Shown here piece by piece: positions 1 through 45,710 of a DNA stretch of 45,710 bases. A model generated the notes under the pieces. That model was not told where the DNA came from and did no database searches. It saw only the letters and a list, made by a program, of their open reading frames with translations. Numbering within the stretch: position 1 is the first letter of the stretch; each line of letters starts with the position of its first letter. The position numbers and the translations under genes are program-made. Source of the stretch: Acidobacteriota bacterium (GTDB lineage: Bacteria > Acidobacteriota > Thermoanaerobaculia > Multivoradales > J023); contig RFGL01000157.1 in assembly GCA_003697015.1 (NCBI GenBank), positions 1 through 45,710 of the forward strand, read 5' to 3'.

Positions 1-403
1 AGGCGCGGCGCAGGGTGCGATCCTGCGGCCGGCGCAGCCAGCGGACCAGGCGGGCGACCACCGCGGCGACCTCGAGCGGCGACGCGCTGCGCTCGACGGC
101 GGCGAGGGCCGCCATCAGGTTCTCCGGCTGCTCCAGCGCGGCGTCGGGCAGGCGCCCCTCGTCGATCAGCGCATGGCGCAAGCGCGGCGCGTACGCCTCC
201 AGACCCTCCGGCCCCGGCGCGATCCGCTCGCCGGCGTCGGCCGCCGCCGCCCAGGGTCGCTCTCCATTGTAGAGCACCAGCGGCAGGAACGGCGGCAAGC
301 GGCCGCCCTCGAGGGTCTGACCGCGGCGGATCAGGTCCTGGCGCTGAATCTGCGCTGCAACGCAGATTCCTGCGCTCGCCGACCGGGGGCGCCGCCGGCA
401 CAT
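1..403 (-). pseudogene. Rpn family recombination-promoting nuclease / putative transposase, N-truncated remnant (also cut by window edge)
   Basis: The minus strand reads open from about 403 to the left edge. It contains QDLIRRGQ, LPPFLPLVLYNGERPW and VVARLVRWLRR, which match my memory of the central and C-terminal parts of the Rpn/YhgA-like (transposase_31, PD-(D/E)XK) family. The N-terminal half, including the nuclease core and the usual LLLEHQS-type stretch, would have to lie antisense inside polB and is not there. Recognisable homology starts near 360, so the gene has lost its 5' half and is probably a pseudogene. The true C-terminus lies outside the window. The family assignment comes from motif recall, not a search. 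The upstream limit of 403 is simply the first in-frame ATG. Confidence 0.55.
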
Positions 404-408
404 CGTCG

Positions 409-414
409 TACCAT
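409..414 (+). promoter_or_regulatory. Putative -10 box (TACCAT) of polB, leaderless spacing
   Basis: TACCAT ends 6 nt before the polB ATG at 421 and no Shine-Dalgarno sequence lies between. Transcription would begin at or next to the start codon. No clear -35 is visible. Confidence 0.35.
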
Positions 415-420
415 CGGAGA

Positions 421-2793
421 ATGGGCGAGCGCGGCTTCATCCTGCAGCCGACCTACCGCATCGAGGCGGGCAGACCGGTGGTGCACCTCTACGGACGGCT
501 TGAAAGCGGCGACTCCTTCCTGCTGCGGGACGACCGCCAGCGACCCCATTTCTACATCCGTGCCGGCGATCTCGAACGCGCCCTCGAGCTCGGCGCCCTC
601 GACGTCCACGACAGCGACCGGCGTACCCTGGACGGCCACCGCGCTCTGCGCCTCGAGGTGGCGGTCCCATCCGACGCGCCGCCCCTGCGCGATCACCTGA
701 TCGCCCACCACGTCCCCACCTACGAAGCCGACGTTCGCTTCGCCATGGCCTACCTGATCGACCGCGGCGTCCAGGGCAGCGCCGCCATCGAGGGGCCCTG
801 GGAGCCGGGGGAGGGGGTCGATCGGGCGTACCACAACCCCGTCCTCGAGCCCGCCGACTGGACCCCTGAGCTGCGGGTCTTGTCGATCGACATCGAGACC
901 GACCCCCGCGCCAGCCGCCTGCTGTCGATCGCCCTCTGCGGCTGCGGCACCGCCGAGGTGCTGCTGCTCTGCCCGCCGGGCTACGACGCCGCCGGCGGCG
1001 CCGAGCCCTATGCCGACGAGGCGTCCCTCCTGCGCGCCTTCGTCCGCCGGGTGCGCGAGCTCGACCCGGACGTTCTGACCGGCTGGAACGTGATCGACTT
1101 CGACCTCGCGGTACTGCTGCGCCTGGCCCGCAAACGCCGGCTGCCGCTGGAGCTCGGCCGCGGGCCGGAGAGGCTCCGCCTGCGGCCGGCGCGCGGGCCG
1201 TGGGGTGGCCGGGAGGCCTCGCTGCCGGGGCGGGTGGTTCTCGACGGCATCCAGCTGATGCGCGGCGCCTTCATGCGCATGGAGCGCTGGGGGCTCGACG
1301 CCGTCGCCCGCGAGGTGCTGGGGGAGGGCAAGACGATGACCGGTCACGACCGCGCCGAGGCCATCCTCGAGGCGTTCGAGAACGACCGCGAGCGCTTCGT
1401 GGCCTACAACCTCAACGACGCCCGGCTGGTGCTCGACATCCTCGATCGGCTCCACCTGGTCGAGCTGGCGGTGGAGCGCAGCAAGCTCACCGGCCTGCCG
1501 ATCGACCGGGTCTCCGGCTCGATCGCCGCCTTCGACTTCCTCTACCTCTCCGCCCTCCACCGGCGGCGGGTGGTGGCCCCGAGCGTCGCACGGCCCCAAG
1601 GCAGCGCCCCGGCGGGCGGCGCCAACCTCGGCGGGTACGTCTTCGAGCCGCGGCCGGGTCTCTACCGCGACGTCCTGGTGCTCGACTTCAAGAGCCTCTA
1701 CCCCAGCGTCATGCGCACCTTCCAGATCGATCCCCTGGGCTACCTCGGCAGCGGCGACCAGGCGGCGGAAGACGACGACGACCGAGACGACCCGATCGTC
1801 GCGCCCAACGGCGCCCGCTTCCGCCGCCGGCGCGGCATCCTGACCGAGCTCCTGGACGTACTGCTGCCGCGCCGCGAGGCGGCCAAGGCGGCCGGCGACC
1901 GGGTGGCGAGCCACGCGATCAAGATCTTGATGAACTCCTTCTACGGCGTCCTCGGCACGCCGGCATGCCGCTTCTACCGCCCGCAGCTCGCCGGCGCCAT
2001 CACCAGCTTCGGCCGCGAGATTCTCCGCTGGTCACGCAGGCGCATCGAGTCCTACGGCCACGAAGTGCTCTACGGCGACACCGACAGCCTCTTCGTCCGC
2101 GCCCGGGGCGCCGGTCAGGACGACGACGAGGCGCTGGAACGCGACGCCGCCCTGGCGATCGGCCGGCGGTTGGTCGAGCGCCTGAACCGCGATCTCGCCG
2201 CCTACGTCGAGAAACGCTGGCGCGTCCCAAGCCGCCTCGAGATCGAGCTCGAGAAGCGCTACCTCCACCTCTTCCTGCCGGCGGTCCGGGGCGGCCGCAG
2301 CGGTGCGCGCAAGCGCTACGCCGGCCTGGTCGACGACGGCGGGGAGGGGCGGGTCGAGCTGATCGGGCTGGAGGCGGTGCGACGCGACTGGACCGAGCTG
2401 GCCAAGACCGTCCAGCGCCAGCTCTACGAGCGCCTCTTCCGCCAGCGGCCGGTCGAGGACTATCTCAAAGGGGTGGTACGAGACCTGCGGGCCGGCGCTC
2501 TCGACGCCCGGCTGGTGTACGTCAAGGCCCTGCGCAAGCCCCTGGCCAGCTACACCGCCACCACCCCGCCCCACGTCGCCGCAGCGCGCAAGCTGGGCAA
2601 GAAACCCGGCCGCCGGATCGCCTACGTGATGACCACCGCCGGCCCGGAGCCGGTCGCCGCCCGCCAGCATCCCCTGGACTACGAGCACTACGTGCAGAAA
2701 CAGCTCCGCCCGGTGGCCGAGCCGGTGCTCGCTCTCCTCGGCCTCGACTTCGCCCGCGTCATCGGCGACGACGCCCAGCTGCGGTTGTTCTAG
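421..2793 (+). CDS. polB: DNA polymerase II (B-family DNA polymerase)
   Basis: A 790-aa replicative-fold, 3'-5' proofreading DNA polymerase, close in length to E. coli Pol II (783 aa), which acts in damage bypass and replication restart. Exonuclease motifs are present: DIET (157-160), GWNVIDFD (221-228) and YNLND (329-333). Polymerase motif A is DFKSLYPS (421-428), motif B is KILMNSFYG (500-508) and motif C is YGDTDS (550-555), so all metal-binding acids appear intact. The N-terminal GFILQPTYRI is typical of the Pol II subfamily and supports the ATG at 421. It is preceded by a -10-like box at leaderless spacing. It stands alone; the next gene is 268 bp downstream. It may cooperate with the dinB polymerase located in the same window, but they are not in one operon. 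Confidence 0.95.
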   Translation: MGERGFILQPTYRIEAGRPVVHLYGRLESGDSFLLRDDRQRPHFYIRAGDLERALELGALDVHDSDRRTLDGHRALRLEVAVPSDAPPLRDHLIAHHVPTYEADVRFAMAYLIDRGVQGSAAIEGPWEPGEGVDRAYHNPVLEPADWTPELRVLSIDIETDPRASRLLSIALCGCGTAEVLLLCPPGYDAAGGAEPYADEASLLRAFVRRVRELDPDVLTGWNVIDFDLAVLLRLARKRRLPLELGRGPERLRLRPARGPWGGREASLPGRVVLDGIQLMRGAFMRMERWGLDAVAREVLGEGKTMTGHDRAEAILEAFENDRERFVAYNLNDARLVLDILDRLHLVELAVERSKLTGLPIDRVSGSIAAFDFLYLSALHRRRVVAPSVARPQGSAPAGGANLGGYVFEPRPGLYRDVLVLDFKSLYPSVMRTFQIDPLGYLGSGDQAAEDDDDRDDPIVAPNGARFRRRRGILTELLDVLLPRREAAKAAGDRVASHAIKILMNSFYGVLGTPACRFYRPQLAGAITSFGREILRWSRRRIESYGHEVLYGDTDSLFVRARGAGQDDDEALERDAALAIGRRLVERLNRDLAAYVEKRWRVPSRLEIELEKRYLHLFLPAVRGGRSGARKRYAGLVDDGGEGRVELIGLEAVRRDWTELAKTVQRQLYERLFRQRPVEDYLKGVVRDLRAGALDARLVYVKALRKPLASYTATTPPHVAAARKLGKKPGRRIAYVMTTAGPEPVAARQHPLDYEHYVQKQLRPVAEPVLALLGLDFARVIGDDAQLRLF

Positions 2794-3061
2794 CCCGCAT
2801 CCTTCACCGGTCCCCGCTGCGAGGCCGTAGCCCGAAGCTGCGGCGTCGTCCAGCCCCGTCGCTCCTCGACGCATCGCGGCCACGCCCGGGTCGCGGCAGG
2901 GCTTCCCGCCTCGCGCCGCCAGCCACCCCCGGCCTCCGGCTAGGGCATCCCGGCCGGCGGGCGCTGCGGCAGCCAGCCGGTGGCGGGCGGATCCGAGGCT
3001 CGTCGCCCGGTCCGGCGGCACAGGGCAGCGGCTTCCCGCGGGGCTCAGGTAGGGTAGGACG

Positions 3062-4372
3062 ATGGCGCGCAACCACGGCAGAGGAGCGCACCGGGCGCTC
3101 AACCTGAACGTCCGCGGCTTGGGCTATTCCGCCACCGTGGCGATCAACGAGCGCATCGCCAGCCTGCGGGCCGCCGGGCGCGAGATCTTCCAGCTCGGCT
3201 TCGGCCAGTCGCCGTTCCCGGTGCCGGAGCCGGTGGCGGAGAGTCTGCGGCGCAATGCCCACCAGAAGGACTACCTGCCGGTCAAAGGGCTCGAGGCCCT
3301 GCGCCGGGCGGTGGCCGACTACACCCGCCGCGTCTTCGGCGTCGACCGCAATGCCTCGGACGTCCTGATCGGGCCGGGCTCGAAGGAGCTGATGTTCCTC
3401 TTGCAGCTGGTCTACTACGGCGACCTGGTGATCCCCGCTCCCAGCTGGGTGTCCTACGCCCCGCAGGCGCGGATCATCGGCCGTCACGTCCGGCTGCTCG
3501 AGACCACCGAGGACGACGGCTGGGCGATCACCCCGGAGCAGCTCGACCGTCTGTGCGCCGAGGATCCGGAGCGGCCCCGCATCGTGATCCTCAACTACCC
3601 GTCGAACCCCACCGGCGGCAGCTATCCCCTGGCCCGGCTCAAGGCCCTGGCGCGGGTGGCGCGCGAGCACGGCGTGGTGCTGCTGGCGGACGAGATCTAC
3701 GGCGAGCTTCACCACCGCGGCCAACACGTGTCGATCGCCCGTTTCTACCCCGAAGGAACGATCGTCTCCTCCGGCCTCTCCAAGTGGTGCGGCGCCGGCG
3801 GCTGGCGGCTCGGCACCTTCGTCTTCCCGCCGCGTCTGGGCTGGCTGCTCGACGCCATGGCGGCGGTGGCGAGCGAGACCTACACCTCGACCTCGGCGCC
3901 GATCCAATACGCCGCGGTCACCGCCTTCGAGGGCGGGCCGGAAATCGACGACTACCTGCGGCGCTCCCGTCGCGTGCTCGGTTGGTTGGGGCGCTGGTGC
4001 TGGCGTCGTCTCGCGGCCTGCGGCGTCGTCTGCTGCCGCCCGGCCGGCGGCTTCTATCTCTTCCCCTCCTTCGAGCAGCACCGGCCGGTGCTGGCGGCGG
4101 CCGGCATCGACGGCTCCCTCGCCCTCTGCGAGGCGTTGCTCGACGACACCGGCGTGGCGCTGCTGCCCGGCGAGCCTTTCGGGCTGCCGCCGTCGCTCCT
4201 CGCCGCCCGCCTGGCCTACGTCGACTTCGACGGCGCCGCCGCCCTCGCCGCCGCCGGCGGGATCAGCACCAGGGCCGAGGTCGAGTCCTTTTTGCGCCGC
4301 TACTGTCCCCGGGTGATGACGGCGGTGGAGCGTTTGGGGGAGTGGCTCGTCGAGCGGCGGGCAGCCGGCTGA
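3062..4372 (+). CDS. PLP-dependent aminotransferase, class I/II (fold type I)
   Basis: A 436-aa cytosolic transaminase of the aspartate/aromatic aminotransferase family. Seen in sequence: an N-terminal GFGQSPFPVP and YLPVKGLEALRRAVA segment, the PLP-contacting NYPSNPTGG, LADEIYGEL (the Asp that contacts the pyridine nitrogen), and SGLSKWCGAGGWRLG with the Schiff-base lysine. The substrate cannot be read from the sequence; the C-terminal half carries an unusual Cys-rich CGVVCCRPAGG stretch. The ATG at 3062 has no obvious Shine-Dalgarno. The upstream 268 bp (2794-3061) contain GC-rich inverted repeats but no gene I can support. It is followed after about 200 bp by the POT transporter, so amino-acid or peptide use is a possible but weak contextual link. 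Confidence 0.85.
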   Translation: MARNHGRGAHRALNLNVRGLGYSATVAINERIASLRAAGREIFQLGFGQSPFPVPEPVAESLRRNAHQKDYLPVKGLEALRRAVADYTRRVFGVDRNASDVLIGPGSKELMFLLQLVYYGDLVIPAPSWVSYAPQARIIGRHVRLLETTEDDGWAITPEQLDRLCAEDPERPRIVILNYPSNPTGGSYPLARLKALARVAREHGVVLLADEIYGELHHRGQHVSIARFYPEGTIVSSGLSKWCGAGGWRLGTFVFPPRLGWLLDAMAAVASETYTSTSAPIQYAAVTAFEGGPEIDDYLRRSRRVLGWLGRWCWRRLAACGVVCCRPAGGFYLFPSFEQHRPVLAAAGIDGSLALCEALLDDTGVALLPGEPFGLPPSLLAARLAYVDFDGAAALAAAGGISTRAEVESFLRRYCPRVMTAVERLGEWLVERRAAG

Positions 4373-4570
4373 GCGGGCGGCGGCGCGCCTTGCGGCTGGA
4401 GAACGAATCCCGTATCCTGCGGCGAACCCGAGGCGGGGAGGGCAGACGACAGATCGACATCGGAGTGGGGGACCGTTGCCGGAACGGATCTTGCTCGCAG
4501 CAGCTCGACGTGCCGGCGCCATCCGAGGCCGGGCTCACGCCGCTCCAGACGACCCCGAGGAGGACGATCG

Positions 4571-6256
4571 ATGAGCGCGACGAACGCTGCCGACAGAGAA
4601 TGGTTTGGCCACCCCCGTGGCCTCAAGACACTCTTCTTCACCGAGCTGTGGGAGCGTTTGAGCTACTACGGCATGCGCGGCCTCCTGATCCTCTTCATGG
4701 TCGATCAGGTGTCGGGCATGAGCATGGAGCGCGGTACGGCGGCAGCGATCTACGGCCTCTACACCGCCGGGGTCTACGTCATGGCCCTGCCCGGCGGCTG
4801 GGTCGCGGATCGGCTGATCGGCCTGCGCCAGGCGGTTTTCGTCGGCGGCGTGATCATCGCCCTCGGCCACTTCAGCATGGCGATCCCCACCGACGTCACC
4901 TTCTTCCTCGGCCTGATCCTGATCGTCATCGGCACCGGCCTCCTGAAGCCCAACGTCAGCGCCATCGTCGGCGATCTCTACCCCGAGGGCGGCGGCCGCC
5001 GCGACGCCGGCTTCTCGGTCTACTACATGGGCATCAACATCGGCGCCCTGGTCGGCCCGCTGATCTGTGGCTTCCTCGGCGAGAACGTCGACTGGCACCT
5101 GGGCTTCAGCGCCGCCGGCATCGGCATGGTCTTCGGCCTGATCCAGTACAAGATGGGGCAGAAGTACCTCGGCGACGCCGGCCTGCGGCCGGAGACCGAC
5201 GGCGCCGCGCCGCCCTGGCGCCTCTTCGGCCTCGGTCTCGGCGGGGTGGCGGCGGCGGTGGTGGCCTTGACCATCCTGCAGTCGCGTGGGGTGGTGAACC
5301 TCACCTTGCAGGGGGTGGCGGAGACGGCGGGCAAGGCGATCCTGGCTCTGGTCCTGGCGTACTTCCTCTTCCACTTCATCTTCGGTTTCCTCGCCGGCAA
5401 GCTCACCGGCGAGGAAATGAAGCGCCTGGTGGTGATCTTCCTCCTCTTCATCGGCGCCGCCCTCTTCTGGGCCGGTTTCGAGCAGGCGGGCTCGTCGATG
5501 AACCTCTTCGCCGAGAACAAGACCCAGCTCGAGGGACCGCTGGTCACCCTGATCCTCGGCATTCCGGTGCTGCTGATGCTCTTCTGGCTGGTACGCCGCG
5601 TGCGCGACCCGGGGGTGCGGAACGGCCTGTTGGCGCTGGTCGTCCTGGCGACCCTCGGCGTGCTGGGTTGGTCGGTGACGCCGGCGGCGCGTGAGTTCCT
5701 GACCCCGGCGAGCTGGCTGCAGATGGTCAACCCGCTGTTCATCATCGTCCTGGCGCCGGTCTTCGGCTGGTTGTGGATCGCCCTCGGCAACCGCAACCCG
5801 TCGATGGCGACCAAGTTCGGCTACGGCCTGGTGCTGCTCGGCGTCGGCTTCCTGGTCATGCGCTGGGCGGCGGTCAATGCCGCCAGCGGATCCCAGGTCA
5901 CCCCCTGGTGGCTGGTGACGACCTACTTCTTCCACACCTGCGGCGAGCTGTGCTTGAGCCCGGTGGGCCTGTCGTCGATCATCAAGCTCTCCCCCAAGCG
6001 TCTGGTCGGCCAGATGATGGGCATCTGGTTCATGGGCGCCGCCCTCGGCAACCTGATCGCCGGCCTGGCGGCGGGCACCTCGGACGACGTGCTGCTCTTC
6101 ACCTCGGTGGCCAAGACCAGCATCATCGCCGGCTTCGCCTTCCTGGTGCTGTCGATCCCGATCCAGATGCTGAGCGGCGAGTGGGCCGCCCGTCGCGCCC
6201 GTCTGGCCGCGGCGGCGACGACGACCGGCGTCGCCGGCTCAGCCGACGGCGACTAG
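4571..6256 (+). CDS. POT/PTR family proton-dependent oligopeptide transporter
   Basis: A 561-aa inner-membrane MFS symporter that imports di- and tripeptides with protons. The family signature FFTELWERLSYYG, containing the ExxER proton-coupling motif, sits in TM1. The second PTR signature, GTGLLKPNVSAIVGDLY then FSVYYMGINIGALVGP, follows in TMs 4-5. About 14 hydrophobic helices are visible, as in bacterial POTs with two extra central helices. The ATG is preceded by an AGGAGG ribosome-binding site at 4558-4563. The last residues and stop codon fall inside a sequence that duplicates the antisense 3' end of dinB (see the repeat at 6239). The 198-bp gap before the gene shows nothing else. Confidence 0.93.
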   Translation: MSATNAADREWFGHPRGLKTLFFTELWERLSYYGMRGLLILFMVDQVSGMSMERGTAAAIYGLYTAGVYVMALPGGWVADRLIGLRQAVFVGGVIIALGHFSMAIPTDVTFFLGLILIVIGTGLLKPNVSAIVGDLYPEGGGRRDAGFSVYYMGINIGALVGPLICGFLGENVDWHLGFSAAGIGMVFGLIQYKMGQKYLGDAGLRPETDGAAPPWRLFGLGLGGVAAAVVALTILQSRGVVNLTLQGVAETAGKAILALVLAYFLFHFIFGFLAGKLTGEEMKRLVVIFLLFIGAALFWAGFEQAGSSMNLFAENKTQLEGPLVTLILGIPVLLMLFWLVRRVRDPGVRNGLLALVVLATLGVLGWSVTPAAREFLTPASWLQMVNPLFIIVLAPVFGWLWIALGNRNPSMATKFGYGLVLLGVGFLVMRWAAVNAASGSQVTPWWLVTTYFFHTCGELCLSPVGLSSIIKLSPKRLVGQMMGIWFMGAALGNLIAGLAAGTSDDVLLFTSVAKTSIIAGFAFLVLSIPIQMLSGEWAARRARLAAAATTTGVAGSADGD

Positions 6257-6336
6257 CCACCGCTGCTCGGGGACGTCGCGGTCGAAGCCCGGGCCGGTGA
6301 CGCCCAGCAGGCGCACCGGCCGGCGGCGCGCAGCAG
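6239..6336 (+). repeat. Degenerate direct repeat of the dinB 3' end (second copy at 7039-7149)
   Basis: Positions 6239-6327 align to 7039-7127 at an offset of exactly 800 bp with six mismatches in the first 60 aligned bases and then a run of identity. About 13 bp are then missing in this copy before the last roughly 10 matching bases. The copy at 7039 is the authentic 3' end of dinB. This one is a non-coding remnant that also supplies the last codons and stop of the POT transporter. The two copies bracket the PIN/AbrB toxin-antitoxin pair. Confidence 0.85.
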
Positions 6337-6337
6337 G

Positions 6338-6745
6338 CTACGGAGGGGCGAGGATCTCCAGCGCCGGAAAGTAGGTGGCGAAGCGGGCGGCGTCGCGGGT
6401 CAGCAGGCGGTATCCGCGGATCGCGGCGTGGGCTCCGATGTAGACGTCCGGCAGCGGTGAGCGGCGCGTGCCTTGTCGCCGGCGGTAGCGCAGAAAGCAT
6501 TTGCCGGCCAGGAACGCTGCCTCCCAGGGCAAGTCCTCGCGGCGAAACCAGGCGGCGGGCAGCGCCGCTTCGAGCTCCTCGATCCTGGCGAAACCGATCG
6601 ATACCTCGGCGTAGACGATCGGGTTGATCACCAGCTCCGCATCGTCGGCGCAGCGGGCCAACGCCGCGGACGACCAGGCAGCCCATTCGGGATCCTCGGT
6701 CACCACGTCCAGGACGACGTTGCTGTCCACCAAGACCGGTTTCAT
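6338..6745 (-). CDS. PIN-domain (VapC-like) ribonuclease toxin
   Basis: A 135-aa PIN-fold protein, the usual size for VapC toxins, which cut tRNA or rRNA when freed from their antitoxin. The four expected acidic positions are visible: D7 in VLVDSNVVLDV, E47 in YAEVSIGF, D100 in LPDVYIGAHA and D118 in LLTRDAARF. These would bind the catalytic Mg ions. Its ATG overlaps the stop of the upstream antitoxin by 4 bp, the standard antitoxin-toxin arrangement with translational coupling. The gene ends 2 bp from the degenerate dinB-end repeat. The exact VapC subfamily is not determined. Confidence 0.88.
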   Translation of the reverse strand: MKPVLVDSNVVLDVVTEDPEWAAWSSAALARCADDAELVINPIVYAEVSIGFARIEELEAALPAAWFRREDLPWEAAFLAGKCFLRYRRRQGTRRSPLPDVYIGAHAAIRGYRLLTRDAARFATYFPALEILAPP

Positions 6746-6972
6746 GAGCCGCGGGTCAGGGCCAGGATCTCGTCGGTGCTCATCGCGACCGTGGCGCGAC
6801 CGCGCATCCCTTCGATGAGCCGCTGACCACGCCCGCCCGCCGTCGTCTCGGCCTTGCGCAGGCGCACGGCGTCGCCATCGAGCTCGAAGACGACCTCGGT
6901 ATGGGGCAGGAGCCCGAGCTGCCGGCGGATCTCGATGGGGATGGTGACCTGGCCCTTGCTCGTCACGCGCAT
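6742..6972 (-). CDS. AbrB/MazE/SpoVT-type antitoxin
   Basis: A 76-aa swapped-hairpin DNA-binding protein that would neutralise the PIN toxin and repress the operon. The N-terminus, RVTSKGQVTIPIEIRRQLGL, is the textbook SpoVT-AbrB signature. The C-terminal tail (GMRGRATVAMSTDEILALTRG) is of the kind that wraps a PIN toxin and ends in the LTRG motif common in VapB partners. The first gene of a two-gene operon, it overlaps the toxin by 4 bp. Immediately upstream is an AT-rich segment with a perfect 6-bp inverted repeat, a likely autoregulatory operator. Confidence 0.9.
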   Translation of the reverse strand: MRVTSKGQVTIPIEIRRQLGLLPHTEVVFELDGDAVRLRKAETTAGGRGQRLIEGMRGRATVAMSTDEILALTRGS

Positions 6973-6984
6973 GGAACGCTCCCG

Positions 6985-7006
6985 GTAAGATTCATACTTT
7001 TCTTAC
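6985..7006 (-). promoter_or_regulatory. Operator/promoter of the PIN-AbrB module: GTAAGA-N10-TCTTAC inverted repeat
   Basis: A perfect 6-bp inverted repeat with a 10-bp spacer begins 12 bp upstream of the antitoxin ATG, in a strikingly AT-rich patch of an otherwise GC-rich region. AbrB-type antitoxins bind such symmetric sites. The patch also holds a TATGAA-like -10 on the minus strand. Operator function is inferred. Confidence 0.5.
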
Positions 7007-7038
7007 TATTACCCACGTCGCATGGCCCGGTCAAGCTC

Positions 7039-8118
7039 TCAGCCGACGTCGAACAGCCACAGCTGCTCGGGGCCGTCGCGGTCGAAGCCCGAGCCGGTGA
7101 CGCCCAGCAGGCGCACCGGCCGGCGGCCGGCGTCGGTGGCGCGCAGCAGCTCCTTGGCGACGGCGGCGATCGTCGCCGGGTCGTCGACGCCGGCGGGCAG
7201 GGTGCGGGCACGGGTCAGGGTGGTGAAGTCGGCGTAGCGCACCTTGACGGTGAGGGTGCGGGCCAGAAGCTCCTTCTTGCGCAAGCCGCCGGCGACCATC
7301 TGCGACAGCCGTTCGAGCTCGGCGTCCATCTGCTCGAGGGTGGCGAGGTCACGGGGGTAGGTGCGTTCGTGGCCGAGGCTCTTGCGCACCCGCTCGGTGC
7401 GCACCGGCCGCTCGTCGATGCCCCGGCTGTAGCGGTAGAGGCCGGCGCCGTGGCGGCCGAAGCGCGCCTCGAGCTCCTCGCGCGAGCGCGCCCGCAGGTC
7501 GGCGATGGTCTCGATGCCCATCCCGTGCAACGCGCGCTCGGTGGCCGGGCCGACGCCGAGGATGCGGCGCACCGGCAGCGGGTCGAGAAAGTCCTGCACC
7601 TTGTGCGGCGGCACCACCGTCAGGCCGTCGGGTTTGTCGAAGTCGGAGGCGATCTTCGCCACCAGCCGGTTGGGGCCGACCCCCACCGACACGGTCAGCC
7701 CGCGCTCCTCGCGCACCCGGCGACGGATCTCCCGGGCGACGGCGGTGGCGCTGCCCCAGGGCGCGAGGTGGGCGGTGACGTCGAGATAGGCCTCGTCGAG
7801 GGAGGCGGGCTGGACGATCGGCGTGAAGTCGCGGAAGATGGCGAAGATGGCCTGGGATTCGCGGCGGTAGCGCGGGAAGTCGGGGCGGATGAAGACGGCG
7901 TGCGGGCAGCGCCGCACCGCCTGCGCCGCCGGCATCGCCGAATGCACCCCGTAGCGCCGCACCTCATAGCTCGCCGCCGCCACCACCCCCCGCCCCGCCG
8001 GACTGCCGCCGATCACCACCGGCTTGCCCGCCAGCGACGGATCGTCGCGCATGTGCACCGCGGCGTAGAAGCAGTCCATGTCGCAGTGCAGAATGCGGCG
8101 ATCCTCAGTCCCGTCCAC
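7039..8118 (-). CDS. dinB: DNA polymerase IV (Y-family translesion polymerase)
   Basis: A 359-aa Y-family polymerase, usual length about 350, that copies past damaged template bases. Seen: ILHCDMDCFYAAV with the first catalytic Asp pair, GRGVVAAASYEVRRYGV, SLDEAYLDVT with the catalytic Asp-Glu, and SVGVGPNRLVAKIASD, followed by helix-hairpin-helix and little-finger regions. It starts with GTG at 8118, preceded at leaderless spacing by TAGAAT (8125-8130). Its 3' end is duplicated at 6239-6336. The C-terminus (EQLWLFDVG) shows no obvious QLxLF-like clamp motif other than this QLWLF, which could serve as one. Confidence 0.95.
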   Translation of the reverse strand: MDGTEDRRILHCDMDCFYAAVHMRDDPSLAGKPVVIGGSPAGRGVVAAASYEVRRYGVHSAMPAAQAVRRCPHAVFIRPDFPRYRRESQAIFAIFRDFTPIVQPASLDEAYLDVTAHLAPWGSATAVAREIRRRVREERGLTVSVGVGPNRLVAKIASDFDKPDGLTVVPPHKVQDFLDPLPVRRILGVGPATERALHGMGIETIADLRARSREELEARFGRHGAGLYRYSRGIDERPVRTERVRKSLGHERTYPRDLATLEQMDAELERLSQMVAGGLRKKELLARTLTVKVRYADFTTLTRARTLPAGVDDPATIAAVAKELLRATDAGRRPVRLLGVTGSGFDRDGPEQLWLFDVG

Positions 8119-8124
8119 CCCCCG

Positions 8125-8130
8125 ATTCTA
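8125..8130 (-). promoter_or_regulatory. Putative -10 box (TAGAAT) of dinB, leaderless spacing
   Basis: On the minus strand TAGAAT is followed by 6 G/C bases and then the GTG start at 8118. No Shine-Dalgarno fits between them. Confidence 0.45.
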
Positions 8131-8221
8131 CCGCCGATCGAGCTCAAAAGGCGAGAACCGGGCGTAACGCCGCAGAACCTTCAGCCGTCGCCAGTGCCCC
8201 TTGGTCCACCCCACGAGTCCA

Positions 8222-8441
8222 TCACTCAAAGACGCTGACGACCCAGGCCATGCCCCCGAAGAACGCGGGAACGAGTAGTCCAAACGGAATTCCCCACAAA
8301 TGCGGCGAAGGCAGCTCCTTGCCACCTGAATCCGAAAACGACAAGAGCAGCGCCGCTATAAACAAAGACTACAAACCAAGTCAAGAAGCCCAGCCATAGT
8401 CCCGTCCGGAGAAGAAGCTTTCCTATTCGATTGAATTCCAT
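8222..8441 (-). pseudogene. Small two-TM membrane protein, apparently frameshifted
   Basis: Starting at ATG 8441, the reading frame encodes MEFNRIGKLLLRTGL followed by a strongly hydrophobic helix (LGFLTWFVVFVYSGAALVV) and GAAFAAFVG. It then runs into a non-hydrophobic tail ending at 8226. In another frame, from about 8296, the sequence reads IPFGLLVPAFFGGMAWVVSVFE and stops at 8222-8224, which gives a convincing second membrane helix. A single-base indel in the GGGGAATTCC stretch near 8295 would join the two into one protein of about 72 residues. The stretch is visibly less GC-rich than its neighbours. I do not recognise the family. It may be a sequencing error or a real decay event. Confidence 0.45.
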
Positions 8442-8468
8442 CGCTTCGGCTGAAGCGGGCGGGCTTGT

Positions 8469-8681
8469 TCATGCAGAAATCGGCAGCAGCCGATAAACCC
8501 TCGCGAGCTTGCTGGCAGAAGCTACGTCGCCATTCCGCAGAGCCGAACGGACCTCGTCGAGCCTCTCCGCATCATCGAGAGAAAGATAGGGGCTCCAGCC
8601 CTCGTCCGAGTCTGTGAGAACCACTTCGACCTCGGCGGCATACTCCCCTTCGTGAACCAGTTTCTTGTAGCGCCTTGCCAT
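8469..8681 (-). CDS. Small hypothetical protein, probable partner/antitoxin of the DUF4258 gene
   Basis: About 70 aa, starting MARRYKKLVHEGEYAAEV, followed by EGWSPYLSLDDAERLDEVR and a helical C-terminus. I recall similar proteins encoded next to DUF4258 genes in cyanobacteria and other bacteria, but cannot confirm this here. Two ATGs occur in tandem (8684 and 8681). The second is chosen because an AGGAGG lies 5 nt upstream. The upstream DUF4258 reading frame stops at 8681-8683, overlapping the start, so the two are translationally coupled. The small size, acidic centre and coupling fit an antitoxin, but that role is inferred. Lower GC than the surrounding metabolic genes. Confidence 0.6.
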   Translation of the reverse strand: MARRYKKLVHEGEYAAEVEVVLTDSDEGWSPYLSLDDAERLDEVRSALRNGDVASASKLARVYRLLPISA

Positions 8682-8999
8682 CATCGCCTCCTGGTCTTCA
8701 AGTCTGCGTTCCACTTGCCGGGATCAGGCCGATACGCGGTGATCAGCACGGCTGGGGAGCTATGGCCTCGCGGGATGCCCCAAACCACGTGAACGGGCCT
8801 ACCGGCGGAATCTCGCTGCAGAACCAGAACCGACGGCCCTTTCGGGTAGTCCGGGTAATCTTCAACGACTTCTCCAACCCGGACTCCGCGACCACCTCAC
8901 GGACCAGAATGCCATCACGAGCCAGCTCGTCGTATCCGTGGTCCGAGATCCTCACCTCGCGCCGGTCTATGAGGTCGACCACGCGTCGGATCGTACTTC

Positions 9000-9003
<4 letters not shown>
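8681..9003 (-). pseudogene. DUF4258 domain protein (toxin-like), interrupted by a frameshift
   Basis: From ATG 9003 the frame reads RRVVDLIDRREVRISDHGYDELARDGI, the start of a DUF4258 protein. After REVVA (near 8886) the frame is lost. The adjacent frame continues exactly as the family should: [20 protein letters not shown], then [12 protein letters not shown], then [13 protein letters not shown], stopping at 8681-8683. One inserted base near 8886 would restore a protein of about 107 aa. DUF4258 proteins resemble RelE/BrnT-like toxins and often sit in two-gene modules, which fits the small downstream partner. The start overlaps the stop of the acyl-CoA ligase by 4 bp. Whether the indel is real decay or a read error is unknown. 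Confidence 0.65.
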
Positions 9004-10562
<1,559 letters not shown>

Positions 10563-10570
10563 CGTCCGCC

Positions 10571-11650
10571 TCAGGTGCGCTGGCGCCAGATCCGCCAGCG
10601 GCCGACCACCTCGTCGCCGCGCACCACGGTGTAGTGGTCGAAGCAGGCGGCGGTGAGGCAGGAGTGATTGGGCAGGATGCGCAGCCGCTCGCCGACCGCC
10701 AGCGGCCGGTTCAGATGGCCGTGCTCCTGGGAGAGGGCGACGAGCCTGAGCTCCGGATCGAGGATGCCGCCGGCGTAGTCGCGGTAGATCTCCCCCATGG
10801 TCGTACCGGTCCCCGGGTCCTTCGACAAGGCGAGGGCGCCGGCGTCGACGACGGCGTGGTCGCGCTGGCGCGACACCACGCTCGCCAGCACCGTCAGGGC
10901 GCAGTCGGCGGCGGTGCAGGCGCCGAGCGCCACCTGCACGTGGTCGTAGAAGACGTAGTTGCCCGGCCGCGCTTCGTCGACCCCGTCGAGGCTCTCGGCC
11001 ACCGACGTCGCCGGCGTCGAGCCGACGCTCACCCGCGGTACGGCGATGCCGGCGGCGCGCAGGCGCTCGGCGCAGTCGACCATCACCCGCCGCTCCTCCT
11101 CCGCCACCGCCCGCAGGGCTTCGACGGAGGGCGCGTCGTAGGCCTGACCGGAGTGGGTGAGGATGCCGTCGAAGACCAGCCGCGGGGCCGTCGCGATGCG
11201 CCGCGCCAGCTCCAGCGCCATCCCCGAGCTCGGGTCGACCCCGGCGCGGTGATAGCCGCAGTCGACCTTCAGCCAGACGTGGAAGGGATGCTCCTGGGCC
11301 TCGAGCGCCGCCACCGCCTGGGGGGAGTCGACCAGCAGCCGCAGGTTGGCGCGTTGCGCCAGCCGGCGCGCTTCCGCCAGGCGGCTCAGGGGCAGGGGGA
11401 AGGCCCAGGTGAGGTCGGTGAAGCCGCGGTCGACGAAGACCCGAGCCTCGTCGAGGGTGGAGACGGTGAAGCCCGCCGCGCCGTGGCGTTCCTGAAGCTC
11501 GGCGATCTCCAGACACTTGTGGGTCTTGACGTGCGGCCGCAGGGCCACCCCCAGGCGCTGGGCGCGCCGGGCCATGCGCGCTACGTTGCGCTCCAGCACC
11601 TCGAGATCGAGCAGGAGGGCCGGCGTCGGCAGCTGGTCGAGACGCTCCAT
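10571..11650 (-). CDS. Fold-type III PLP enzyme, D-threonine aldolase / D-serine dehydratase-like
   Basis: A 359-aa alanine-racemase-fold enzyme that would cleave or dehydrate a D-3-hydroxy amino acid. The PLP lysine is K42 in RPHVKTHKC. A glycine-rich phosphate-binding segment (SVGSTPATS) follows, and the C-terminal D-serine-dehydratase-like domain carries LPNHSCLTAACFD, whose His and Cys match the Zn ligands known in D-serine dehydratase and the metal site of D-threonine aldolase. The start is ATG 11650, because MERLDQLPTPALLLD is the standard N-terminus. Followed after 8 bp by the CoA ligase. The choice between aldolase and dehydratase cannot be made from sequence alone. Confidence 0.85.
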   Translation of the reverse strand: MERLDQLPTPALLLDLEVLERNVARMARRAQRLGVALRPHVKTHKCLEIAELQERHGAAGFTVSTLDEARVFVDRGFTDLTWAFPLPLSRLAEARRLAQRANLRLLVDSPQAVAALEAQEHPFHVWLKVDCGYHRAGVDPSSGMALELARRIATAPRLVFDGILTHSGQAYDAPSVEALRAVAEEERRVMVDCAERLRAAGIAVPRVSVGSTPATSVAESLDGVDEARPGNYVFYDHVQVALGACTAADCALTVLASVVSRQRDHAVVDAGALALSKDPGTGTTMGEIYRDYAGGILDPELRLVALSQEHGHLNRPLAVGERLRILPNHSCLTAACFDHYTVVRGDEVVGRWRIWRQRT

Positions 11651-11767
11651 CCGCGCACCGTCGGCAGGCGGCTGCGCCGCCCGGGGGCCATCGGCTATGA
11701 TCCGTCCACCTTCGGAACCGCCGCATGGTAGCACGCACCGCCGGCGGGCGGAGGACGGAGATCCGCG

Positions 11768-12733
11768 ATGAGCACCCTCGACTTCGATCCCCAGACCCTG
11801 CCCTGGGCCGACCGCGACGATTTCCCCGCCGCCCTCGACCGGCGGTTGGCGGACGGCACGCTCGACGACGACGGCGCCGCTCGCCTGCGCGAGTGGCGGG
11901 AGCGGGGCTTTCTCCACCTCCAAGGCGCCGTCGAGGAGGCGCTGATCGACCGCCTGCTCGAGGCCTACGAGCGCGCCTGGACGGAGCGGCCGCCGGTCAA
12001 GCTGCTGGTCGAGGGCCGCGGGGTGGTGCCCTTCGCCGAGCTGCCGCCGCGCGCCGAGATCGGCCACCACCACTACCGGGTGATGGACTTTCAGGACGTC
12101 GAGCCGGCGGCGCGGGAGATCGTCCTCCACCCGACCATCTTGAAGCACCTGCGGCTGATCTTCGACCAGACGCCGGTCGCCATGCAGAGCCTCTTCTTCG
12201 AGTACGGCAGCGAGCAGCGCGGTCACCAGGACTTTCCCTACGTCCAGTCGGCCGTCCTCTCCCACCTGGTCGGCTGCTGGGTGGCGTGCGAAGACGTGGC
12301 GCCGGAGAGCGGGCCGCTCTTCTACTACCCCGGCTCCCACCGCCTGCCCAAATTCGACTGGGGCGGCGGCAGCCTCGCCTTCGACGGCCGGGACGAGTCG
12401 CGGGTGGCGAGCTTCGAGGCCTTCCTCGACGAGCAGTGCCGAAAGGCCGGCCTCGAACGCCTGGTGCTCGAGGCCGAGAAGGGCGACGTCCTCCTCTGGC
12501 ACGCCGCCCTGGTCCACGGCGGCTCGCCGGTCACCGATGCCGGGCGCAGCCGCAAGTCCTTCGTCGTCCACTACTCGAGCCAGACCGCCTACCCCCGCGA
12601 CCGCCGCTTCCCCGACCGCCCGCCCCGCGTCCTGGCGCGCCACGGCGGCCGGCTCTACCTCCCCCCCGCCCCCGGCCTCGGCCGCTACGCCCGCGCCGTC
12701 CTCCACCGCCTGCGCCGGCTCCTGGGCGGCTGA
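11768..12733 (+). CDS. Phytanoyl-CoA dioxygenase (PhyH) family Fe(II)/2-oxoglutarate oxygenase
   Basis: A 321-aa double-stranded beta-helix oxygenase that would hydroxylate a small organic substrate. The iron-binding HxD is in RGHQDFPYV, and the distal His is in LLWHAALVHGG, with the 2-oxoglutarate-binding Arg expected at or near GRSRKSFVVHY. GPLFYYPGSHRLP is a hallmark of PhyH proteins. The ATG at 11768 follows a GGAGG ribosome-binding site, and a TATGAT box lies at 11696-11701 in the divergent intergenic region shared with the D-threonine-aldolase-like gene. The substrate is unknown. It is followed on the same strand by the serine hydrolase after 59 bp. Confidence 0.88.
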   Translation: MSTLDFDPQTLPWADRDDFPAALDRRLADGTLDDDGAARLREWRERGFLHLQGAVEEALIDRLLEAYERAWTERPPVKLLVEGRGVVPFAELPPRAEIGHHHYRVMDFQDVEPAAREIVLHPTILKHLRLIFDQTPVAMQSLFFEYGSEQRGHQDFPYVQSAVLSHLVGCWVACEDVAPESGPLFYYPGSHRLPKFDWGGGSLAFDGRDESRVASFEAFLDEQCRKAGLERLVLEAEKGDVLLWHAALVHGGSPVTDAGRSRKSFVVHYSSQTAYPRDRRFPDRPPRVLARHGGRLYLPPAPGLGRYARAVLHRLRRLLGG

Positions 12734-12760
12734 TCGCCAGCCCGGCGCCCGTCGACTTGC

Positions 12761-12769
12761 TGCTATGCT
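12761..12769 (+). promoter_or_regulatory. Extended -10 (TGCTATGCT) upstream of the serine hydrolase
   Basis: A TGn-extended -10 element sits 23 nt before the ATG at 12793, in the 59-bp gap after the PhyH gene. Confidence 0.35.
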
Positions 12770-12792
12770 CGGCGCCGGATGAGCCGTCTCCC

Positions 12793-13944
12793 ATGACCAC
12801 CTCGTCGACCGCCCCCGCCGCAACGACCCTCGCCCTGCCGCGCGCCGCGGCGGAGATCGAGCGTGGGATCGACGCCGGGCTTCACCTCGGCGGGCAGCTC
12901 TACGTCTCGCGCCGCGGGGTGGGATCGGCGGCGCTGGCCTTCGGCGAGCGGGCGCCGGGCACGGCGATGACCGGCGATACGCTGATGATCTGGCTCTCCT
13001 CGAGCAAGCCGGTGGCGGCGGTGGCCATCGCCCAGCTGTGGGAGCGCGGCCGGCTCGCCCTCGACGATGCGATCGCCCGCCACGTGCCGGAGTTCGGCCA
13101 AGGCGGCAAGGAGAACGTCACCCTGCGCCACGCCCTCACCCACACCGGCGGCTTCCGCCTGCTGGCCACCGGCTGGCCGGAGGCGAGCTGGGAGGAGATC
13201 ATCGCCACCATCTGCCGCGCCCGCCTCGAGCCGCGCTGGGTGCCGGGGCGCAAGGCGGGCTACCACCTGACCTCCAGCTGGTTCATGCTCGGCGAGGTGG
13301 TGCGGCGCCTCGACGGCCGGCCTTTCTCGCGCTACGTGCGCGAGGAGATCTTCGAGCCCCTGGCGATGGACGACTGCTGGATCGGCATGCCGGCGGAGCG
13401 CTTTGAAGCCTACGGCGACCGCATCGGCCCGATGTACGACACCTCGGGCGAGGTGCCGCGGCCGCGCAGCTGGCACCGCCGGCCGGAGCACGTCGTCGGC
13501 TGCTCCCCCGGCGGCAACGGCCACGGCCCGATGCGCCAGCTCGGCCGTTTCTACGCCATGCTCTTGGGCGGCGGCGAGCTCGACGGACGGCGTCTGCTCC
13601 GGCCCCAGACGGTGGAAGCGCTGACCGCGGTCCATCGCTTCGGCATGATGGACCTGACCTTCAAGCACGAGCTGCCGTGGGGGTTGGGCTTCATCATCAG
13701 GTCGCCGCACGAGGACGACGCCGATCAGGCGGTGCCCTACGGCTACGGCCGCTTCGCCTCGCGCCGCACCTACGGCCACAGCGGCGCCCAGAGCTCCACC
13801 GCCTTCGCCGACCCCGAGTACGGCCTGGTGGTCGCCCTGGCGCTCAACGGCCAGCCCGGCGAAGCCCGCCACAACGCCCGCATGCGACGCATCACCGAGG
13901 CCATCTACGAGGATCTCGGCCTCGCCGCCGGCGGGGCCGGCTGA
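12793..13944 (+). CDS. Serine hydrolase, class C beta-lactamase / EstB-like family
   Basis: A 383-aa penicillin-binding-protein-fold hydrolase. The nucleophile motif SxxK is S69-S70-S71-K72 in WLSSSKPVAA. ALTHTGGF, a Tyr motif in AGYHLTSSW and a GHSGAQ (KTG-like) motif complete the active site. No convincing export signal is seen at the N-terminus, so it may be an intracellular esterase or peptidase rather than a resistance enzyme. LYVSRRGVGSAALAFGE and MTGDTLMIWLSSSKP are typical of the EstB/UPF0214 branch. Followed after 5 bp by the antiporter gene, suggesting cotranscription. The substrate is unknown. Confidence 0.88.
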   Translation: MTTSSTAPAATTLALPRAAAEIERGIDAGLHLGGQLYVSRRGVGSAALAFGERAPGTAMTGDTLMIWLSSSKPVAAVAIAQLWERGRLALDDAIARHVPEFGQGGKENVTLRHALTHTGGFRLLATGWPEASWEEIIATICRARLEPRWVPGRKAGYHLTSSWFMLGEVVRRLDGRPFSRYVREEIFEPLAMDDCWIGMPAERFEAYGDRIGPMYDTSGEVPRPRSWHRRPEHVVGCSPGGNGHGPMRQLGRFYAMLLGGGELDGRRLLRPQTVEALTAVHRFGMMDLTFKHELPWGLGFIIRSPHEDDADQAVPYGYGRFASRRTYGHSGAQSSTAFADPEYGLVVALALNGQPGEARHNARMRRITEAIYEDLGLAAGGAG

Positions 13945-13949
13945 GCGCC

Positions 13950-14909
13950 ATGCTGGTGTCGATTCTCTTCGTCGCCGTCGGCGCCGCGCTGCTCTACGCC
14001 GGCGGCGAGGTGATGATCGCCGGCGCGGTCGCGCTGGCCCGGCGCTTCGAGGTGTCGTCGCTGGTCGTCGGCCTGACGGTGGTCGCCTTCGCCACCTCGG
14101 CGCCGGAGCTCGCCGCCACCGCCACCGCCGCCCTGCGCGGTTCCTCCGACATCGCCCTCGGCAACGTCATCGGCTCGAACATCGCCAACGTCGGCTTGAT
14201 CCTCGGCGCGTCGGCACTGATCGCGCCGCTGGCGTCGAACGGCGGCGTACGCCGGCAGGCGGCCTTCATGCTGGTGGTGACGATCGTCTTCCTGCCGCTC
14301 CTGGCGGAGGGCACCCTGATGCGGTGGGAGGGTCTGTTGATGCTCGGCGGCCTGGCTTTTTTTCTCTTCAGCCTGCTGCAACGGGCACGGGCCGAGCAGG
14401 TGCCGCCGCTGCTCGCCGCCAGCGGCGAGCTCGAGGTGCTGATGAAGGAGGACGTCGAGCCCCCCTCCGGGCTCCTCGCCTCCTTCAAAGTGGTTCTCGG
14501 CATCGCCCTCTTGATCGGCGGTGCTCAGGCCCTGGTCGCCGGCGCCTCCGACGTGGCGCGCCACTTCGGCGTCAGCGAACGGGTGATCGGTCTCAGCCTG
14601 GTGGCCTTCGGCACCAGCCTGCCGGAGCTCGCCACCTGCGTGGTGGCGGCGCGCCGCCGCGAGGACGACATCGTCCTCGGCAACGTCATCGGCTCGAACA
14701 TCTTCAACCTGCTCTTCATCCTCGGCACGACGGTCTTGATCCACCCGATCGCGGTTGCGCCGGGGGTGATGCAGATCGATTATTGGGTGATGCTCGCCAC
14801 CAGCTTGCTGGTGGTCTTGATCCTCGGCCTGCGACGCAGGATCCTGCGCCTCGAAGGCGCCGTCTTCCTCCTCACCTACCTGGTCTACGTCGCCTACATC
14901 TACCGCTGA
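13950..14909 (+). CDS. Calcium/sodium antiporter, CaCA family (YrbG-like)
   Basis: A 319-aa inner-membrane exchanger with about ten helices. The two inverted alpha-repeats that form the ion site are plain: VVAFATSAPELAAT with ALGNVIGSNIANVGLI in the first half, and VAFGTSLPELATC with VLGNVIGSNIFNLLFI in the second. Each includes the key acidic PEL and the GNxxGSN motif. The ATG lies 5 bp after the stop of the serine hydrolase, so translation is probably coupled. The gene ends 9 bp from the convergent fabI stop, with no room for a separate terminator. Confidence 0.93.
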   Translation: MLVSILFVAVGAALLYAGGEVMIAGAVALARRFEVSSLVVGLTVVAFATSAPELAATATAALRGSSDIALGNVIGSNIANVGLILGASALIAPLASNGGVRRQAAFMLVVTIVFLPLLAEGTLMRWEGLLMLGGLAFFLFSLLQRARAEQVPPLLAASGELEVLMKEDVEPPSGLLASFKVVLGIALLIGGAQALVAGASDVARHFGVSERVIGLSLVAFGTSLPELATCVVAARRREDDIVLGNVIGSNIFNLLFILGTTVLIHPIAVAPGVMQIDYWVMLATSLLVVLILGLRRRILRLEGAVFLLTYLVYVAYIYR

Positions 14910-14918
14910 GAAGGCCCG

Positions 14919-15704
14919 TCACAGGTCCATGGTCATGCCCATGACGTGGTAGCCGCCGTCGACGTAGACCGTCTCGCCGGTGATGCCGGCGGCGAGGGGG
15001 GAGAGCAGGAAGAGCCCGAGATTCCCCACCTCGTCCTGGGTGACGTTGCGGCCCAGGGGGGAGACCTCGCCGACCCGCTTGTACATCGAGACGAAGCCGG
15101 GGATGCTGCGCGCCGCCACGGTGCGCACCGGCCCGGCGGAAACCGCATTGACCCGCACCCCCTTCTTGCCCAGGTCGTACGCCAGGTAGCGCACGCTGGC
15201 CTCGAGGGCGCTCTTGGCCACCCCCATGACGTTGTACTTGGGCACCACCTTCTCGGCGGCGTAGTAGCTCAGGGTGACGATGGCGCCGTCGCCGGCGAGC
15301 AGCGGCTCGGCCTCGCGCGCCGCCGCCACCAGGGAGTAGGCGGAGATCTCGAGGGCGAGGAGCCAGTCGTCGCGGGTGGTCTCGACGTAGCGCCCGTCGA
15401 GGGCCGGGCGGGGGGCGAAGGCGATGGCGTGGACCAGGTAGTCGAGGCTGCCCCAGCGCGCGCCGAGATCGTCGAACATCCCGCGCAATTCCTCTTCGCG
15501 GGTGACGTCGACCTGGTAGAGCGGGGTCTGGGGCCGGTCCCGGGTGAGCTTCTCGAGCTCGCCGCGCAGGCGCTCCCCCTGGTAGCTGAAGGCGAGCTCG
15601 GCGCCCGCCCGCTGCAGCTTGTCGGCGATCGCCCAGCCCAGGCTGCGGGCGTTGGTCACCCCCATGACGAGGGCGCGTTTGCCGGTGAGTTCGATCGGGA
15701 TCAT
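14919..15704 (-). CDS. fabI: Enoyl-[acyl-carrier-protein] reductase [NADH]
   Basis: A 261-aa SDR-fold enzyme that completes each fatty-acid elongation cycle by reducing enoyl-ACP. The cofactor signature GVTNARSLGWAIA is at the N-terminus. Y147, Y157 and K164 correspond to E. coli FabI Tyr146, Tyr156 and Lys163, in SYYAAEKVVPKYNVMGVAK. The start is ATG 15704 (MIPIELTGKRALV), because length and N-terminus then match the family and a TATGAT box sits at leaderless spacing just upstream. It stands alone and convergent with the antiporter. Target family of triclosan-type inhibitors; the residues seen give no sign of a resistant variant. Confidence 0.95.
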   Translation of the reverse strand: MIPIELTGKRALVMGVTNARSLGWAIADKLQRAGAELAFSYQGERLRGELEKLTRDRPQTPLYQVDVTREEELRGMFDDLGARWGSLDYLVHAIAFAPRPALDGRYVETTRDDWLLALEISAYSLVAAAREAEPLLAGDGAIVTLSYYAAEKVVPKYNVMGVAKSALEASVRYLAYDLGKKGVRVNAVSAGPVRTVAARSIPGFVSMYKRVGEVSPLGRNVTQDEVGNLGLFLLSPLAAGITGETVYVDGGYHVMGMTMDL

Positions 15705-15713
15705 GGTGCGGCG

Positions 15714-15719
15714 ATCATA
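15714..15719 (-). promoter_or_regulatory. Putative -10 box (TATGAT) of fabI, leaderless spacing
   Basis: TATGAT on the minus strand, then 9 nt, then ATG 15704, with no Shine-Dalgarno. Confidence 0.45.
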
Positions 15720-15736
15720 CTCCACCCGCCGCGCCT

Positions 15737-15745
15737 TGCTACAAT
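15737..15745 (+). promoter_or_regulatory. Extended -10 (TGCTACAAT) upstream of the Ser/Thr kinase
   Basis: A TGn-extended -10 about 57 nt before the GTG at 15803, in the divergent gap with fabI. Confidence 0.4.
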
Positions 15746-15802
15746 CGCCCGTCGTCCACCACCCGGCGCCCGCTCACCCGGGAGCCCGTCGAGACCGAGC
15801 AC

Positions 15803-17599
15803 GTGAGCCATCCGCCCGCTACGTCCGCCGTGCCGCGCCATGCCGGACGGCCGTGGCGGCGCGTCGCCGGTCGCCGGCTGCTCGCCGCCCGCGAGCCGAT
15901 GCGCGCCCTGGTCCGGGCCGGCTTGACGCTGCTCGTCCTGGCGCCGTTCCCGGCCCTCGTCGCCTACCTGCTGGCCCGCCGCGAGCGCACCGTCGGCGAG
16001 GTGCTGGCGGGGAGCGGCCTGGTGGTCGTCGGGCTCTTCCTGCTCCTCGGCGTCGCCGGCCTGCTCTATCGCCCGGCGTTGATCGAAGCGGTCGATCAGC
16101 GCCTCTTTCGCCAGCGCTACCGCGCCCGCCGCCTGCTCGCCCGACTGGCCGACCGGGTGGCGGCGGCGGGGGACGTCGAGGCCCTCGAGCGGCTGCTGGC
16201 CCGCGGCCTCGAGCGCGCCCTCGGCCTGGAGCGCTTCGCCCTCCTGATCGACGACGGCGACGGCGGGCGGCTGGTCGATCCGCGGGGGGAGATCCGCCCG
16301 CTCGACCTGGAATCGCCCCTGGTCTCCCTGCTGCTCGGCGAACGCGCCCTGCTCGACGTCGAGCTGGAGGACTCGCGCTCGCCGGTCAGCCTGCTGCCCG
16401 AGCCGGAACGCCACTGGTTGGTCGACGGCCGCGCCCGGCTGCTCGCCGGCACCCACGGCGCGGACGGCGACCTGAACGGGGTGCTGCTGTTCGGCGCCAA
16501 GAAGGACGAATCGCCGATCTACGCCGAGGAGCGGCGCCTGCTGATCGCGCTGGCCGGTGCCACCGGCCGCGCCATCGAGCTCCTCGGCCTGCGCGCCCGC
16601 CGCGACCGGCGGTCGCCGGAGGAGGTCCAGCCGGGGATGGAGTGCGTCCGCTGTGAGCGCGTCTTCGCCGCCCAGGCGACCGCCTGCGAGTACTGCGCCC
16701 AGCCCCTCGAGACCTCGACGGTGCCGGCGCTGCTGCCGCGCAAGTACCGCTTCGAGCGCCGCATCGGCAGCGGCGGCATGGCGGTGGTCTACCGCGCCCG
16801 GGACCTGCGGCTGGGTCGCACGGTGGCGATCAAGACCCTGCCCCGGGTGTCGCCGGAGGCGGCGATGCGCCTGCGCCGCGAAGCCCGCGCCACCGCCCGC
16901 GTGTCGCATCCCGGGCTGGCGGCGATCTACGACCTGGAGACCTGGCAGGGCATGCCGATGCTGATCCTCGAGCTGCTCGAGGGCGGTACCCTGGCGGATC
17001 GCATCGCCGCTCAGGACCTGACGCCGCGCGACGTCATCGACACCGGCATGGTGGTCGCTCAGGCGCTGCAGACGATCCACGATGCGGGGATCCTGCACCG
17101 CGACATCAAGCCGAGCAACATCGGCTATACCCGCAGCGGCAGCGCCAAATTGCTCGACTTCGGCATCGCCCGCCTGGAGTCGGACCTGCGGCGCGACGTC
17201 TCCTGGCACTCCACCTCCACCTCCAGCTGGCTGGGGCGGGATCGCAGCGCCTCGACCAGCAACCAGCTGGTCGGCACCATCTCCTATCTGTCGCCGGAAG
17301 CCCTGCGCGGCGAGCCGCCGTCGCCGGCGGTCGATCTCTGGGCCCTGTCGGTGGTGCTCTACGAAGCGACGATCGGCGAGAACCTCTTCTATGGCCCCAG
17401 CCTGGCGACCCTGATCGAGCGCATCCGCGACGCCGACGTCCCGCCGGTCAGGGAACGGGCACCGGCCTGCCCCGAGCCCTTGGCCGACTTCTTCGCCAAC
17501 GCCCTGCACCGGGACAAGAACCGGCGGCCGGCAAGCGGCGAAGCCTACGCCCTCGCCCTGGGACGGGTACGGCGGATGCTGATCCAGAGCGACGGCTGA
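15803..17599 (+). CDS. Membrane-anchored Ser/Thr protein kinase with N-terminal TM, GAF-like and zinc-ribbon segments
   Basis: 598 aa. Order of parts: two membrane helices (about 37-58 and 68-89), a GAF-like sensor region (about 105-265) in which LLFGAKKDESPIYAEERRLL is typical, a four-Cys zinc-ribbon (C281, C284, C295, C298), then a Hanks-type kinase (about 315-580). In the kinase, the glycine loop is IGSGGMAVVY, the ATP lysine is K344 in VAIK, the catalytic loop is HRDIKPSN (432-439) and DFG is 452-454, so it should be active. A Ser/Thr-rich activation segment follows DFG. The sensor at the N-terminus instead of an extracellular PASTA tail is unusual. GTG start. It ends 13 bp from the convergent CRTAC1 stop. 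The signal sensed is unknown. Confidence 0.9.
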   Translation: MSHPPATSAVPRHAGRPWRRVAGRRLLAAREPMRALVRAGLTLLVLAPFPALVAYLLARRERTVGEVLAGSGLVVVGLFLLLGVAGLLYRPALIEAVDQRLFRQRYRARRLLARLADRVAAAGDVEALERLLARGLERALGLERFALLIDDGDGGRLVDPRGEIRPLDLESPLVSLLLGERALLDVELEDSRSPVSLLPEPERHWLVDGRARLLAGTHGADGDLNGVLLFGAKKDESPIYAEERRLLIALAGATGRAIELLGLRARRDRRSPEEVQPGMECVRCERVFAAQATACEYCAQPLETSTVPALLPRKYRFERRIGSGGMAVVYRARDLRLGRTVAIKTLPRVSPEAAMRLRREARATARVSHPGLAAIYDLETWQGMPMLILELLEGGTLADRIAAQDLTPRDVIDTGMVVAQALQTIHDAGILHRDIKPSNIGYTRSGSAKLLDFGIARLESDLRRDVSWHSTSTSSWLGRDRSASTSNQLVGTISYLSPEALRGEPPSPAVDLWALSVVLYEATIGENLFYGPSLATLIERIRDADVPPVRERAPACPEPLADFFANALHRDKNRRPASGEAYALALGRVRRMLIQSDG

Positions 17600-17612
17600 G
17601 CAGCGCGGCGGC

Positions 17613-19529
17613 TCAACCGGCGTCGCCTTGCTCGACCACCAGCAACCGATCCGGCGCCGGCGGCGGCAGCTCCTGCACCGTGCCGTCGGGCCAGGTGATG
17701 CGCAGGCCGTCGATGCGCGCGGCCCCGCCGAGGCCGAAGGTGAGGGTGAGCTCGGATTGGGACTGGTAGCTGCGGGTCGGCGTCACCGGGCGCCGCTGGA
17801 CGGTGCCGCCGGCGCGGAGCTCGACCCAGGCGCCGATGGCGTCGCGGTTCATGCCCCGCCCGACCAGCCGCAGGCGCAGCCAGTGGTGGCCCAGATCCTG
17901 GTCGTTGCGCACCAGCAGGGCGGGCCGGCCGGCCTGGGTGAGGACCACGTCGAGGTCGCCGTCGCCGTCGACGTCGGCGCAGGCGCTGCCGCGGCCGACG
18001 AGGGGGGTGGCGAGGGCACCGAGCTGCTCCGGCGGCACCTCGATGAAGGTCTGGCGGGCGTCCGGCCCGGCGTTCCAGAACAGCTGCGCCGGCTGCTCAT
18101 AGCTCTGGCTGGGGTCGACCGCCTGGATCTCGGTCTCCAGGTGGCCGTTGGTGGCCAGCAGGTCGAGGCGGGCGTCGAGGTCGTAGTCGAAGGCCAGCAC
18201 GCCGAAGGTCAGGAGGGTGCGACTGGGGGCGCCGACGCCGGTGGGGATCGCCTCGTCGGCGTAGAGGGTGGGATCGCCCTGGGCGAGGTAGAGGGAGGTC
18301 ATCTCGTTGGCGAAGTTGCCGATGGCGAAGCCGAGATCGGCGTCGTTGCGCAGGAAGCCGCCGTCGATGCCCATGGCGCCGGTGGCTTCGCCGTTGCGGC
18401 CGTAGGCCAGGCCCCACAGCTCCCCCACCTCCTCGAAGCGGACGTCGCCGTCGGCCCCTGGCCCGAGGTTGCGGAAGAGGAAATTGCGCACCGTGTCGTT
18501 GGCCACCAGGACGTCGGTCCAGCCGTCGCCGTCGACGTCGAGGGTGAGAAGCCCCAGCCCCTTGCCCACCGGCACGCCGGTAGCCGGGTTGGTGACCTGG
18601 ATGCCGCTCGCCGCCGACACGTCGGTAAAGCGCACCGTGCCGTCGCTGCCGGCGCCGTCGTTGCGGTAGAGGTAGGAGAAGGTGCCCTGGTAGTTGACCG
18701 GCGGGCCGTAGGCGCGGCCGACGCCGGTGAGCCGGTAGTCGACCTCGAGGTCGATGTCCTTCGACCAGCGGACGTAGTTGACCACGAAGAGGTCGAGGTC
18801 GCCGTCGCGGTCCATGTCGAAGAAGCCGCAGCTGGTCGACCAGGCGTCCGGCGCGCCGCCGACGCCGGCGCGCTCGGTGACGTCGACGAAGCGGCCGCCG
18901 CGGTTGAGCAGCAGGCGGTTCGTACCCAGGGCGGCGACGAAGACGTCGCGCCGGCCGTCGCCGTCGACGTCGCCCACCGCCACGCCGGTGCCGTAGAGCT
19001 CGAGATCGAGGCCGCTGGCGCGGGATACGTCGGTGAAGCGGCCGCCGCCGTCGTTGCGATAGAGCCGCGAGGTCGGCGGCGGCGACGGCCGCGGATCGCC
19101 CGGCCAGGTGGTGCCGTTGATCAGCAGCAGGTCGGGGTCGAGGTCGCCGTCGTAGTCGAAGAAGGCCGCGCCGCTGCCCATGCTCTCGGGCAGCAGCTTG
19201 AGGCCGCGGGCGCCGTTCTCGTGCACGAAGTCGATGCCGGCTTGGCGGGTGACGTCGGTGAAGGTCACCGGCGGCGGCGCCAGCTCCGGCGGCGGCGCGA
19301 CCTTGAGCGGCGCGCTGGTCTCGATGGCGTGCTCCGGCGCCGGATCGCGCGGCCGCCTGACGATGGCCAGCAAGGCCACCGCCAGGACGGCGAGGCCCAG
19401 GACGACGAGCAGCGAGCGCCGCAGGGCACGGCCGATGATGGCGTCGTCCTCGGGTACGAGCTCGTCGTCCCGCAGCGGCTCGCCGGCCGCGGCCGGCGCC
19501 TCGTCGCGCGGCTCGAGGGCGTCGTTCAT
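17613..19529 (-). CDS. CRTAC1-like protein: VCBS/FG-GAP beta-propeller with ASPIC/UnbV domain, membrane-anchored
   Basis: 638 aa. A short acidic N-terminus precedes a membrane helix (LLVVLGLAVLAVALLAIV), then VTFTDVTRQAGIDFVHENG, the standard opening of CRTAC1 proteins. Repeated Ca-binding loops (DYDGDLDPD, DVDGDGRRD, DMDRDGDLD, DVDGDGWTD, DVDGDGDLD) mark a seven-bladed integrin-like propeller. The C-terminus has the ASPIC/UnbV signature WVELRAGG...TRSYQSQSE...ITWPDG. It is likely exposed outside the inner membrane. The ATG overlaps the stop of the TPR gene by 4 bp (ATGA). TPR-CRTAC1 pairs are frequent in Acidobacteriota and Planctomycetes as I recall; their function is unknown. Confidence 0.92.
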   Translation of the reverse strand: MNDALEPRDEAPAAAGEPLRDDELVPEDDAIIGRALRRSLLVVLGLAVLAVALLAIVRRPRDPAPEHAIETSAPLKVAPPPELAPPPVTFTDVTRQAGIDFVHENGARGLKLLPESMGSGAAFFDYDGDLDPDLLLINGTTWPGDPRPSPPPTSRLYRNDGGGRFTDVSRASGLDLELYGTGVAVGDVDGDGRRDVFVAALGTNRLLLNRGGRFVDVTERAGVGGAPDAWSTSCGFFDMDRDGDLDLFVVNYVRWSKDIDLEVDYRLTGVGRAYGPPVNYQGTFSYLYRNDGAGSDGTVRFTDVSAASGIQVTNPATGVPVGKGLGLLTLDVDGDGWTDVLVANDTVRNFLFRNLGPGADGDVRFEEVGELWGLAYGRNGEATGAMGIDGGFLRNDADLGFAIGNFANEMTSLYLAQGDPTLYADEAIPTGVGAPSRTLLTFGVLAFDYDLDARLDLLATNGHLETEIQAVDPSQSYEQPAQLFWNAGPDARQTFIEVPPEQLGALATPLVGRGSACADVDGDGDLDVVLTQAGRPALLVRNDQDLGHHWLRLRLVGRGMNRDAIGAWVELRAGGTVQRRPVTPTRSYQSQSELTLTFGLGGAARIDGLRITWPDGTVQELPPPAPDRLLVVEQGDAG

Positions 19530-20536
19530 CGCGGTCTCCTCAGCGCCAGACGCTGCTCGAGCAGCTGCTGCACCGTGCGCAGCACGGCCTGGGTGCGGCG
19601 GTGGAATTCGCTGGCGGTGAGGCGATCCGCCGGCGCGGTCAGGCTGATCATGCCGGTACCGTTCGGCTGGTTGCTGAGCTTGATCCGCAGCTCGCCCCAG
19701 ATCAGGGCCCAGCCGTCGGTCGCCTCGATCGTCGGGTCGAAGGGGACGTGCTGGCGGCGCAGGGCCTCGGTGACGGCGTCGAGGAGCACGCCGTCGCGAC
19801 GGTCGTAAGGCACGCTGAAGGCGGCGGCGACGTGGTGGGAGCCGGCAGGAAGGCGGTAGAAGTCGGTGTTCATCAGCCGGCGGAAGCCGTCGTGGTGGAA
19901 GAAGTTGAAGCGCCGGTCGCGGCGCACCCGCAGGCGCAGGCGCTCGTCGAGCTCGAAGGCGCGGGCGAGGATCTGCACCGTGCGGTCGATCATGCCCTCG
20001 AGGGCGTAGTTGCCGGCGACCTGGAAGTAGGCTTCGGCGTCTTCGGCGTGGCGGCTGAGGTAGCGCGCCAGATGCTGGTCGGCCTCGTCCACCCGGCCCA
20101 TCAACAGCAGCACCGCCCCCAGGTTGAGATCGTTGTCGTCGGCCTCGGGGTCGAGCTCGAAGGCGCGCAGCAGGGCCTCGTGGGCGGCGTCGTAGCGCTC
20201 GAGGGACATCTCCACCGCCGCCAGGTTGAGCCAGCCCTGGCGCAGGCTGGGATCGAGCTCCAGGGCACGGTGCAGGTCGGCGGTGGCGGCCTCGTGCTGG
20301 CCGAGCATGAAGCGCGCCGTGCTGCGCAGCAGGAGCGCCCGGCCGCTGGCGGCGCGGCGGAGGCCCTCCTCGACCAGCTCGAGGGCGCGCTCGGGCTGCG
20401 GCGGATCCGCTTCGAGCAACGCCTGGGCCTGGTCGAGCTGCGCTTCGCCGGCGGCGTCTGCCGGCGCCGGGCTCAGCAGGAGGGCGGCGCTCACTAGGGT
20501 GGCGAGAAGGACGGAGGGTCGGCGTGCGTCGTTCAT
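19526..20536 (-). CDS. Secreted/periplasmic tetratricopeptide repeat protein
   Basis: 336 aa with a cleavable signal peptide (VLLATLVSAALLLSPAPADAAG) and then TPR helices over about residues 30-200: ALELVEEGLRRA, EAATADLHRALELDPS, AAHEALLRAFELDPEADDND and VDEADQHLARYLSRH. The C-terminal third (HHDGFRRLMNTDFYRL to the end) is not TPR and I do not recognise it. Translationally coupled to the downstream CRTAC1 gene by a 4-bp overlap, which suggests the two products act together. A TATACT box stands 9 nt before the ATG without a Shine-Dalgarno. Confidence 0.85.
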   Translation of the reverse strand: MNDARRPSVLLATLVSAALLLSPAPADAAGEAQLDQAQALLEADPPQPERALELVEEGLRRAASGRALLLRSTARFMLGQHEAATADLHRALELDPSLRQGWLNLAAVEMSLERYDAAHEALLRAFELDPEADDNDLNLGAVLLLMGRVDEADQHLARYLSRHAEDAEAYFQVAGNYALEGMIDRTVQILARAFELDERLRLRVRRDRRFNFFHHDGFRRLMNTDFYRLPAGSHHVAAAFSVPYDRRDGVLLDAVTEALRRQHVPFDPTIEATDGWALIWGELRIKLSNQPNGTGMISLTAPADRLTASEFHRRTQAVLRTVQQLLEQRLALRRPR

Positions 20537-20545
20537 CGAGGGACG

Positions 20546-20551
20546 AGTATA
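20546..20551 (-). promoter_or_regulatory. Putative -10 box (TATACT) of the TPR-CRTAC1 operon, leaderless spacing
   Basis: TATACT on the minus strand, 9 nt before ATG 20536. It shares a 73-bp gap with the divergent ClpX-like gene. Confidence 0.45.
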
Positions 20552-20594
20552 CGTGTCCCGGCGGCCGACGAGCACCCGCCGTCGCGCCGGCGGA

Positions 20595-20600
20595 TACAAT
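20595..20600 (+). promoter_or_regulatory. Putative -10 box (TACAAT) of the ClpX-like gene, leaderless spacing
   Basis: TACAAT, then 9 nt, then GTG 20610, with no Shine-Dalgarno. Confidence 0.45.
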
Positions 20601-20609
20601 CGGGCCGTC

Positions 20610-21716
20610 GTGAGCAAGAAGACCGCCACCCCGACCCCGAAGGAGATCGCCGCCGAGCTCGAGCGGCGGGTGGTGGGCCAGAGCGAGGCGATCGCCGAGA
20701 CCTCGATCGCCCTGGCCAAGAAGCTCGCCCGCCTGCCGGTCGGCAACGTCCTGATGATCGGCTCCTCCGGCACCGGCAAGACCACCCTGATGCGCGCCGT
20801 CGAGGAGTATCTCGCCGCTCACGACGAGCTCGCCTTGAGGCCGGTGGTGGCGCGCATGCACGCCAACGTCCTCGGCGAGGAGGCGGAGCGCGGCCGCCCC
20901 GGCCAGGCGGTGCTCGGCCGGTTGTTGGCGCGGGCGCGGGAGCAGCTCGGCCCCCAGACCCCGATCGCCGAGCTCCTCGCCGAGGCGCGCCACGGCATCG
21001 CCTTTGTCGACGAGGTCGACAAGATCCGCAGTCACGTCGGCGGGGTGGTCAACACCGCCGGCATCCGCGCCCAGGAAGCGCTGCTGACGGTGATGGAGAA
21101 CGAGGCGGTGCCGTTCACCCTCCCCGCCTGGGCCGGCGGTGAGACCGTCAGCGTCGACTCGAGCGGCCTCCTCTTCGTCTGCGCCGGCGCCTTCGAGGGC
21201 CTCTACGACGCGGTCTTCGACCGGGTGACGATCGGCCGCGACAAGGGGGCGCTCAAACCGGTGACGGTGGTCGAAGAGGGCTCGGTGCAGGAGCGGCTGG
21301 AGTTCCGCCTCGGCGACTGGCTGCGCAACGAGGACCTCTTCGACTACGGCCTGAGCCCGCAATTCATCGCCCGCTTCGACGCCGTGGTGCTGCTCCAGGA
21401 CCTCGACGTCGACGCCCTGGTGCGCATCTTCCTCGAAGCCCCCGACTCGGGCTTTCACCAGGCCCGTGCCTACTTCGAGAACCGCGGCCTCTCCCTGCGT
21501 CTCTCCCCCGCCGCCGTGCGCCGCATCGCCCACCACGCCGCCCGCGCGCCACGCCTCGGCGCCCGGGCGCTGAAGGAGGTCTTCCGGCGGGTGATCCGAC
21601 CCTACGAGCTGGAGCCCGAGCTGCACGCCGGCGACGGCGGCGTCATCCTTCTCGACGAGGCCGAGGTGGAGGCGGCACTAGCGCCGGCGCAAGGCCGCCA
21701 GCAGGCGGCGCGGTAG
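20610..21716 (+). CDS. ClpX/HslU-like AAA+ ATPase lacking the N-terminal zinc finger
   Basis: 368 aa. The Walker A motif is GSSGTGKT (51-58), and Walker B IAFVDEVDK (130-138). LLFVCAGAFEGLYD, DYGLSPQFIARFDAVV and RLGARALKEVFRRVI (sensor 2 region) follow the ClpX pattern closely. Differences from ClpX: no four-Cys zinc-binding domain at the N-terminus, about 50 residues shorter, and the pore-1 loop GYVG is replaced by HANVLGEE around 85-91, so the gripping aromatic is missing. No IGF-type ClpP-docking loop is obvious and no clpP or hslV is nearby. It may be a remodelling factor or a specialised unfoldase rather than a protease subunit. GTG start. The 3' end overlaps mpl antisense by 39 bp. Confidence 0.8.
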   Translation: MSKKTATPTPKEIAAELERRVVGQSEAIAETSIALAKKLARLPVGNVLMIGSSGTGKTTLMRAVEEYLAAHDELALRPVVARMHANVLGEEAERGRPGQAVLGRLLARAREQLGPQTPIAELLAEARHGIAFVDEVDKIRSHVGGVVNTAGIRAQEALLTVMENEAVPFTLPAWAGGETVSVDSSGLLFVCAGAFEGLYDAVFDRVTIGRDKGALKPVTVVEEGSVQERLEFRLGDWLRNEDLFDYGLSPQFIARFDAVVLLQDLDVDALVRIFLEAPDSGFHQARAYFENRGLSLRLSPAAVRRIAHHAARAPRLGARALKEVFRRVIRPYELEPELHAGDGGVILLDEAEVEAALAPAQGRQQAAR

Positions 21717-23078
21717 GTCGTCGAAGCTGCCCGACGACATGGTGACGGCGACGTCGCCCGGCCGCAGCCAGGCGAGGGCGGCGTCGAGCACGGCGCCGGT
21801 GCTCGGGCAGCAGGCGGCGTCGACGCCGTCGCGCCCGAGCTCCTCGACCAGGGCCTCGAGGTCGAGACGCTCGTCGTCGGCCAGGCGACGGCGGTGGAAG
21901 ATCGGCGCCAGGCGTACGGCGGTGGCGGCGGCGAAGGCGCGGCGGTAGGCCGGCTGGAGGAAGGCGCGGCCGGCGGTCAGGCTGCGGGGCTCGAAGAGGG
22001 CGAGCAGGCGGCGGCCCGGGTACCGCGCGGCGAGGGCGCGCAGGGAAGCGCCGACCGCCGTCGGGTGATGGGCGAAGTCGTCGACGACGGTGACGCCGGC
22101 GGCCGTCCCCAGCACCTCGAGCCGCCGCTTGACGCCGGCGAAGCCGGCGAGAGCAGCGGCGACGGCGGCCGGCGCGAGGCCGTCGTGGCGCGCCGCCGCC
22201 CACGCCGCCAGGGCGTTCTGCACGTTGTGGTCGCCGGCCAGCTGGAGCTCCACCGCGACGCTGCCGCCGGCGCCGTCGGGGAGGACGAAACGGCTGCCGC
22301 GCGGGCCGTGCTCGAGGCTCGCGGGGCGCACGTCGTTGCCCTCCTCCAGGCCGTAGAAGATCACCTTGCTCCTGGCGCCGGCGGCCATCGCGCGCACCGC
22401 CGGATGGTCGCCGCAGGCCACCACCACCCCGTCTTCAGGCACCAGGGCGATCAGCCGCCGGTAGGCCTCGTCGAGGGCTTCGGGGGAGGGATAGAGGTCG
22501 GCGTGGTCGTACTCGACGCTGGTCAGGATCAAGGCCTGGGGGCGGTAGTGGAGAAACTTCGGCCCGCGGTCGAAGTAGGCGGCGTTGTACTCGTCGCCCT
22601 CGACGACGAAGCGCGGCCCGCTGCCGACGGCGAAGCTGCGTTCGAGTCCCTGCGGCACGCCGCCGATCAGGTAGCCCGGATCCTCGCCGCAGTTGGCGTA
22701 GACCCAGCTGGCCAGGGCGGTGGTGGTGGTCTTGCCGTGGGTGCCGGCGACCACCAGCGGCCGCCGGCCCTCGAGCAGAAAGCGGCTCAGGGCCTGGGGC
22801 ATCGACGCCCGTTCGAGGCCGAGCTCCTCCGCCCGCTCTACCTCGGGATTGGAGCGCGGCACGGCGTTGCCGACGATCACCAGGTCGGGGGCTGGCTCGA
22901 GGTGGGCCGGATCGTAGCCCCGGTGCGGCGTGATGCCGGCCTCGGCCAGCAGGGTGCTCATCGGCGGGTAGAGCGGAGCGTCGCTGCCCCGCACCCGATG
23001 CCCGAGCTCCTGCAGCAGACAGGCGAGGGGGGCCATGCCGGTGCCGCCGATGGCGATCATGTAGACGTCGAGGGACAA
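21678..23078 (-). CDS. mpl: UDP-N-acetylmuramate:L-alanyl-gamma-D-glutamyl-meso-diaminopimelate ligase
   Basis: A 466-aa Mur-ligase-family enzyme of peptidoglycan recycling that re-attaches recovered tripeptide to UDP-MurNAc. Seen: an N-terminal nucleotide-binding IGGTGMAPLA, the ATP loop GTHGKTTTT, VVEGDEYNAAYFD (typical of Mpl rather than MurC), LAGDHNVQNALAA and DDFAHHPTAV. Its presence implies meso-DAP peptidoglycan. The start used is TTG 23078; ATG 23060 is a good alternative because the fold starts at VYMIAIGG. The stop lies inside the last codons of the convergent ClpX-like gene. Confidence 0.9.
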   Translation of the reverse strand: MSLDVYMIAIGGTGMAPLACLLQELGHRVRGSDAPLYPPMSTLLAEAGITPHRGYDPAHLEPAPDLVIVGNAVPRSNPEVERAEELGLERASMPQALSRFLLEGRRPLVVAGTHGKTTTTALASWVYANCGEDPGYLIGGVPQGLERSFAVGSGPRFVVEGDEYNAAYFDRGPKFLHYRPQALILTSVEYDHADLYPSPEALDEAYRRLIALVPEDGVVVACGDHPAVRAMAAGARSKVIFYGLEEGNDVRPASLEHGPRGSRFVLPDGAGGSVAVELQLAGDHNVQNALAAWAAARHDGLAPAAVAAALAGFAGVKRRLEVLGTAAGVTVVDDFAHHPTAVGASLRALAARYPGRRLLALFEPRSLTAGRAFLQPAYRRAFAAATAVRLAPIFHRRRLADDERLDLEALVEELGRDGVDAACCPSTGAVLDAALAWLRPGDVAVTMSSGSFDDLPRRLLAALRRR

Positions 23079-23258
23079 GGCTTCGAGGAGGGCGTGTGGG
23101 GGGTTTTACGCTGTTTTTACCCGCGGGGTGATCGCGGTCGGTTCTGCCGTAGTAGCATGAATTCTCTCACGCGGCGGCCGCCGTCTCCACACGGTCCCGC
23201 CGGCGGCCATCCAACCCGCGCCGCGTATTGTAGATCAGCGAGTAGAGGAGTCAGACTC

Positions 23259-24284
23259 ATGTTGCTGCCAAAGACCCGTGGGATCCCCACGATCAGCGCA
23301 CTCGTCCTCAGCGCCCTGGTGCTCGGCGCCGTCCCGGCCAGCGCCAAGCCGCAGGCGGTGGTGGTCGAGCCGGTGAAAGACTTCGAGGTGGTGGCCAAGG
23401 GCGAGCACCTGAAGCACGCCTTCGAGATCCGCAACGAAGGCGACGAGGTGCTCGAGATCACCGAGGTCCGGCCGTCCTGCGGCTGCACCGTCGCCAAGTT
23501 CGACCAGAAGATCGCGCCGGGCAAGAGCGGCTTCGTCATCGCCGACGTCGACACCGCCAGCCTCGACGGGGTGATCGCCAAGTCGGTCGCGGTGTTCACC
23601 AACGACGCGGACAACGCCAAACTGCAGTTGACGGTGAAGGCCGACGTGCGGCCCTACATCGCCGTCGATCCGGGCTACGCCCGCTTCAGCTACGTCCAGG
23701 GCGAGCCCACCGGCACCATCAGCGAGACCATCTACGCGCCGGACGGCAGCGACATCGAGATCCTCGAGGTCAAGGTGCCCTACGACCACATCCGCGTCAG
23801 CCACCGGGTGGCGGGCGAGGAGGAGCGCGACGCCCGCGGCAGCGGCAAGCAGTGGAAGGTCGACATCGAGATCCTGCCCGACGCGCCGGTCGGCCCGCTG
23901 CGCGACCACGTCGAGGTGATCGTCGATCATCCGAAGCAGAAGAAGGTGCTGATCCCGATCTCCGGTTTCGTCCGCCCGCGGCAGCACGTCACCCCGCAGG
24001 AGATCGATTTCGGCCAGGTCAAGTCCTCCGACCTGCCGCTGGTCAAGGGCTTCACCCTGACCAGCTTCACCACCAAGGGCATCGATCCGCCGGAGGTCGA
24101 GAGCTCGATCAAGGGGCTGGACATCCAGGTGCGCAAGACCGGCACCACCGGCCACCGCTACCAGGTCATCCTGCAGATGACCCGCGACATGCCCAAGGGC
24201 GAATTCGCCGACGTCCTGCGCATCCGCACCAGCGACGAGAAGAGCCCGGTGATCGAGGTGCCTCTGCGCGGCGTGGTTCTCTGA
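23259..24284 (+). CDS. Secreted DUF1573 domain protein
   Basis: 341 aa with a signal peptide (ISALVLSALVLGAVPASA, residues about 12-29). A DUF1573 domain at about 35-130 has the hallmark RPSCGCTVAKF (C74, C76) and Ig-like strands. A second half repeats the same beta-sandwich style (TPQEIDFGQV...). DUF1573 proteins are exported beta-sandwich (ASH/MSP-like) proteins of unknown function, common in Bacteroidetes and Acidobacteriota. The ATG follows a GAGGAG ribosome-binding site. The 180-bp gap before it is divergent with mpl and shows no other gene. A strong terminator follows, so this is probably a single-gene unit. Confidence 0.88.
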   Translation: MLLPKTRGIPTISALVLSALVLGAVPASAKPQAVVVEPVKDFEVVAKGEHLKHAFEIRNEGDEVLEITEVRPSCGCTVAKFDQKIAPGKSGFVIADVDTASLDGVIAKSVAVFTNDADNAKLQLTVKADVRPYIAVDPGYARFSYVQGEPTGTISETIYAPDGSDIEILEVKVPYDHIRVSHRVAGEEERDARGSGKQWKVDIEILPDAPVGPLRDHVEVIVDHPKQKKVLIPISGFVRPRQHVTPQEIDFGQVKSSDLPLVKGFTLTSFTTKGIDPPEVESSIKGLDIQVRKTGTTGHRYQVILQMTRDMPKGEFADVLRIRTSDEKSPVIEVPLRGVVL

Positions 24285-24318
24285 GCGCAACCGCATCCAC
24301 ACTCTCTCCTCACCTTAC

Positions 24319-24352
24319 GCGGCGCCTCCGATCGGGGCGCCGCATTTCTTTT
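24319..24352 (+). terminator. Rho-independent terminator after the DUF1573 gene
   Basis: A perfect 8-bp GCGGCGCC/GGCGCCGC stem with a 9-nt loop is followed by ATTTCTTTT, about 35 bp after the stop codon. This is the clearest intrinsic terminator in the window. Confidence 0.85.
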
Positions 24353-24410
24353 CCCCCCAGGTCGTCGTACCGGAGAACGATCGGACGGCGATCGCCGGCA
24401 CGAGTCCACT

Positions 24411-25652
24411 TCATCCGTTGACGGCGTCGTCGAGGGCGGCGATGGCGTCGCGCAGCTGGCGGTCGCTCAGGTAGGGGGCCGGCCCCAGGCGCAGGCGGTG
24501 GCCGCGGCAGTCGGTCAGCACGCCGCGCCGGCGCAGCTCGGCGCAGAGCTCCGCTGCCTGCGGCGACTCCAGGACCAGGAAGCCGCCGAGCTCGTCGATC
24601 GGCACGGCGGGACGGCGCAGGCGCGCCGGGTCGAGATCGAGCCGGTCGAAGGCGTGGGCCAGGAGCCCCACCTGATGCTGGCTGACGCGGCGCAGGAAGG
24701 GGACCTCGAGCCCCATGCGGTCGAAGAAGTCGAAGACCGCGGCAGCGCGGTAATGGCTGGTCGGATCGTAGGTGGCGCCGGCGAAGCGGGCGGCACCGCG
24801 GCCGTAGGCCACCCGCTGCGGATGGGCCGGGTCGGCGAGAGCGTCGAATTCGGCGTACCAGCCGGTGATCACCGGCCGCAGGGTGCAATCCGGCGGCGTT
24901 CGCAGGAAGGCGTTGCCTTCCCCCAACTGGCAGTACTTGTAGCCCCCGCCGACGGCGTAGGCGCCGTCGAGGCCCTCGCCGGGCAGGGAGTAGGGCACCA
25001 CGTTGGAAGCGTGGTAGAGGTCGACCAGGAGCTCCGCCCCGTGGCGCTGCGCCGCCGCCAGCACCCGCCCCAGGCCGGGGACGATGCGGCCGCTGTGAAA
25101 GAGCACCGCCGACGCCAGCACCGCCGCCGTGCGATCGTCGACCGCGGCGATCAGCCGCTCGGCGATGGCGTGGGGATCGGCCGACGGCACCCGTACCACC
25201 TCGATCCCCTCCTCCTCCAGCCGCGCCAGCTGGCGGCGGATGGAGTGAAACTCGCCGTCGGTGGTCAAAAGCCGCGGCCGCTGGCGCAGGGGCAGGGCGG
25301 AGAGAAAGCGCGCGACCAGCTCGTGGGTATTCGAGGCCAGGACGTAGCTGCCGGCGCCGTCGTCGTGCAGGCGGGCGAAGCCGCGGCCGACCCTCGCCGC
25401 CTGCTCGAAGGCGACCGGCCACTTGTCGTCCACCAGGCGGGCCGCGTCGTCGAATGCACGCAGCTGGCCGGCGTGCGCCGCATCGGGCCACGCCTGGTGG
25501 GAGTGGCCGGTGAGAAGCAGCCGCTGCGCCACCCGAAAGCGCCGGTAGTGCTCCGCCAGGGCGTTGGGATGGCGGCGCAGGGCGGCCAGCTCCGGCGGCC
25601 CGGCGCCGGAGCCGGAGCCGCTGGCGTTCGTCCGCCTCGAGTGCTCGCTCAC
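24411..25652 (-). CDS. kynU: Kynureninase-like PLP-dependent enzyme (aminotransferase class V fold)
   Basis: A 413-aa fold-type I enzyme expected to cleave kynurenine to anthranilate and alanine. The PLP lysine is K239 in VGGGYKYCQLGEGN. Upstream, ELLVDLYHASNVVPYS carries the PLP-contacting Asp, and PVITGWYAEF plus ARFAGATYDPTSHYRA are typical of the kynureninase/PvdN branch. It lies 23 bp downstream of kynA, the strongest reason for the kynureninase call, since the sequence is distant from E. coli-type or human kynureninase. GTG start at 25652, right after the kynA stop. The symbol follows context as much as sequence. Confidence 0.75.
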   Translation of the reverse strand: MSEHSRRTNASGSGSGAGPPELAALRRHPNALAEHYRRFRVAQRLLLTGHSHQAWPDAAHAGQLRAFDDAARLVDDKWPVAFEQAARVGRGFARLHDDGAGSYVLASNTHELVARFLSALPLRQRPRLLTTDGEFHSIRRQLARLEEEGIEVVRVPSADPHAIAERLIAAVDDRTAAVLASAVLFHSGRIVPGLGRVLAAAQRHGAELLVDLYHASNVVPYSLPGEGLDGAYAVGGGYKYCQLGEGNAFLRTPPDCTLRPVITGWYAEFDALADPAHPQRVAYGRGAARFAGATYDPTSHYRAAAVFDFFDRMGLEVPFLRRVSQHQVGLLAHAFDRLDLDPARLRRPAVPIDELGGFLVLESPQAAELCAELRRRGVLTDCRGHRLRLGPAPYLSDRQLRDAIAALDDAVNG

Positions 25653-25675
25653 CGCTGGCTCCGGAAGACGGCGAG

Positions 25676-26473
25676 CTAGAGCTCCGTGCGGATCGCCCAG
25701 AGATCGGGAAAGAAGGGCTTGAAGAGGGTCTGGCGCAGATAGTCGGCGCCCGGCGAGCCGCCGGTACCGGGCTTGCTGCCGATGGTGCGCTCGACCATCT
25801 TGACGTGGCGGTAGCGCCATTCCTGAAGGCCCTCGTCGAGGTCGACCAGGCGCTCGCAGACCTGGGTCAGGCGGTCGTCGTGGCGGTAGACGTCGAGCAG
25901 CACGGCACGGATCTCCGGCGCCTCGATCGGCGCTGCATCGCGGCGCGGCTCCAGGTGCTCCTCGGCGACGGCATAACCGCGGCGGATCAGATAGCGCAGG
26001 AAGGCCTGGTAGACCGTCGCCTGCGCCAGCCGCTCTTCGAGGCGGGCGCAGGCGGCGGGGTTCTCGCGGTGATGGGCGAGCAGCGCCGGCCGCTTCATGC
26101 CGAGCAGGAACTCGAGCTCGCGGAACTGCGACGACTGGAAGCCGCTCGCCGCCTCCAGGCGGGCGCGGAAGGAGCTGAACGACGTCGGGGTCATGGTCTC
26201 CAGGATGTCGACCTGGGCGACCAGGGTCTTGAGGATCGTCAGCACCCGTTTCAAGGTGTGGAGGATGCGCGGCAGGGTGCCGTCGGCCGGGGCGTCGCTG
26301 GCGAAGAGCCGCGCCAGGTAGTCGAGCTCGTGGAGGATCTGCTTGAACCACAACTCGTAGACCTGGTGGATGACGATGAACAAGGTCTCGTCGTGCTCCG
26401 GTCCCGCCGAGCGCGGGCGTTGCAGCGCCAGCAATTCGTCGAGGGCCAGGTAACGCGAATAGGTCAGGGACAT
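25676..26473 (-). CDS. kynA: Tryptophan 2,3-dioxygenase
   Basis: A 265-aa haem enzyme that opens the indole ring of L-tryptophan to N-formylkynurenine. The N-terminal MSLTYSRYLALDELL and FIVIHQVYELWFKQILHEL (active-site His and substrate pocket) and the proximal haem ligand H223 in WRYRHVKMVERTIGSKPGT are clear. Length is normal for bacterial TDO. It sits between rph and the kynureninase-like gene with 23-bp gaps on both sides, so the three are probably cotranscribed. No formylkynurenine formamidase is found in the window; it would have to be elsewhere. Confidence 0.95.
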   Translation of the reverse strand: MSLTYSRYLALDELLALQRPRSAGPEHDETLFIVIHQVYELWFKQILHELDYLARLFASDAPADGTLPRILHTLKRVLTILKTLVAQVDILETMTPTSFSSFRARLEAASGFQSSQFRELEFLLGMKRPALLAHHRENPAACARLEERLAQATVYQAFLRYLIRRGYAVAEEHLEPRRDAAPIEAPEIRAVLLDVYRHDDRLTQVCERLVDLDEGLQEWRYRHVKMVERTIGSKPGTGGSPGADYLRQTLFKPFFPDLWAIRTEL

Positions 26474-26496
26474 GGCGATTCGGCGCCGGCTCGTCT

Positions 26497-27321
26497 TCAG
26501 CCCGGCGGTCCCCACAGGGAGCCTTCGTCCTTGGGTGGCACCGGCCGCCGGCCGCGGGCGCGCAACGCCTCGACCTCCGCCAGGGTACGCTCCAGGGCCT
26601 GGTTCTGCGCCGCCACCAGCTCCTCGATGCCCTTCGCCGCCAGGTCGAGCAGGGCGTCGAGCTCGCTGCGCCGGAAGCTCCGGCCCTCGCCGGTGCCCTG
26701 CACCTCGACCAGCTCGCCGCGGGCGGTGGCGACCACGTTCAGGTCGACGTCGGCGGCGACGTCCTCGACGTACTCCAGGTCGAGCAGGGGCTGGTCGTCG
26801 ACGATGCCCACCGACACCGCCGCGACCTGCCGCGTCAGCGGCCATTCGGCGAGATCGCCGGCCAGGTAGGCGCCGGCCAGGGCCTCGACCAGCGCCACCC
26901 ACGCGGCGGTGATCGACGCCGTGCGGGTGCCGCCGTCGGCCTGCAGCACGTCGCAGTCGAGGGTGACGGTGCGCTCGCCGAGGAGCGTGCGGTCGACCGC
27001 CAGGCGCAGGCTGCGCCCGATCAGGCGCTGGATCTCGGCGGTGCGCCCGCCGGGCCGGCCGCGGGTCACCTCGCGCGGCGAGCGGCGGAGGGTGGCGCGG
27101 GGCAGCATGGCGTATTCGGCGGTCACCCAACCTTCGCCGCTGTCGGCGAGGAAGGGGGGCACCCGATTCTCGATCGAGGCCGCGGCGATCACCCGCGTGT
27201 CGCCGACGTCGATCTGCGCCGAGCCGTCGGCGAACTTGAGCACCCCGGTGGCGATGGTGACCGGCCGCAGGGCATCCGCCGCGCGACCGTGGGGGCGGGG
27301 CTTGGGGGCGGCGTCGGTCAT
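26497..27321 (-). CDS. rph: Ribonuclease PH
   Basis: A 274-aa phosphorolytic 3'-5' exoribonuclease that trims tRNA 3' ends. Seen: [59 protein letters not shown] (phosphate-binding Arg) and [21 protein letters not shown]. The start is ATG 27321, not the GTG three codons upstream, because a TAAGGT box ends 7 nt before that ATG and partly overlaps the GTG codon. The C-terminus is about 25 residues longer than in E. coli and ends in a charged coil. Leads the rph-kynA-kynU operon. Confidence 0.95.
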
Positions 27322-27328
27322 CGACCGC

Positions 27329-27334
27329 ACCTTA
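27329..27334 (-). promoter_or_regulatory. Putative -10 box (TAAGGT) of rph, leaderless spacing
   Basis: TAAGGT, then 7 nt, then ATG 27321; it decides the rph start. A weaker match to the -10 consensus than the others. Confidence 0.3.
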
Positions 27335-27376
27335 GCAGATCCCCGCCCCGTCCCGGTCGCCGCGTGGCCGGGCCCA

Positions 27377-29113
27377 TTACCTGCGCCCGGGGCCGTCCAC
27401 CGCCCCCGCCTCGAGCGGGGGGAGCTCGCGGCGCAGGCGCTCGAGATCCCAGACGTAGATGCCGCGTTGGGCGTCGGCCAGGTCGGGCGGGCCCCACAGC
27501 CGGCGCAGGCGGCGGGCGAAGTCGCGGGCGGTGCGGCTGCTGGAGGCCAGGGCCCGCTGCCGCTGCCGCCGGTCGCGCCGGCTCGCCACCCGACCCTGGC
27601 TTCGCTCGAGGGCGATCTCCTCCTCCTCGAGCCGGGTGTGGACGACGACGAAGGCCGCCCGGCTGCGGCGCATGGCAGCCGGCTGCGGCGCGACCATGTT
27701 GCGAAAGGCGAGGCGGTCGCTGGCCAGGGCGTGACTCAAGGGCGAGACGATGACCGCCCTCCCGTGGCCCTGCTGGTAGTGGGGAAAGACGCGGCCGTAG
27801 CGCCAGCTGGTCGGCCAAGGATATTCGATGATCGGCGCCGGCCGATGGCGGAGGAGCATGCCGTAGACCGGCGGCATGGGGCCGCCCGCGGGGATCGGCC
27901 GGTGGAAGGCGAAGACGTCGTTGCGGTGCATGAAGGAGCCGGAGTAGAAGCGCTCGCCGAGCAGGGGGCCGCGCCAGACGAGGAAGGGCAGAACCACCAG
28001 CGGCGCCAGCCGCGCCACCGCCAGTCGGCCGCCCCCCGTACTCCGCCGCCAGGGTGCGGTCAGGCCGCAGGCCACGGCGAGCAGCACCGGCGGCAGGATG
28101 ACGATCAGGTAGCGGCTGCAGATCACCGGATCCGCCATCCCCGTCGGCCGCAGCAGCAGCAGGCCGGCGATCTGGCCGCCGATCAGGGTCAGGGCGTAGA
28201 CCACCCCTTGGGGGTCGCGGCGGTGGAGGACCACCGCGCCGCGGAGCGCCAAGGCCCAGAAGATCAGGACCGGCAGCAGCTCGGCGGAGCCGCCGTGCAG
28301 CTTGAGGACGCCGGCCGCCGTCGCCCACGACGGCGTCGCGGTCGCGGCCTTGGCGGCGATCAGGGCGGCGAGGCTGGCCCGAGCGGGGATCAGGAACGCG
28401 GCGAGACCGGCGCCGATCGCGCCCAGGAGCAGCGCCCCGCGCCACCGATCGCGACCGCTCTCCGCCGGCGGCTCGACGGCGAATAACCACCGGTAGAGCG
28501 CTGCCCGCCGCGCCGCCAGCGGCCCGCCGCGGGCGGCGAGCAGCCGGCGGCCGGCGAGGAAGGCGAAGGGGGCGAGGACGAAGGGCACGGCGAGCAGGTG
28601 GACGTAGACCGCCGCCGCGCCGCACAGGGCGTAGAGCGCCCCGTGGCGCCAGCGGCCGCTCTCCACGAAACGATAGAAGAACCAGGCGGCTGCGCTGCTC
28701 AACAGGGTAAGCGGCATGTAGGAGCGGATGATCCGACTGTAGAGCACCAGCACCGGCGACGTCGCCACGAGCCAGGCGAAGACCGCGGCGGCCGGCGTAC
28801 CGGCGCGGCGGGCGGCGGCCAGGGGCGCGGCGATCAAGAGGGCGATGCCGCTGGCCAGGACCGGCGACCGCAGGTGCATCTCGTGCAGCTCGACGCCGGC
28901 CTCGAGCAGCAGGCGGTAGAAGGCGGTCAACGGCAGGCAGTGATCGGCCGGCAGGTAGGTGATCAGGATCGATCCGAGGGGCAGCCGCAGCGCGGCGCGC
29001 ACGCTGTGCAGCTCGTCCCCGCCGGCGACCTGGCCGGGCAGCAGATAGAGCCGCAGGGCAGTGCCCGCCACCACCGCCGGCAACAGCCACAGCCCGATGC
29101 GGCGCCGGCTCAC
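27377..29113 (-). CDS. Multi-pass membrane protein, GT-C (PMT/GT39-like) glycosyltransferase candidate
   Basis: 578 aa with roughly ten to twelve membrane helices in the first 400 residues and a soluble C-terminal domain. After the first helix it has [10 protein letters not shown], the acidic DE pair in the first periplasmic loop that marks GT-C transferases using lipid-linked sugars. [12 protein letters not shown] and [14 protein letters not shown] also fit that fold. The tail is rich in Arg with an [13 protein letters not shown] coiled stretch. The GTG at 29113 overlaps the stop of the preceding sulfatase-family gene by 4 bp (GTGA), so it belongs to that operon and may modify the same envelope polymer. 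The sugar and acceptor are unknown. Confidence 0.7.
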
Positions 29114-31314
29114 TTCACGTAACCCATCGCCAGCAGCTTGTCCCGCTGAAGACGCGCCAGCCGCGGCAGCTGCTGGCGGGCGGGACCGCCGATCGCCAGC
29201 CGGCGCTCGAGCGCGGCGTAGCCCAGCCCCTCGTCGCCGGAGCAGGATTCCGTGCGCCAGCCGCCGTCCGCCAGCCGCTGGCAGTAGGCGCCTTCGGGCC
29301 ACAGCACCCGGCGGTGCCCGCGGCCTTCGACCGACAGCAGCCCCGAGGCGATCCTCATGTGCTCGATCAGCCCGTGCAACGGAGGCAGCTCATGCTCCTC
29401 GCTGTAGACCGCGCGGCGCTTCGACCGCGCGAGGACGCCGGCGTCGAGCACCAGGGCATCCCCCGCCGGCGCCGGCAGACCGGCGGCGGACAGGAAGGTG
29501 GGAAAGACGTCGATCGCCGACGCCGGATGATCGAGGCGCTGGGGCCGGCGCTGGCCGGGGCGCTTGAGCAGCATCGGGATGCGCACCAGCTCGGGATCGA
29601 GCCGGCAGCCGTGATTGAAGTATCCGCCCTCCCCCAGCAGCTCGCCGTGGTCGGCGAGCACCGCGATCAGCGCCCGGTCGAAGATGCCGCGCCGCTCGAG
29701 GGCGGCGAAGAGGCGGCCGATCTGCTCGTCCATGAAGGCGACTTCGGCGCGGTAGGCCGCGACCAGCAAGGCCCGGGTCGCGGCGTCGGGGGCGAGGCGG
29801 CCTTCGGCCAGCTCGAACCAAGCTCCGCCGTCGCCGTCGAGAAGCCGCGCCAGGACGCTGCCGGCGGGGGCGGAGCGGCGGGCGGCGGCGAGGGCCGGGC
29901 CGTCGAAGCGCCGCGGCGCCCGCCACGGAAAGTGGGGATCGAAGTAGTTGAGGAAGAGAAAGAAGGGATCGTCGCCGTGCCGGTCGAGAAAGGCGAGGGC
30001 GGCGTCGGTGAGCGCGTCGGCCTGAAGCTCGGCGACCGGCGACTCGTCGTAGACGGCGAATCCCCGGCCGAGGCCGAAGAGGTAGGAGGTGAAGGGGCCG
30101 CCGGCGAAGCCGGCGGTGACGTAGCCGCGCCCAGCCAGGCGCTGCGCCAGAGCGGCGGGCTCCGGGCCGAGGCCGTAGGTGAAGACCCCGGCGCCGTGCT
30201 GCGACGGATAGCGGCCGGTGAACATGGAGACGTGGGCCGGCAGGGTCCACGGGGCGGTGGTGCTGGCGGCGTCGAAGGCGGTGGCGACGTCGCTGAAGGC
30301 GGCCAGGTGAGGCGTCGATCCAGGATCGTCGCTCCACGGCGGCACCGCGTCGCGGCGGGTGGTGTCGAGGCTGATCAGGATCAGCGGCGGACGGCGCTCC
30401 CTCGGCGACTCGAAGCGGCCGGCGCGCCAGTGGAAGATGCCCTCGGGCAGGCCTGCGGCGGCGAGCTCGAGCTGCGGCGAGCGGTCCCGGTCGACCGCCA
30501 GCTCGAGCCGTACCTCCGCCCCGGGATCGACCGCCGTCTCCAGCCGCTGGTCGCCCGACGCCAGGGCGATGGTAGCCGGGGCGAAGGAAGCGTTGAGCAC
30601 CTCGGCGACGAAGCGCTCCGCCGCCGCCGGCACCTCCACCGCCACGCGCTGCGATCCGAGCATCAGAAAACCGCCGAAGCGCGGCGGCGGGGCCGGGCCC
30701 GCCACCCCCAGGGCGATGAAGTCGGCGAGGTAGGAGTAGTACGACCGGCCGCTGGGACGAAAGGCTTCGCGGAAGGTGCCGACGTGGAGGGCGAGCTCGC
30801 TGAAGAGCGGCTGCTCGCCGGCCGCCGGCAGCAGGTCGAGCACGTGCGTGCCCGGGGTGAGAGAAGCCCGCGGCAGGCGCGCCACGATCAGCCGCTCGTC
30901 GCCCGCGTCGCGCCCCGGCGGCGGCAGCCGCTGGCCGTCGAAAAAGAGCTCGAGCTCGGGTTCCGCCTGCCCTTCGGCCAGGGTCAAGGAGACGGCGACG
31001 TCGGCCGCCGGGACGACGCGGGTGACGAAGGCGAATCCGGCCGGGCCGTCGAGCTGCCAGCGCCCGCCGTCCACCCGCCATCGATGGTCGGGCACGCCCA
31101 GGCCGGAGCGCGACGCCAGCACCTGGCCTTGCAGGTCGGCCAGCTGCGGCAGCGTCGGCCTCGCCCGCGGGCTGCAGGCGAGCAGCGCCGCCAGCACCGC
31201 CACCCATGCCGCCCGCCGGAGGGCGCTGCCGGCAGCGCCGCGAAGGCGGCGACGGCGGTCGTGCTCTCGCTCGCGCACCGTCGAATCGTAGCAGGAGGGC
31301 CGCGCCGAGCTCAT
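29110..31314 (-). CDS. Sulfatase-superfamily lipoprotein (Thr nucleophile) with N-terminal beta-sandwich region
   Basis: 734 aa. A hydrophobic segment ends in the lipobox LLAC (C47), so it is probably an anchored periplasmic lipoprotein. Residues 50-300 form a beta-rich region; 308-600 form the alkaline-phosphatase-superfamily core with ILISLDTTRRD (metal D317), ADHGELLGEGGYFNHG and FFLFLNYFDPHFPW. The catalytic position, ten residues before TG in APWTLPAHVSMFTG, is T357 where true sulfatases have formylglycine Cys, and the usual Arg is His. It may thus be a phosphodiesterase or phosphotransferase. The ATG overlaps the upstream gene's stop (ATGA). A GTG at 31278, six bases after a TACGAT box, is an alternative start giving a normal-length signal. 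Confidence 0.85.
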   Translation of the reverse strand: MSSARPSCYDSTVREREHDRRRRLRGAAGSALRRAAWVAVLAALLACSPRARPTLPQLADLQGQVLASRSGLGVPDHRWRVDGGRWQLDGPAGFAFVTRVVPAADVAVSLTLAEGQAEPELELFFDGQRLPPPGRDAGDERLIVARLPRASLTPGTHVLDLLPAAGEQPLFSELALHVGTFREAFRPSGRSYYSYLADFIALGVAGPAPPPRFGGFLMLGSQRVAVEVPAAAERFVAEVLNASFAPATIALASGDQRLETAVDPGAEVRLELAVDRDRSPQLELAAAGLPEGIFHWRAGRFESPRERRPPLILISLDTTRRDAVPPWSDDPGSTPHLAAFSDVATAFDAASTTAPWTLPAHVSMFTGRYPSQHGAGVFTYGLGPEPAALAQRLAGRGYVTAGFAGGPFTSYLFGLGRGFAVYDESPVAELQADALTDAALAFLDRHGDDPFFLFLNYFDPHFPWRAPRRFDGPALAAARRSAPAGSVLARLLDGDGGAWFELAEGRLAPDAATRALLVAAYRAEVAFMDEQIGRLFAALERRGIFDRALIAVLADHGELLGEGGYFNHGCRLDPELVRIPMLLKRPGQRRPQRLDHPASAIDVFPTFLSAAGLPAPAGDALVLDAGVLARSKRRAVYSEEHELPPLHGLIEHMRIASGLLSVEGRGHRRVLWPEGAYCQRLADGGWRTESCSGDEGLGYAALERRLAIGGPARQQLPRLARLQRDKLLAMGYVK

Positions 31315-33248
31315 CCGTCGTCGAGGTAGCCGAGGGCGCGCAGGCGCTCCCGTTCCACCGCCTCGAGGTCCCGCCGGCTGGGCGGGGGCTCGACGCGATC
31401 GGCCAGCCAGCCGTCGAGCAGCCGGTCGAAGGCGGCGGCCAGGCGCGGCCGCCGCGTCGCCAGGTTGTGCTCCTGGGCCGGGTCGCGCCGCAGATCGTAG
31501 AGATAGCCGCCGGCGGCCAGGTGGGGATGACCGTCGATCCGCATGTAGAGGTAGCGCCGGTCGCGGACCATGGTGCCGTAGCCGTTCATGTGCTCGGCCC
31601 AGATCCGCCGCCGGCCGGCGGACGGATCGGCGCTCCAGGCCCCCAGGTCGCGACCGTCGGACGGCGGCGGCGTCAGCCCGGCGGCGGCGAGGACGGTGGG
31701 GAAGACGTCGACGGACTGGGCGAAGCCGCTCAGGCGCCGGCCGGGGCGCGGCGGACCGGGCCAGCGGATCAGCAACGGCACCCGGGTGGTGGCGTCCCAC
31801 AGGCCGCCGTGGCGGAAGTGGAAACCGTGCTCGAGCAGATTCTCGCCATGGTCGGAGCTCACCACCAGGAGCGTGCGGCGCAGGGCTCCGGCGGCGCGCA
31901 GGTAACCCAGCAGGCGGTCCACCTGGCGATCGAGGTAGGCGACCTCGGCGGCGTAGAGCGCCTCGTGGGCGCCGAGGAGCGGCTTGCGGTAAGCGATCGG
32001 CCCCGGATCGCCGACCTGCAGCCACGAGCCGACCGGCCGCAGGCCCCAGGTGCCGTCCGCCACCCGGCCCTGAGCGAAGGGACGGGGCGGGGTGTGGGGG
32101 GTGTGAGGATCGAAGACGTGGAGCCAGAGAAAGTAGGGCCGGCGCTGATCGGCCAGCCACTCGAGGGCGAGGTCGGTGGCGAGCTCGGCGCTGTACATGC
32201 GCGGCGCGACGTGGAAGGCGTCGAAGCCCTGGTCGAGGCCCGATTTGCGCGGCCGCAGATGGTTGACGGCGACCACCGCGCCGGTGGCGTAGCCCTGCCG
32301 GCGCAAGAGCTCGGCCAGGGTCCGGTGGCGTCCGGGCAGGGGGGTGTGCAGATCGTAGACCCCGTGATGTTTGCCGTAGAGGCCGGTCATCAACGAGGCG
32401 AGACTGGGATTGGTGCCGTTGAAGCAGGCGAAGGCGTCGAGCCACACGTCGCTTTCCGACGCCAGGGCGTCGAGGGCCGGGGTCAGGCTCGGCGAGCGGC
32501 CGTAGACCCCGAGGGCGTCCGCCCGCAGGGCGTCGAAGGTCAGGAGGATGACGTCGGGATGCTCGGGGGGCGGGCGTCGCCGTTGCCCGGCCGCGGGCGG
32601 GCGGCGGACGTAGACCGCCGGGCTGCCCCAGAGGGAGAGGCCGTGCCGCCGCCGGCACCTCGCGCCCGGCGTCGCCGCAGCGAGCTCCAGCTCGACGCCG
32701 CCCGCGGCCAGCGACGTCAGATCGACGCTGGCCGTCGCCGGCGCCTCCCAGCGGCCGGGCTCCGGCCGCCGTTCCCCCAGCAGCCGCCACCGGCCGTCAG
32801 CGGGCCGCCCTCGTACCCGGTAGACCGTCGGGCAGGCGGCAGTGCCCGGCAGCAGAGGCCGGAAGGAGAGAAACGACTCCGCGCCGGCGGTGAGGCGGAA
32901 GCGGATGCTCCGCCCCGGCGGGATGCGCAGGGCGCGCACCGTGCCGGGGAGCATGCGCGAGCGCTGCCGCACCGTGCCGCCGCGGGTCGCCGCGGCCAGG
33001 GGCACGGCGACCCGCAGCTCCTCGTCTTCGACCGCGTCGCTGCCGCTGGCAAGGGGCTGCTGCCAGAGATCGATCCGCATCCAAGGCGACGTCTCGGTGC
33101 CGCGGCAATTCAGCAACGCCAGCCACAGCGCTCCCCACCCCACCGCCCGGAGCGCCGGCCGCCGGAGCGCCGGCCGCCGGAGCGCCGGCCGTCCGCGGTC
33201 GGGCGGGAGATGGTAAGGTGGCAACCCGCGCTTGCCGGCGTGGAGCAC
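31311..33248 (-). CDS. Sulfatase-superfamily lipoprotein (Thr nucleophile), second copy
   Basis: 645 aa from GTG 33248. The N-terminus contains a threefold repeat (RPALR) and then a hydrophobic stretch with lipobox ALLNC (C48). Residues about 60-225 are beta-rich; the catalytic core follows: VILLTFDALRADALG (metal D239), FLWLHVFDPHTPHT, VVSSDHGENLLEHGFHF and a C-terminal ALGYLDDG typical of this group. The residue at the catalytic position before TG in GTNPSLASLMTG is T279, not Cys, and Leu replaces the activating Arg. First gene of the three-gene operon that ends with the GT-C protein. The start is uncertain; GTG 33248 lies 7 nt after a TAGAAT box. Confidence 0.82.
   Translation of the reverse strand: MLHAGKRGLPPYHLPPDRGRPALRRPALRRPALRAVGWGALWLALLNCRGTETSPWMRIDLWQQPLASGSDAVEDEELRVAVPLAAATRGGTVRQRSRMLPGTVRALRIPPGRSIRFRLTAGAESFLSFRPLLPGTAACPTVYRVRGRPADGRWRLLGERRPEPGRWEAPATASVDLTSLAAGGVELELAAATPGARCRRRHGLSLWGSPAVYVRRPPAAGQRRRPPPEHPDVILLTFDALRADALGVYGRSPSLTPALDALASESDVWLDAFACFNGTNPSLASLMTGLYGKHHGVYDLHTPLPGRHRTLAELLRRQGYATGAVVAVNHLRPRKSGLDQGFDAFHVAPRMYSAELATDLALEWLADQRRPYFLWLHVFDPHTPHTPPRPFAQGRVADGTWGLRPVGSWLQVGDPGPIAYRKPLLGAHEALYAAEVAYLDRQVDRLLGYLRAAGALRRTLLVVSSDHGENLLEHGFHFRHGGLWDATTRVPLLIRWPGPPRPGRRLSGFAQSVDVFPTVLAAAGLTPPPSDGRDLGAWSADPSAGRRRIWAEHMNGYGTMVRDRRYLYMRIDGHPHLAAGGYLYDLRRDPAQEHNLATRRPRLAAAFDRLLDGWLADRVEPPPSRRDLEAVERERLRALGYLDDG
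33148..33192. repeat. Three tandem 15-bp units in the sulfatase-2 signal region
   Basis: The unit CGGAGCGCCGGCCGC occurs three times (33148, 33163, 33178), with only the last base of the third unit different. On the minus strand it encodes repeated R-P-A-L-R in the n-region of the signal peptide. The unit length is a multiple of three, so copy changes keep the frame. Confidence 0.9.
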
Positions 33249-33254
33249 GCCCGC

Positions 33255-33261
33255 TATTCTA
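33255..33261. promoter_or_regulatory. Overlapping divergent -10 boxes between the two sulfatase transcription units
   Basis: TATTCT on the plus strand (33255-33260) and TAGAAT on the minus strand (33261-33256) share five bases. The minus box ends 7 nt before GTG 33248; the plus box ends 29 nt before GTG 33290. Polymerase could occupy only one direction at a time. Confidence 0.4.
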
Positions 33262-33289
33262 GCAACGTCCCTGACGCCATCGCCGCCCC

Positions 33290-34672
33290 GTGTTCGCCGT
33301 TCGACCGCCATTCGCCGTCCCCGCCCTGCGCCCATGGCGCCGACTCGCCTTGGCCGCCGTGGCCTTGCTGCTGGCGAGCGGCTGCGACGGCCGGCAGCCG
33401 GTGACGTGCCGGGGCTGCAACGTCGTGCTGCTGCTGGTCGACACCCTGCGTGCCGACCACCTGTCGAGCTACGGCTACGACCGCCAGACCACCCCCTTTC
33501 TCGACGCCTTCGCCCGCTCCAACGTCCTCTTCCTCAACGCCCGCAGCCAGTCGGCCTGCACCTTCCCGTCGGTCAACTCGCTGCTCACCTCGCGTCACAT
33601 CTTCGACTTCCTCGATCCATCGACGCGACCCGGGATCCCCGACGACGTCCCCTACCTGCCCGCCCTCCTGCGCCGGCACGGCTATGCCACCGCCGCCGTC
33701 TCGGCCAGCCCGATCGTGCGCAACACGCCCTCCGAGCACAATCTGAAAGGCGGCTTCGGCCGCGGCTTCGACCACTTCGACGAATCCTGCAAGTGGCTCT
33801 ACGGCAACTGCGTCAACCGGGTGGCCGGACAGCTGCTCGAGGGCATGGGGGAGCCGTTCTTTCTCTACCTCCACTACATGGAGCCCCACGATCCGTACCG
33901 GGCGGAAGCGAGCGTCTTCGGCCGCTTCGTCGAAGGCTACGAGGGCCGTTACCCGTCCGTCGCCAAGGGCGACCCGAATCCGCTCCGCCAGATGCTGGAC
34001 GACGGCCGGGAGATCGATCCGTCGGACCTGGAGTACCTGATCTCGCGCTACGACGAGGAGATCCTGGGGGTGGACGCCCACCTCGGCGCCTTCCTCCAGC
34101 AATTGGAGGAGCGCGGCGTGGCGGAGCGGACCATCGTCATCGTCGCCTCGGACCACGGCGAGGCGTTTCTCGAGCACGATCTGCTCAAGCACTGCCGGGG
34201 GCTCTACGAGCCCCTCACCCGGGTGCCGCTGATGATGCGCATCCCCGCCATCGACGGCCCGCTGGTGCGCCGCACCTGGGTGGAGAACCTCGACCTGGTG
34301 CCGACGGTGCTCGATTACCTCGGCCTGCCGGCTGAGGACTTCGCCGGCGTCAGCCTGCGGCCGCTGATCGAGACCGGCACCCCGCCCGGCAAGGTGGCGC
34401 GCAGCTCGATGGGCAGCTGGCGCAGCGTCAACGACGATCGCTTCAAGCTCCTCTGGCGGTTGAATACCCGCGACTACCTGCTCTTCGACCTGGTGGCGGA
34501 TCCGGCGGAGAGCCGCAACCTCCTGCGCCAGGAGCGCGCCGCTCTGCGCCACCTGCGCCGCGAGCTCGAGCGTTGGATGGCACAGACCGAGGCCGGCGTG
34601 CCGGAGAGCGAACGCGCCCGCCAGGCCGAGGAGATCGAAGACGAGCTCCGCGCCCTCGGCTACCTCAACTGA
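33290..34672 (+). CDS. Sulfatase-superfamily lipoprotein (Thr nucleophile), compact divergent copy
   Basis: 460 aa, GTG start. The signal LALAAVALLLASGC ends in a lipobox Cys (C32). Immediately after comes the catalytic core: VVLLLVDTLRADHLSSYGYD (metal D51), CTFPSVNSLLTS, FFLYLHYMEPHDPY, VIVASDHGEAFLEHDL and a C-terminal LRALGYLN. T91 is at the nucleophile position. A neighbouring Cys (C90) precedes it by one residue and so is out of register with the sulfatase motif, and the Arg is Val. Unlike the two divergent copies it lacks the N-terminal beta-sandwich region. Substrate unknown; the shared control region suggests it acts with them. Confidence 0.85.
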   Translation: MFAVRPPFAVPALRPWRRLALAAVALLLASGCDGRQPVTCRGCNVVLLLVDTLRADHLSSYGYDRQTTPFLDAFARSNVLFLNARSQSACTFPSVNSLLTSRHIFDFLDPSTRPGIPDDVPYLPALLRRHGYATAAVSASPIVRNTPSEHNLKGGFGRGFDHFDESCKWLYGNCVNRVAGQLLEGMGEPFFLYLHYMEPHDPYRAEASVFGRFVEGYEGRYPSVAKGDPNPLRQMLDDGREIDPSDLEYLISRYDEEILGVDAHLGAFLQQLEERGVAERTIVIVASDHGEAFLEHDLLKHCRGLYEPLTRVPLMMRIPAIDGPLVRRTWVENLDLVPTVLDYLGLPAEDFAGVSLRPLIETGTPPGKVARSSMGSWRSVNDDRFKLLWRLNTRDYLLFDLVADPAESRNLLRQERAALRHLRRELERWMAQTEAGVPESERARQAEEIEDELRALGYLN

Positions 34673-34756
34673 TCCCCGCAACGCGCCGCCTCCCCTCGCC
34701 GGCGTCGCTCGTCCAGGCTCCGCGGCGCGAAGGATTTCGCCGCCGCCGGACTCAGG

Positions 34757-34765
34757 TGCTACAGG
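34757..34765 (+). promoter_or_regulatory. Possible extended -10 (TGCTACAGG) upstream of the secreted FnIII protein
   Basis: A TGn-extended but poor hexamer about 67 nt before ATG 34833. Between the sulfatase stop and here, CGCGCCGC (34682) and GCGGCGCG (34722) form a long-loop inverted repeat without a T-tract. Confidence 0.2.
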
Positions 34766-34832
34766 GGCGGCGTACGGGACCTGCCCCGCACGCAGCGACC
34801 AACTCCCGTAGCAACCTTGGAGGACAGGAGCC

Positions 34833-35585
34833 ATGAAAAACCATCGCATCTGGCTGGCCGCGATTCTCGCCGCCGCGCTGACGATGCCCGCCGCCTGGGC
34901 GATCCAGCTCGACGACAAAGCGATCTTCATCGAGATCAACGACACCGACGGCGACGCCGGCATCCAGCTCTTTCTCGACGGCGAGGGCTGGGAGTTCATG
35001 TCCCTCCGCGACCCGGACGGCAAGCTCATCTTCTCCGTCACCGCCCGCGGCAGCATCGCCATGCAAGGCGTCACCGAGCTCTTCTTCGAGAGCGCCGAGC
35101 CGTCCTTCGACGAGCAACCCCTCGACGAGCTCCTCGCCCTCTTCCCGGAAGGCGAGTACCGCTTCATCGGCCGCACCACCGACAACGTCCCGCTGCGCGG
35201 CAAGGCGCTCCTGACCCACGCCCTGCCCGGCGCGCCGGTCATCGTCCTGCCGGTCGAAGGGGACGAGGACGTCGACCCCGACAACGCGGTCATCCAGTGG
35301 CAGCCGGTGGCCGACCCCCCGGGCAGCAAGATCATCAGCTACGAGGTGGTGGTGGAGAAGGACGAGGGCGCGCTGCGGGTGTTCAAGGCCGATCTCGGCC
35401 CAGCCGCCACCACCGTCACCGTGCCGCCGGAGTTCCTGCAGGACGCCACCCTCTACACGGTCGAAGTCATCGCCAAGGAGAGCAGCGGCAACCAGACGAT
35501 CTCCGAGCGCCCGTTCGCCACCGAAGGGGGCTCGATCCCCGATGACGACGAGGAGGACGCGGCGGACGACGAGGAGGATGGGTGA
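34833..35585 (+). CDS. Secreted protein with a fibronectin type III-like domain
   Basis: 250 aa. A clear signal peptide (IWLAAILAAALTMPAAWA) is followed by a region of about 100 residues I do not recognise (KAIFIEINDTDGDAGIQLFLDGE...FEFF-like pattern). A fibronectin-III-like fold follows at about 130-230: PGAPVIVLPVEG, AVIQWQPVADPPGSKIISYEVVV and ATLYTVEVIAKESSGNQTISE. The C-terminus is a very acidic tail (DDDEEDAADDEEDG) that may bind Ca. A good GGAGG ribosome-binding site precedes the ATG. Ends 21 bp from the convergent murI stop. Probably periplasmic or extracellular; no function can be assigned. Confidence 0.75.
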   Translation: MKNHRIWLAAILAAALTMPAAWAIQLDDKAIFIEINDTDGDAGIQLFLDGEGWEFMSLRDPDGKLIFSVTARGSIAMQGVTELFFESAEPSFDEQPLDELLALFPEGEYRFIGRTTDNVPLRGKALLTHALPGAPVIVLPVEGDEDVDPDNAVIQWQPVADPPGSKIISYEVVVEKDEGALRVFKADLGPAATTVTVPPEFLQDATLYTVEVIAKESSGNQTISERPFATEGGSIPDDDEEDAADDEEDG

Positions 35586-35606
35586 GGCGCCGGCGCCGGC
35601 GCCGGA
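35586..35606. terminator. GGCGCC-repeat hairpin between convergent genes
   Basis: Three directly abutting copies of the palindrome GGCGCC occupy the 21-bp gap between two convergent stops. Transcripts of either strand would form a strong hairpin, a possible bidirectional stop without a T-tract. Confidence 0.35.
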
Positions 35607-36416
35607 CTACACCTCCACCAGCTCGAGGCTGGCGGGGTGGTGGAGGAAGGCGCCGGCGATGCGCTGGAAGTGAGGGCCGGCGTCGGTGACGCAGAGATGG
35701 TGCTGGGGCCGCGCGTCGGGGGCGGGGCGGATGCGGCCGTCGGCGACGGCGCGAGCGACGGTCTCGGCCATCACCTCGGCGGAGTCGACCAGGGCGACGC
35801 CGTCGCCGGCGAGGCGCTGGAGCAGGGGCTTGATCAGCGGGTAGTGGGTGCAACCGAGCACCAGGGTATCGACGCCGGCGTCGTGCAGCGGAGCGAGGTA
35901 GCGGCCGGCGACCTCGGCGGTGACCGGGTCGTCGTGCCAGCCCTCCTCGATCAACGGCACCAGCAGGCCGCAGGCCTGGCTTCGCACCTCGAGCTCCGGG
36001 CGGCGGCGGCACAGGGCGCGGGGGTAGGCGCCGGAGCGGATGGTCGACTCGGTGCCGATCACCCCCACCCGCCCGCGGGTGCGGGCGATGGCGGCGTCGA
36101 CCCCGGGCTCGATCACCCCCCAGAGCGGCACCGGCGCGGGGAAGTCGTCGAGGGCCAGGGCGGAGGCGGTATTGCAGGCCACCACCACCGCCTTGACCCC
36201 GCGCTGGAGCAGGAAGGAGACGTTCTTCTCGGTGTAGCGGCGGACGGTCTGCGGTGACTTGGTGCCGTAGGGCAGACGCGCGGTGTCGCCGAGGTAGAGG
36301 ATCGATTCGTGCGGCAGGCGGCGCATCAGCGCCGCCGCCACCGTCAGACCGCCGACGCCGGAGTCGAAGACCCCGATGGGCCGCGGATCGACGCCGTCAG
36401 CCGACGCCATCGGCAC
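35607..36416 (-). CDS. murI: Glutamate racemase
   Basis: A 269-aa cofactor-independent racemase making D-glutamate for peptidoglycan. PIGVFDSGVGGLTV opens the fold. The two catalytic cysteines are C81 in VVACNTAS and C189 in VLGCTHYPL, with the adjoining H191. YLGDTARLPYGTKS is a further family signature. Overlaps the upstream GerMN gene by 20 bp, so starts at codons 3 or later (ATG 36410) are possible; the fold begins around residue 13. Third gene of the amidase-GerMN-murI operon, whose members all concern the cell wall. Confidence 0.95.
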   Translation of the reverse strand: MPMASADGVDPRPIGVFDSGVGGLTVAAALMRRLPHESILYLGDTARLPYGTKSPQTVRRYTEKNVSFLLQRGVKAVVVACNTASALALDDFPAPVPLWGVIEPGVDAAIARTRGRVGVIGTESTIRSGAYPRALCRRRPELEVRSQACGLLVPLIEEGWHDDPVTAEVAGRYLAPLHDAGVDTLVLGCTHYPLIKPLLQRLAGDGVALVDSAEVMAETVARAVADGRIRPAPDARPQHHLCVTDAGPHFQRIAGAFLHHPASLELVEV

Positions 36417-37110
36417 AGCCCGCGGGGCGGGGCGGAGCGATCAGGTCGCAGTTGGGGCGCAGCGGCCGGGCGGCGTCGACGTGGCCGGCGAAGGTCACCG
36501 GCTGCTGACCGTTCCACAGCACGATCACGCGCGACGCCTGGGAGGTGTTGAGGAGCAGGGAGTTGACCAGGCTGTAGAGCATCATCTCCTCCTGCCTGGC
36601 CCCCGCCGCCGGCGGTCCGGCCGGGGCGACGAGATCGACCACCGCGACGTCGTCGAGCAGGTAGACCTCGCCGACCCCGACGCCGGTCGCGGGCGGCGGC
36701 GGAGCGGCCGCCGCCGTCGCATCGCCCAAGCCGTCCTGCTGCCGGTCGCCGGCGGTCGCCGCCGTCGCGCCGCCGTCGCCGGCCGCCGGCATCAGGCGCG
36801 GCAGGGGCGGCCACAGATCGTCGCTGAGGGGACCGGCGAGAAGCGCCTCGACCAGGGCTGCGATCTCCGCTTCGGGCTCGTCGTAGCGCGGGAGCTCGCG
36901 TTCTTCGCCGTGCAGCCGGCCGTCGCGTCCGGGGAAGAAGAGCTCCACCCGGCGCGTCTCGCCGGGCTCCTCCGGCGTCGCCGCCGGCGCTTCGCCCGGG
37001 GCGCCGGGCTCCGGCGCCTCATCCTCCGGCCGCAGGAGCGACCAGGCGACGGCGACGGCGACGGCGACGAGCACCACCGCGCCGAGGGCGAGGGCCCGGC
37101 GCCGCTTCAT
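36397..37110 (-). CDS. GerMN domain membrane-anchored protein
   Basis: 237 aa. An N-terminal membrane helix or uncleaved signal (ALALGAVVLVAVAVAVAWSLL) is followed by a Pro/Glu-rich linker, then a GerMN domain: TRRVELFFPGRDGRLHGEERELP, a low-complexity Ala/Gly insert (about 110-140), VGEVYLLDDVAVVDLV and MLYSLVNSLLLNTSQASRVIVLWNG. GerMN is found in spore germination protein GerM and lipoprotein LpqB, and in Gram-negatives next to N-acetylmuramoyl amidases, as here. The ATG overlaps the amidase stop by 4 bp. It likely assists cell-wall turnover in the periplasm. Confidence 0.85.
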   Translation of the reverse strand: MKRRRALALGAVVLVAVAVAVAWSLLRPEDEAPEPGAPGEAPAATPEEPGETRRVELFFPGRDGRLHGEERELPRYDEPEAEIAALVEALLAGPLSDDLWPPLPRLMPAAGDGGATAATAGDRQQDGLGDATAAAAPPPPATGVGVGEVYLLDDVAVVDLVAPAGPPAAGARQEEMMLYSLVNSLLLNTSQASRVIVLWNGQQPVTFAGHVDAARPLRPNCDLIAPPRPAGCADGVG

Positions 37111-38648
37111 GGCGAGGTCTCGCGCGCCAGCTCGTCGCGCGCCTCGAGCTGCATCTTGAAACGCACCACGGCGCGCACCAGCGCCTCCACCAGCTCGGCG
37201 CGATAGGCCGGATCCTGCAGCTTGGCGGCTTCCTCGCGGTTGCTCAGGAAACCGAGCTCGACCACCACCGCCGGCATGTTGGCCCCGAGCAGCACGCGGA
37301 AGGGGGCCTGCTTGACGCCGCGGTTGCGCAGGCCTAAGGAGTCGTTGAGCTCCTCCTGGACGATGCTGGCGAAACGCTGGCTCTCCGCCAGGTGGTAGCT
37401 CTGGGCGAGGTCCCAGAGGATCAGCTGCAAGTCGAGCTCGGCGCTGTCGCCACCGCCGGCGCGGTTCTCGGCCGCCGCCGCCTCGGCGGCGCGCTCATCC
37501 GATGCCTGGCGGCTCAGGAAGTAGGTCTCGGCGCCCTTGGCACCGCTGCCGAACCACGAGTTCAGGTGCAGGGAGATGAAGAGGTCGGCCTTGTTCTGAT
37601 TGGCGAAGGCGGTGCGGCTGTCGAGCGGCTGGTCGACGTCGCGCTCGCGGGTCAGCAGCACCCGTACCGGCAGCCGCTCCTGCAATCGGCGGCGCAGGGC
37701 GCGGGCGAACCACAGGGTGAGGTCCTTCTCCGCCACCCCGTCGGCGCTGACCGCGCCGGTCTCCTCGCCGCCGTGGCCGGGGTCGATGACGATGGTGCGC
37801 AGGGTGCCGTCGGCGGCGGAGTCGGCCGGCGGCGGGGAGACCGGCGCGGCGGTGACGGCGGCGCCGGTGCCGCGGAAGACCTCGACGATCAACCGCGGCG
37901 GTGCGTCGAGCAGCCGCGGCTCGGCGGCGGCGGCGCCCTCGGCGAGGACGATGCGCAGGCGCTCCGGCGACGCCTCGATCGCCTCGACCAGCGGATCCTC
38001 GCCGGCGTCGTCGCTCCGCTCCAGGGTCAGGCGGTCGCCCACCAGGCGGACGTCGAGCACCCCGGGCTTCCTCTCCACCCGGTAGCGCGGCTTCTCCGAG
38101 AAGGTGATCTGGACCGTCGTGACGCGCCCCTGGTGCACCCGCAGCAGGGAGCCGGTGAGTGCCCGGCGCTCCTGGCGGGCGACGGTCAGCACCTTGCTCG
38201 CGCCGTCCCAGCGGAAGTCGTAGCCCAGGGCGTCGCCGATGGTGCGGTCGAGAAAATCGAGCGGCACCTTGAGGCCTTCGATGGTCTTGAGCGGTGCGCG
38301 GGAGAGGGTGAGCATCCGCTTCTCCCCGTCGCCGGTGATCACCACCAGCGGCGTGTCGGGACCGAAGATGATGGTCTGCTGGTCGATGAAGAGGGTATGG
38401 CTCTCATGCAGCGGACCGACGCGCAGATCGAGGCCGAGATGGCGGGCGATCGGCTCGACGGCAAAGGCCGGCCCGGATGGGGGGAAGGACAGGGGCAGGG
38501 CCTCCTGGCCGGCGGCGCTACGCAGGATCCCCATGCCGCTCGGATAGACCACCGGCGGAACGTCCTCCTGGCCGGCGGCCGGCATCGCCGCCAGCGCCGC
38601 GAGGAGGGCGGCGGCGGCGGCGAGCGGTGGACGGATGGGGCGGTTCAT
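37107..38648 (-). CDS. N-acetylmuramoyl-L-alanine amidase (Amidase_3) with AMIN and Cu-amine-oxidase-N-like domains
   Basis: 513 aa, exported by a signal peptide (LAAAAALLAALAAMPAAGQ). The N-terminal region (about 50-170) resembles the copper-amine-oxidase N1-like domain, with VPLDFLDRTIGDALGYDFRW. An AMIN-like beta domain (about 190-270) follows, and a zinc amidase from about 300. Zinc ligands are in VIDPGHGGEETGA (His), EKDLTLWFA (Glu) and LFISLHLNSW (His), and the catalytic Glu is in AVVVELGFLSN. It cuts the MurNAc-L-Ala bond, as AmiC does in daughter-cell separation. Leads an operon with GerMN and murI. A TAGAAT box (38675-38680) lies 26 nt before the ATG. Confidence 0.92.
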   Translation of the reverse strand: MNRPIRPPLAAAAALLAALAAMPAAGQEDVPPVVYPSGMGILRSAAGQEALPLSFPPSGPAFAVEPIARHLGLDLRVGPLHESHTLFIDQQTIIFGPDTPLVVITGDGEKRMLTLSRAPLKTIEGLKVPLDFLDRTIGDALGYDFRWDGASKVLTVARQERRALTGSLLRVHQGRVTTVQITFSEKPRYRVERKPGVLDVRLVGDRLTLERSDDAGEDPLVEAIEASPERLRIVLAEGAAAAEPRLLDAPPRLIVEVFRGTGAAVTAAPVSPPPADSAADGTLRTIVIDPGHGGEETGAVSADGVAEKDLTLWFARALRRRLQERLPVRVLLTRERDVDQPLDSRTAFANQNKADLFISLHLNSWFGSGAKGAETYFLSRQASDERAAEAAAAENRAGGGDSAELDLQLILWDLAQSYHLAESQRFASIVQEELNDSLGLRNRGVKQAPFRVLLGANMPAVVVELGFLSNREEAAKLQDPAYRAELVEALVRAVVRFKMQLEARDELARETSP

Positions 38649-38674
38649 GGGGCGTCGCGGGCAAGTCCGACCGA

Positions 38675-38680
38675 ATTCTA
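38675..38680 (-). promoter_or_regulatory. Putative -10 box (TAGAAT) of the amidase-GerMN-murI operon
   Basis: TAGAAT on the minus strand, 26 nt before ATG 38648; a short leader without a Shine-Dalgarno. Confidence 0.4.
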
Positions 38681-38820
38681 GTACACCGGCGGCGGCCGGT
38701 AGCAGCAAATGTATCACCCCGCTGCCCCCCTGCCGATCCGGCTTCGCCCCCAACAAGCCACGTGATGGCAAGCGTCGTCGACGGCGAAGAATTCCTCGCC
38801 ACCTCCAGCCGGCCATACCG

Positions 38821-38901
38821 CCAGCGCTGGTTCAGGACCCAGCATGGGATCGCTGCCGGCGCTGCCCCCGCCGGCGCCCGACCTTCCTCGCGCTGGGTCC
38901 T
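38821..38901. repeat. Inverted-repeat element in the gene-poor stretch 38681-39004
   Basis: AGGACCCAGC at 38834-38843 is exactly complementary to GCTGGGTCCT at 38892-38901, with GCCGGC palindromes in the loop and the palindrome CCAGCGCTGG at 38821-38830. I see no supportable gene between the amidase promoter and the DUF4282 gene; several short reading frames exist in all directions but none resembles a known protein. The element may be a fold-back intergenic repeat or a decayed mobile end. Confidence 0.4.
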
Positions 38902-39004
38902 CGCCCCCAACCGCTCCGACACGCCCGTCGCCGCCAGCCATCTGCACCGCAACGCACCCTAGGAATTCCCGCCGGCACCTTCTGCTAGCCGACTCGCCAC
39001 AGTG

Positions 39005-39013
39005 TGCTACTCT
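39005..39013 (+). promoter_or_regulatory. Extended -10 (TGCTACTCT) upstream of the DUF4282 gene
   Basis: A TGn-extended -10 lies about 30 nt before ATG 39044, followed by an AGGGAG ribosome-binding site. Confidence 0.35.
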
Positions 39014-39043
39014 CAAGAGAAACCGTGAACAACGTCAGGGAGA

Positions 39044-39331
39044 ATGATGGTGCAAGATTTCATGACCTTCAAGAAGATGATTACCCCATTCATTATCCAG
39101 GTTCTGTTTGTGATCGGCGTTGTCGGTTCGATCGCGATTGGGCTCATCAGCATTGGGAGTTGGGCCAGCTCGAGATACAGCGGCGGCGGATCGTTCTTGC
39201 TAGGTGTCCTATGGATTTTTCTTGGACCCATTGTCGTGCGTATATACTGTGAGTTGATCGTCGTGATCTTCTCCATCAACAACACTCTCGCGGACATCAG
39301 GAGCTCGCTCAAGAGCGAGAGTGAGCCGTGA
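39044..39331 (+). CDS. DUF4282 domain small membrane protein
   Basis: 95 aa with two membrane helices. FMTFKKMITPFIIQVLF, a Ser/Gly-rich loop, then LLGVLWIFLGPIVVRIYCELIVVIFSINNTL match the DUF4282 pattern (FxxFKKMITP...GPxxVRIYxE) well. The family has no known function. Tandem ATGs (39044, 39047) follow AGGGAG; either could be used. Its base composition and codon use are visibly less GC-rich than the rest of the window, which suggests later acquisition or relaxed composition. Between it and the tRNA (39332-39442) there is no gene. Confidence 0.82.
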   Translation: MMVQDFMTFKKMITPFIIQVLFVIGVVGSIAIGLISIGSWASSRYSGGGSFLLGVLWIFLGPIVVRIYCELIVVIFSINNTLADIRSSLKSESEP

Positions 39332-39442
39332 TTCCCAGGCCCGGCGCCGGGCGAGAAGCCCCCTGCAGGGATGAGGGCTAACGTGATCTCGCCCCGGCCG
39401 CCGAGTCACTCCGGCGTTGCAGCCGTTCCGGCGTAAGGGGGT

Positions 39443-39472
39443 TGCACCGCCGCCCGCGCTGTGGGTACAATC
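39443..39472 (+). promoter_or_regulatory. Sigma-70-type promoter of tRNA-Glu (TTGCAC-N18-TACAAT)
   Basis: -35 TTGCAC at 39443-39448 and -10 TACAAT at 39467-39472, 27 nt before the mature tRNA. The leader can form an 8-bp hairpin from CTGCCTCC and GGGGGCAG. Confidence 0.7.
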
Positions 39473-39499
39473 GCGCTGCCTCCCGAGCGGGGGCAGCGT

Positions 39500-39575
39500 G
39501 GCGCATTCGTCTAGGGGTCCAGGACGCCGGCCTCTCACGCCGGTAACACGGGTTCGAATCCCGTATGCGCTACCA
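39500..39575 (+). tRNA. tRNA-Glu (anticodon CTC)
   Basis: 76 nt with encoded CCA. The anticodon loop CTCTCAC sits between CCGGC and GCCGG and gives anticodon CTC, reading GAG, the favoured Glu codon in GC-rich genomes. The D-arm CTAGGGGTCCAGGAC and T-arm ACGGGTTCGAATCCCGT are canonical for bacterial tRNA-Glu. The acceptor stem GGCGCAT/ATGCGCT pairs fully but with G1-U72 at the end instead of a Watson-Crick pair. Confidence 0.97.
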
Positions 39576-39686
39576 ACCCGCCCCTACGCTTCCCCTTCCT
39601 CACCGCCTCCAGCCCGCGGTGCCCGCGCGGCGCCGAAGATCTCCTGCGCCCGCTGCTGCCGGTAGGCGGAGGTCGGGTCGCGGCGG

Positions 39687-40820
39687 TCAGGCGCTGGAGC
39701 GAGCGTCCTTTGCGACGGCGACGCCGGGGCGGGCGTGGGGCCGTTTCTGGAGCGCCGACTGGATGCTGACCAACTCGCCGACGTTCTCCATCGTCAGCAG
39801 GCCGGCGAGCCGGCCGTCCCGGGTCACCGGCAGGGTGCGGCAGGCGCATTGCTGGAGGCGCAGCAGCACCGGGCCGATCTCCTCCCCCACCTCCGCCCGT
39901 TCGATCTCGCGCTGCATCGCCGACCCCACCGCCGCCTCGGCGCCGCGGTCTTGCAGGCCGCGCAGCAGATCCCCCTGGGTGAGGACGCCGACCACCCGGC
40001 CGGCGTCGTCGACCACCGGGAAGTCCTTCTGCGAGCCGGCGAGGGTGAGGGCGATGGCGCGGCTGAGGGCGTCGTCGGGCCGCAGGACGTGGAAGTCGGT
40101 CAGCATCACCTGCTCCACCTTCACCCCGTCGAGCATCGAGCGCATCTGCACGTGCTTGGCCTCCTGGTCGGCGCCGATCCAGACGAAGAGGGCGATGAAG
40201 ACCAGGAAGGGGTTGGTGAACAGCCCGACGAAGCCGAAGAAGAGGGCGAGGATCTGGCCGACGTTGGCGGCGATCTGGGTCGCCTGGGCGTACTCCAGCT
40301 GCATGGCGAGGAGCGCCCGCAGCATGCGCCCGCCGTCCATCGGGAAGGCGGGGATGAGGTTGAAGACCACCAGCAGCACGTTGGCGACCATCAGCCGCTC
40401 GATCAGCGGCCCCTCGACGAAGCCCAGGCCGAAGGGGGCGGTGAGCTCGTGGGTCAGCTTCAGCCAGGCGAAGAGCAGGCCGGCGATCACCACGTTGACC
40501 GCCGGGCCGGCGAGGGCCACCCACAGCTCCTGGCGCGGGTTCTCCGGGATCCGCTCGAGACGCGCCAGGCCGCCGATCGGCAGCAGGATGATGTCGCGGG
40601 TCTTGATGCCGTAGCGGGCGGCGGTCAGCGCGTGGCCGAACTCGTGCAGCACCACGCAGCCGAAGAGCGCCAGCACGAAGCCGACGCCGCGGGCGGTGGC
40701 GGCCAGGGACTGACCGGCCAGCCAGTGGCTCAACACCAGCCAGGCGATGAGCAGCAGGAAGGTGGCGTGGACGTAGACCGCGATGCCGGCGAAGGTGCCG
40801 ATCTTCCAGGACCACTTCAT
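39687..40820 (-). CDS. Site-2 protease family (M50) membrane metalloprotease with tandem CBS domains
   Basis: A 377-aa intramembrane zinc protease. The zinc motif HEFGH is in VVLHEFGHALTAARYG, and the third ligand is in NLIPAFPMDGGRM. About six membrane helices are followed by two CBS domains (about 235-360: VEQVMLTDFHVLRPDD, KDFPVVDDAGRVVGVLTQGDLL, RTLPVTRDGRLAGLLTMENV) that would gate activity by binding adenine nucleotides. It belongs to the Rv2869c/SpoIVFB-CBS-like group that cleaves membrane regulators. No candidate substrate is adjacent. A TACCAT box (40897-40892, minus) lies about 70 nt upstream of the ATG. 39576-39686 downstream shows nothing. Confidence 0.92.
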   Translation of the reverse strand: MKWSWKIGTFAGIAVYVHATFLLLIAWLVLSHWLAGQSLAATARGVGFVLALFGCVVLHEFGHALTAARYGIKTRDIILLPIGGLARLERIPENPRQELWVALAGPAVNVVIAGLLFAWLKLTHELTAPFGLGFVEGPLIERLMVANVLLVVFNLIPAFPMDGGRMLRALLAMQLEYAQATQIAANVGQILALFFGFVGLFTNPFLVFIALFVWIGADQEAKHVQMRSMLDGVKVEQVMLTDFHVLRPDDALSRAIALTLAGSQKDFPVVDDAGRVVGVLTQGDLLRGLQDRGAEAAVGSAMQREIERAEVGEEIGPVLLRLQQCACRTLPVTRDGRLAGLLTMENVGELVSIQSALQKRPHARPGVAVAKDARSSA

Positions 40821-41199
40821 GGCGCTTCTCCGTGGCAGCGGGCGCGGCCGTCGGGGAGCGGCCCGCGAAGGCGGCTCGCTGCGCCCCGTCGATGGTACAG
40901 GATGATCGCCGGTGGCGCCCGGCGGCCCGATGCGCTACCCTCAGCGCGGCGTGAGGGGATGCGCGGCAAGCATGCGGGGTTGAAACTCGTCACCGAAAAC
41001 GAACGTCTCGGCCCAGTCGGCAGCGCGCCACCGGGCAAATCCGTCACCATTCGACCGCCGGCAGCAGGACGGCGAGCTGCGCCGGCGGCGACGTCGTGTT
41101 CGGCCAGCGGCTGAGGCGCCACCGCGAGGAGAGTCTGCGCCCGTTCGGCCGTCTGCTCAAGCCGGCCCCCAAAAACCCGGCGGGGCGCGACCGAAAACC
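40821..41199. other. Intergenic region: M50 promoter side and TonB-receptor leader with a possible 35-codon upstream frame
   Basis: No gene is certain here. A plus-strand frame from GTG 41096 encodes a very basic 35-residue peptide (FGQRLRRHREESL...) whose TGA at 41201-41203 overlaps the ATG of the TonB-dependent receptor (ATGA). It lacks a ribosome-binding site and could be chance in GC-rich DNA, but the overlap would couple translation. I looked for a cobalamin riboswitch here and found none. Confidence 0.3.
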
Positions 41200-43308
41200 A
41201 TGAGGAAGCCTTCCTTCTACGTCATCGTGCTGGCCGTCCTGTCGGGCGGCCCGGCGGCCTGGTCGCAGGCCGTCGGCGGCCGCGTGACCACCCAAAGCGG
41301 GGTGCCGATCGAGCACGTGCGGGTGGAGCGCGCCGGCGGCGGCGGGCACGTCTTCACCGACGCGGAGGGCGTCTTCGCCCTCGACGACTGTCCACCGCCG
41401 TGCATGCTGCTGCTGAGCCACCCGCGCTTCGTCGAGCAGGCCGTCGAGGTCGCCGCCGGCGAGCCCGGTCCCCTCGAGGTGGTGCTCGAACCGAAGAACG
41501 TCATCTACGAGCAGTTGGTGGTCTCCGCCGCCCGGGGCGCCGGCGACGCCCTGTCGCCGCAGAGCGTCTCCTCGACCATGCTCCACGCCGACGAGAAGCC
41601 GGCCCCGCCCGCCACCCTCACCGAGCTCGCCGAGGGGGTGGCCGGGGTGTCGGAGAACGGCCAGGGGGGGCATTTTCAGGTGCTCTCGATCCGCGGCATC
41701 TCGCGCCATCGGGTCCTCACCCTGATCTCCGGCATGCGCATGACCAGCGAGCGCCGCGCCGGCGCGGCGACGTCCTTCCTCGACCCGCTGCTGATGGGCA
41801 CCCTCGACGTGGTGCGCGGTCCGGCGTCGACCTACTACGGCTCCGGCGCCCTGGGCGGGGTGCTGCAGATCTTCCCGCGGACCTTCGACGGCTGGTCGCT
41901 TGAGGCCGGCTGGGACAGCCACGGCGACGAGACCTACCAGGCGATCGGCTGGGGCGACGGCGGAGGCTGGTCCCTGGGCGTGGCGCGGCGCGACGCGGGC
42001 GACGGCGAAGACGCCGCCGGGGGCTTGCTCTTCGACCGGTTCACCCAGCTGTCGGCGGTCGTCCACCGCACCTGGCAGCGCGGCGAGCGCGCCTGGGAGC
42101 TGCTGCTGATCCCGGCCCGCGCCAACGACGTCGGCAAGCCCAACACCCGCTTCCCCGGGCGGGTGACGATCTATCCCGAAGAGAACCACCTGCTGGTCAA
42201 GCTCGGCATGCGCGGCGCCGGCTTCGGCTTCACCGTCTGGGGCCACCCCCACGACCTCGAGACCGACACCACCGACGTCGGCGAGAGCTTCAGCCGGTTG
42301 GAGAACGACAGCTTCGACCTCGGCGCCAACCTCGAATGGCGGCGCACCTCCCACCGCCTGGCCGGAGCCTGGGGCGTCGATTACTTCGGCCGCCGCGGAG
42401 TGTCGAGCTTCGAGCGCATCGAGCACGTCGCCGGCGGCGTCGATCGAATCCGCGCCCTCGACGACGCCAGCGAGGACGAGGCCGCGGCCTACGGCTCCCT
42501 GCGCTGGCACCTCGGGGCGACCACCTGGCAGGCGGGGGCGCGCATGACCTTGCAGCGCCAGGACAACGCCGGCTTCGAGCGCCGGAGCGATCGCGCGGCG
42601 AGCGGCTTCGCCGGCGTCGTCCATCCCCTGGCCGGCGGCTTCGAGCTCACCGCCAACCTCGGCACCGGCCTGCGGTTTCCCACCCTGAGCGAGCGCTTCT
42701 TCTCCGGCACCACCGGCCGCGGCGGGGTGATCGGCAACCCGCAGCTCGAGCCCGAGCGTTCCCTGAGCCTCGACCTCGGGATGCGCTGGTTCGGCGACCG
42801 GGCCTTCGTCGCCGCCAGCGTCTTCCACCAGGACATCGACGACTACATCGAGCGCATCGAGGTGGCGGAGGATCTGCTGACCTTCGTCAACCTGACCTCG
42901 GGCACCCTCGACGGCATCGAGATCGAGGGCTTCTGGCAGCCGGACGAGCGCTGGTACGTGGCGTGGAACGGCCATCTGATCGACGGCGAGAGCGACGACG
43001 GAACGCCCCTGGCCGACGTCCCGAGCCATCGCCTGAAGGTCGATCTGCGCCTGACCGAGGGCCGCTGGCAGGGGCGTCTCGAGTACCAGCTGCGGGCGCA
43101 TAAAGAGGATCCAGGAAGCGGCGAGAAGCCGATCCCCGGGGCCCACCTGGTCGCGGCCTCGGTGCGCTATCGCCTGCCCTTCGGCCTCGCCGTCCAGCTC
43201 AGCGGCCGCAACCTGCTCGACGAGCGGTACTTCAACTCCGCCGACCGGCGCACCTCCCTGGCACCGGGCCGCTCCTTCGGCGCCGGCATCACCTGGACCA
43301 GCCCCTAG
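41200..43308 (+). CDS. TonB-dependent receptor with N-terminal carboxypeptidase-regulatory-like domain
   Basis: A 702-aa outer-membrane gated channel. A signal peptide (VIVLAVLSGGPAAWSQA) precedes a carboxypeptidase-regulatory-like beta domain (about 25-100: GRVTTQSGVPIEHVRVE, EGVFALDDCPPPCMLLLS). The plug domain (about 105-225) has QLVVSAARG, GVAGVSENGQGGHFQVLSIRG and VVRGPASTYYGSGALGGVLQIF. The rest is a 22-strand-type barrel with ATGLRFPTLSERF-like, LEPERSLSLDLGMRW and GLAVQLSGRNLLDERYF motifs. The ligand is unknown; no TonB, ExbB or ABC partner is adjacent. Ends GAGITWTSP, slightly past the usual terminal aromatic. Confidence 0.93.
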   Translation: MRKPSFYVIVLAVLSGGPAAWSQAVGGRVTTQSGVPIEHVRVERAGGGGHVFTDAEGVFALDDCPPPCMLLLSHPRFVEQAVEVAAGEPGPLEVVLEPKNVIYEQLVVSAARGAGDALSPQSVSSTMLHADEKPAPPATLTELAEGVAGVSENGQGGHFQVLSIRGISRHRVLTLISGMRMTSERRAGAATSFLDPLLMGTLDVVRGPASTYYGSGALGGVLQIFPRTFDGWSLEAGWDSHGDETYQAIGWGDGGGWSLGVARRDAGDGEDAAGGLLFDRFTQLSAVVHRTWQRGERAWELLLIPARANDVGKPNTRFPGRVTIYPEENHLLVKLGMRGAGFGFTVWGHPHDLETDTTDVGESFSRLENDSFDLGANLEWRRTSHRLAGAWGVDYFGRRGVSSFERIEHVAGGVDRIRALDDASEDEAAAYGSLRWHLGATTWQAGARMTLQRQDNAGFERRSDRAASGFAGVVHPLAGGFELTANLGTGLRFPTLSERFFSGTTGRGGVIGNPQLEPERSLSLDLGMRWFGDRAFVAASVFHQDIDDYIERIEVAEDLLTFVNLTSGTLDGIEIEGFWQPDERWYVAWNGHLIDGESDDGTPLADVPSHRLKVDLRLTEGRWQGRLEYQLRAHKEDPGSGEKPIPGAHLVAASVRYRLPFGLAVQLSGRNLLDERYFNSADRRTSLAPGRSFGAGITWTSP

Positions 43309-43335
43309 CGGAGCGTTCCCGCCGGCTGCGCATGG

Positions 43336-43357
43336 CGGGAATCTGCAACCATTCCCG
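43336..43357 (+). terminator. Hairpin after the TonB receptor gene (no T-tract)
   Basis: CGGGAAT/ATTCCCG, a perfect 7-bp stem with an 8-nt loop, lies 28 bp after the stop codon. Without a T-run it may be an mRNA 3'-end stabiliser or a Rho-assisted stop. Confidence 0.35.
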
Positions 43358-43410
43358 GTAGGGATGCAAGGTCGCGTCTCGATCCGGCGAAACATGCCCC
43401 GCCCCCGAGC

Positions 43411-43490
43411 GCGGAGCGCTTCCGCCACAGGTGCTGGCGCGCTGGCACGCCAGAGGGCAAGCCCCGAGGGCCTGTGGGAGACCCTCGGGG
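43411..43490 (+). ncRNA. Candidate structured RNA with three hairpins and a possible pseudoknot
   Basis: Stems: GCGGA/TCCGC (43411-43425), CTGGCG/CGCCAG (43434-43453) and a 9-bp CCCCGAGGG/CCCTCGGGG (43462-43490). The 11-nt loop of the last contains CCTGTGG (43471-43477), which can pair with CCACAGG at 43425-43431, just before the second hairpin. This is a designed-looking kissing or pseudoknot arrangement. It lies between the TonB receptor and the transglutaminase gene. It matches no riboswitch class I can name. It could be a 3' UTR element or a leader if transcription reads through. Chance structure is possible in GC-rich DNA. Confidence 0.3.
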
Positions 43491-43559
43491 GAGAAACGGA
43501 GAGAGGAAGAAGCTCAATCATGCGATACGGGATCGGCGGGGGAAGGTTGCGCCGCCGTC

Positions 43560-43565
43560 TATACT
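43560..43565 (+). promoter_or_regulatory. Putative -10 box (TATACT) of the transglutaminase gene
   Basis: TATACT in a short AT-rich patch 56 nt before ATG 43622; a GAGGAG ribosome-binding site at 43609-43614 fixes the start. Confidence 0.4.
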
Positions 43566-43621
43566 TTCGACCACGGCGCACCGCTCCCCCGCCGTCCCAT
43601 CGACCGATGAGGAGTCGCAAG

Positions 43622-45118
43622 ATGCACCGATCCGTCCAGCGTCTCAAGCTCGCTCCCACCTGGCCGGCATACGTTGCCGCCGTCGCTCTCCTGCTGCTGG
43701 GGGGCGGGACGGCACGGGCGGAGGAGTACTGGTACCGCATCGAGCTCGGCGGCACGCCGGCGGGATGGATGGTGGCGCGGGAGGCGGAACAGGCGGGGCG
43801 ACGGATCAGCGAAAGCAGCACGCGGCTTGCGCTCAAACGCGGCGGCACGACGCTCAGCCTGGAGATGGCCAGCCGCTTCGTCGAGTCGGCGGACGGCAAA
43901 CCGCTGCGCGCCTGGACCCGCCAGCTCCTCGGCCAGGCGCCGATCGAGCGCCGCTACGAGTTTCTGGCCGACGGCGTGCGCGTCGTCACCGAGCAGGGAG
44001 GGGAGAGGCGCGAGGAACGCCGTCCCCTGCCCGACGGCGAGTGGTTGACGCCCTTCGCCGCCCAGGGCGAGATCCGCCGCCAGCTGGCCGCCGGCGCCGA
44101 TCGCTTCACCATCCGCACCCTCGACCCGCAGCTCGGCCTGCAGGTGGTCGAGGTCACCTGGCAGCGCCAGGCCGGCGTGCGACGCGCGGCGGTCAACGGC
44201 GAGGAGCGCGAGGTCTACCGCTTCCTCCAACGCCTGAGCTACGCCCCGGCTCTCGAGACCACGATCGACGTCACCGCAGACGGCCTGCCGGTGCGCACCA
44301 CCACGCCGCTGATGGGCCTCGAGATGACGGCGGTACTGACCGACCGCGAGACCGCCCTCGAAACCGCCGGCGCGCCGGAGCTCCTGGTGCAGTCCTTCGT
44401 CTATCCCGACCGGCCGATCGAGCGCCCCCGGGAGGCGCGGCGAGCGGTCTACCGGGTGAAGTCCAACAACGGTGGCGTCCTCGTTCTGCCGTCCACCGGC
44501 AGCCAGCGCGCCGAGCCCCGAGAGGACGGCGTGCGGGTGACGGTGGCGGTCGGTTCGAGCCCACCGGTCGATCGCCGGGGGCTGGAGCTTCAGGAGTACC
44601 TGCGCGCCTCGACCTTCATCGACCATCGGGCGCCGGCGATCCGCCGGCTCCTCGCCCAGGCCACCGCCGGTCTGCCGGCGGACGCCGGCGACGCCGCCCG
44701 CGCCGAGGCCCTGCGCGCTTTCGTCGGCGACTATCTCAGCGAAAAGAATCTCAACTCCCTCCTCGCCACCGCCACCGAAGTGGCGGCGAGCCGCGCCGGC
44801 GACTGCACCGAGCACAGCGTGCTCTTGACCGCCCTCCTGCGCGCCGCCGGCATCCCCGCCCGCGTCGTCACCGGCCTGGTCTACGTCGACCACTTCGCCG
44901 GCAGCGCCGAGCTCTTCGGCTACCACATGTGGAGCCAGGCCCTGGTCGGCGACCGCTGGCTCGACCTCGACGCCACCACCCCCCGGCCCTTCGACGCCGC
45001 CCACCTCGCCTTCTCCACCACCGCCTTGAACGACGACCAGGGCGCCCTCCTCGAGATGGCCTCGATCGTCCCCCTCATCGGAGCCCTCGAGGTCGACGTG
45101 CTGGAGGTCGAGTACTGA
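43622..45118 (+). CDS. Exported transglutaminase-like (cysteine protease fold) protein
   Basis: 498 aa with a signal peptide (YVAAVALLLLGGGTARAEE). A beta-rich N-terminal half (about 30-330) leads to a transglutaminase-like domain with the Cys-His-Asp triad: C395 in AGDCTEHSVLLTALLRAAGIPAR, H435 in FGYHMWSQALVG, and an Asp in RWLDLDATT. This architecture is common in proteins of Acidobacteriota and Proteobacteria thought to be periplasmic peptidases rather than cross-linking enzymes. The start at ATG 43622 is fixed by GAGGAG seven bases upstream; the frame stays open farther upstream without a signal. Followed after 33 bp by the next gene on the same strand. Confidence 0.88.
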   Translation: MHRSVQRLKLAPTWPAYVAAVALLLLGGGTARAEEYWYRIELGGTPAGWMVAREAEQAGRRISESSTRLALKRGGTTLSLEMASRFVESADGKPLRAWTRQLLGQAPIERRYEFLADGVRVVTEQGGERREERRPLPDGEWLTPFAAQGEIRRQLAAGADRFTIRTLDPQLGLQVVEVTWQRQAGVRRAAVNGEEREVYRFLQRLSYAPALETTIDVTADGLPVRTTTPLMGLEMTAVLTDRETALETAGAPELLVQSFVYPDRPIERPREARRAVYRVKSNNGGVLVLPSTGSQRAEPREDGVRVTVAVGSSPPVDRRGLELQEYLRASTFIDHRAPAIRRLLAQATAGLPADAGDAARAEALRAFVGDYLSEKNLNSLLATATEVAASRAGDCTEHSVLLTALLRAAGIPARVVTGLVYVDHFAGSAELFGYHMWSQALVGDRWLDLDATTPRPFDAAHLAFSTTALNDDQGALLEMASIVPLIGALEVDVLEVEY

Positions 45119-45151
45119 CGGTGAAGCGCCGACGCCCGTATCGGAGGCTGC

Positions 45152-45710
45152 ATGCTCAGACTGCTGATCCGTTATGGCTTCAGGGTGCTGCTGATCGTGG
45201 CGCCGTTCTTCCTGCCTTTGATGAACCTGCTCGGCTTCGTGGCCGAAGCCGGCGACGCCGGCACCGTACGGGTCCATCTGGGATTCACCTCCTTCGAAGG
45301 CCCGGCAAGCGACGTCCAGCTGTGGCTGAGAATCAGCCTGGTGGGTCTGGCGATCGCCGGGATCTTCGTCTTCGACATATTCGATCTGTACTTGCCGCAG
45401 CTGCAGCGCAAAGATTTCCGCAAGCAATATCTCGACTTGGAAGCCAAGAAGTGGAAAAAGCATCTGGGAGAGCAGATCCGAATCTCCGTTCTCTATGCCC
45501 GAAGACCCTGGTTTTTCCCGCTTTTTCGCTATTTCCGATGGGAGTGGACGTATGGCTTCCGCGCGGGGGAAACGCACCACGACGCCAATCTGTTCCTGAC
45601 GGAATGGCAAGGCGTCGCAGGGCGCGCGCTACGGCAAGAGAAGCCCCAGTTGGCACGGATTCCCAGAGAATTGTTTGAGAATCTCTCGTGGGCTGAGCGC
45701 TGGCTTCTTC
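45152..45710 (+). CDS. Membrane protein with GAF-like domain, partial (runs off the right edge)
   Basis: At least 186 aa, open to the window end. ATG 45152 follows a GGAGG ribosome-binding site. Two membrane helices (about 8-33 and 58-80) flank a short loop, presumably periplasmic. A charged helix with RKDFRKQYLDLEAKKWKKH comes next, and then ISVLYARRPWFFPLFRYF and NLFLTEWQGVAGRALRQEKPQLARIP, the latter resembling the GxGxAGRxxxxGxPxxA stretch of GAF domains. So it may be a membrane sensor whose output domain lies beyond the window. Its composition is clearly less GC-rich than the upstream genes. The GAF call is tentative, and the function is unknown. Confidence 0.6.
   Translation, partial: MLRLLIRYGFRVLLIVAPFFLPLMNLLGFVAEAGDAGTVRVHLGFTSFEGPASDVQLWLRISLVGLAIAGIFVFDIFDLYLPQLQRKDFRKQYLDLEAKKWKKHLGEQIRISVLYARRPWFFPLFRYFRWEWTYGFRAGETHHDANLFLTEWQGVAGRALRQEKPQLARIPRELFENLSWAERWLL

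Follow-up and report, generated by a model that had tools for sequence, protein, structure and literature searches.

Proteins that match the sulfatase profile PF00884 fall into enzyme groups of quite different chemistry. Formylglycine-dependent sulfatases (SulfAtlas family S1) carry the motif C/S-x-P-x-R, whereas the SulfAtlas authors found threonine at this position in 30 of the 59 Pfam seed sequences and termed the profile incorrect for sulfatases (PMC5066984). Among the Thr-type enzymes, the site residues listed for EptA include E240, T280, H453, and H465 (PMC7576196), and in MCR-1 each of the substitutions E246A, T285A, H395A, H466A, and H478A abolishes activity (PMC12658134). Transfer by EptA and LtaS also requires the membrane domain (PMC7576196), which in EptA/MCR-1 is N-terminal and has five helices. 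Here we compare with these systems three sulfatase-like proteins, SulfA, SulfB, and SulfC, encoded in a 45,710-nucleotide stretch of DNA from an Acidobacteriota bacterium (the window). We think it probable that all three are lipid-anchored, Thr-nucleophile PF00884 enzymes of the envelope and not sulfatases, with SulfB acting most likely on Kdo-lipid A.

The SulfA-SulfB-SulfC locus

The three genes lie beside a gene for a GT-C type membrane protein, arranged as follows.

27377..29113, minus strand: GT-C type membrane protein (PF13231 PMT_2, Pfam E 4.9e-6)
29110..29113, minus strand: GTGA overlap of the SulfA stop codon and the GTG start of the GT-C gene
29110..31314, minus strand: SulfA, 734 aa, lipoprotein-like, PF00884
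30244..30246, minus strand: SulfA Thr357 codon, predicted nucleophile
31311..31314, minus strand: ATGA overlap of the SulfB stop and SulfA start codons, probable translational coupling
31311..33143, minus strand: SulfB, 610 aa from the GTG at 33143, PF00884
32412..32414, minus strand: SulfB Thr244 codon, predicted nucleophile
33290..34672, plus strand: SulfC, 460 aa, lipoprotein-like, PF00884, divergent from SulfB
33560..33562, plus strand: SulfC Thr91 codon, predicted nucleophile
34833..35585, plus strand: fn3-domain protein (PF00041, E 8e-6), downstream of SulfC

SulfA, SulfB, and SulfC each match nearly the whole of PF00884 (Pfam, E 1e-35 to 1e-45). The start of SulfB is unsure; we number from the GTG at 33143, and the first-pass annotation of this DNA had chosen the GTG at 33248, so that our T244 is its T279. 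All three proteins have a lipobox-like N terminus (LAALLAC in SulfA, LALLNC in SulfB, and LLASGC in SulfC), in line with their earlier description as lipoproteins, and a hydropathy scan found no further transmembrane segment in any of them. Because the sulfB, sulfA, and GT-C genes are joined by 4-bp overlaps, they are very probably translated together. The GT-C protein has about nine transmembrane segments predicted from hydropathy and a weak match to TIGR03663/Agl23. On the other strand, the fn3-domain gene runs in the same direction as sulfC, making cotranscription of the two possible.

The spacer between the divergent sulfB and sulfC genes contains, at 33145-33200, about three copies of a short GC-rich tandem repeat, GCGCCGGCCGCCGGA. 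Beyond the 3' end of the GT-C gene, after a short gap and on the same strand, lies rph (RNase PH, 26497-27330), and adjacent open reading frames at 24310-26500 look by eye like genes for kynureninase and tryptophan 2,3-dioxygenase.

Active-site residues and predicted fold

The formylglycine position is occupied by threonine in all three proteins: T357 in SulfA (TLPAHVSMFTG), T244 in SulfB (TNPSLASLMTG), and T91 in SulfC (CTFPSVNSLLTS). The residue at +4 is His, Leu, and Val, respectively, so that the activating Arg is present in none and the C/S-x-P-x-R motif is absent; both substitutions had been recognized in the first-pass annotation, and both hold. The paired metal ligands differ from those of sulfatases as well, with DT, DA, and DT in place of DD and DH in each protein in place of DN. 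The remaining site residues are D317, D459/H461, D555/H556, and H568 in SulfA; D204, H342, D345/H347, D431/H432, and H445 in SulfB; and D51, H195, H200, D288/H289, and H301 in SulfC. What the three proteins share with S1 sulfatases is the fold, the PF00884 match, and the layout of the motifs.

These differences covary with the nucleophile across the family. We read them from a 137-row alignment that included 111 Thr rows and 15 Cys rows, with the misaligned NPP and OpgB rows and the likewise misaligned first half of EptA left out. In the Thr rows, the first Asp is followed by Thr, Ser, or Ala, with no DD among the residues listed; the His of DHG is present in 109 and the downstream His in 80, and Arg is not among the commonest +4 residues. 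The Cys rows, in contrast, have DD in 14, Arg at +4 in 15, and DN in 13 cases. The spacing from Asp to Thr is 40 in all three proteins of the locus, and that between the two histidines is 12 in SulfA and SulfC and 13 in SulfB. The matching columns of Escherichia coli EptA read H, H, D, H, H; SulfC matches both extra histidines, and SulfA has Asn456 at a column where most sequences have His. The metal and histidine set and its spacing (catalytic Thr, acid at −40, DHG, and further His, one of them replaced by Asn456 in SulfA) match EptA/MCR-1 and not sulfatases. We therefore regard as fairly secure, at the level of sequence, the assignment of SulfA, SulfB, and SulfC to a class with Thr-nucleophile phosphotransfer or phosphodiester chemistry. 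The phosphotransferase-type chemistry suggested in the first-pass annotation is supported in that the residues of formylglycine sulfatases are absent and those known from phosphotransferases (PMC12658134) are present.

The threonine is also deeply conserved. In 26 diverse SulfC homologues, T91, D51, D288, H289, and G290 are invariant, and Thr91 is therefore not a chance substitution. Every correctly read SulfC homologue has Thr, including those from Gemmatimonadota, Chloroflexota, Myxococcota, Planctomycetota, Hydrogenedentota, haloarchaea, and others (the mis-framed rows L094, L095, L103, L104, and L105 were left out of this table). We considered the neighboring C90 of SulfC as the nucleophile and rejected it, since this position varies freely among relatives and it is T91 that opens the helix.

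The predicted structures agree with the alignments in placing Thr at the putative metal center. In the SulfC model (mean pLDDT, 85.3), helix 91-100 begins with T91, D51 lies right behind strand 44-50, and D288/H289 lie right behind strand 281-287. The SulfA model, which covers approximately residues 16-657 and leaves out the last 78, repeats this layout in its well-predicted core, where Thr again starts the nucleophile helix. The extra beta-sandwich regions previously described for SulfA and SulfB could not be confirmed; the N-terminal region of the SulfA model is unreliable, with a pLDDT of about 20-45 there. Among solved structures, true sulfatases come closest to SulfC in overall fold (top Z, 39.9), and the Thr-type protein YejM/PbgA matches at a Z of 34.2; EptA and LtaS are absent among the best 50 matches listed, an absence that excludes nothing. 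A sequence-only structure search likewise ranked sulfatases first, as expected if the fold is shared. Since a shared fold hides the type of nucleophile, we read the nucleophile from the alignments. SulfA, SulfB, and SulfC differ from EptA/MCR-1 in being nearer to sulfatases in overall sequence and fold and in having a lipoprotein anchor instead of the N-terminal transmembrane domain.

By analogy with EptA/MCR-1, the Thr hydroxyl would be activated by a metal ion whose ligands are the first Asp, the Thr itself, and the Asp-His pair in DHG, and would attack a phosphodiester to give a phospho-threonine intermediate. Either an acceptor or water would then take up the phospho group, helped by the further histidines.

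The SulfB clade and the Kdo/lipid A operon

In the tree, SulfB falls within a clade of 11 rows (SH-aLRT, 100), with 50 to 53% identity in the catalytic part. Among the 72 genomes of the order, 12 have the clade, this one counted, and it also occurs in a single genome from a second order of the same class. In nine genomes, representing four families and two orders, sulfB directly follows the run pyrG-kdsA-kdsD-kdsC; in most of them, an lpxL-type gene for a lipid A acyltransferase (PF03279) separates kdsC from sulfB. Eight of the nine belong to three families of the order (G010, G012, G018, G020, G021, G025, G027, and G031; 8 of the 12), and the ninth, G072, belongs to the other order. The far side of sulfB is occupied by tatC in most loci; in G027, sulfB overlaps lpxL, and in G026 only the tatC side is kept. 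All catalytic positions are kept in each of the 11 aligned proteins, and several members have clear lipoboxes.

A gene order fixed across families is hard to explain otherwise than by a role of SulfB in Kdo-lipid A, and because its relatives keep the terminal position in the Kdo/lipid A operon, the substrate of SulfB would most likely be lipopolysaccharide (LPS). The envelope role suggested in the first-pass annotation thus gains support from an unexpected side. Our searches of the open-licence literature turned up no account of the SulfB-Kdo linkage; the place of the SulfB relatives in this operon is the new part of our analysis, and it sets the SulfB branch apart from other uncharacterized Thr-type "sulfatases" by a conserved neighborhood of its own. 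It also turns an "unknown" subfamily into one with a directly testable LPS role. Our proposal is that SulfB-type lipoproteins use their Thr as phosphotransferases, or else as phosphodiesterases, on Kdo-lipid A.

In this genome, both SulfB copies (the one in the window and one on contig C420) lie away from the kds and lpx genes. Its kdsB-pyrG-kdsA run extends up to the end of contig C116 (C116:1-1000), and we did not find kdsD in the assembly. The downstream remainder of the operon probably falls in an assembly gap, and a third sulfB copy could conceivably lie within the missing stretch. More tentatively, we suggest that lipoprotein Thr phosphotransferases encoded in the Kdo/lipid A operon and free of a membrane domain modify LPS in this class and that SulfB belongs to this group but has moved to its present place, where it is coupled to another enzyme of the kind and to a GT-C glycosyltransferase. 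If so, this lipid-anchored LPS-modifying enzyme would differ from the membrane-domain-dependent enzymes of the EptA/MCR type.

Alternative readings and the wider family

The absence of a membrane domain can be read in another way. As EptA and LtaS need theirs and none is predicted in SulfA, SulfB, or SulfC, it is possible that these are soluble hydrolases: NPP/PafA-like phosphodiesterases or phosphatases serving nutrient scavenging or lipid turnover, and not transferases. The type I phosphodiesterase profile PF01663 also matches all three, although partially and in patches; SulfA shares T-x-P-x-H and DHG with that family, and an NPP motif from the same genome, TKTFPNHYTIVTG, resembles its TLPAHVSMFTG. 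We nevertheless hold hydrolysis to be the less likely reading, as the EptA-type histidine set is mostly retained and the relatives of SulfB are fixed in a biosynthetic operon. That same LPS context, together with the resemblance of the SulfC model to the Thr-type PF00884 domain of YejM/PbgA, could indicate LPS-sensing regulators with a partly degenerate site, like YejM/LapC. Such a role seems improbable: YejM has lost the DHG His, whereas SulfA, SulfB, and SulfC all keep the Asp, Thr, Asp, and His of an intact catalytic set, and as soluble lipoproteins they are missing the important transmembrane part of YejM. Of the readings considered, we find it hardest to credit that they are true sulfatases with an unusual nucleophile, either Thr derived or unmodified. 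They do resemble sulfatases in overall fold and in their best HMM scores, and proteins of the formylglycine-generating enzyme (FGE) family are encoded in this genome, but the Arg and the second Asp are absent, DH replaces DN, and oxidation of Thr would yield a ketone and not formylglycine (PMC5066984).

The first-pass annotation had proposed that the three enzymes and the GT-C protein form one dedicated, conserved envelope modification system. The overlaps that couple sulfB, sulfA, and the GT-C gene are real, and in G007 and G027, a GT-C relative likewise has Thr-type genes in its vicinity. As one conserved system, however, the cluster is not supported by our survey, and we now regard this proposal as very unlikely. 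Relatives of the GT-C protein, about 34 to 42% identical, occur in 10 of the 79 genomes searched, and among the loci read, Thr-type genes lie close by in G007 and G027 only; at the others, the neighbors are unrelated genes such as mfd or those for penicillin acylase, FTCD, and GGT. In the loci read, SulfB relatives were never found beside the GT-C gene, lying elsewhere with the kds genes, and a search for the whole cluster gave no second case of three such genes plus GT-C. Furthermore, in the tree (a quick build, midpoint rooted, from a biased sample), SulfA, SulfB, and SulfC sit in three separate clades and so did not arise by recent local duplication. The same tree places the Cys sulfatases and two E. 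coli Ser sulfatases in one group of 16 (SH-aLRT, 95) amid a Thr background. The closest approach to the arrangement in the window is in G007 (C62:53000-72000), where a GT-C relative and a gene for a family 2 glycosyltransferase have as neighbors three Thr-type genes and a further one on the opposite strand.

Returning to the reading of SulfA, SulfB, and SulfC as Thr-nucleophile enzymes, we note that they have the same residues as the uncharacterized Thr-type "sulfatases" of planctomycete, myxococcal, gemmatimonadete, and haloarchaeal genomes, of which they are members. PF00884 has 31 matches in this genome, and Thr is present in 22 of the 23 complete domains, with Cys in the remaining one (on contig C342). 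With Thr the rule here and frequent in the Pfam seeds, three successive Thr-type "sulfatases" are to be expected. Such proteins are common, and their generality is already known; the earlier remark that a sulfatase annotation hides them is true but likewise already in the literature (PMC5066984). In these bacteria, the sulfatase profile picks up tens of such genes in each genome, almost none of which can encode a formylglycine sulfatase.

Ten matches to the FGE family (PF03781) stand against the single Cys-type sulfatase (C342:25877-26791) in this genome, and most of its FGE-family genes probably do something other than sulfatase activation. Elsewhere in the genome, contig C438 carries a tandem pair of Thr-type PF00884 genes, and contig C290 carries four in tandem at 14000-27500, with long open frames and the motif TLPSH or TLPAH.
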